From: Candidatus Eisenbacteria bacterium
GTDB taxonomy: Bacteria; Eisenbacteria; RBG-16-71-46; SZUA-252
Direction of reading: 5' to 3'
DNA length: 36,636 nucleotides
Assembly (NCBI GenBank): GCA_035712245.1
Contig: DASTBC010000019.1
Coordinates: forward strand, 1 to 36,636
Part shown: piece by piece, positions 1 through 36,636 of the stretch
Position numbering within the stretch: the stretch's first letter is position 1
How the letters are laid out: every line of letters begins with the position of its first letter
The notes under the pieces: model-generated
Database searches by the model: none
Seen by the model: the letters and a program-made list of their open reading frames with translations, nothing else
What the model was told of the DNA's origin: nothing
Made by a program: the position numbers and the translations under genes

Positions 1-405
1 CTCCTCGATGATCACGCCCTTCTCCTTCTCGACTTCCACGGGGTCGAGGCGGGGATGGAGCGCGAGATCCGAGAGGACGTCGACGGCGAGGTCCAGATGC
101 TCCTCGAGAACGCGGGCGTTGAAGCAGGTCACCTCGCGTCCCGTGAAGGCGTCGAGATGGCCACCGACCGACTCGATCGCGAGCGCGATCGCGAGCGCGT
201 CGCGCCGGCGGGTGCCCTTGAAGACGACGTGCTCGAGGAAGTGGGTCATGCCGGCCTCGGCCCTGGCTTCCTGCCGGGAGCCGACCCGGATCCAGACCCC
301 GATGGCCGCCGAGCGCACCGATTCCATGCGCTCCCCCACGATCGTGATCCCCGAGGGGAGCACGACGCGGGAGAACGGACGGTCCGGACGCTCGGCAGTC
401 GCCAC
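1..405 (-). CDS. M16 family zinc metallopeptidase (N-terminal part, cut by window edge)
   Basis: Only the first 135 codons are in the window; the gene runs off the left edge. The translation contains the inverted zinc motif HFLEH followed by VVFKGT, then a GGHLDAFTGRE segment and, at the very edge, EKGVIIEE. These are the hallmark blocks of the pitrilysin / mitochondrial-processing-peptidase-like M16B family. The first motif supplies two zinc-binding histidines and the catalytic glutamate; the third ligand (Glu) is expected at about the point where the window ends. A GTG start is chosen at 405 because an in-frame stop lies at 468-466 and no ATG lies between. No strong ribosome-binding site is visible. 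It begins 5 bp after the pnp stop, so it is probably cotranscribed with rpsO-pnp, as in the conserved pnp-M16 pair of many bacteria. Its substrate cannot be told from sequence. Confidence 0.9.
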   Translation of the reverse strand, partial: MATAERPDRPFSRVVLPSGITIVGERMESVRSAAIGVWIRVGSRQEARAEAGMTHFLEHVVFKGTRRRDALAIALAIESVGGHLDAFTGREVTCFNARVLEEHLDLAVDVLSDLALHPRLDPVEVEKEKGVIIEE

Positions 406-410
406 CGAAG

Positions 411-2603
411 CTAGCGGCGTGAAGGCTCCGGCCGGCGACCGCGATCGCGGTCCCCTCTGCCTCCGTCACGCCCGCCGCGGCCGCCGCGCGATTCACGGGG
501 CTCGGACGGAACGACGGGCATGTTCTCCATGCCGGGAAGCGCCTGCTTGCGGCTCAGCTTGATCTTTCCTTCGCGGTCGATGCCGATGACCTTGACGAGG
601 ACCGTGTCCCCCTCGTTGATCACGTCCTCGACGCGCTCCACGCGCTTCGTCTCGAGCTCGGAGATGTGGACGAGCCCGTCCTTCCCCGGCGAGATCTCGA
701 CGAACGCGCCGAACGGCACGACGCGGCGGACCGTGCCCTGGTAGATGCGGCCGATCTCCGGATCCTCGGTGATCCCGCGGATGATCTCCCGGGCGCGGTC
801 TCCGTCGGCGCCGCTGAAGGCCGCGATCCGGATCTCGCCCGTGTCCTCGATGTCGATCTGGGTGCTGGTCTCGGCGCTGATCTTCTTGATCATCTTGCCG
901 CCGGGTCCGATGACCTCGCGGATCTTGTCGGGGTCGATCATCATGATGTAGATCCGCGGCGCGTACGGCGACAGCTCGGTGCGCGGCTTGTCGAGCGCCG
1001 CCTCCATGATGTCGAGCAGGTGGAGGCGGGCGCGGCGCGCCTTCTCCAGCGCCTCGGCCATGAGCGCGTACGACACCCCGGTGATCTTGATGTCCATCTG
1101 GAGCGCCGTGATGCCGTCCCGGGTGCCCGCGACCTTGAAGTCCATGTCGCCGAGGTGGTCCTCGACGCCCTGGATGTCGGTCAGGATCGCGAACTCATCC
1201 CCCTCCTTGACCAGCCCCATCGCCACGCCCGCGACGTGCGTCTTGATCGGCACGCCCGCGTCCATGAGCGAGAGGCTCCCGCCGCAGATCGTGGCCATGG
1301 ACGAGGAGCCGTTCGACTCCAGGATGTCCGACACGATGCGGATCGTGTACGGGAAGTCCACGTCCGACGGGATGAGCGGCTCGAGCGCGCGCTCGGCGAG
1401 CGCTCCGTGCCCGATCTCGCGCCGGCCCGGGCCGCGGAAGGGCCTCACTTCGCCGACGGAGTAGGGCGGGAAATTGTAGTGGAGCATGAAGCTCTTCCAG
1501 CTCTGCCCTTCGAGCTCCTCCACCCGCTGCTCGTCGACCTTGGTCCCGAGGGTCGCCACGACGAGCGCCTGGGTCTGGCCGCGCGTGAAGAGGGACGACC
1601 CGTGCGTGCGAGGGAGCACGTTCACCTCGCAGGTGACCTGGCGCATCTCGTCGAAGCCGCGCCCGTCCGGACGGCGGTGGTCCTTCACGATCATGTGGCG
1701 AACGGCGCGCTCTTCGAGCTCGTAGATCACCTTCTTCACCTCGGAGGACGAGCCGAGATGCGTGGCCTCGAACTTCGCGACCGCCTGGTCGCGCACCTGG
1801 TCGAGCGCGTTCTGGCGCGCGTGCTTCTCGGGCGTGCGGTTCGCGGCGCGCACCGCCTCGCCGAACTCGGCCTCGACCGCCTTCGCCAGGATCTCGTCGC
1901 GCGCGGGGAGCGGGAACGTCCGCTTCTCCTTGCCCACCTTGGCGCGAAGCTCGCGCTGGAGCCGGTTCAGCTCGCGGATCGCCTTGTGGGCGAACTCGAG
2001 CGCGGCGATGATCCGGTCCTCGTGGACCTCGCGCGCGCCGGCCTCGACCATCACGACGTTCGTGTCGGTGGCGGCCACGACGAGATCGAGCTCGGACTGC
2101 TCGAGCTCCTGGAACGTGGGATTGAGAACGAACTCACCCTCGATCACGCCGACCCGCACGGCGGAGACGGGCTCGGGGAACGGGATGTCGGAGACCATGA
2201 GCGCGGCGGACGCGCCCGTGACCCCGAGGACGTCGGAGTCGTTCGACTGGTCCGACGAGAGCACCGTCGACATGATCTGGATCTCGTTCCGGTATCCGTC
2301 CGGGAAGAGCGGACGGAGCGGCCGGTCGATGAGCCGGCTCGAGAGGATCTCCTTCTCGGTGGGCCGGCCCTCGCGCTTGAAGAACCCGCCGGGGATCCGT
2401 CCGGCCGCGTAGGTCTTCTCGCGGTACTCGACGGAGAGCGGGAAGAAGTCCTTGTCGATCGGATCCTTGCTGGCCACGGCGGCGGTCAGGACGACCGTCT
2501 CGCCGAACTGGATCCACGTGGCGCCCGAGGCCTGCTTGGCGACCTTACCGACCTCGATCCGGAACGTGCGGCCGCCGAGCTCGACGCTCAATGTTTCGGG
2601 CAT
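411..2603 (-). CDS. pnp: Polyribonucleotide nucleotidyltransferase (PNPase)
   Basis: The protein has 730 residues, close to the usual ~700-720. It degrades RNA 3'-to-5' by phosphorolysis and can add tails. Visible order: first RNase PH core (about 10-145), helical linker, second RNase PH core (about 320-540) with the active-site block LGDMDFKVAGTRDG, KH domain (about 555-610, VIGPGGKMIKKI), and S1 domain (about 620-690, GAFVEISPGKDGLVHISEL). The tail of about 30 residues is Arg/Gly-rich (ESRGGRGGRDGG) and longer and more basic than usual. The ATG has a good ribosome-binding site (AGAGGAGA, about 9 nt upstream). It lies downstream of rpsO, and a stable hairpin sits in the intergenic leader. 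RNase III/PNPase autoregulation through that leader is plausible by analogy with E. coli but not shown. Confidence 0.98.
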   Translation of the reverse strand: MPETLSVELGGRTFRIEVGKVAKQASGATWIQFGETVVLTAAVASKDPIDKDFFPLSVEYREKTYAAGRIPGGFFKREGRPTEKEILSSRLIDRPLRPLFPDGYRNEIQIMSTVLSSDQSNDSDVLGVTGASAALMVSDIPFPEPVSAVRVGVIEGEFVLNPTFQELEQSELDLVVAATDTNVVMVEAGAREVHEDRIIAALEFAHKAIRELNRLQRELRAKVGKEKRTFPLPARDEILAKAVEAEFGEAVRAANRTPEKHARQNALDQVRDQAVAKFEATHLGSSSEVKKVIYELEERAVRHMIVKDHRRPDGRGFDEMRQVTCEVNVLPRTHGSSLFTRGQTQALVVATLGTKVDEQRVEELEGQSWKSFMLHYNFPPYSVGEVRPFRGPGRREIGHGALAERALEPLIPSDVDFPYTIRIVSDILESNGSSSMATICGGSLSLMDAGVPIKTHVAGVAMGLVKEGDEFAILTDIQGVEDHLGDMDFKVAGTRDGITALQMDIKITGVSYALMAEALEKARRARLHLLDIMEAALDKPRTELSPYAPRIYIMMIDPDKIREVIGPGGKMIKKISAETSTQIDIEDTGEIRIAAFSGADGDRAREIIRGITEDPEIGRIYQGTVRRVVPFGAFVEISPGKDGLVHISELETKRVERVEDVINEGDTVLVKVIGIDREGKIKLSRKQALPGMENMPVVPSEPRESRGGRGGRDGGRGDRDRGRRPEPSRR

Positions 2604-2645
2604 TCTCGTTGTCTCCTCTCTCAGAACACTGACTCAGGACGGCTG

Positions 2646-2681
2646 GAACGCCCCGGCGAGCCATGAGCCGATCGGGCGTTC
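2646..2681 (-). promoter_or_regulatory. Hairpin in the pnp leader
   Basis: An imperfect inverted repeat lies between rpsO and pnp. GAACGCCC (2646-2653) pairs with GGGCGTTC (2674-2681), and inside it CGGC pairs with GCCG around a 9-nt loop, leaving a 3-nt bulge. The result is a roughly 12-bp stem about 45 nt upstream of the pnp start. In E. coli a comparable leader stem is cut by RNase III and used by PNPase to repress itself. The same role here is inference. Confidence 0.6.
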
Positions 2682-2702
2682 TCTGGGCGTGTCTTGGGGA
2701 GG

Positions 2703-2723
2703 AAAACGGCGAGGCCCGCTCGC
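2703..2723 (-). terminator. Weak terminator-like hairpin after rpsO
   Basis: Just past the rpsO stop, the minus-strand transcript contains GCGAG-CGGGC-CTCGC (a 5-bp stem, 2709-2723) followed by CG and four T residues. The stem is short and the U-run brief, so it would be at most a partial terminator between rpsO and pnp. Confidence 0.35.
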
Positions 2724-2732
2724 GCGGGGGAG

Positions 2733-3002
2733 CTACTTGCGGAGTCCGAGCTCCTTGACCACCAACCGGTAGCGCTCGATCTTCGTCATCTTCAGGTAAT
2801 CGAGCAGTCTTCTGCGCTGGCCCACCATCCGGAGCAGCCCGCGGCGACTGTGATGGTCGCGCTTGTGGACCTTGAAATGCTCCGTCAGGTACTTGATTCG
2901 TTCGGTGAGAAGAGCGATTTGGACTTCGGCCGACCCCGAGTCGGTCTCGTGGGTCTTGAACTGGCCGATCACTTCGCGCTTCCTGTCTGGGCTCAACGGC
3001 AC
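2733..3002 (-). CDS. rpsO: 30S ribosomal protein S15
   Basis: S15 is a primary 16S rRNA-binding protein of the small-subunit platform. The sequence has the family core: [15 protein letters not shown], then [20 protein letters not shown], and the ending GLRK. The GTG at 3002 is chosen because the sequence AAGGAGG at 3017-3011 sits 8 nt upstream and the product is then 89 residues (starting MPLSPDRK), the usual S15 length. A longer reading from the GTG at 3011 would overlap that ribosome-binding site. A sigma70-like promoter lies about 40-70 nt upstream, so rpsO-pnp can be transcribed separately from the ribF operon. Confidence 0.96.
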
Positions 3003-3044
3003 CGGTGCCACCTCCTTGACTTCCCTCTCTATCGACGAGCGAGC

Positions 3045-3074
3045 ACTCTACCGAAGAGTGGGCCTTGGTTTCAA
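3045..3074 (-). promoter_or_regulatory. Sigma70-like promoter for rpsO-pnp
   Basis: On the minus strand TTGAAA (3074-3069, 5 of 6 to consensus) and TAGAGT (3050-3045, 4 of 6) are separated by 18 bp in the 79-bp gap between ribF and rpsO. A small dyad (CACTCT/AGAGTG) covers the -10 region. Confidence 0.55.
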
Positions 3075-3081
3075 GCGGGAA

Positions 3082-4014
3082 TCAGGAGCCACGGGAGGAG
3101 ATCGACGACCCGGCCGAAGCCCAGAGGGCCCGGGCGCGGGCCAGGTCTTCTTCCATGGCGGAAACGAGTGCTTCCTTCGAGCTAAACACTTTATCGGCGC
3201 GGATCTGGGAGATCAGTAGCGCTTTCAAACGGCTCCCGCGAAGGCTCCCCGCGTAGTCCATGAGATGGACCTCGACCCGCACGGGACCCGGCCCGAACGT
3301 GCCGGCGCTCCCTATATAGGTGACCGACGGGCAGGGCTTCCCGCCGACCGCGCACTCCGAGAGATAGATCCCCGGCGCGGGGAGGAGCTTCTGGGGCTGC
3401 ACCTCGAGATTGGCCGTCGGGAATCCGAGTCCGGCTCCACGGCCGGCCCCCGAGCCCACGGTCCCTTCGAGCGCGTAGCGCCGTCCCATCATCGCTTCGG
3501 CCTCCTCCATCCGTCCGGCCGCGATCACCTCCCGGAGCCGGGTGCTCGAGAGCTTGCCCCCCTCGCCGGCCAGGAACGGGACCTCGAGGAAGGCGAATCC
3601 GCGCTTCGCTCCGAGCGACTCGAGGTACGCGCGATCTCCCGCGCGTCCCTTCCCCATCCGGAAGTCCGGGCCCGCCACGATCACCTGGAGGGGCGCGCCC
3701 GGCCCGAGCACTCGATCCAGGAACCCCTCGGGCGAGAGCGCCTGGATCTCGGGATCGAAGCGGACGGTCTCGACCCGGTCCACGCCCCACCCGTGGAGGA
3801 TCGCCGCGCGCTCTTCCGGCGGCGTGATCCACGGGCGGTCCGGAACGCCGCGCACCACCGTGTCCGGGTGAGGATCGAACGTCGCCACCCACGCGGCTCC
3901 CCGGATCGAGCGGGCCCGCTCCGTGAGGGCTCTCATCACCTCGCGATGCCCGCGATGGAGCCCGTCGAACACTCCGATCGCGAGCGCGATCGGTCGCGCG
4001 CCCGTCGCGGTCAT
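3082..4014 (-). CDS. ribF: Bifunctional riboflavin kinase / FAD synthetase
   Basis: The protein has 310 residues, the normal length for this two-domain enzyme, which makes FMN from riboflavin and then FAD. The N-terminal nucleotidyltransferase domain shows GVFDGLHRGHR (the HxGH-type motif at about 15-24) and GPDFRMGKGRAGD (about 115-127). The C-terminal flavokinase domain shows GLGFPTANLEV and, further on, EVHLMDYAG, typical of the riboflavin kinase barrel. The ATG at 4014 lies 34 bp after the truB stop. The N-terminus is short, starting almost directly on the first strand. It sits in the classic truB-ribF-rpsO order. Confidence 0.96.
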   Translation of the reverse strand: MTATGARPIALAIGVFDGLHRGHREVMRALTERARSIRGAAWVATFDPHPDTVVRGVPDRPWITPPEERAAILHGWGVDRVETVRFDPEIQALSPEGFLDRVLGPGAPLQVIVAGPDFRMGKGRAGDRAYLESLGAKRGFAFLEVPFLAGEGGKLSSTRLREVIAAGRMEEAEAMMGRRYALEGTVGSGAGRGAGLGFPTANLEVQPQKLLPAPGIYLSECAVGGKPCPSVTYIGSAGTFGPGPVRVEVHLMDYAGSLRGSRLKALLISQIRADKVFSSKEALVSAMEEDLARARALWASAGSSISSRGS

Positions 4015-4048
4015 GCCGTCACCGTCCCGCCGCCGCCCTCGCGCGTCG

Positions 4049-4981
4049 TCACGATGCCGCGAGCACGCGGAGGAGCCGTACCGGCTCGCCCTCGGCCTGC
4101 TCGTTCCAGGGTCGCGCGAGACCGGCCACGTGGCCGGAACCGTCCGTGAGCGCGAGGGGCCAGTCCGTCTCGCCGGGAGGAAGTGGCCACGAGCGCTCCG
4201 GCGCGATCACGCGATCCCGGGTGAGGGAGGGGGCGCGCCCATGTCGCAGGCGCGACGCCTCCTCGTCCGTGAGCGTGACGTGTGGCAGGAATCCGAGCGC
4301 CCGATGGAGCGGGAGCGCGCGGCGTCGAAAGTCCGACTCGCCGTGACCCGACTCGCGATCGCACGAGAGGGCGTCCTCCACCCGAAAGGGACCGCTCGAG
4401 AGCCGGCGCAGCGAGACCAGGTGGGCGCCGCACCCGAGCGCCTGGCCGAGGTCGTGGGCGAGCGTGCGGACGTACGTACCGCGGCTCACGGTGAGATCGA
4501 GCGCGATCTCGGGGAGACTGGTCTCGACGAGCGCGAGCTCGTACACGTGGACCGGGCGGTCGTCGCGCTCCACCTCGATGCCGCGACGCGCGGACTTGTA
4601 GAGCCGTTCCCCCTTCACCTTCACGGCGGAGTAGAGAGGCGGCGTCTGCCGGATCGCGCCGCGGAATCGCTGCAGCGCGGGCTCGATCGTCTCCGCCGCG
4701 GGAAGCCGGTCCGTCTTCGAGAGCACGACGCCCGTCCGGTCCTGCGTGTCGGTCACCACTCCGAGACGCGCGCGGGCGACGTACCGCTTGGGCAGGAGGC
4801 CGAGCGGCGCGAGCGCCGCGGTGGCGCGCCCCTCTCCCACGAGGAGGAGCCCGCTCGCGAAGGGATCCAGCGTGCCCGCGTGCCCGACGCGCTCCTCGCG
4901 AAGGATCCCCCGCAGGCGCGCGACGGCGTCGTGGGAGGTCCAGCCCTCCGGCTTATCCACGAGATGGAGGAGGTCCGCCAT
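4049..4981 (-). CDS. truB: tRNA pseudouridine(55) synthase
   Basis: The enzyme converts U55 of the tRNA T-loop to pseudouridine. The catalytic block GHAGTLDPFASGLL is present, with the nucleophilic aspartate at about residue 39, preceded by the N-terminal DKPEGWTSHD typical of TruB. Further family blocks are QTPPLYSAVKVKG and SRGTYVRTLAHDLG. The length is 310 residues including a C-terminal region of the PUA-like type. The ATG at 4981 lies 29 bp inside the end of nrnA, so translation is probably coupled. No strong ribosome-binding site is seen. Confidence 0.97.
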   Translation of the reverse strand: MADLLHLVDKPEGWTSHDAVARLRGILREERVGHAGTLDPFASGLLLVGEGRATAALAPLGLLPKRYVARARLGVVTDTQDRTGVVLSKTDRLPAAETIEPALQRFRGAIRQTPPLYSAVKVKGERLYKSARRGIEVERDDRPVHVYELALVETSLPEIALDLTVSRGTYVRTLAHDLGQALGCGAHLVSLRRLSSGPFRVEDALSCDRESGHGESDFRRRALPLHRALGFLPHVTLTDEEASRLRHGRAPSLTRDRVIAPERSWPLPPGETDWPLALTDGSGHVAGLARPWNEQAEGEPVRLLRVLAAS

Positions 4982-5945
4982 TCACCGCCTGGTCGAGCGC
5001 CTCGAGCACGTCGCCGCGCACCTTCGCGAAGTCTCCCCGGACCTTCGCGCCCGCGGCGTTCTTGTGACCGCCTCCGCCGAAGCGGCCCGCGACCTGGTTC
5101 ACGTCGACCGATCCGTCCGAGCGGAAGGAGAGCTTCGTCTCGCCCGGGCTCGTCTCCTGGATCAGCACGCCGACCCTCGCGCCGTTCAGCGACTTCGCGA
5201 ACTGCACGATCCCGTCCGCCTCTTCGGGGGAGGCGCCGGCTCGCCGGAACATCTCGTGCGGGATCGAGAGGACCCCGATCTGGCCTCCCGCGCGGCTCTC
5301 GAGCGAGCTCAGCGCGAGGCCGAGGATGCGGAGGCTCCCGGCGGACTTGCGTCCGTAGAGCGCGTCCGCCGTGAAGGCGGGCTTCGCGCCGCGCTCCACG
5401 AGGCGCGCGGCGAGCCGGAGCGCGCGGGGCGTCGTGTTCGCGAAGCGGAAGGCTCCCGTGTCGGAGGCGATTCCGGCGTAGAGGCACTCGGCGGCCTCGG
5501 GCGCGACCGGGATCCCGCAGGCATCGAGCACCTCGAACACGAGCTCCGCCGTGGCGCTCGCCTCCACGTTCACGAGCCTCGGACTTCCGAAGTGGTCGTT
5601 CGCCGCGTGGTGATCGATGTTCGCGATCTCGGCGTCCGGACCGAGGAGCGCCGCGGCCCCGGGCCCCACGCGGTCGACCGACGAGCAGTCGAGCACGAAG
5701 ACGCCCTGGAACACGCGCGCGACCTCGGCGGGAAGGCGGACCTCCTCCCAGCCGGGGAGGAACCGGAGGCTCTCGGGAAGCGGCGACTCGTTCGCGATCA
5801 CGGCGCGCTTCCCCGCCGTGCGCAGTCCCTGCGCGAGGGCGAGACAGGATCCGATCGCGTCCCCGTCGGGATCGACGTGGGAGAGGATCAGGAACTCGTC
5901 GTGGCGGTCGAGGAAACGGCGAAAGTCGTCGTGTGGCACGGTCAC
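4953..5945 (-). CDS. nrnA: DHH/DHHA1 phosphoesterase, NrnA-like (nanoRNase / pAp phosphatase)
   Basis: The protein has 330 residues. The DHH domain carries SHVDPDGDAIGS (about 22-33), VLDCSS (about 84-89), the name motif NIDHHAAND (about 108-116) and SDTGAFRF. The C-terminal DHHA1 domain carries GRFGGGGHKNAAG. Proteins of this type degrade 2-5-mer RNAs and often dephosphorylate pAp; some members act on cyclic dinucleotide products, so the substrate assignment is by family. The start is GTG at 5945, overlapping the rbfA stop by 4 bp (GTGA). The position between rbfA and truB matches the conserved cluster order. Confidence 0.93.
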   Translation of the reverse strand: MTVPHDDFRRFLDRHDEFLILSHVDPDGDAIGSCLALAQGLRTAGKRAVIANESPLPESLRFLPGWEEVRLPAEVARVFQGVFVLDCSSVDRVGPGAAALLGPDAEIANIDHHAANDHFGSPRLVNVEASATAELVFEVLDACGIPVAPEAAECLYAGIASDTGAFRFANTTPRALRLAARLVERGAKPAFTADALYGRKSAGSLRILGLALSSLESRAGGQIGVLSIPHEMFRRAGASPEEADGIVQFAKSLNGARVGVLIQETSPGETKLSFRSDGSVDVNQVAGRFGGGGHKNAAGAKVRGDFAKVRGDVLEALDQAVNGGPPPSRG

Positions 5946-6334
5946 TCCCCTTCCGGATCCGGAGCGTCGCTCCCGGGCGCCTCGCCTTCGCGAAGGTCGC
6001 GCAGGATCCGCTCGATCCTGGCCCCGGTGTCGATGGAGCGGTCGATCTCGAACTGCAGCGTGGGCACGATCCGCAGCTGGAGCCTCGGGGCGAGGAGCGA
6101 GCGGAAGTAGGGCGCCGCGTGCCGGAGCGCGCCGAGCACCGCATGCTCCTCGCCTTCGGGCACGTTCCCGCTCACCCAGACGCGCGCGGCCGAGAGGTCG
6201 CGCGAGACCTTCGCGCCGGTCACGGTCAGCGTGCGCAGACGCGGATCCTCCACTCGGGAGGTGAGGATCTCCGCCATCTCGACCACGATGCGGTCGGCGA
6301 CGCGGCGGGTCCTGGGACTTTCACCGGGCGACAT
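5942..6334 (-). CDS. rbfA: Ribosome-binding factor A
   Basis: RbfA is a small KH-type protein needed for late 30S maturation and 16S 5'-end processing. The 130-residue product starts MSPGESPRTRRVADRI and has family-typical blocks: EDPRLRTLTVTGAKVS, then DLSAARVWVSG, then LQLRIVPTLQFEID. The ATG at 6334 is chosen because AGGA lies 7 nt upstream and the product has the expected length. The longer open frame upstream only reads through the ylxP gene out of frame. The tail DPEGE is acidic. Confidence 0.95.
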   Translation of the reverse strand: MSPGESPRTRRVADRIVVEMAEILTSRVEDPRLRTLTVTGAKVSRDLSAARVWVSGNVPEGEEHAVLGALRHAAPYFRSLLAPRLQLRIVPTLQFEIDRSIDTGARIERILRDLREGEAPGSDAPDPEGE

Positions 6335-6353
6335 GCGGTTCCTGGGTTCGGGT

Positions 6354-6635
6354 TCAATCCACCTGGATCTGGTAGTCCAGCACGGAGAGACGGTCCTCGC
6401 GCTCGACGGCGGCCAGGATGTCGTGGAGCACCTTGTCGAGCACCGAGGGCTCGCTCCCGACGATCGCGACTCCCAGCGTCGCCCGCTGCCACAGGTCCTG
6501 GCCACCGACCTCCGCGATCGACGCGTGGAAACGGGTGCGCACCCGCTCCTTCACGCGGTTCAGGACCGACCGCTTGGCCTTGAGGGAATCCGAGGCGGGC
6601 AGGAAGAGCTCGAGCCGGAGGGTGCCGACCCTCAT
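6354..6635 (-). CDS. ylxP: DUF503 family protein (YlxP-like)
   Basis: A 93-residue protein starting MRVGTLRLELFLPASDSLKAKR, the recognisable N-terminus of DUF503. It ends in a short beta/alpha block (HDILAAVEREDRLSVLDYQIQ). The family is small and ferredoxin-like, its biochemical role is poorly defined, and it occurs consistently between infB and rbfA, as here. The ATG at 6635 follows the infB stop by 1 bp, implying translational coupling; no separate ribosome-binding site is seen. Confidence 0.9.
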   Translation of the reverse strand: MRVGTLRLELFLPASDSLKAKRSVLNRVKERVRTRFHASIAEVGGQDLWQRATLGVAIVGSEPSVLDKVLHDILAAVEREDRLSVLDYQIQVD

Positions 6636-6636
6636 C

Positions 6637-8820
6637 TCAGGAGAGCCGGCGCGCGACTTCCTCGAGCACGTACGCCTCGATCACGTCCTTCTCCTTGATG
6701 TCGTCCCGGCCCTCGAGCGCGATGCCGCACTCGTACCCGGCCGCGACCTCGCGGACGTCGTCCTTGAAACGGCGCAGGGACTCGATCTTGCCGTCCCAGA
6801 CGACCGCTCCCTCGCGCTGGAGCCGCGCGCGGGCGCTCCGCTGGATGTTCCCCGAGAGCACCATGCAGCCGGCCACGACGCCGGACTTCGTGGTGCGGAA
6901 GACCTGGCGCACCTCCGCCGAGCCCACCACGGACTCGCGGATCTCGGGCTTCAGGAGGCCCGACATGGCGTCCTTCACGTCGGCGACGACCTCGTAGATG
7001 ATCTCGTAGAGCCGGACGTCCACCTTCTCCTTGGCCGCGAGCTCGGTCGCGCGCGGGTCGGGCTTCACGTGGAAGCCGATGATGACCGCGTTCGACGCCG
7101 CCGCGAGGAGCACGTCCGATTCGGTGATCTGTCCCACGCCGCGATGGATCACGCGGAGCTGGACCTCGTCCGTCGAGAGCTTCGTGAGCGAGTCCTCGAG
7201 CGCCTCCACCGAGCCGTCCACGTCGCCCTTCAGCACGACGAGGAGATCGCTGACCTTGCCCGCCTTGATCTGGCTGTAAAGGTCGGTCAGCGTGACGTGC
7301 TTGAAGAGGCGGAACTCCTGCTCGCGCTGGAGCTGGCCGCGTTTCCCGGCGAGCTCGCGGGCCTCGCGCTCGTCCTCCATGACGGCGAACGTGTCGCCCG
7401 CCTGCGGCGCCGCGCTCCAGCCCAGCACCTCGACCGGCGTCGACGGGCCGGCCTCGGCGACGCGGGCGCCGCGCTCGTTCGTCATGGCGCGGACCTTGCC
7501 GCTCGTGGAGCCGGCCACGAAGGGGTCTCCGATGCGGAGCGTCCCCTTCTGCACGAGCACCGACGCGACGATGCCGCGCCCCTGCTCGACCCGGGACTCG
7601 ATCACCACGCCGCGAGCGGACTTGGACGGATCGGCCTTGAGTTCGAGGAGCTCCGCCTGGAGGAGGATCATCTCGAGGAGCTTCTCCACGCCCGTTCCCT
7701 GCTTCGCCGAGATCGGCACGGCGATCGTCTTCCCGCCCCACTCCTCCACGAGCAGGTTCTGCTTCGAGAGATCCTGACGGACCATCTCGACGTTCGCGCC
7801 CGGGAGATCGATCTTGTTGATCGCGACCAGGATGGGAACGTTCGCGGCGCGCGCGTGGTCGATCGCCTCGATCGTCTGCGGCATGACGCGGTCGTCCGCG
7901 GCCACCACCAGGACGACGATGTCGGTCACCTGCGCACCGCGCGCCCGCATCGCGGTGAACGCTTCGTGGCCCGGCGTATCGAGGAACGTGATCTTGTCCC
8001 GCGACGGGAGCTCGACCTCGTAGGCGCCGATGTGCTGCGTGATCCCGCCGGCCTCGCCGGCGATGACGTTCGTCTTGCGGATGTAGTCGAGGAGCGAGGT
8101 CTTCCCGTGGTCGACGTGCCCCATGATCGTCACGACCGGAGGCCGGGGATGGAGGACGGTGGTCTCCTCGACCGCCACCTCTTCCTCCACCTCGCCCAGC
8201 TCGGAGACGAACTCGACCTCGAACCCGAACTCGTCGGCGACGGCCATGATCGAGTCGCGGTCGAGACGGCGATTGATGTTCGCCATGATCCCGAGCTGCA
8301 TGCAGGTGGCGATCACCTCCTGCGGCTTCACCTCGAGGTGGCCGGCGAGCTCGGCGACGGAGATGAACTCGCTCACGCGGATGACGCGCGGCGCCTCTTC
8401 GACGCCGACCGCCGCCCCTTCCTCGGGCTTGTGGTGATGGCGGCGGCGCCTCGTCCCTTCCATCTCGGCCATGGTGCGGCGGACCGACGCGCGGATCAGC
8501 TTCTCGTCCACCGCGCGCTTCTTCTTCTTGACCGGCTTCCCGCGGAGCCCGGTGAGACCCGCGGGAGCGGTGCGGCGCTGCGCTTCGGCCGCGGCCTTGG
8601 CCGCCTGCACCGCCTTCTCTCGCTTCCGGGCCTCCTCCTCCTTCACCGCCTCCTTCTCACGCGCGAGCTTGGAGCGCACCTGCTCGACCACGCTCTCGTC
8701 GATCGAGCTCATGTGGCTCTTCACCTCGACCTGGAGGGAACGGAGGATGCTGACGAGCGCCTCGCTCGACATCCCCATGTCCTTCGCCGCTTCGTAGACC
8801 CGTCGTTTGGCCCCTGCCAT
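6637..8820 (-). CDS. infB: Translation initiation factor IF-2
   Basis: IF-2 is the GTPase that brings fMet-tRNA to the 30S subunit. The protein is 727 residues, shorter than E. coli IF-2 (890) because the variable N-terminal linker is reduced. An IF2-N fold is at 1-50 ([17 protein letters not shown]), a Lys/Arg/Ala-rich linker follows, and a second N domain lies at about 145-200. The G domain has G1 [10 protein letters not shown]3 DTPGHE, G4 NKID and G5 SAK. The C-terminal domains include GFHVKPDP. The ATG has GAGGAG a few bases upstream. It lies 20 bp after nusA. The intervening ylxR/ylxQ genes seen in Firmicutes are absent. Confidence 0.98.
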
Positions 8821-8840
8821 CGCTCCTCGTTTCTCGCGCC

Positions 8841-10463
8841 CTAGCTGATCTCGGGCGGCTTGTTCTCCGGTAGATCCTCCGCGCCCGCCTCGCCCGGCGC
8901 GGTGCCCGCGGGGGGCTCCTCGCTAGGCTCGACACTGACGATGGGGCGCCGCTCCTCGTCGGGAAGGTCCTCGCGCTCCGGCTCGTCACCGGGCTCGAGC
9001 GCCTCCTCGGCTTCCTCGACCGCCGCTTCCACTTCGGCCCGATCCGCGGGCGACTCCGTCTCGAGCGCCTCGGCCGGCATCTCCGCCAGAGCGTCCACCG
9101 CCGCCGCGGTCGGCGACGGCGCCGCGAGGAGCGAGTCCTGGAGCTCCGCCTCGGCCGCGGCGGCGGCGGCCTCCGCCTCGAGCTCCCGGCTTCGCTTCGC
9201 CTCCAGCTCGCGCGCCTCTTCCAGGAGCTTCTCGGCCGTCTTCTCGCCGACGCCCTGGATGGCGAGAATCTCCTCGAACGGCGTCTTCAGGAGATCCTGC
9301 ACGGTCTCGATTCCCTCGCGGATGAGCTTCTCGCGGAGCTTCGGGCCCGCGCCCACGAGCTCCTCGATGTCGATGCGCACCTTCTTCTCGAACTCACGCT
9401 GCCGCTCGCGCTCGCTGCGGGAGATGAGGTCGATCTTCCAACCGCTCAGCTTCGCCGCGAGCCGCGCGTTCTGGCCCCCCTTGCCGATGGCGAGGGAGAG
9501 CTGGTCGTCCGCCACGGTGACCAGGATCTTCTGGTCCGCCTCCACGACCTGCGCCTCGAGCACCTTGGCCGGCGAGAGGGCGCGCGTGACGAACACCACG
9601 GGGTCGTGGCTGAACGGAACGATGTCGATCTTCTCCCCGCCGAGCTCGCGCACGATCGCCTGCACGCGGGAGCCCTTGATCCCCACGCACGCGCCCACCG
9701 CGTCGATCTTGTCGTCGTTCGACAGGACGGACACCTTGGCGCGGGAGCCGGGCTCCCGCGCGATGCCGCGGATCTCGATGATCTTCTCCGCCACCTCCGG
9801 CACCTCCGCCTCGAAGAGGCGGCGGAGGAACTCGGGGTGCGTGCGGGAGAGGATGATCTGCGGTCCCCTCGCCAGCTTGTCCACCGCGATGATGTACGCC
9901 TTGATGTGGTCGCCCTGGTGGTAGCGGTCGCGCGCGATCTGCTCGCGCGGCGGCAGCACCCCCTCCGAGCGGTCCAGCTTCACGTAGATGTTCCCGCGGT
10001 CCACCTGCTGCACCGTTCCGCGCACCATCTCGCCGACACGGTCGTGGTAGTCCTCGTAGATCCGCTCGCGCTCGGCCTCGCGAACCCGCTGCACCAGCAC
10101 CTGCTTGGCCGCGGCGATCGCGTTCCTGCCGAGGTCCTCGAGCGAGAGGTCCTGGACCAGCTCCTGGCCGATCTCGATCTCCGGCTCGAGCCCGCGCGCC
10201 TCGGCCAGGTCCACTTCCATGCCGAGGTCGTCCGCGTCCTCGACCACGGTGCGGCGAAGCCGCATCACGATGCGTCCGCTCGCGTCGTCGAAGTGGACGT
10301 CGATGTTCGCGTTCAGGCCGAAGCGCTTCCTCCCCGCGGAGAGGAGGCCGGCCTGCAGCGTCTCGATCAGGATGGCCTTGTCGACGCTCTTCTCCCGAGC
10401 GATCTGAGCCATCGCTTCCATCAGCTCGTAGTTCATGTTCTTGACCTGGGGCTCGCGTGCCAC
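8841..10463 (-). CDS. nusA: Transcription termination/antitermination protein NusA
   Basis: NusA binds RNA polymerase and nascent RNA, modulating pausing, intrinsic termination and antitermination. Domains in order over 540 residues: N-terminal polymerase-binding domain (about 10-130), S1 (about 135-200, MVRGTVQQVDRGNIYVKL), KH1 (about 205-280, AVGACVGIKGSRVQAI), KH2 (about 290-350, LAIGKGGQNARLAAKL), a helix-hairpin-helix region (about 365-425, ILAIQGVGEKTAEKLL), and an Ala/Glu-rich acidic tail of about 110 residues. The GTG at 10463 is preferred over the internal ATG nine codons later because AAAGGATAGGAAC lies directly upstream, overlapping the rimP stop. Confidence 0.97.
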   Translation of the reverse strand: MAREPQVKNMNYELMEAMAQIAREKSVDKAILIETLQAGLLSAGRKRFGLNANIDVHFDDASGRIVMRLRRTVVEDADDLGMEVDLAEARGLEPEIEIGQELVQDLSLEDLGRNAIAAAKQVLVQRVREAERERIYEDYHDRVGEMVRGTVQQVDRGNIYVKLDRSEGVLPPREQIARDRYHQGDHIKAYIIAVDKLARGPQIILSRTHPEFLRRLFEAEVPEVAEKIIEIRGIAREPGSRAKVSVLSNDDKIDAVGACVGIKGSRVQAIVRELGGEKIDIVPFSHDPVVFVTRALSPAKVLEAQVVEADQKILVTVADDQLSLAIGKGGQNARLAAKLSGWKIDLISRSERERQREFEKKVRIDIEELVGAGPKLREKLIREGIETVQDLLKTPFEEILAIQGVGEKTAEKLLEEARELEAKRSRELEAEAAAAAAEAELQDSLLAAPSPTAAAVDALAEMPAEALETESPADRAEVEAAVEEAEEALEPGDEPEREDLPDEERRPIVSVEPSEEPPAGTAPGEAGAEDLPENKPPEIS

Positions 10464-10467
10464 GTTC

Positions 10468-10971
10468 CTATCCTTTGCGGCGGCGTTCCTGCCCGCGCAT
10501 TCCTTCCCATGGATCCACGATCAGGTGCGACTTCCGGATCGCCCCGTACGGGAGCGACACGGTCCCCGCCTCCGGATCCGAGACCACGATCGACTCCGGA
10601 CCGGTCGCGCGCAGCTCCCCCCGAAACGTCCGGCGGCCGTCGCGCGGCTCGTGGAGCTTCACCTCGAGGGTCGAACCGACGTAGCGCCCGTAGTGCTCCG
10701 GGCGCGTCAGCGCGCGCTCGATCCCCGGAGATCCGACCTCGAGGACGTACCGTCCCTGGATCAGGTTCTCCGCCTCCAGGTACCGCCCGATCTTCTTGTT
10801 CCAGTAAGCGCAGTCTTGGAGGGTCACGCCGGGCGGACGGTCCACGAGAATGCGGACGACCGTCGCACCCGCCTGCGAGGCGAATTCCAGATCCCAGAGG
10901 TCGAACGACTCTTCTTCGAGGAGGACCCGAAACCTCCGGGTGAGGTCCTCCCTCAACTGGTTCAGTTCCAA
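10468..10971 (-). CDS. rimP: Ribosome maturation factor RimP
   Basis: RimP assists early 30S assembly. Recognisable blocks are FDLWDLEF, VRILVDRPPGVTLQDCAYWNKKI and YVLEVGSPGIERALTRPEHYGRYVG; the last is the family signature region, followed by an SH3-like C-terminal domain. The start is uncertain. The frame stays open to a TTG at 11049, but that extension would run through a terminator-like hairpin and encode low-complexity Gly/Pro/Ser residues. The TTG at 10971 aligns with the normal RimP N-terminus and gives 167 residues. A TTG at 10956 is also possible. It heads the rimP-nusA-infB group. Confidence 0.88.
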   Translation of the reverse strand: MELNQLREDLTRRFRVLLEEESFDLWDLEFASQAGATVVRILVDRPPGVTLQDCAYWNKKIGRYLEAENLIQGRYVLEVGSPGIERALTRPEHYGRYVGSTLEVKLHEPRDGRRTFRGELRATGPESIVVSDPEAGTVSLPYGAIRKSHLIVDPWEGMRGQERRRKG

Positions 10972-11008
10972 GGTTCTGCCCCCCGACCCCGACCCAGGGC
11001 CAGGGCCG

Positions 11009-11039
11009 AAAAAGTACGAGTGGACCCCGGGCCCACTCG
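11009..11039 (-). terminator. Intrinsic terminator or attenuator between the M28 gene and rimP
   Basis: On the minus strand CGAGTGG and CCACTCG (11039-11033 and 11023-11017) form a perfect 7-bp stem, extendable to 9 bp with a G-U pair. It is followed by TAC and five T residues (11013-11009). It lies 46 bp downstream of the M28 peptidase stop and about 40 bp upstream of the likely rimP start. It could end sprA/M28 transcription or attenuate rimP-nusA-infB. Confidence 0.65.
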
Positions 11040-11047
11040 GACCCCCC

Positions 11048-11076
11048 AACCTACGCGGTCAGATAGGGAGGATCAA
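11048..11076 (-). promoter_or_regulatory. Candidate promoter for rimP-nusA-infB
   Basis: On the minus strand TTGATC (11076-11071) and TAGGTT (11053-11048) are spaced 17 bp apart just after the M28 stop codon. The -10 match is weak (3 of 6). The predicted start site would fall at the base of the terminator-like hairpin, so this assignment is tentative. Confidence 0.3.
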
Positions 11077-11084
11077 GGAGATTT

Positions 11085-12077
11085 TCAGTTATGGAGGAAA
11101 CCGGGCTTCGTGATGAGGCTTAGGAGGACCCGACCGACCCCCTCGAGGCTCTCCGGGGAGCACTTGTCGGGCGTGTCGCGGGTGGTGTGCCATTCCGGGT
11201 AATCGAAGTCGATCAGGACGACGGCGGGGATGCCGGCGTTCAGGAACGGAATGTGGTCGTCGAACACGGTGTGCCGCACGTCCGACCGGAAGCTCCGGAC
11301 GCCGAGGGCGCGTGCCTCCTCCCAGACCAGGTCCACGACGTTCGAGGCCTGCGCCCGCGAGTGCCCCTCCCAGTGGAGGGTCAGGTCCTTCTTTCCGACC
11401 ATGTCGATCACGATGGCGAAGAGGGGCGGCTTCCGGTCGGAGATCCGCTCCACGTAGCGGTGCGATCCCCGGAACCATCCGTTCGGATCCTCTTCCGTGC
11501 CGAGGTCCTCCCCGTCGAAGAGCACGAGATCCACGCCCACGGTGGGCGGATTCCGGCTCCCGAGGTGCCGGGCCAGCTCGAGGAGCACGGCCACGCCCGA
11601 CGCGCCGTCGTTGGCTCCGGGCACGGGGAGGCTTCGCCGCGCGGGAACCGGGTCGCGGTCCGCCCACGGGCGCGTGTCCCAGTGCGCGCCGAGGACGACG
11701 CGCTGCTCGATCTCCGGGCGGAAGCGGGCGACCACGTTCAGGAGCCTCACCTCGCCTTTGAGGCTGGGGGAGTCGTAATAGAAGGTGTCCGTCTCCACGT
11801 GGGGCGTGTAGCCCCGGAGTGTCGAGACGAGGAAGGCGAAGCAGGAGTCATGGGTCGCGGTGCCGGGCGCTCGCGGTCCCATGTCGACCTGTCGCGTCAG
11901 CCACGCGAAGGCGCGCTTCCCGTCGAAGGCCTCGGCCGGACGGCCGCAGGAGCTGATGGCGGCGAGGGCGAGGACGACGGAGAGCGTGAGACCGCGCGCC
12001 GCCCGCGCCAGCCGCGCCGGCGATCGCCGGGCGGGACTAGAAGCGGAACTGGGCGTTGAGCCCAAGCGTGATGCCAC
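11085..12077 (-). CDS. M28 family peptidase / glutaminyl-peptide cyclotransferase-like lipoprotein
   Basis: A 330-residue exported zinc hydrolase. The N-terminus has an Arg-rich start, a hydrophobic stretch (LTLSVVLALAAIS) and a lipobox-like SSC-G near residue 44, suggesting a lipoprotein. Metal-site blocks of the M28 fold follow: GAHWDTRPWAD, PGANDGASGVAVLLELAR, LVLFDGEDLG, VIDMVGKKD and DYPEWHTTRDTPDKC. The WHT-x-x-D arrangement resembles glutaminyl cyclases more than typical aminopeptidases, but the activity cannot be decided by eye. The GTG start at 12077 overlaps the sprA stop by 41 bp; no later ATG, GTG or TTG precedes the hydrophobic core except a TTG at codon 5. Coupling to sprA suggests a role in export or envelope processing. 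Confidence 0.85.
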   Translation of the reverse strand: MASRLGSTPSSASSPARRSPARLARAARGLTLSVVLALAAISSCGRPAEAFDGKRAFAWLTRQVDMGPRAPGTATHDSCFAFLVSTLRGYTPHVETDTFYYDSPSLKGEVRLLNVVARFRPEIEQRVVLGAHWDTRPWADRDPVPARRSLPVPGANDGASGVAVLLELARHLGSRNPPTVGVDLVLFDGEDLGTEEDPNGWFRGSHRYVERISDRKPPLFAIVIDMVGKKDLTLHWEGHSRAQASNVVDLVWEEARALGVRSFRSDVRHTVFDDHIPFLNAGIPAVVLIDFDYPEWHTTRDTPDKCSPESLEGVGRVLLSLITKPGFLHN

Positions 12078-15000
12078 GCGTCTCGATCTTCGTCTTCCGG
12101 TCGTTCGTCGCCCGATACGCAGCGTTGAATCCCCCCGAGATGGAGTTCGTGAAATTGTAGTTCGTGGCGGTCGCGACGTTCCAGCGCGTTTGATCGATCT
12201 CCACGATATCGGGCATGCCGCTCCGGGGGCGGATCGTCACCTTGCGGTCCGTGATGGAGTTGAAGGTGAGGTTCAGGTTCAGATCGTTCGGGAGCCGGAT
12301 GGGGTTGCTGCTGAAGGGGAGCCGGATCCCGCGGGACGCCGGGAAGGTCTTCGTGAACCGCACCTCCGTGTTCAGGGTCTCCCGGTCCCCCGTGACGTCG
12401 TTCAGCCGGTGGTCCACGCTCACCGCGTCGATGAAGGACGTGGAGACGTTCGCCCGGAGCCCGTCCCGCCAGGCGAGGTCCCAGCCCATGAGCGGCTGGA
12501 AGTTCGTGGTGGTCGTGCGGATCTCGACCGCGCCGTTCTCCGGCCCGGTCTCCTCCACCCGGACCACGTAGCCCGAGTTGATCGACATCGTGCTGAGCGA
12601 GCTCTCCAGCCCGAGGAGCCGCTGGAGCTCGAGCCACCGGCCCTTGAGGTCCGGCAGCGTCCGCGAGAGGGTCCGCCGCGATCCGAAGTTCCCGTCCGTG
12701 AAGCTGAGCCTGTGGTCCGCGCGCGCGTCCAGGGTCATCGTCTGGACGGGCCGGAAGGTGGTGTTCGCTCCGGTCGTGTAGGAGCGGCTCGCCGCGAACA
12801 CCGAGTTCGGGGACTCCTCGAGACCCCGGTCGAACACCTCGGTGAACCCCGTCTCGAACCAGAATCCCGCGTCTCCGTAGACGCGGGAGACCGAGCTCCC
12901 GCGCTCCATGTTGAACGTGAGCTGGACGTCCTGGAGCCGGGACAGGACCGCGCGCACGGGCGTGAAGTAGGAGACGTTCCCCTTTCCCGGAGGCGGCGCC
13001 AGCTTCTGCGCGAACCGGCCGAACGGAACGGTGGCGGTGACCCGGGCCGAGCCCGAGTTGTCGATGTTCTTGAGTCCGGTCGAGTCGCTCCCCAGGGTCT
13101 GCAGCTCGGGCCGCGAGTTCTCGTGGTACCGCCCGTTCATCGTGATGTTGGGCTGGAGAAGGGAGAGCCACTTGGGCGCGTAGTTGAGCTCGAGGGTCCG
13201 GCTGTGGTCGATCTCGGTGCCCTTGTTGAATCCGAGGAGCCCCTCTTCGTGGAGCAGCATGTTCCGGAGCGACCGGACGCCGAACCGGAGCCGCACGGAG
13301 GAGAGCGGGGTCCACGAGGCGTTTCCGCCCAGCGTGAGGAGCCGCTGCTTCACGTCCGAACGCACCACGGTGCTGTCGGTGTCCCGGTCGGCGAAGAGGA
13401 ACCGCGAGTACTTGAGATCGCGCGTCGACTGCCAGTTGAAGTTCAGCCCGATCACCTCGGGCAGGAAGCTGAGCGTCATCCGCTTTCCGAAGAGCCCGAG
13501 CCCTCCCCCACCGAGCGGGAGGTCGTAGTTCCCGCTGGCGTTGAACGCCCAGCTCGAGTCGAGCGAGTTCACGGACTGGTTTCCGGACCGCGTGTAGTTC
13601 ATGCCGCCGCTGATGGCGTCGATCGTGTACCGCGCGAATCCCTTGCGGGGACCCGTGCGGCGGTACGAGACGTCGACGGACTGGCGGTTCTGGATGTTGC
13701 TCTCGAGCGCCGAGCGCGTCGGGGAGAGGGTCACGTCCGAGCCCGTCCGGAACTTGGGCACGTCCGTGGCGCGGGCGAAGGAGAAGCGCACCGGAAGCTG
13801 GACCCCGCTCGTGGGCATGATCTTGTCGAGCTGGAAGGTCGTGGCCACGCTCATGGCCTCGCGCTTCATTCCGGTCCCCTGGTTCGCGCTGTTCGTGACT
13901 CGAACGAAGTTCTCGTCCTGGTTCTCGTAGCTGACGTTGAGCGCGAGCACGTCCGCGAAGGATGCCTGGACACTGAGATCACCACGCATGCCACGATCCC
14001 GTTTCACGCTCGCGAGCCTCAAGTCGTCGATCCAGAGCTCCGCGTCGGAGATCGCGTCTTGCCCGGTCCTCGTGACCCCGAAGCTCGTGCGGATGATGCG
14101 CGTGAAACTGGGATTTCCGACCGCCCGGAACACCTCTCCGGTCTCGGGATCGATCTCGAACCTCGCCCCGGTGGTGTCGCGTTGCCCCGACTCCTTGACG
14201 CTCGACAGGCGCTGCATGGGAATCACGACCTTGTTCCAGCCCGGGCGCAGGGGGGCGCTGTACTCGTAGTAGTTCACGGTATCCGGCCCGAAGCGGGCGA
14301 GGACACGGAGGTCCTCGAGGAGAGCGGCCGGAACGTCCCGTGAATTCGTCGCGGGGTCGACCGCGTGCGCCCAGAAGCGGACCTCGCCGTATTGAGTCCA
14401 CCCCAGTCCGGTCGCGGCGGCGTCGGTCGAGGTCCGGAACGCCAGGAGGGAGTCCCCTTCCTGGAGACCCGTGAAGCGCAACGCGAGGGACTGCTCTCGC
14501 TCGGTGGCCGTGGACCCGGTGGCGTTCTCGGGATCGTACGGGGGCTCGTAGAACCCGGCGTCGTCCTTGTTGTTCCGGGACCCCACGAAGAGCTGGAGCC
14601 CCCGGTCCGTGGCGGCGGAGTCGATCGCGTCGGCGAGCCACCGGTTTCCCACCAGCTCGACCCCGCCGATCTGGATCCTGAGCGGCTGGTTGGCTCCGTT
14701 CACCCAGAGCCGCATGTGCTGGACGTTGGTCCAGCTCGCCGAGGTGCTGGAGCGGCGGAACACCTCGTCGTTGATCGGGATTCGATAGAGGCGCCATCCG
14801 TTCAAGGGGGCGATCGGGTGCTCCAGCTTTCCCGCGTCTTCGAGGGCGGCATAGTCCCGGCTCACGTCCACGGACACGAAGCGGGACGTGTCCGCGAGGT
14901 CGATCACGGCCTCGAAATACCCGTTCTGGAAGTCCGCGAATCCGTCCCGGTTCAGGTCCTCCGTGTCCGGCCGGGCCGTCTGCTCGCCGACACCGTTACG

Positions 15001-18000
15001 CTCCATGTTGTTGATCCCGCTGTAGTCCAGCGGAGTCTGGTCCGGATTGAAGTAGTAGTCGTCCCGGTTCGGGTCTCGATTGGACGGCGAGTAGCCGTCC
15101 TCGTTCACGCTGTGGACGCCGTCCAGACCCGTGTCCTCGTCGAGGGAGAGGTCGTCGCTCCGGTCGAGCTTGCTGTCGCCGTTCTTGTCCTCGGTGTCGA
15201 GCCGGCCGTTCGGGAGCGTGTCCGGATCCCAGAACGCGTCCTCGCTGATCCGGCCGAAGTTGATGTGGAGCTTGCCCTTCACGTCCGTGTGGAAGGGATA
15301 GGGATGGAAGTCGTTCACCCAGATCTCGAGGAAGCGGAGCTTCGAGAGGTCCTGTCCCACGGACGAGATGGACTGCGTGATGCCGGTCCAGCTCGACTCG
15401 GTGACGACGCCCGTGGTGTCGGTCGCCGGGGGCAGGACGTTGAGCTCCAGGGTCTGGTGCTCGTTGTCCCCTCCCTCGGCGTCGAGGAGCACGGGCTTCA
15501 GGTCGCGCTCCTTCACGTTCCGCGCGTTGTACCACTGGAGATCCAGGTGCGCCGAAACCAGCGTCGGCGGGGCCGGCAGGTTCGGATCCGTGTCGGACAC
15601 CGGAGCCTCGAACGTCGGGATCGCGCTCCAGAACCACTGGGTCCGGGAGAGCGAAGCGGTGACGGTCTCGCGGTTTCCCTCCATGTCGTCCAGATAGGCC
15701 TCGCCCTCGGTGTTCGGATTGGGGTTGCTCACGGCGGCGTGGCCCTGGATGTTGAGCGTGGACGGGCTGTTCGTGCGAATCCCGGGAATCAGATTCGCCA
15801 TCCTCGTCATCCACACCGGCCGGAAGGTCACGACCGAGGAGAGGTCCCCGATGAGCGACCGGGCGGGCTCCTCTCCCAGCTTCGGCCGCCTGTCCTGGGC
15901 GCCCCGGCTGTCGTAGAGGACGCTCGACGTGATGCTCAAGTTGGGGCCGGGCACGTACGAAGCCGCGGCTCCGAGAAGGGTCATCTGCGTGGATCCAAAT
16001 CCCGGCGCATACGAGTAGTCGACGCTGATGGTCTGGTTGGGGCCAGGGGGACGGGTGAAGGTGATCTGGCCCGTGGTGTAGTCGATGTTGTAATCCCTTC
16101 CGCGCTGCTGGGGGATCCCGTCCACCTTCACCTGCTCCGAATCCTCCATGATGTCGAACCGCCCCAGCGAGAACCCTTGCGTGCTGCTCTTGAACTCGGC
16201 CTCGATGAAGTACCGGACGTCGCGCTGCAGGTCGGGGAGCGGGCTGTAGTAGACGTTGGGATTCCACAGCCTCCCCTCCGCCTCACCGGTCTCGCTCAAG
16301 ATGCCCTTCGGAGGCTGGCTCGTGACCCGCTCCCGCGCTTCCTGGTCGAGGAAGAACGAGGTGTCCGGAGCGAAGGGATGGGCGTCGGGAAAGAAGATGA
16401 TCCCGGTCTCCGGATTGATGTACTGGTCATCGATCCCGCCGTCGGGCGCGTTCACGTCGGACGAGCCGGGCTTGCTCTTCTGATCGAGACCCAGGATCTC
16501 GATGTACTGCGTCCCCTCGACGTCCCGTTCCGGGTGGGTGGACGCCCCGGCGTCGATCCGCCGGACCCGGAGCGTGAGCGTCTCCATGGAGATATCCCGC
16601 CCGCGAATGTCGTAGAAGTTGCGCAGCTCGTAGAGGAGCGTCTGGTTCCGGGGGTCGCGCGGGTCATAGAACCCGCCTTCCTCCAGGAGATCGTTGGGCC
16701 GGACCTTGATGGCCTTGATGGTGATGCTGTCCTCGTTCGCCGGGGCGTTCCCGACCGGGATCCTCTGGCCGCCCTCTGTGTGCGTGTACGTCACGCCGAG
16801 CACCTCACTGGTGTTGAGCGAGCGCCTCAGGACCAGGACGGGCACCTTCCGGTCGGATCCCGTGATCCAGAGGTCGTCGCGGATGTCGTAATCCTGGTTC
16901 GGGATCAGGAGGTCGAAGTTGCCCTGGACGTGGAAGTTCGTGGGGTCCGCGCTGTCCCAGGGGCGGTTGGGATCCAGGCGGGCATACCCGGGCTTCGTCG
17001 TCCCCACGTTGTTCGACTGGATCGCGTCGTCCCTCCACACCTGGAGCGTCGTGTAGTCGACGTCGATCGGAGCGCCCGCGATGAGGAAGTACTGGCGCGG
17101 GATGTACTGGAGGTCGAAGATGATCTCCCGCTTCAGCTCGCCCGTGGGCGTGAACCGCGCGGTCTCGGTCTTCCCTTCCTGCTTGCTCGCGATCGTCTGG
17201 AGGTCCACGTTCCCGAGCTTGGCCACCGTCTTGATGCCGAAGAGCCCTTCCTGCCGGAACGAAGCTCCCTCCACGGAGAGGTTCGTGTTCCCGAGCTCCA
17301 CGGAGCGGATCATGTCGTCCTCGTTCCCCTCGTAGCGGAGCTTCACCTTGTTGTCGAGCGTCGTGGAGACGTTGCTCGACTGGTCCACGTCGACCTTGAT
17401 CTTGTCCCCGATGGACCCGGTGAGGTTGACGTTCAGCTCCTGCTTCATCTCGAGGCTGGGGAAGGCGCTCTGCTTCTGGCGTTCCGTGAAGATCTGCTCG
17501 CTCACGGTCCAGTCGCTGGTACCGCTCAGGGTGATGGTCTCGCTTCCCGATATCTCGATCGCGGGAGCGCCGTCGCCGACGATCTTCCGGACGATGCTCG
17601 GGAGCTGGACCGGAGCCTCGAAGCGGAGCCCCGTTCCCGAGAAGCCCGCCGTGTTCCGGGCGACGGAGCGCTTGGTCTTCGACTTGTCGTGCCAGAGCTT
17701 CTGGAAGGTGCGGCCCGTGAGGACCTGGTTGTACTCCTCGGGGGTCAGGACGAGCGGGGCGCGAACCTCCACGTCCCCTTCGCGGTAGGTCTCGAGGATG
17801 CGGCCCGTCTCGGGATCCAGGTCGACGCTGACCGAGCCCCGGCCCGTCGGGAAGTCCCCGTTGGGGGTCACGGGGTGGAATCGCCACCCGTCGGGGAGCG
17901 TTCCGTCGGTCGCCTCGACCTCGAGGGGGGAGAGGCCCGTCACCGGGTCGGGCAGGAACTGGTACCGGAATCCCGACGCATCGGCCGTGCCGGTCAGGCG

Positions 18001-18051
18001 GAAGCACAAGCAGACAAGGAGGATAAGAATCCGCCTCGGGCTCACTGGCAT
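12037..18051 (-). CDS. sprA: SprA-family outer-membrane translocon protein (T9SS / gliding-type)
   Basis: A very large exported protein (about 2004 residues; Flavobacterium SprA is about 2400). SprA is the huge beta-barrel that forms the type IX secretion channel. The ATG at 18051 is chosen because GGA lies just upstream and the protein then begins MPVSPRRILILLVCLC, a signal peptide ending near TADA. SprA-type blocks include FYDPRDPRNQTLLYELRNFY, VDGIPQQRGRDYNIDYTTGQ and EAYLDDMEGNRE (about 780). At about 935-1040 an Asp-rich stretch holds EF-hand-like loops (DKNGDSKLD, DLNRDGFAD). The C-terminal half alternates short amphipathic strands and ends QFRF, as barrel proteins do. No other T9SS gene is present in the window. 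The next gene overlaps its end. Confidence 0.9.
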   Translation of the reverse strand: MPVSPRRILILLVCLCFRLTGTADASGFRYQFLPDPVTGLSPLEVEATDGTLPDGWRFHPVTPNGDFPTGRGSVSVDLDPETGRILETYREGDVEVRAPLVLTPEEYNQVLTGRTFQKLWHDKSKTKRSVARNTAGFSGTGLRFEAPVQLPSIVRKIVGDGAPAIEISGSETITLSGTSDWTVSEQIFTERQKQSAFPSLEMKQELNVNLTGSIGDKIKVDVDQSSNVSTTLDNKVKLRYEGNEDDMIRSVELGNTNLSVEGASFRQEGLFGIKTVAKLGNVDLQTIASKQEGKTETARFTPTGELKREIIFDLQYIPRQYFLIAGAPIDVDYTTLQVWRDDAIQSNNVGTTKPGYARLDPNRPWDSADPTNFHVQGNFDLLIPNQDYDIRDDLWITGSDRKVPVLVLRRSLNTSEVLGVTYTHTEGGQRIPVGNAPANEDSITIKAIKVRPNDLLEEGGFYDPRDPRNQTLLYELRNFYDIRGRDISMETLTLRVRRIDAGASTHPERDVEGTQYIEILGLDQKSKPGSSDVNAPDGGIDDQYINPETGIIFFPDAHPFAPDTSFFLDQEARERVTSQPPKGILSETGEAEGRLWNPNVYYSPLPDLQRDVRYFIEAEFKSSTQGFSLGRFDIMEDSEQVKVDGIPQQRGRDYNIDYTTGQITFTRPPGPNQTISVDYSYAPGFGSTQMTLLGAAASYVPGPNLSITSSVLYDSRGAQDRRPKLGEEPARSLIGDLSSVVTFRPVWMTRMANLIPGIRTNSPSTLNIQGHAAVSNPNPNTEGEAYLDDMEGNRETVTASLSRTQWFWSAIPTFEAPVSDTDPNLPAPPTLVSAHLDLQWYNARNVKERDLKPVLLDAEGGDNEHQTLELNVLPPATDTTGVVTESSWTGITQSISSVGQDLSKLRFLEIWVNDFHPYPFHTDVKGKLHINFGRISEDAFWDPDTLPNGRLDTEDKNGDSKLDRSDDLSLDEDTGLDGVHSVNEDGYSPSNRDPNRDDYYFNPDQTPLDYSGINNMERNGVGEQTARPDTEDLNRDGFADFQNGYFEAVIDLADTSRFVSVDVSRDYAALEDAGKLEHPIAPLNGWRLYRIPINDEVFRRSSTSASWTNVQHMRLWVNGANQPLRIQIGGVELVGNRWLADAIDSAATDRGLQLFVGSRNNKDDAGFYEPPYDPENATGSTATEREQSLALRFTGLQEGDSLLAFRTSTDAAATGLGWTQYGEVRFWAHAVDPATNSRDVPAALLEDLRVLARFGPDTVNYYEYSAPLRPGWNKVVIPMQRLSSVKESGQRDTTGARFEIDPETGEVFRAVGNPSFTRIIRTSFGVTRTGQDAISDAELWIDDLRLASVKRDRGMRGDLSVQASFADVLALNVSYENQDENFVRVTNSANQGTGMKREAMSVATTFQLDKIMPTSGVQLPVRFSFARATDVPKFRTGSDVTLSPTRSALESNIQNRQSVDVSYRRTGPRKGFARYTIDAISGGMNYTRSGNQSVNSLDSSWAFNASGNYDLPLGGGGLGLFGKRMTLSFLPEVIGLNFNWQSTRDLKYSRFLFADRDTDSTVVRSDVKQRLLTLGGNASWTPLSSVRLRFGVRSLRNMLLHEEGLLGFNKGTEIDHSRTLELNYAPKWLSLLQPNITMNGRYHENSRPELQTLGSDSTGLKNIDNSGSARVTATVPFGRFAQKLAPPPGKGNVSYFTPVRAVLSRLQDVQLTFNMERGSSVSRVYGDAGFWFETGFTEVFDRGLEESPNSVFAASRSYTTGANTTFRPVQTMTLDARADHRLSFTDGNFGSRRTLSRTLPDLKGRWLELQRLLGLESSLSTMSINSGYVVRVEETGPENGAVEIRTTTTNFQPLMGWDLAWRDGLRANVSTSFIDAVSVDHRLNDVTGDRETLNTEVRFTKTFPASRGIRLPFSSNPIRLPNDLNLNLTFNSITDRKVTIRPRSGMPDIVEIDQTRWNVATATNYNFTNSISGGFNAAYRATNDRKTKIETRGITLGLNAQFRF

Positions 18052-18197
18052 CGTTCCATCGACGATTCGCAGCCTCGGTGGCATCCCTGGGGGGAGTTGG
18101 TGCTGTCGGTACTTAAACCCCTTCTCACCAACGGGGTTCGTGGGTGAATGGTAAGAACTTGAATAGGGACCCTGGGTTCCCAAACTCCCCGGATCGC

Positions 18198-18225
18198 TTG
18201 CGCCCACCCCGCGGGCCCCTATACT
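18198..18225 (+). promoter_or_regulatory. Sigma70-like promoter for lptFG in the sprA-lptF divergent region
   Basis: TTGCGC (18198-18203) and TATACT (18220-18225, 5 of 6 to consensus) are separated by 16 bp, with a predicted start about 34 nt before the lptF ATG. This lies in the 214-bp gap 18052-18265, the longest non-coding stretch in the window. The gap also contains an AACCCC/GGGGTT inverted repeat (18116-18138). No convincing promoter for sprA was recognised. Confidence 0.55.
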
Positions 18226-18265
18226 GGCCGGACATGACAGGACTTACGCCGCCCGGGCCATTCTC

Positions 18266-19675
18266 ATGAGAATACTCGAACGCTATGTCCTGCGCGAACA
18301 CCTGTTCCCGTTCCTGATCGGGTTCAGCGTGGTCATCTTTCTCCTCACCCTGGACTTCATGTTCGACCTGGTGGACCTCGCCATCGGGAAGGGGGTCGGA
18401 GCGGGTGTCGTGCTGGAGCTCTTCATCCTCTCCCTGGGCTACATGGTGGCCCTGGCCTTCCCGTGCGCGGTCCTGATCGCGACCCTCGCCACCTTCGGAA
18501 GACTCTCTCAGGACAACGAGATCTCCGCGATGAAGGCGACCGGAGTGAACCTCCTCCGCATCGTGGCCGCTCCCTTCTGGGCGGCGGGCGTCCTCGCCGG
18601 GATCCTCGTCCTCTTCAACAACGAGGTCCTCCCCGAGTCGAACCACGCGCTCGCCAACCTGATGGCCGACGTCGGCCGGAAGCGCCCCACCGCCCAGATT
18701 CTCGAGGGGGTCTTCATCGACGACTTCATCGGGTACAGCATCTTCGTCGAGAAGGTGGACGACCGCTCCAACCGGATCCAGGGGGTCAAGATCTACCAGC
18801 TCAACAACAACGCCCGCCCGACCACGATCCTCGCGGACTGGGGGGTCATCCACAATTCGCCGGACGGCCGGGTCATGTCCCTGGAGCTCCACGACGGCGA
18901 GATCCACGAGGTCCCCCCCAACGAGGGGGAGCGGACCTACCGCCGGCTCCAGTTCAAGACCCACGTCATCAATATTCGGAACGTGGGGGTGGATCTGGAG
19001 CGCCGCGAGCGGGACGCCCGGGGGGACCGGGAGATGGACCTCGGGATGATGCAGGCCAGTATCAAGAAGTTACGCCAGGACCTGGAGGGGGCGAAGGGGC
19101 GCCGGGACCGGGTCCTCCGGGATGCCGGGTTCGAGGACTACCGGTCCTTCGTCCTGGCGGCCGTGCCCCACCAGCCCGCCCGGGGGATCCAGGGCTGGAT
19201 CCGCAAGGCGACACGGGCGCTGGCGTCCGTGGGCGTGGTCGCCGCGCCCAAGGAGGAGACCCCGAAGCGCTTCGTCTCCCCGGTGACCGCGGACGTCATC
19301 CAGATGCGCCAGATGGAGGTCGAGGCGCTCGAGCGCCGCGCGCAGAGCCTCGAGGTCGAGGTGCAGAAGAAGTTCTCGATCCCGGCCGCCTGCCTCGTCT
19401 TCGTCCTGGTCGGAGCCCCGCTCGGGATCCGGGCGAGGCGGAGCGGGATGGCCGTCGCGTTCCTCTCCATCCTCTTCTTCGTCTTCTACTATCTCTGCCT
19501 GGCCGGGGGCGAGGAGCTGGCGGACCGGCGGCTCCTCGTGCCGTGGATCGCCATGTGGACTCCCAACATCGTGATCGGGGCGATCGGACTCGTCCTGACG
19601 CTCCAGGCCGCCGAGATCATCCGGCGCCCCCCCCGGAAGCGGCGACCGCGCCCGCGGAGGCCCGCGGTCGCGTGA
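18266..19675 (+). CDS. lptF: LPS export permease, LptF/LptG (YjgP/YjgQ) family, first copy
   Basis: The gene encodes a membrane subunit of the LptB2FG ABC transporter that extracts lipopolysaccharide from the inner membrane. Its 469 residues begin MRILERYVLREHLFPFLIGF. Three N-terminal membrane helices (about 12-35, 45-75, 95-115) are followed by a periplasmic beta-jellyroll region (about 130-235) and three C-terminal helices (from about 375: KFSIPAACLVFVLVGAPLGI). Between jellyroll and helix 4 is a charged, helix-rich insert of roughly 110 residues, making this copy much longer than its neighbour. The start has no clear ribosome-binding site. It shares a GTGA 4-bp overlap with lptG. The assignment of F versus G between the two paralogues is by gene order only. 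Confidence 0.92.
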   Translation: MRILERYVLREHLFPFLIGFSVVIFLLTLDFMFDLVDLAIGKGVGAGVVLELFILSLGYMVALAFPCAVLIATLATFGRLSQDNEISAMKATGVNLLRIVAAPFWAAGVLAGILVLFNNEVLPESNHALANLMADVGRKRPTAQILEGVFIDDFIGYSIFVEKVDDRSNRIQGVKIYQLNNNARPTTILADWGVIHNSPDGRVMSLELHDGEIHEVPPNEGERTYRRLQFKTHVINIRNVGVDLERRERDARGDREMDLGMMQASIKKLRQDLEGAKGRRDRVLRDAGFEDYRSFVLAAVPHQPARGIQGWIRKATRALASVGVVAAPKEETPKRFVSPVTADVIQMRQMEVEALERRAQSLEVEVQKKFSIPAACLVFVLVGAPLGIRARRSGMAVAFLSILFFVFYYLCLAGGEELADRRLLVPWIAMWTPNIVIGAIGLVLTLQAAEIIRRPPRKRRPRPRRPAVA

Positions 19676-20754
19676 GGATCCTCGACCGGTACGTGCTCCG
19701 AGAACAGCTCCTCTCGCTCTTCGCGGCGCTCCTCTTCTTCGTCTCCGTGTTCATCATCGTGGATGTCTTCGAGAAGATGGACAGCTTCCTGGACAACCGG
19801 GTCTCCTTCGGCGTCATCCTCACGTATTACGCCGTGTCCATTCCCGGGATCATGATCCAGGTCCTGCCGATGGCCATGCTCCTCTCCTGTCTCCTCGCCC
19901 TCGGCCAGATCGGCCGCACGAACGAGCTGACCGCGATGCGCGCAGCGGGGATCGGCTCGGGGCGCATCGCGCTGCCGCTGTGGACCATGGCGCTCCTGAT
20001 CAGCGGGCTCGTGTTCGTGGTGAACGAGCTGGTGCTCCCTCCCCTGAACGCGAGGCGGGTCGAGCTCTACCGGGGCGCGATCAAGCGCCAGGCCGTCGAG
20101 GGCGCCGCGATGCGGACGAACCTCGCGTATCTCGGGCGGGACGGACGCACGTTCCTGATCCGGGTCTACAACGTCCCCATGAAGGAGATGAGCGAGGTCG
20201 TGATCCAGGAGATCAGCAAGAACACCCTCACGGGACGAATCGATGCGCAGTCGGCCCGGTGGGAAAACGGCAAGTGGGTCTTCCGGAACGGGTTCACGCG
20301 GAGGTTCGACAAGGAGGGAGAGCACGCCGCCCAGTTCGAGGAGCTGGTCATCCCCGGACTCACGGAGAACCCGGACGACTTCGCCAAGGCGGAGGAGGAC
20401 CCCCACGCGCTCTCCTACTGGGAGCTCCAAGACTACATCGAGCGCCTGCACCAGAGCGGGAGCCGCGTGCAGAAGCACGTGGTGGAGCTGTACCTGAAGG
20501 TGGCGTTCCCGCTGACGAACCTGATCGTGGTGGTGATCGGCACCGCGCTCGCGTTGCGCGTGAGGCGCGGCGGACTCGCGATCAGCTTCGGGCTCTCCAT
20601 CTTCATCAGCTTCATCTATTACGCCTTCATCCGGACCGGCCAGGCGCTGGGCCACAACGGGTCGATCCCGCCGTTCCTCGCGGCGTGGATGGGGAACCTC
20701 GTGTTCGGGGCGCTGGCGGTGGAGCTCTTCCGGAGAGCGCGGCGGGGGGCCTGA
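19672..20754 (+). CDS. lptG: LPS export permease, LptF/LptG family, second copy
   Basis: The partner permease has 360 residues, the normal family length. It starts at a GTG overlapping the lptF stop by 4 bp and opens RILDRYVLREQLLSLF, nearly the same as the lptF N-terminus, which shows the two are paralogues. Helices lie at about 15-40, 50-80 and 100-120. The jellyroll spans about 130-260 and includes LIRVYNVPMKEMSEVVIQEI. The C-terminal helices contain KVAFPLTNLIVVVIGTALAL and IYYAFIRTGQALGHNG, the typical LptG end. The gene ends 6 bp before the stop codon of the convergent comB gene, with no obvious terminator. Confidence 0.93.
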   Translation: MRILDRYVLREQLLSLFAALLFFVSVFIIVDVFEKMDSFLDNRVSFGVILTYYAVSIPGIMIQVLPMAMLLSCLLALGQIGRTNELTAMRAAGIGSGRIALPLWTMALLISGLVFVVNELVLPPLNARRVELYRGAIKRQAVEGAAMRTNLAYLGRDGRTFLIRVYNVPMKEMSEVVIQEISKNTLTGRIDAQSARWENGKWVFRNGFTRRFDKEGEHAAQFEELVIPGLTENPDDFAKAEEDPHALSYWELQDYIERLHQSGSRVQKHVVELYLKVAFPLTNLIVVVIGTALALRVRRGGLAISFGLSIFISFIYYAFIRTGQALGHNGSIPPFLAAWMGNLVFGALAVELFRRARRGA

Positions 20755-20760
20755 GGGGGA

Positions 20761-21558
20761 CTAGGCCGGCGTGTTCGCTCCGCTCGGGGCGGTGATGCGC
20801 TTCTCCTTCAGGTGCGGCACCACGGGGACGCTGTCCACGCGCGCGCAGACCGGCAGGTCCTCCTCGAATCCCAGCTCGATCAGGTACCGGCCGTGCTCGC
20901 TCCGCCTCAGAATCGCCTCGATGTCCTGGCCGTGCGACCGGTCGTACTCGCGCACGAGCTCGGCGGCGTCGTTCAGCTCGAGCCCGATCACGCTGTTCGC
21001 GAGCCGGCCGGTCAGCGCTCCGGCGCACGCGGCGTCCTCGAGCGAGAACCGGCCGCTCCTTCCGGCGCAGACGATCACGAGGTCCTGCGCGGTCTTCTGG
21101 ACCTCGTCGGCCACGGCGCCCAGGTTCACGTAGGAGAGGAGCCGCTGCTCGCGGCCGCCGAGGAGCCCGGCCATCAACGGGCTCGCGTTGGACGAGGCGA
21201 AGAGCAGGGTCTTGCCCTCCACGCGGTCCCTCGTGTAATCGCGCGGCGAGTTGCCGAGGTCGAACCCGCCCACCTTCTTTCCGTCCCGCTCCCCGCTCAG
21301 GAGACGCGACTTGGGATCGAGGGTCTGCGCGAGCTTCGTCGCCTCCTCCACCGTGGTGACCGGGATGATCTTCGCGGCGCCGTTCGAGAGGGCGACCGCG
21401 ATGGACGTGCAGCTCCGCAGAACGTCGACGATCACGATCTGCCGGCCGTCCAGCGTGGCGCGGTCCACCTCGGAAGGCATCAGGTAGACGTCCACGCGCC
21501 GTAGCCCGCTGCCGGCGCCGCCCGGAGCCGCCTTCGCTCCCCGCACGGGACGGGTCAC
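20761..21558 (-). CDS. comB: 2-phosphosulfolactate phosphatase family protein (ComB-like)
   Basis: ComB is a Mg-dependent phosphatase that makes sulfolactate from phosphosulfolactate in coenzyme M synthesis. Many bacteria without coenzyme M carry homologues of unclear role. Family blocks are [47 protein letters not shown] and [25 protein letters not shown] at 21558 is chosen because it overlaps the accC stop by 4 bp and AAGGCAGG lies upstream, giving 265 residues. A GTG at 21495 would give 244 residues and match shorter relatives, since the first 20 residues are Gly/Ala/Arg-rich and look unconserved. No comA or other sulfolactate gene is in the window, so the real substrate is uncertain. Confidence 0.85.
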
Positions 21559-22913
21559 GCGACCTGCCTTCGCGTGGAGAGGAACTCCTCCAGGTACCCG
21601 GTATGGATCTCGCCGCGGCGGAACGCGGCGTCGGCGAGGACCTCGAGGTGGAAGGGGAGCGTCGTGTCGATCCCCTCGACCACGGTCTCCTCGAGCGCCC
21701 GGCGCATGCGCGCGATGGCCTCGGCCCGGTCCCGCCCCCACGTGATGATCTTCGCCACCATGGAATCATAGTAGGGGGGCACGACGTACCCCGAATAGAG
21801 GTGGCTGTCGACGCGGACCCCGGGGCCTCCGGGCCCGTGGAAGTACTTCACCTTCCCGGGCGAGGGCTGGAAGTTCCGATCCGGGTTCTCCGCGTTGATC
21901 CGGCACTCGAGCGCGTGGCCGTGGAGCTGGATCTCGGACTGCTTCCAGGGGAGCGGCTCCCCCGCGGCGACCGTGATCTGCGCCTTGATGAGGTCGAGCC
22001 GCGTCACCATCTCCGTGACCGGATGCTCGACCTGGATGCGCGTGTTCATCTCCATGAAGTAGAACTCGCCCGCCGGGCCGAGCAGGAACTCGATCGTGCC
22101 CGCCCCCTCGTACCGGATCGCGGCCGCGGCCTTCACGGCCGCCTCCCCCATCCGCGCGCGGAGCTCCGGCGTGAGCGCCACGCTCGGCGCCTCCTCGATC
22201 AGCTTCTGGTGCCGGCGCTGGATCGAGCACTCGCGCTCCCCCAGGTGCACGATGTTCCCGTGCTTGTCCCCGAACACCTGGAACTCGATGTGCCGGGGCC
22301 GCTCGATGTAGCGCTCGAGGTAGACCTCGCCGGAGCCGAAGTTCGCCTCCGCCTCCGCCTGCGCCAGCATCACGCCGTTCCGGAGCGACGCCTCGTCCTG
22401 GGCGATCCGCATCCCCTTTCCACCGCCGCCGGCCGCCGCCTTGATGATCACCGGATATCCGAGGGACTTCGCGACGTCCGCGGCCTCGTCCGCCGAGCCC
22501 AGCACGCCCTCGCTGCCCGGCGTGACCGGCACGCCGGCGGCCACCGCGGTCTTCCGGGCGACGGCCTTGTCGCCCATGGTGCGGATCATCTCGGAGGTGG
22601 GGCCGATGAACCGGATGTGGCACGACTCGCACACCTCGGCGAAGTGCGCGTTCTCGGAGAGGAATCCGTAGCCGGGATGGATCGCGTCCGCGGCGGTGAT
22701 CTCGGCGGCGCTGATGATGCGCGCCATGTTGAGGTAGCTCACCGAGGACGGAGGGGGCCCGATGCACACGGCCTCGTCGGCGAGCCGGACGTGGAGCGAG
22801 TCCCGGTCGGCCTCGGAGTAGACCGCCACGGTCTCGATGCCCATCTCGCGGGCGGCACGAATGATGCGGAGCGCGATCTCTCCTCGGTTTGCGACCAGGA
22901 TCTTCTTGATCAT
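21555..22913 (-). CDS. accC: Acetyl-CoA carboxylase, biotin carboxylase subunit
   Basis: The enzyme carboxylates the biotin on AccB using ATP and bicarbonate, the first step of fatty-acid synthesis. Its 452 residues are the usual length. It starts [20 protein letters not shown]. The ATP-grasp domain carries [16 protein letters not shown] and [18 protein letters not shown], the catalytic biotin-carboxylase block. The C-terminal domain includes [19 protein letters not shown]. The ATG lies 9 bp after the pilT stop with only a weak ribosome-binding site. It is separated from its partner accB by pilT, an unusual interruption of accBC. Confidence 0.98.
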
Positions 22914-22922
22914 TCGGGCGGC

Positions 22923-24044
22923 CTAGACGAATTCCTGCTTCTGGCGCTCGAAGGTCTTCCAGGATTCGTCGGAGGTCGCGTGGATGCCCTTCACGCGGAG
23001 CTCGAACTCGTTGGGATTGCTGCAGTACTTGAGCGCGTTCTCCAGGCTGATCCTCTCCTCGGTGTAGAGCTTCATGATCGCCTGGTCGAAGGTCTGCATC
23101 CCGTACTGGGAGACGCCCTCGGCGATGGCGCTCTTGATGAGCGACGTCTTGTCCTGTTCGAGCAGGTACTCGCGGATCGTCGAAGTCACGATCATGATCT
23201 CGGCGGCGGGAACGCGACCCACGCGATCGGAGCGCGGGATCAGCCGCAGCGCGACCACCGCCTGGAGTGTGCTCGCGAGCATGAACCGGATCTCCTCGTG
23301 ATCGTGGGGCGGGAAGAAGGAGATGATCCGGTTCACCGTCTGGGCGGCGTCGATCGTGTGGAGCGTGGAGAGGACGAGATGGCCCGTGTCCGCCGCCATG
23401 AGGGCCGTGCGCATGGTGTCGGGATCGCGGATCTCGCCGATCAGGATCACGTCGGGGTCCTGACGGAGGATGTGCTTCAGGCCGTCGTGGAACGTCGCCG
23501 TGTCGAGGCCCACCTCGCGTTGCGAGATGGTGCTCTTCTTGTCCCGGAACAGGAACTCGACCGGGTCCTCGATCGTGATGATGTTCCGGGCCTCGCGGCG
23601 GTTCATCGAGTCGATGATGGCGGCGAGCGTCGTGGACTTGCCGCTCCCCACCGTGCCGCAGACGAGGATGAGTCCCCGCGGCTTCGCCGCGAGCTCCTCG
23701 ATCACGGGCGGGAGGTTCAGCTCCTCGAACGCGGGGATCGTGGCCGGCACCTGGCGGAAGACGAACGCGAACGTGCCGCGCTGCTGGTAGAAGTTCGACC
23801 GGAAGCGGGACATGCCGGTGACGCCGAACGCGAAGTCGACCTCCTTCGTCTCCTCGAACACCCGCTTCTGCTTCGGCGTGAGGATCTGGTCGACGACCGC
23901 TTCCATGTCGGCCTGGGTCGGCGGCGGCTCGTCGATCACGACGAGCTCCCCGTTCACGCGCGCGGTCGGCTTCGTGCCGACCTTGACGTGGAGGTCCGAG
24001 GCGTTCAGCTCCACCATCTTCTGAAGGACGCGCTTGATGTTCAT
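22923..24044 (-). CDS. pilT: Type IV pilus retraction ATPase, PilT-like
   Basis: A 373-residue secretion-type ATPase. The N-terminal PAS-like domain begins MVELNASDLHVKVGTKPTAR, typical of PilT. The ATPase core has Walker A GTVGSGKST (about 129-137), the Asp box TIEDPVEFLF, Walker B VILIGEIRDPDT, and a His box around HLVLSTLHT. The C-terminal region has YGMQTFDQAIMKLY, seen in PilT/PilU proteins. It would power pilus retraction from the cytoplasmic face of the inner membrane. The ATG has GGGAG 5-9 nt upstream, 20 bp after accB. No other pilus gene is nearby, so it sits alone inside the accB-accC pair. PilU rather than PilT cannot be excluded. Confidence 0.93.
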   Translation of the reverse strand: MNIKRVLQKMVELNASDLHVKVGTKPTARVNGELVVIDEPPPTQADMEAVVDQILTPKQKRVFEETKEVDFAFGVTGMSRFRSNFYQQRGTFAFVFRQVPATIPAFEELNLPPVIEELAAKPRGLILVCGTVGSGKSTTLAAIIDSMNRREARNIITIEDPVEFLFRDKKSTISQREVGLDTATFHDGLKHILRQDPDVILIGEIRDPDTMRTALMAADTGHLVLSTLHTIDAAQTVNRIISFFPPHDHEEIRFMLASTLQAVVALRLIPRSDRVGRVPAAEIMIVTSTIREYLLEQDKTSLIKSAIAEGVSQYGMQTFDQAIMKLYTEERISLENALKYCSNPNEFELRVKGIHATSDESWKTFERQKQEFV

Positions 24045-24064
24045 CCGACTCCCCCCCCGCGCGC

Positions 24065-24504
<440 letters not shown>

Positions 24505-24508
<4 letters not shown>

Positions 24509-24978
24509 CGCTTCCGATCCTTGGCGCGCCGTTTCCCGCCGACGCCGATCATGGAAGCGAGCGCATGGAGTCCGAGCTCGTAGCTTCCCGGGCCGAATCC
24601 CATGATCACGCCGGCGGCGGCGCTTCCCGTGAGGCTGAACCGCCGCTCGGGATCGCGCGCGTACAGGTTGGTCATGTGCACCTCCACCACGGGGATCGTG
24701 ACCGCTCGAAGGGCGTCGGCGAGCGCGAGGCTCCCGTGGCTGAGCGCGGCCGGATTCAGGAGACATCCGTCCGCCTCGTCCATCGCCACCGTGAGCCGGT
24801 CGACGAGCGCTCCCTCGTGGTTCGTCTGAAAGGAGGAGACGCGAAGCCCCAGCACCTCGCCGAGCTTCGCGAGCCTGCGGTCGATCGTTTCGAGCGTCTC
24901 CGAGCCGTAGAGGCCCGGTTCCCTCCGTCCGAGGAGGCCGAGGTTGGGTCCGTGAAGAACCCACACGTCGCGAGCCAT
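24505..24978 (-). CDS. aroQ: 3-dehydroquinate dehydratase, type II
   Basis: The third step of the shikimate pathway: dehydration of 3-dehydroquinate. Its 157 residues match the dodecameric type II family. The N-terminal [17 protein letters not shown] holds the catalytic Arg/Tyr loop, [12 protein letters not shown] is the substrate block, and [16 protein letters not shown] holds the active-site histidine; the more usual form is NPxAYTHTS, so this is a mild variant. [14 protein letters not shown] follows. The C-terminus is basic. The ATG at 24978 shares one base with the upstream TPR stop (TGATG), and its own stop overlaps accB. The aroQ-accB-accC neighbourhood is common in bacteria. Confidence 0.96.
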
Positions 24979-25814
24979 CAGGAGCCCTCCCGTCCTCGGA
25001 GCTGGCGAAGCCAGGTCTCGAACGCGGCCTTGTTCCCCTCCACGCGCGCGCCCGACATCGGCAGCGGCACCTCGACCGGAGGAAGCTCCGCCGGAGACGG
25101 GCGCGGCGCCGCGACGGCTTCCGGATCCGCGGTGCTCGCAGGCTCCGCGGCCGGGCTCGATCCTGCGCCTTCGGGGACCGCGGACGGAGCCATGGGCTCG
25201 AGACCGATCTCCACGGGCGCGTCCTCGGCGACACGCTCCGCGGCGGCTTCCGGAGCCGGCACCGCCGGAGCGAAGGTGTCGATGTTCCGGAGCCCCAGCG
25301 CCAGCTCGGGGAGATGCTCTTCCTCGCGAGGGAGGCGGACCGGCTGCCAGGTGAGGCCGCCCTGGCCCACGATGACGTCCGCGGGTCGCGCCTCGGGATA
25401 CTCGCCCGATGTGATCTGGTGGAGCGCGGTCTGCGACTCGAGATCGCCCGGGTCGACGCGGCAGACCGCCCGGTAGTAGCCCCCGGCCTCTTCGTGACGG
25501 CCCTCATGGGAGAGGATCCCGCCGAGCGCCTTCAGGGCGACGACGTTCTCGCGGTCCAGCGTGAGCGCGGCCTCGAACTCCGCGCGCGATTCGCCCAGGC
25601 GACCCTGCGCGAGGTACGCGCGCCCGAGAACGATGTGATCGCCCACGCCGCGCCCGGGCCGCGTGCGGCGCTCCTCGCACAGGCGGACCGCCTCGTCGAG
25701 CCGGCCCTGCAACGTGAGCCGCTCCGCGAGCGGCAGGTAGAGTGCGGTCGCCGGATCCCTGGCGACGATCTCCTCGAGCGGAAGGACGACATCCGCGCGC
25801 GCGTCAACGCTCAT
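24978..25814 (-). CDS. TPR-containing cytoplasmic protein of unknown function
   Basis: A 278-residue protein with no signal peptide. The ATG at 25814 is chosen for its strong ribosome-binding site (GGAGGA, 7-8 nt upstream); the longer frame would read into aroB. Residues about 20-140 contain about three tetratricopeptide-like repeats (for example [20 protein letters not shown] and [19 protein letters not shown]). A long Ala/Pro/Glu-rich, probably disordered linker (about 175-255) follows, then a short terminal motif [11 protein letters not shown] that could form an amphipathic helix. It sits between aroB and aroQ with 16-bp and 1-base junctions. A scaffold or adaptor role is possible; no specific function can be assigned. 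Confidence 0.75.
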
Positions 25815-25830
25815 GGATTCTTCCTCCGAC

Positions 25831-26946
25831 CTATCGGACGAGACTCGATACGACGCGTCGAAGCGTGGTAAGCGACGATAGCTCAAAGACTTTAGATTTG
25901 CCGATCGCGGGGCACAATACCATTCGAAGGGCCGATCGTCCACGCTTCTTGTCCCGGGACAGCGCTCTCCAGAACGCGGTTCCAGGTTCCCGGTCGAGGC
26001 GCGTCGGCAGTCCGAGCCGCGCGAGGAGCGCTTCCACGTCCGCCGCGTCCACCGGGTGGAGCCCCGCTTCGAGCACGCTGAGCCGGAGCGCCGCGACCAT
26101 GCCGATCGACACGGCCTCGCCGTGGAGATAGCGCCGGTATCCGGACGCGGTCTCGAGCGCGTGCCCCACCGTGTGTCCGAAGTTGAGCGCGCGCCTCGCG
26201 CCGCGGTCCCCCTCGTCCAGGCTGACGAGCCGCGCCTTCGCGCGCGCGGCTTCGCGAAGGAGCGGCACGAGCGCGCGCCGCCCCCTCCCCGCGTTCGGGC
26301 GGCGCGTTCCGCGCGCGAGCCGCTCGAGCGCGGGGATCATGCGCGGCCGCGCGATCACGCCGATCTTGAGCACCTCGGCGAGACCGGCGCGAAGCTCGCG
26401 CGGCGGCAGCGTCCGGAGCGTTCCCGTGTCCGCGAGAACGATCTCGGGATGGTGGATCGCGCCGACGAGGTTCTTCCCCGTCTCGAGGTCGATCCCCGTC
26501 TTGCCTCCGATCGCGGCGTCGGCCTGCGCGACGACGGTGGTGGGAAGCGCGGCCCATCGAAGGCCCCGCGCGTAGCTCGCGGCCGCGAAGCCCGCGACGT
26601 CCGAGACCACGCCTCCTCCCAGCGCCACGACGAGCGCGTCCCTGTCGACGCGCGCGCGAGCCCATGCGTCGCAGATCCGCCGGTAGGAACGGAACGACTT
26701 GGCGCGCTCGCCGCTGGGGAGCGTGATCCGCCGCACGCGGAATCCGGCCCGCTCGAGGCTTCGCTCCACGCGCCCGCCGTAGAGCGCCCCCACCGTGCGG
26801 TCGGTCACGAGGAGCGCGCTCCCGCCGCGTCCCCGCCCGGACGCGCCATCGACCGCGCGAAGGAGGCGCCCGGCCCGGTCGAGGAGCCCCGCGCCGACTT
26901 CGATCCGGTACGTCACCGGTCTTCGGAGCACCCGAACCCGGATCAT
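25831..26946 (-). CDS. aroB: 3-dehydroquinate synthase
   Basis: The second step of the shikimate pathway, an NAD- and zinc-dependent enzyme. The 371 residues have family blocks GGGVVSDVAGFAAASYARG, the near-universal QADAAIGGKTGIDLETGKN, then LNFGHTVGHALE (metal ligands) and HGEAVSIGM. The ATG at 26946 overlaps the upstream stop by 4 bp (ATGA) and begins MIRVRVLRRPVTYRIEVG. The longer open frame upstream is only a shadow of the DUF4837-like gene. The N-terminal half is very Arg-rich, in line with the GC content. Confidence 0.96.
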   Translation of the reverse strand: MIRVRVLRRPVTYRIEVGAGLLDRAGRLLRAVDGASGRGRGGSALLVTDRTVGALYGGRVERSLERAGFRVRRITLPSGERAKSFRSYRRICDAWARARVDRDALVVALGGGVVSDVAGFAAASYARGLRWAALPTTVVAQADAAIGGKTGIDLETGKNLVGAIHHPEIVLADTGTLRTLPPRELRAGLAEVLKIGVIARPRMIPALERLARGTRRPNAGRGRRALVPLLREAARAKARLVSLDEGDRGARRALNFGHTVGHALETASGYRRYLHGEAVSIGMVAALRLSVLEAGLHPVDAADVEALLARLGLPTRLDREPGTAFWRALSRDKKRGRSALRMVLCPAIGKSKVFELSSLTTLRRVVSSLVR

Positions 26947-27902
26947 GGCTCCGAGAGCGACTCCGCGACGGCCTGGAGCTCGCGCAGGTGCGGGAGCTTC
27001 GCGCGCCCCGGCGCGAACACGGCGAGATCCACGTGATAGCGCCGCGCGCCGCGCGCGACCTCGTAGAAGCGGTAGGGCCCTCCGGCACTCACCTCCTCGT
27101 CGGCCCAGCGTCCGTGGAGCCGGCGCGTCGCGCCGGCCATCTCGTCCGGAACGAGCATGGGATCGAGATCGTCGAGCGTCCGCTCGCGAGGACGGAAGAG
27201 GCGCGCCAGGTCGGATCGCGCCCGGAGTAGATCCCGCGGCGGAGTCCCCTCCGCGCGACGGAGGCGCAGGAGCCGCGCGGGGGGGCCTTCGTCCATGAGG
27301 AGCGCCGCGTTCCGCGCGCGGTCCACGCGCACCCGAAACCCGCGCGGCACGATCATGCGGATGCCGAGGGACTCCTCGAGCGCGCGTTCGGCGCGCCCGT
27401 CGCGCGGGAGGGCGTGCACGCGCTCGCGCACCGCGGCGAACGTGGCGCGGTCGAGCTCGAGGAAGAACCGGTTCTGCTCCCGCGAGAGGGCGGTCATCCA
27501 CTCGGCGCGTGTCTTCGTCCAGAAGATCCCGACGGCCTGCCCGCGCCGCCAGAGGTCGGGGACGAACGCGTAGGGACGCGGGGACCGCCGGAGCGCCTCC
27601 CGGAGCGCGTCCGACTTCCGGCCCCCCGGAATCCGGTCCGGGGGCCCGAAGCCCGCGAGGATCACGTTGGACGAGCGGCGCGCGCGGGCATCGTCCGGAC
27701 GGGCGAAGCGGATCCGGTACGTCGTCTCGTCGTCGATGCGGAGCGCGGGCCGCTGCACGACGGCGCGCAGGAGGAGGAGCTCCGGCGCGTCCTCGGCGAG
27801 GATCGAGACGATGGTGAGCTCCCGGCTCGATCCTTCGGCGAAGGGAGCGCCACACCCGCCCGCCGCGACGGCGAGGCCGGCGAGAAGCAGGGGAAGGATC
27901 AC
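26943..27902 (-). CDS. Putative lipoprotein, DUF4837-like
   Basis: A 319-residue exported protein with a short hydrophobic start (ILPLLLAGLAVAAGGC) ending in a lipobox-like cysteine at residue 17. Features reminiscent of DUF4837 lipoproteins of Bacteroidota are the block PDLWRRGQAVGIFWTKTRAE (about 115-134), the following NRFFLELD, and a second half starting SLGIRMIVPRGFRVRVDRAR. The assignment is by eye and moderate. The start is GTG at 27902 without a clear ribosome-binding site. It is separated by 60 bp from the upstream HtrA-like gene and overlaps aroB by 4 bp, so it may head the aroB-to-comB operon. Function unknown. Confidence 0.65.
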   Translation of the reverse strand: MILPLLLAGLAVAAGGCGAPFAEGSSRELTIVSILAEDAPELLLLRAVVQRPALRIDDETTYRIRFARPDDARARRSSNVILAGFGPPDRIPGGRKSDALREALRRSPRPYAFVPDLWRRGQAVGIFWTKTRAEWMTALSREQNRFFLELDRATFAAVRERVHALPRDGRAERALEESLGIRMIVPRGFRVRVDRARNAALLMDEGPPARLLRLRRAEGTPPRDLLRARSDLARLFRPRERTLDDLDPMLVPDEMAGATRRLHGRWADEEVSAGGPYRFYEVARGARRYHVDLAVFAPGRAKLPHLRELQAVAESLSEP

Positions 27903-27962
27903 GGTGGCGCGCAGGCTAGCACAGCCCGCGCGGGCGCGGCTAGCGGCGGCGCCGCGAGCGCG

Positions 27963-29246
27963 TCAGCGGGACCCGGTGCTCGGGGAGGTCGGGGACTCCG
28001 GAGGGGACGGGGACGAAGACCCCGAGCCCTCGAGGCTCCGGATCTCGTTCTCGAGGCGGCGCCTCTCGAGCTCGAGGCGCTCCAGCTCTTCTCGCTTCCG
28101 CTGCAGGGTCGCGGCGCTCTCCGAACGCGGACCGATCGGCGCCCCGGAGGCCGCGGCCCCCACCACGGCGCGAATCGGGAAGATCTCGTTCTTGCGGAGA
28201 ACGGTCACCTCGACCTCGTCCCCGGGACGGGCGGCCCGCACCATGGCGGTCAGCTCGTCCGCTCCGTGCGCCTCCTCTCCGTCGATCGCCAGGATGCGGT
28301 CGCCGGCGAGGAATCCGGCGGAGTCGGCGGGACTCCCGGGAATCACGGCGGCGACGAGGACCCCCAGGGAATCCGAGACCGCCGTCGCGCGCCGGAGCTG
28401 GATGCCGAGGAAGCCGTGGCGCACCGCGCCGTAGCGCTCCAGCTCGTTTGCGATCCACGCCGCGTGCTCCACGGGAAGCGCGATGAGCATCCCTCCCGCG
28501 TCGGCAGGAGCGATCTCCACGCCGCCGACACGCGATCCGTCCGGAGCGTCGGGCGCGGCGCGTCCCACCACGACGGCGACCCACTCGCCTTCCTCGTTCA
28601 GGACGGCGCCGCCGGTCACGCCGGGATAGCTCGGAGCGTCGATCTCGAGCACCTCCGCGCCGTTCTGCACGAAGTCGATGCGCTCGCCCCGACCGAGGAT
28701 GCGTCCCAGCGCGGCCTGCGGGCGGGTGATGGCCACGTTCGACACGACCGCGACCCAGCTGCCGACCGCGAGCGACCGGGGCGACGCGACGCGCAGCGGA
28801 CGAAGCGTCGCTCCCTCGACCTTGAAGAGCGCGAGGTTCGACTGACGATCCACGCCCTGGAGCGTCGCGGGCCGCTCCACGCCGCCTCCGAGGAGCACGC
28901 GCACCCGTCCGCCCGGAATCGCGACGCTTGCCGACGTGATGATGCGATCTCCGGACGTGGCGAGGGCGGTGCCGATCAGGCGCTTCTTCTTCCCGGATCG
29001 GGACGTGCCGTCGGAAGGCGGGTACGCGACGACGGTGAGGATGCTGGACTGGACGGAATCGACGACTCCGAGAAGAGAGGCGTCATCCGAGCGGAACGCG
29101 CTCGTGTGCGGGACCGCGGAAGCGGTGCTCGGAATCGCGATGGGAGCGGCCGTCGCGAGAAGGAGGAGCGTCACGGCGGCCACGAGCGGCCGTGCCACGC
29201 CGAGGAGCGTCGTCGGCCGGCCGCTAGAAGATGATGTACACGTCAT
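27963..29246 (-). CDS. HtrA/DegP-like PDZ protein with a degenerate (likely inactive) protease domain
   Basis: 427 residues: signal peptide (about 17-44, ending STASA), trypsin-like domain (about 55-265), one PDZ domain (about 278-362, HGFLGIQLRR then PGSPADSAGFLAGDRILAID), a coiled coil (about 377-407) and a Ser/Pro tail. The protease domain aligns with HtrA along its length, but all three triad positions differ. TNNHV of HtrA is TSASV (His to Ser107), TDLALLK is SNLALFK (Asp to Asn137) and PGNSGG is PGVTGG (Ser to Thr211). Proteolysis is therefore unlikely. It overlaps the anti-sigma gene by 23 bp, where a DegS/MucD-type protease would be expected. No strong ribosome-binding site is visible; a later GTG at 29198 would shorten the signal peptide. 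Confidence 0.88.
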   Translation of the reverse strand: MTCTSSSSGRPTTLLGVARPLVAAVTLLLLATAAPIAIPSTASAVPHTSAFRSDDASLLGVVDSVQSSILTVVAYPPSDGTSRSGKKKRLIGTALATSGDRIITSASVAIPGGRVRVLLGGGVERPATLQGVDRQSNLALFKVEGATLRPLRVASPRSLAVGSWVAVVSNVAITRPQAALGRILGRGERIDFVQNGAEVLEIDAPSYPGVTGGAVLNEEGEWVAVVVGRAAPDAPDGSRVGGVEIAPADAGGMLIALPVEHAAWIANELERYGAVRHGFLGIQLRRATAVSDSLGVLVAAVIPGSPADSAGFLAGDRILAIDGEEAHGADELTAMVRAARPGDEVEVTVLRKNEIFPIRAVVGAAASGAPIGPRSESAATLQRKREELERLELERRRLENEIRSLEGSGSSSPSPPESPTSPSTGSR

Positions 29247-29991
29247 CGGAGGGCCGGCCCGAGACCGGAGTGATGCTCGGAGCGCCAGATCCGCCGTTGC
29301 CGCGATCCAGATAGAACTGGTCGGTGATGTACTCGTCGACGTAGCCCGTGCCGGGGTTCGGAATCTCGCTTCCGCCCGTCGGTCCCTGGGCGGTCGCCTG
29401 GCTCGACACCGTCGCCAGATCCGGGGGCTGCGCCTGGCGCGGCTCGGACGTCGCGGGCGGCAGCGCGCGCACCCTCGTCGCGGTGCCGGATGCGATCTCG
29501 GTGCCGGACGGCGCGGGACTCGTGCCCTGCCCCGCGGAGACGGCAGGCGCGTCCGGCGTGACCGTGGAAGGGGACTCGGTCGCAGATGGGGCCTTCGTTT
29601 CGATCGACGCGACCGGTGCGACGCTCGGATCCCGGTTCAGGGCCGGATACACGATGAGCGCCGCGACCCAGACGGCGCACGCGCCGGCTCCCGCCACCGC
29701 CACGGGCCGGAGCCACGCGGGCGGCGCGAGGAATCCGCGGGCCCACTCGATCAGGGAGGGCCGGAGCCCCTCGCCGGAGCGGATGCGAACCATCACGTCC
29801 TCTTCGAAGTGAGGGCTCGTGTCCTCCAGGGGAAGGCTCTGGAAGAGCTCCAAGGCGGCGCGCGTTTCCTTGAGGCTCACCGAACACTTGCGGCAGGAGA
29901 GGAGGTGCGTCTCGAGCGAGCGTCGCTCGTTCTGGCTCAGCTCGTCTTCAATGAGCGCGGAGAAGAGGGACTCGGCAGACCGGCAGTTCAT
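29224..29991 (-). CDS. Membrane anti-sigma factor with N-terminal zinc finger
   Basis: 255 residues. The N-terminus is an anti-sigma zinc finger: Cys3, then His29-x3-Cys33-x2-Cys36 (HLLSCRKC). This fold clamps ECF sigma factors in the cytoplasm. A single membrane helix lies at about 94-116 (VAVAGAGACAVWVAALIVYP), followed by a Pro/Ser/Thr-rich periplasmic region (about 120-215) and a more ordered end (GYVDEYITDQFYLDR). The last residues are DDVYIIF, a hydrophobic aromatic C-terminus of the kind bound by HtrA-family PDZ domains. The ATG at 29991 overlaps the sigma stop by 4 bp (ATGA) with GGAGG 5 nt upstream. The adjacent PDZ gene makes a physical partnership plausible. Confidence 0.9.
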   Translation of the reverse strand: MNCRSAESLFSALIEDELSQNERRSLETHLLSCRKCSVSLKETRAALELFQSLPLEDTSPHFEEDVMVRIRSGEGLRPSLIEWARGFLAPPAWLRPVAVAGAGACAVWVAALIVYPALNRDPSVAPVASIETKAPSATESPSTVTPDAPAVSAGQGTSPAPSGTEIASGTATRVRALPPATSEPRQAQPPDLATVSSQATAQGPTGGSEIPNPGTGYVDEYITDQFYLDRGNGGSGAPSITPVSGRPSDDVYIIF

Positions 29992-30629
29992 ACATCCTCC
30001 AAGGTGAGGTGCGGCTTGAGCCGTTCCTTCAGCATGAGCCGGGCGCGGTTGATGCGCGAGCGCACCGTGCCTCCCGGGATCTTGAGGATCTGGCCCACCT
30101 CCTCGTAACTGAGACCCTCGACGTCCCGAAGCACCACCGCCTCGCGGTAGCGAGCGGGGATCTTCCGGAGGGCTTCGGCGACCTTCTGCCCGATCTCGTG
30201 GGCGGTCAGGTCCTCGTCGGGGAGCGGCTTCGAGTCGGGGAAGGACATCCCCTGCCCGCTCGAATCTTCCTCCATCGCGTCCAGGCTGAACGTGCCCTTG
30301 TGGCGCACGCGGCTCCGGATTTCGTTCTTCGTGAGGTTCACCGCGATCGTGAAGATCCACGTGGAGAACTTCCCGCTCTTCCGGTACCGCTCCCGGTTCC
30401 GGAAGACCCTCAGGAAGACCTCCTGACTGATCTCCTCCGCCCGGTCCCGGTCGTTGATGAACCGGCAGACCAGGTTCATGATCCGCGTCCGATACCGCTG
30501 AACGAGCGCGCGGAACGCCGCCTCGGAGCCCATCGCACAGCGCTCCATGACGTCCTCATCGCTCAGCTCGGCAAGATCGAGCTTTTTCAAGCGCAGGGGC
30601 TCGAGTGGCACGTCGCTCTCCGTGTTCAT
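29988..30629 (-). CDS. ECF-type RNA polymerase sigma factor (RpoE-like)
   Basis: 213 residues from the ATG at 30629; a GTG at 30644 would add five residues. Sigma region 2 spans about 40-110 (FRALVQRYRTRIMNLVCRF, then RAEEISQEVFLRVFRN and KFSTWIFTIAVNL). Region 4 spans about 155-205 (LRKIPARYREAVVLRDVEG, SYEEVGQILKIPGGTVRSRI). No region 1.1 or 3 is present, as expected for group 4 sigma factors. It directly precedes and overlaps the anti-sigma gene, the standard arrangement for envelope-stress regulators. It starts 43 bp after the secreted TPR gene, so the four genes are probably cotranscribed. Confidence 0.95.
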   Translation of the reverse strand: MNTESDVPLEPLRLKKLDLAELSDEDVMERCAMGSEAAFRALVQRYRTRIMNLVCRFINDRDRAEEISQEVFLRVFRNRERYRKSGKFSTWIFTIAVNLTKNEIRSRVRHKGTFSLDAMEEDSSGQGMSFPDSKPLPDEDLTAHEIGQKVAEALRKIPARYREAVVLRDVEGLSYEEVGQILKIPGGTVRSRINRARLMLKERLKPHLTLEDV

Positions 30630-30672
30630 GGGTACACCGCCCACGGAGGCGAGGTTCCTGGATGAGGAGAAC

Positions 30673-32346
30673 TTAACGGGTCTGGAAGAGGCTCAGGCCC
30701 GTGGGAGGGCTCGGCCGGCCCGACTTGGCGCGCGCCTCGGCTTCCCGGGCTTCCGAGTCGAGCCTGAGGCTGCGGCAGACCCGAGCCAGGGCCCGGTTGG
30801 CCTCGATCACGGTCTCGGGACATTGGGAGGCTCGCGTCAGGAGCTCCCGAGCCATCTCGAGCTGGCCGCGCTTCTGACGGATCGAGCCCAGGAGTAGCAA
30901 GGCTCTGCCGTTCTTGGGGTTGAGCTGGATGGCCCGGCTCAAGGTATGGATGGCCTGCGGCGCGTTCCCCTGCGCCAGCTCGGCCGATGCCAGGAAGTAG
31001 AGGCATTCGGATGTCTCCGTACCGAGATCGCGCAGCCGTTCCCAGGCCCACTGGGCCAGGAGGCTGTCCCCCAGCACTGTCGCCGTGGAGCCGAGCTCCG
31101 CGTAGACGGAGGGACTCGACACCCCTCGGGCGGCGCTTTCCCGGATCAGCCCGACCGCCATCTCGGGGTGGCCGAGCAAAGAATAACATAGACTTGCGGC
31201 GAGGACCTGCCTGGGGTTGGCCATCGGAGTCCGGCGAACCCCTTCCAGCGTTCTGATGCCCTTCCCACGGTCTCCGACCCGGATTTCCAGGTACGCCACG
31301 ACCAGGGATTCCTCCCGGGTGAAGGTCCATCCGGGGATGTTCCGACGGTAGCCCTCGAGCGCCTTCCTCTCCTCCCCCAGGGCCAGGTTCGCCCGGGAGC
31401 GGATCGGGACGGTCCGGGCGTCCGGCTTGAGCGGTTTCACGACCTCGAGCGCGGCGCGGTAGTGCCCGGCGGCCAGGAGGCCCTGTCCGGCATCCACCCG
31501 GATGTCGTCCTCCCGCAATCCCCTCGCGTCCGCCCAGGACAGGAGCTGGTGGAAGTCCTGGAACTTGGCCTCCCGGACCAGGAACCCGGCGAGGGCAGCC
31601 ACGTGTTCTTGACGAGGCTCCCCGCCGAGCGCCAGCTCGCGAAGAAGGGTTTCCTCCAGCGCGAGATCCCCCCGCCGCTGCGCGAGAGAGACACCCAGGG
31701 CAAGGGTCCTGGGGTCTCCGGGTTTCAGCTCCAGGGCCAGGCGGAGGGCTTGATTCGCTTCCTCCAGCCGGCCGTCCTCGAGCGCAAGGCCGAGGATCCC
31801 GGTCGCGATCCACGCGAAGTCGGGCAGGAGCACATCGGTCCGCTTCAGGTCGGCGAGCGCCGCCTCGTAGTTCCGGTTCAGCTCGTTCGCCAGAGCCCGG
31901 AGCGCATAGAGCTCGGGCATCGCGCCGAGCTGGCGAAGGGGAGGCGTCAGCACCTGCACCGCCTTCGCCGCCTCGCCCGACCGCAGCCGCATCCGTCCCA
32001 CGAGCATGGCCCCGTCCGCGTTCGTGCTGTCGAGCGCGAGCGCCTGCTCCCCCCACTCGAGCGCGCGCACGTCCTCCCCGATCTCCTCGCAGAGGAGGGC
32101 GACCCGGGAGCGGGCGAAGCTCGAACGGGGATCGAGGACCGTCACCGACTCGGCCCATGCGATGGCCGCCACGCGGTCTCCGGCCGCCTCGGCCAGTTGC
32201 GAGCGCACGTGGCACTGGATCGCCGCGGGGGTATAGAGCGTGAAGAAGTACGCGCGGGCGGGAGCGGCCTCGCCCGCGAGGAGGGCCAGCGTGCCGCAGA
32301 AGAGGAGCGCCTTCAGGCGCTCATTCGAGGTACGGGTCACGTTCAC
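30673..32346 (-). CDS. Secreted tetratricopeptide-repeat protein of unknown function
   Basis: 557 residues with a signal peptide (RLKALLFCGTLALLAGEAAPARA, cleavage near residue 32). The remainder is helical repeats: several TPR-like units are visible, for example AIAWAESVTVLDPRSSFARS, ALRLALELKPGDPRTLAL and AIHTLSRAIQLNPKNGRALL. The protein is probably periplasmic. The GTG start at 32346 has AGGAG about 11 nt upstream. A promoter lies about 75 nt upstream at the 3' end of rnc. It is the first gene of the sigma/anti-sigma/pseudo-HtrA group, which suggests an envelope function linked to that stress response. That link is inferred from position only. Confidence 0.82.
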   Translation of the reverse strand: MNVTRTSNERLKALLFCGTLALLAGEAAPARAYFFTLYTPAAIQCHVRSQLAEAAGDRVAAIAWAESVTVLDPRSSFARSRVALLCEEIGEDVRALEWGEQALALDSTNADGAMLVGRMRLRSGEAAKAVQVLTPPLRQLGAMPELYALRALANELNRNYEAALADLKRTDVLLPDFAWIATGILGLALEDGRLEEANQALRLALELKPGDPRTLALGVSLAQRRGDLALEETLLRELALGGEPRQEHVAALAGFLVREAKFQDFHQLLSWADARGLREDDIRVDAGQGLLAAGHYRAALEVVKPLKPDARTVPIRSRANLALGEERKALEGYRRNIPGWTFTREESLVVAYLEIRVGDRGKGIRTLEGVRRTPMANPRQVLAASLCYSLLGHPEMAVGLIRESAARGVSSPSVYAELGSTATVLGDSLLAQWAWERLRDLGTETSECLYFLASAELAQGNAPQAIHTLSRAIQLNPKNGRALLLLGSIRQKRGQLEMARELLTRASQCPETVIEANRALARVCRSLRLDSEAREAEARAKSGRPSPPTGLSLFQTR

Positions 32347-32420
32347 GTCGTCTCTTTCTCCTGATATGAGAATGGAGGAAGACCCGGATGGGCCCTCCTC
32401 CCCCTCGAGACGACGCTATG

Positions 32421-32449
32421 ATTTTACAGAATCAAGGTTCGGACTGCAA
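32421..32449 (-). promoter_or_regulatory. Sigma70-like promoter for the TPR-sigma-anti-sigma group
   Basis: On the minus strand TTGCAG (32449-32444) and TAAAAT (32426-32421, 5 of 6 to consensus) are spaced by 17 bp, overlapping the last codons of rnc. This is an AT-rich island in GC-rich surroundings, about 75 nt upstream of the TPR gene start. Confidence 0.5.
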
Positions 32450-33761
32450 GTGCGATGCGGCCCACGGGGCCGATTCGGCGCGCGATGAGGCGGCCGAACG
32501 CTCGCTCGTGCCGCGATCCGGAGCCGCAGCGTCCGGCGATCCGCCGCGATCGGAACCGCCCGACGGCTCCTCGTAGGCGCGCGGCGCCTCCGGGACCTCC
32601 CTTGGCTCGCGTGATTCGCGTGGTTCCTGAGACTCGCGTGGCTCACGTGGTTCGCGACCCTCCCAAGAGGGACGCTGTTCCCGTGGTTCCCGTGGTTCCC
32701 GTGACTCCCGTGATTCGCGTGGCTCCCGAGGCTCGCGGTGCTCCCTCGAGTCGCCATGGATCTCGCGCCCTTCCCTGGGCTCGCGTCCTTCGCGACCCTC
32801 TCGTCCTTCACGGCGTCCGCGTCCCGAGCGCCGATCGCGCCCGGTCCGTCCCCCGCGCTCCTCGCGGCTGCGGGACTCCACTCCGCGCGCCTCGGTTGCC
32901 TCGGGGGGCCCGCCGTTCCGTCCACCCCGGCGTCCCCGGCCGCCCCGACGCCGGCGCCGGCGCTCGCCCGCACCCTCGTCGTCGCTCTCGCGCTCTCCGC
33001 GAACGAGCTTCTCGAAGTGGAGGAGCGCGTCGCGGGCGGCCTCCTGCTCCGCCTCCTTCTTGTTGTTTCCGTGGCCGCGTCCGAGCGTCTTGCCGTTCAC
33101 GACCACCTCGACCGCGAAGAGCTTCTGATGGTCGGGACCGTTCTCGCTCGAGATGCGGTACTGCGGATGGGTCTTGAACTCGCCCTGCACATACTCCTGG
33201 AGCATGCTCTTGTAGTTCGCGAGATTCGCGTCGCTCAGGATCTCGTGCACCTCGCGCAGGAGGAGCCGCTCCGTGAGCTTCCGCGCGGGCTCGAGCCCGC
33301 CGTCCAGGTACACGGCTCCGATCACCCCTTCGAGCGTGTCGGCGAGGATCGACGCGCGCGCGTCCGCCGGACCCGTTCTCGGCCTCGCTCAGCAGGATGT
33401 ACTTGCCGAGGCCCATGAGATTGGCGGTGCGCGAGAGGATGACGCGCGACACCAAGAGCGACTTCATCTTGGTCAGCTCGCCTTCGCGGAGCTTGGGAAA
33501 CTTGTTGTAGAGGAACTCGTTCACGGCCAGCCCCACCACCGAGTCGCCGAGGAACTCCATGCGCTCGTTGGATTCGCCCCCCCGCCCCGGAGTGGCGTGC
33601 AGGTAAGAGCGATGGGTCATGGCCGTGCGAGCCAGAGCGGGATTCTTGAATTCGTACTTGAGAATCCGCTCGAGGCCCTTGAGATCGAGGTCCCGCTCCT
33701 TGGTCCGCACGGGTGCGGCCGCGGGGCGGTCCAGACCGAACAGCTTTCTCAGAAAGTTCAC
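32432..33761 (-). CDS. rnc: Ribonuclease III with Arg/Glu-repeat tail, interrupted by an apparent frameshift
   Basis: Double-strand RNA endonuclease. The N-terminal catalytic part (residues 1-133 from the GTG at 33761) contains ERMEFLGDSVVGL (Glu69 and Asp73). The frame then breaks at a (CG)5 run (33353-33362). The rest continues in another frame as SILADTLEGVIGAVYLDGG (second catalytic Asp/Glu), a dsRNA-binding domain (YKSMLQEYVQGEFKTHPQYR to NNKKEAEQEAARDAL) and a tail of about 190 residues rich in REP/RES/REG triplets. One more CG unit would restore a 443-residue protein with normal spacing between the GG and ILAD motifs. A sequencing or assembly error, slippage or a true mutation are all possible. 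The position after fabF is conserved in many bacteria. Confidence 0.88.
32598..32816 (-). repeat. Imperfect 9-bp tandem repeats encoding Arg-Glu-Pro/Ser/Gly triplets in the RNase III tail
   Basis: The DNA shows many near-copies of a 9-bp unit such as CGTGGTTCC (plus-strand view) spread over about 220 bp, in phase with the reading frame. They are translated as runs like REPREPRESRESREPREPRE and GREGREGREPREGRE. The codons vary, so this is a diverged repeat under coding constraint rather than a recent perfect expansion. Confidence 0.8.
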
Positions 33762-33770
33762 TGGTTCCAG

Positions 33771-33788
33771 GGACCCCTCATGGGATCC
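33771..33788 (-). promoter_or_regulatory. Small hairpin in the fabF-rnc gap
   Basis: The minus-strand transcript reads GGATCCC-ATGA-GGGGTCC, a 7-bp stem (one G-U pair) with a 4-nt loop, 10-27 nt before the rnc GTG. No U-run follows, so it is not a terminator. It could affect rnc translation or be an RNase III site; function unknown. Confidence 0.35.
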
Positions 33789-33791
33789 CTC

Positions 33792-35051
33792 CTATGCCAC
33801 GTACCTCGATAACGCCAGGGTGACGTTGTGCCCACCAAAGCCCAGTGAGTTGGAGAGGGCTGCCTGCAGCTCGACCGCGCGTGCAGTGTTGGGGACGTAA
33901 TCGAGGTCACAGTCGGGATCCGGAGTTTCGTAATTGATCGTCGGGGGGAGCTTCTGCCGCTCCAGGGCGAGGACGCAGATGATCGTCTCGAGCCCTCCGG
34001 CGGCACCCAGAAGATGCCCCGTCATCGACTTCGTCGAGCTGACCGGGAGCTTCTTCGCCTGTTCTCCGAAGACCGACTTGATGGCCTGTGTTTCAAATTT
34101 GTCGTTGAGTGGCGTAGAGGTGCCGTGGGCGTTCAGATAACCGTACGATTCGGGCGCGAGGCCCGAATCCCGGATCGCCGCCCTCATGGCGCGCGCCGCA
34201 CCCTCACCCTCGGGGGCCGGAGCCGTCATATGGTGGGCATCTCCCGTGGCGCCGTAACCGACGACCTCCGCGAGGATCTTCGCGCCGCGCCTTCGGGCAT
34301 GCTCGAGCTCCTCGAGCACCAGCACCCCGGCGCCTTCCCCCATCACGAACCCGTCCCGCTGGGCATCGAAGGGGCGCGAAGCCTTTTGAGGCTCGTCGTT
34401 GCGCGTGGACATCGCCTTCATGGAGCAGAAGCCGGCGAACGAGACCGGGGTGATCGGCGCTTCCGCGCCCCCCGAGATCATGACGTCCGCCTCGTTGTTC
34501 TGGATGATCCGGAATGCGTCCCCGACGGCGTGCGCGCCCGAAGAACAGGCGGACACCGTGCAGTAGTTGGGGCCCTTCGCGCCGAACTGGATGGAAACCT
34601 GGCCCGACGCCATGTCCGAGATCATCATGGGGATGAAGAAGGGGCTCACCCGGGAGGGGCCCTTCTCGAGCAGCGTTCGATGCTGGTCCTCGAACGTCGC
34701 GATGCCGCCGATGCCGGAGCCGACCACGACTCCGTATCGCGTCGGATCCACGACTTCCGGCGAGACCCCCGCCTGCTTCACGGCCTGCGCCGTGGCGCCG
34801 ATGGCGTACTGGACGAAGAGGTCGGCACGGCGGATGTCCTTCCTGTCGAGGTAATCCTCCGCCTTGAACTCCCGTACCTCTCCGCCGAAGCGGGTGTCGT
34901 ACTTCGACGTGTCGAAGCGCGTGACGGGCCCGATGCCCGACTCGCCGGCGAGGAGCCGCGTCCAGAACGTCTCGATCTCCGAGCCCAGGGGGGAAACCAC
35001 CCCCAGGCCGGTCACCACGACGCGCCGCGGCTCACCATTCGAGCGATTCAT
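33792..35051 (-). CDS. fabF: 3-oxoacyl-[ACP] synthase II (KAS II)
   Basis: The condensing enzyme elongating fatty acyl-ACP with malonyl-ACP. Its 419 residues are the family length. It begins [15 protein letters not shown]. The active-site cysteine is in [15 protein letters not shown] (about 167), the two histidines in [11 protein letters not shown] and [13 protein letters not shown], and the C-terminal [14 protein letters not shown] is typical. The ATG at 35051 has only a weak purine-rich upstream site. It follows acpP after 77 bp containing a GC-rich hairpin. The fabG-acpP-fabF-rnc order is widely conserved. Confidence 0.98.
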
Positions 35052-35095
35052 CGAAATTCTTCATTCCCCAGGATGCAATGCGACTCTGCTCCCGC

Positions 35096-35118
35096 GCGGC
35101 CCCGTGCGTGGGGACCGC
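35096..35118 (-). promoter_or_regulatory. GC-rich hairpin between acpP and fabF
   Basis: The minus-strand transcript carries GCGG-T-CCCC paired with GGGG-CCGC around a 6-nt loop (8 bp with one bulge), 11 nt after the acpP stop. No T-run follows. It could protect the acpP mRNA 3' end or be a processing site; inference only. Confidence 0.4.
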
Positions 35119-35128
35119 GCCTGCCGAA

Positions 35129-35377
<249 letters not shown>

Positions 35378-35403
35378 GTCTCTCTCACCTCCCCTTTAGA
35401 CTC

Positions 35404-35421
35404 GTCCCGCTCGGGCGGGAC
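35404..35421 (-). promoter_or_regulatory. Perfect hairpin between fabG and acpP
   Basis: GTCCCGC and GCGGGAC form a perfect 7-bp stem with a 4-nt loop in the 60-bp fabG-acpP gap, followed by the acpP ribosome-binding site. No T-run follows. Possible mRNA processing or 5'-end stabilising element for acpP. Confidence 0.45.
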
Positions 35422-35437
35422 TCCGTAACCCGCTAAC

Positions 35438-36184
35438 CTACATCACCATGCCGCCATCCACCGTGAGGACCTGCCCCGTGACGTAGCCGGCCTCCTCCGA
35501 GCAGAGGAAGAGCACGGCATGGGCGACGTCCTCCGGCTTCCCCAGGCGCCCCAACGGGATGCGCGACGTGAGCGCCTCCCGCGCCTTCTCCCCGAGGGCC
35601 TCGGTCATGGCGGTGTCGATGAAGCCCGGGGCCACCGCGTTCACGGTAATATGGCGTGAGGCGAGTTCCTTCGCAACTGCTTTTGTCAGGCCGATTAAGC
35701 CCGCTTTGGATGCCGCGTAGTTGGCCTGGCCCGCGTTTCCCATGAGCCCGACCACCGACGTGATGTTCACGATCCGTCCCCAGCGCTGTTTCACCATCGG
35801 GCGGGCGAACGCGCGGGTGCAGTGGAACGCGCCCTTCAAGTTCGTGTCGATCACCTCGTCCCAGTCCCTGTCGCTCATGCGCAGGAGGAGTCCGTCCCGG
35901 GTCACGCCGGCGTTGTTGACCAGGATCTCGGCCTTCCCGAACGCTTCGAGGGTCTTCTCGACGAGGAGGTCTGCCTCCGATTCCCGGGCCACGTCCGCCT
36001 GCACGGCGATCGCCTCGCCGCCGCCCGCGACCACCTCGGCGCACGCCTCCTCGAGCGCTTCCGGGTTGCGGCCCGACACCACGACCTTCGCACCCGCCGC
36101 GGCGAAGGCGCGCGTCATGGCGCGTCCGATCCCCCGGGCTCCTCCCGTCACCACGGCGACCCGCCCCTTCACGCTCGCGATCAC
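35438..36184 (-). CDS. fabG: 3-oxoacyl-[ACP] reductase
   Basis: An NADPH-dependent short-chain dehydrogenase that reduces 3-oxoacyl-ACP, 248 residues. The nucleotide-binding motif is VTGGARGIGRAM, the NNAG motif is in ILVNNAGVTRDGLLLRM, and the catalytic tetrad includes Ser in NITSVVGLMGN and YAASK (Tyr-x3-Lys). It ends GQVLTVDGGMVM, as FabG does. The start is GTG at 36184, overlapping the fabD stop by 4 bp (GTGA); a GTG at 36172 is possible but less likely. Confidence 0.97.
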   Translation of the reverse strand: MIASVKGRVAVVTGGARGIGRAMTRAFAAAGAKVVVSGRNPEALEEACAEVVAGGGEAIAVQADVARESEADLLVEKTLEAFGKAEILVNNAGVTRDGLLLRMSDRDWDEVIDTNLKGAFHCTRAFARPMVKQRWGRIVNITSVVGLMGNAGQANYAASKAGLIGLTKAVAKELASRHITVNAVAPGFIDTAMTEALGEKAREALTSRIPLGRLGKPEDVAHAVLFLCSEEAGYVTGQVLTVDGGMVM

Positions 36185-36636
36185 AGCGCGGGCGCTCCCG
36201 CGAGGACCGACGCGGCCGCCTCGATCGAGTCAGGATCCTCGGAGCCGAAGAGCTGGGCTTCCTTGTCCACCCCGCGCGCGAGGCCTCGCAGCACGCGTCC
36301 GTTCCCGACCTCGACGTAGCGCCGGATGCCGGCTCCCTTCATCGCCGTCATGGTCTGCTCCCAGAGGACGGGCGAGAGGAGCTGCTCCCGGAGCGCGCGC
36401 CGGATCTCGTCCGGCGCCGTGACCGGCGCGGCCGAGACGTTGGCGTACACCGGGACGCGCGCGGGCGCGATCGCCGCCGCGTCGATCGCCGCGTTCAGCT
36501 TTCGCGAGGCGGCCTCCATGAGCGGGGAATGGAAGGCCGCACTCACCTGTAAGAGGACGACCTTCTTCGCTCCGGCTCGCTTCGCCTCCTCGGACGCGCG
36601 CGCCACGGCGTCGGGCGTGCCCGAGAGCACGACCTG
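36181..36636 (-). CDS. fabD: Malonyl-CoA:ACP transacylase (C-terminal part, cut by window edge)
   Basis: The last 151 codons of the enzyme that loads malonyl groups onto ACP. The fragment starts QVVLSGTPDAV at the edge (the family NAPGQxVxSG region). It includes SAAFHSPLME, holding the catalytic histidine, then PVYANVSAAPVTAPDEIRRA and YVEVGNGRVLRGL. The GHSLG serine motif lies beyond the window. Its stop overlaps the fabG start. Confidence 0.95.
   Translation of the reverse strand, partial: QVVLSGTPDAVARASEEAKRAGAKKVVLLQVSAAFHSPLMEAASRKLNAAIDAAAIAPARVPVYANVSAAPVTAPDEIRRALREQLLSPVLWEQTMTAMKGAGIRRYVEVGNGRVLRGLARGVDKEAQLFGSEDPDSIEAAASVLAGAPAL

Follow-up and report, generated by a model that had tools for sequence, protein, structure and literature searches.

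A conserved HtrA-like pseudoprotease encoded with a sigma/anti-sigma pair, and its candidate ligand at the anti-sigma C-terminus

What is an HtrA-like protein kept for when all three of its catalytic residues are replaced and its gene lies next to a sigma/anti-sigma pair? We studied this question for a gene of Candidatus Eisenbacteria bacterium (GenBank assembly GCA_035712245.1) on contig DASTBC010000019.1, of which the analysed stretch of 36,636 nucleotides is here called the window. To our knowledge, most bacterial HtrA pseudoproteases described so far come from magnetosomes. Sequence comparisons established the operon, a catalytic His that is lost universally although the PDZ loop is retained, and an aromatic anti-sigma end that is paired with the HtrA-like protein (hereafter pseudo-HtrA). 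We consider it probable that pseudo-HtrA serves in the periplasm as a dedicated receptor that binds, but does not cut, the anti-sigma factor of the gene immediately upstream.

Domains and catalytic positions of pseudo-HtrA

The coordinates of the gene, its domains and its neighbours are given in Table 1. The open reading frame starts with an ATG at 29246 and runs down to 27963 on the minus strand, with zero internal stops over 427 codons. A first-pass annotation of the window had also called the gene intact, without stating its strand. The protein has the HtrA layout of a trypsin-like domain followed by a PDZ domain, and its Trypsin_2 and PDZ_2 scores were well above the Pfam cut-offs. The AlphaFold2 (AF2) model (mean pLDDT 81, pTM 0.71) matched the structures of DegP, DegQ, DegS-YQF and AlgW-peptide, with E-values of about 1e-21 to 1e-23. 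The HtrA fold and the retained PDZ domain proposed in the first-pass annotation were thus both recovered. Scores against the NCBIfam models of HtrA/DegP Do proteases (TIGR02037, 101.5 bits) and DegS (TIGR02038, 82.5 bits) remained below the curated cut-offs of 416 and 423 bits, respectively. At the N-terminus, a hydrophobic segment is followed by an ASA-like site (AQ/A sites in family f8; both by eye), which suggests a cleaved signal and gives the protein a secreted look. The coiled coil had been described as a gain. The helix is indeed present, but it is ancestral rather than newly acquired, as it occurs in most Eisenbacteria orthologues and in several other phyla.

Table 1. Features of the pseudo-HtrA locus; positions refer to the window.
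Feature	Position	Strand	Remarks
ECF sigma factor gene	29988..30629	-	Its stop and the anti-sigma start share a 4-base overlap (ATGA)
zf-HC2 anti-sigma gene, 255 aa	29224..29991	-	One TM helix at about 92-117; periplasmic tail of about 138 aa, predicted disordered; end overlaps pseudo-HtrA start
Second tail motif FYLD (elsewhere FILD, YVLD or YILP)	29305..29316	-	Conserved in tails; defined by eye
Anti-sigma C-terminus -VYIIF-COOH, PDZ-ligand-like	29227..29241	-	Terminal F in 34/34 aligned orthologues
Pseudo-HtrA gene	27963..29246	-	427 aa, with a signal peptide, a dead trypsin-like domain, a single PDZ domain and a coiled coil at the C-terminus
Degenerate protease domain, residues 92-225	28572..28973	-	Pfam Trypsin_2, 61 bits; fold match to DegP/DegS/AlgW
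Codon S107, replacing catalytic His (DegS H96)	28926..28928	-	His kept in 0/57 family members and in 38/38 comparison HtrAs
Codon N137, replacing catalytic Asp (DegS D126)	28836..28838	-	N/G/H in 40/40 Eisenbacteria members
Codon T211, replacing catalytic Ser (DegS S201)	28614..28616	-	26/40 Eisenbacteria members have S and the others T/G/A/C
PDZ domain, residues about 276-358	28173..28421	-	Pfam PDZ_2, 61 bits at 278-354
C-terminal coiled-coil helix, residues 377-408	28023..28118	-	AF2 pLDDT >90 in core; most relatives keep the coil

Alignment with Escherichia coli DegS (MG1655 record) placed TSASV against TNKHV, QSNLAL against LTDLAV and GVTGG against GNSGG. The His-Asp-Ser triad of the HtrA/DegP Do endopeptidases is therefore replaced by S107, N137 and T211, exactly as the first-pass annotation had read it.

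We searched 47 genomes of the phylum with a profile. A clear class of orthologues (at least 363 bits) was found in 31 of them, the remaining matches scoring at most 243 bits, and families f4, f5, f7, f9 and f10 have divergent orthologues at this locus. Among the 40 Eisenbacteria members, position 107 was S, D, T, G, R, M or E and never H, and position 137 was N, G or H and never D. Hence, the loss of His and Asp is universal in the phylum. Position 211 is no longer Ser in the window's genus and in f7, f9 and f10, where it is T, G, A or C. Judged from this distribution, the loss of Ser is secondary and repeated, the window's genus included, and is the least universal of the three losses. Within the Ser loop, residue 210 varies, and Gly 209 and Ser 211 are retained in many relatives. 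The genome of the window also encodes four ordinary HtrAs with intact triads.

Distribution and ancestry of the module

Outside the phylum, an anti-sigma profile search in 385 genomes yielded 60 zf-HC2 loci, 17 of which had an HtrA-like gene directly downstream. The catalytic His was absent from all 17 of these HtrA-like proteins, which had N, F, S, A, D, T, G, R or E instead; Asp was kept in 10/17 and Ser in 13/17. Across the 57 family members from within and outside the phylum, S, D, T, G, R, M, E, N, A or F occupied the His position. Twenty of the best-scoring HtrAs of other phyla, picked for their resemblance to the window protein, had intact triads without exception, and His, Asp and Ser were all present in the 38 comparison HtrAs. 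According to the first-pass annotation, close homologues with an intact triad would have reduced the gene to a decayed single copy. None occurred among the 40 Eisenbacteria orthologues or the 17 outside relatives.

A replication sample took HtrA-like genes as its starting point, covered the phyla to which four outside genomes belong, and comprised 45 loci. Sixteen of these lacked the His and 29 had the complete triad. An anti-sigma gene lay upstream of 15 of the 16 His-less HtrAs, versus none of the 29 intact ones; the lone His-less HtrA without an anti-sigma gene (in genome G387) starts 330 bases from a contig end. Eight modules were new in this sample, and their anti-sigma factors all end in Y or F (8/8). 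The four phylum searches gave different genomes, which places the module in at least five phyla, Eisenbacteria counted. Active HtrAs were present in nearly every genome searched.

Gene order was the same (ECF sigma factor, zf-HC2 anti-sigma factor, pseudo-HtrA) at all loci with enough flanking sequence, as read from the unfiltered list of upstream genes. The ECF sigma gene was upstream on the same strand at all loci checked but two, both of which are cut by contig ends. These genomes are mostly metagenome assemblies, with inferred start codons. The orthologues and their synteny bear out the proposed conserved, non-catalytic HtrA within a sigma/anti-sigma operon.

The wider neighbourhood in the window (21555-36630) contains FabG, FabF, Rnc, a TPR protein, the sigma factor, the anti-sigma factor, pseudo-HtrA, AroB, AccB, PilT and AccC, a lipid and shikimate setting. 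The TPR protein (30673-32346) is large and secreted-looking, and is encoded directly upstream of the sigma gene.

We inferred a maximum-likelihood tree of 95 HtrA-like proteins (57 pseudo-HtrAs and 38 active HtrAs) after removing the columns around the three catalytic residues. A single branch separated the pseudo-HtrAs from the active HtrAs (bootstrap 100, SH-aLRT 97, present in 200/200 bootstrap trees). The pseudo-HtrAs are thus likely of one ancient origin, as far as can be read from an unrooted tree with several long branches. Values of dN/dS over nine close pairs ranged from 0.17 to 0.48 (NG86; several pairs near synonymous saturation), which implies that selection maintains pseudo-HtrA.

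The C-terminal tail of the anti-sigma factor

The anti-sigma factor belongs to class I, with a PF13490 domain (30 bits), the zinc motif Hx3Cx2C and the ECF sigma gene upstream. Each aligned Eisenbacteria anti-sigma factor has one predicted transmembrane helix and an extracytoplasmic tail of 83-140 residues. In the AF2 model, the N-terminal domain and the transmembrane helix are ordered, and the tail has low confidence (pLDDT about 44 at the C-terminus). The invariant columns among the 34 aligned Eisenbacteria anti-sigma factors are C3, E22, H29, C33 and C36, which make up the zinc site with one neighbour, and the last residue, F255. Hence, the terminal F is invariant to the same degree as the zinc ligands. 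The window protein terminates in DDVYIIF, and ends elsewhere in the phylum include VYITF, AVITF, AVISF, VSMTF, RVLVTF and DTITF; wherever the HtrA-like protein of an Eisenbacteria module is full-length, the anti-sigma factor has the terminal F. This F occurred in none of the nine other zf-HC2 proteins of the window genome, and most paralogous anti-sigma factors of the phylum do not end in F.

In the outside sample, the anti-sigma factor ended in F, Y or W in 15/17 modules, versus 3/43 anti-sigma factors without an HtrA-like neighbour (Fisher p=1.8e-9). Counted by family, this was 11/13 versus 3/37 (p=6.6e-7). The F/Y/W criterion was set after the first 20 outside loci, and the following 40 alone gave 9/9 versus 2/31; the loci behind this conclusion were gathered without requiring a terminal F. 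The two non-aromatic exceptions among the 17 modules end in ...LQTVTFSP and ...AGGL. According to these comparisons, pseudo-HtrA likely has its partner in the C-terminal tail of the anti-sigma factor next to it, a partner that the first-pass annotation had missed.

Two explanations of the conserved end were rejected. Anti-sigma factors do not generally end in an aromatic residue, as is evident from the other zf-HC2 proteins of the same genome, the paralogues and the outside loci. Nor does the end simply follow from the gene overlap at the start of pseudo-HtrA, because the genes overlap differently in f8 and several other phyla, where the end is still kept.

A second tail motif was present in 29/34 Eisenbacteria anti-sigma factors (about 2 expected from shuffles) and in 12/17 other modules (about 1.5 expected), counts that are suggestive only for a motif defined by eye. 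Its distance from the C-terminus is about 17 residues in most of the outside modules with this motif, and about 30-40 residues in Eisenbacteria.

Family f11 departs from this pattern. Its locus L147 (genome G026, oriented positions 717-3888) is a syntenic sigma/anti-sigma operon in which a PDZ-only protein of 188 aa, with a signal peptide, a PDZ domain and a short helical tail, is found, and its anti-sigma factor ends in NPH. The pairing of an aromatic tail with an HtrA-like protein is therefore not universal. Aromatic recognition could need the full protein, or the f11 lineage could have been rewired. The operon has TPR, sigma and anti-sigma genes, with AroB, AroQ and AccB-like neighbours assigned by eye; the TPR frame precedes the sigma gene here as well.

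A proposed mechanism, its rivals and known systems

The PDZ domain of the window protein has the carboxylate-binding loop GFLGI (278-282), which aligns with GYIGI of DegS and corresponds to the YIGI loop of that protein. G281 is invariant in 57/57 family members. Within the pseudo-HtrA clade, the loop (G-aromatic-L-G-V/I) and the PDZ signature residues are conserved, while the His position drifts. Conservation at the catalytic positions and in the PDZ groove, the check named in the first-pass annotation, thus gave a His lost in all 57 members and a carboxylate loop that was kept. The PDZ domain of DegS binds YxF-type C-termini of outer-membrane proteins (OMPs), and that of AlgW binds the WVF end of MucE (PMC8103513, PMC8545111). 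A pairing of tail and PDZ domain is strongly implied by these sequences, and the PDZ domain of pseudo-HtrA very probably grips the C-terminal carboxylate and the aromatic side chain of the anti-sigma factor.

We propose the following mechanism. The PDZ domain would hold the anti-sigma C-terminus, and the second tail motif would lie in the dead groove, giving a two-point, substrate-like grip without cutting. That the motif sits in the cleft, so that the tail is bound in the manner of an HtrA substrate but escapes cutting, is conceivable but somewhat tentative. While held, the tail would be out of reach of the genuine site-1 protease. Under envelope stress, the C-termini of unfolded OMPs would become free and displace the tail from the PDZ domain; the released tail would be cut by an active HtrA and then by RseP, setting the sigma factor free. 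We give this sequence of shielding, competition and release a chance just short of even, and the direction of regulation is our guess, as the sequences support a partnership only. An RseP gene is present in the window genome, as are active HtrAs, so that the cleavage cascade is available. The protein most like BamA in this genome has L rather than F as its last residue (NTL), which makes the competing OMP ligand uncertain. About half of the Omp85-type proteins in the same genome (L105-L113) end in F, e.g., GGFTF and GVDF. The complete picture, a module in at least five phyla with a dead HtrA whose PDZ domain receives a ligand that the anti-sigma factor carries as its own C-terminus, sensing stress through OMP C-termini that compete off the tail, with no protease switched on, is still rather doubtful as a whole.

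Instead of guarding the tail, pseudo-HtrA might act as a positive adaptor that presents it to an active HtrA, or co-assembles with one, and so promotes cleavage. We regard this as unlikely. It has a precedent in MamO, a degenerate HtrA that activates MamE-dependent proteolysis (PMC4794232), and four intact HtrAs are available in the window genome; HtrAs are homo-trimers, and mixed trimers are conceivable. However, no intact HtrA adjoins the module in any genome examined. We favour a guard displaced by stray OMP C-termini and consider the adaptor a serious rival, the sequences being compatible with both. An improbable alternative is that the aromatic tail is a degron for an active HtrA or Prc, while pseudo-HtrA does chaperone or coil-scaffold work and the association is indirect. 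Active HtrA PDZ domains read C-terminal aromatics as well (PMC8103513), and the coiled coil could bind something else. Yet active HtrAs are near-ubiquitous in the genomes searched, whereas only 3/43 anti-sigma factors without an adjacent pseudo-HtrA have the aromatic end; the tail therefore tracks pseudo-HtrA and not the active HtrAs.

Two further explanations concern the protein itself. It could still be an enzyme that combines the Ser retained in most relatives with another general base, and Gly 209 and Ser 211 are indeed present in many of them. The Ser is gone, however, from the window's genus and three further families, residue 210 varies, and the ten residue types at the His position offer no consistent base, so that we find continued catalysis very improbable. 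The loss of all three catalytic residues could also mark a decaying pseudogene copy, a possibility that we consider practically negligible: the reading frame is intact in every complete locus, and the PDZ domain and operon order are kept across at least five phyla. Decay of a single copy is ruled out by intact orthologues in the genus, family and phylum, together with the dN/dS of 0.17-0.48 between close pairs.

Several known systems resemble parts of this module. DegS of E. coli and AlgW of Pseudomonas aeruginosa, the site-1 proteases that act on the periplasmic domain of the membrane anti-sigma factor in the sigma-E pathway (PMC8103513, PMC8545111), share the HtrA fold with one PDZ domain. 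They are active, membrane-anchored, encoded apart from the sigma operon and switched on by peptides that come from other proteins (OMPs, MucE). Pseudo-HtrA, in contrast, is dead, secreted-looking and encoded in the operon, and the anti-sigma factor itself bears the PDZ-ligand-like end. MucD of the Pseudomonas algU-mucABCD operon likewise combines HtrA family membership with a place in a sigma/anti-sigma operon. It is an active DegP-type protease, and its gene is separated from mucA by mucB and mucC.

RseB and MucB have an unrelated fold and respond to LPS, and their recognition does not run via a PDZ domain gripping a C-terminus. As non-enzymatic periplasmic guards that bind the periplasmic domains of RseA and MucA and block site-1 cleavage (PMC8545111), they act in the role proposed here for pseudo-HtrA. 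The lipid-binding domains of RseB and MucB are absent from the window protein, in which Pfam gives only the trypsin-like and PDZ domains. MamO of magnetotactic bacteria differs from pseudo-HtrA in that it retains His and Asp (H116, D149), with Thr replacing Ser, binds metal, has a transporter domain and serves in magnetosome formation with MamE. We know of no sigma/anti-sigma linkage of MamO. It is a member of the HtrA family with a degenerate triad and a non-catalytic function (PMC4794232). The window protein has a coiled coil instead of the transporter domain, and its neighbours are sigma/anti-sigma and lipid genes.

Dead HtrAs (MamO), PDZ sensing of C-termini by DegS and AlgW, and the anti-sigma guards RseB and MucB are thus already known. 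In the open literature searched, we met no description of pseudo-HtrAs that form a widespread lineage dedicated to anti-sigma factors with ligand-like ends. Our search there for ECF-linked or inactive HtrAs returned nothing relevant beyond MamO and AlgW, which is weak evidence of absence, and ECF classification tables may mention such genes. The lineage occurs in at least five phyla and has a single type of partner with a short, mutable candidate binding motif, and this motif turns the question of what a dead protease does into a peptide-binding experiment. The module suggests how envelope-stress sensing may run in poorly cultured phyla. If the PDZ-competition module is real, bacteria would have solved the problem of DegS a second time, and without catalysis. 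Anti-sigma adjacency combined with loss of the His can also flag misannotated 'serine proteases' in many genomes.

A few other loci drew attention during the searches. Another group of zf-HC2 anti-sigma factors (L153, L154, L155 and L185) has extra hydrophobic segments and ends in VLGF, ILGF or VVGF. At L153, L154 and L185, the anti-sigma gene is followed by a gene for a bactofilin-like repeat protein, and these ends form a second possible conserved C-terminal tail. L160 (G026:C59) encodes a zf-HC2 anti-sigma factor ending in VHAAF and, near it, a PDZ protein that combines bactofilin-like repeats with transmembrane segments.
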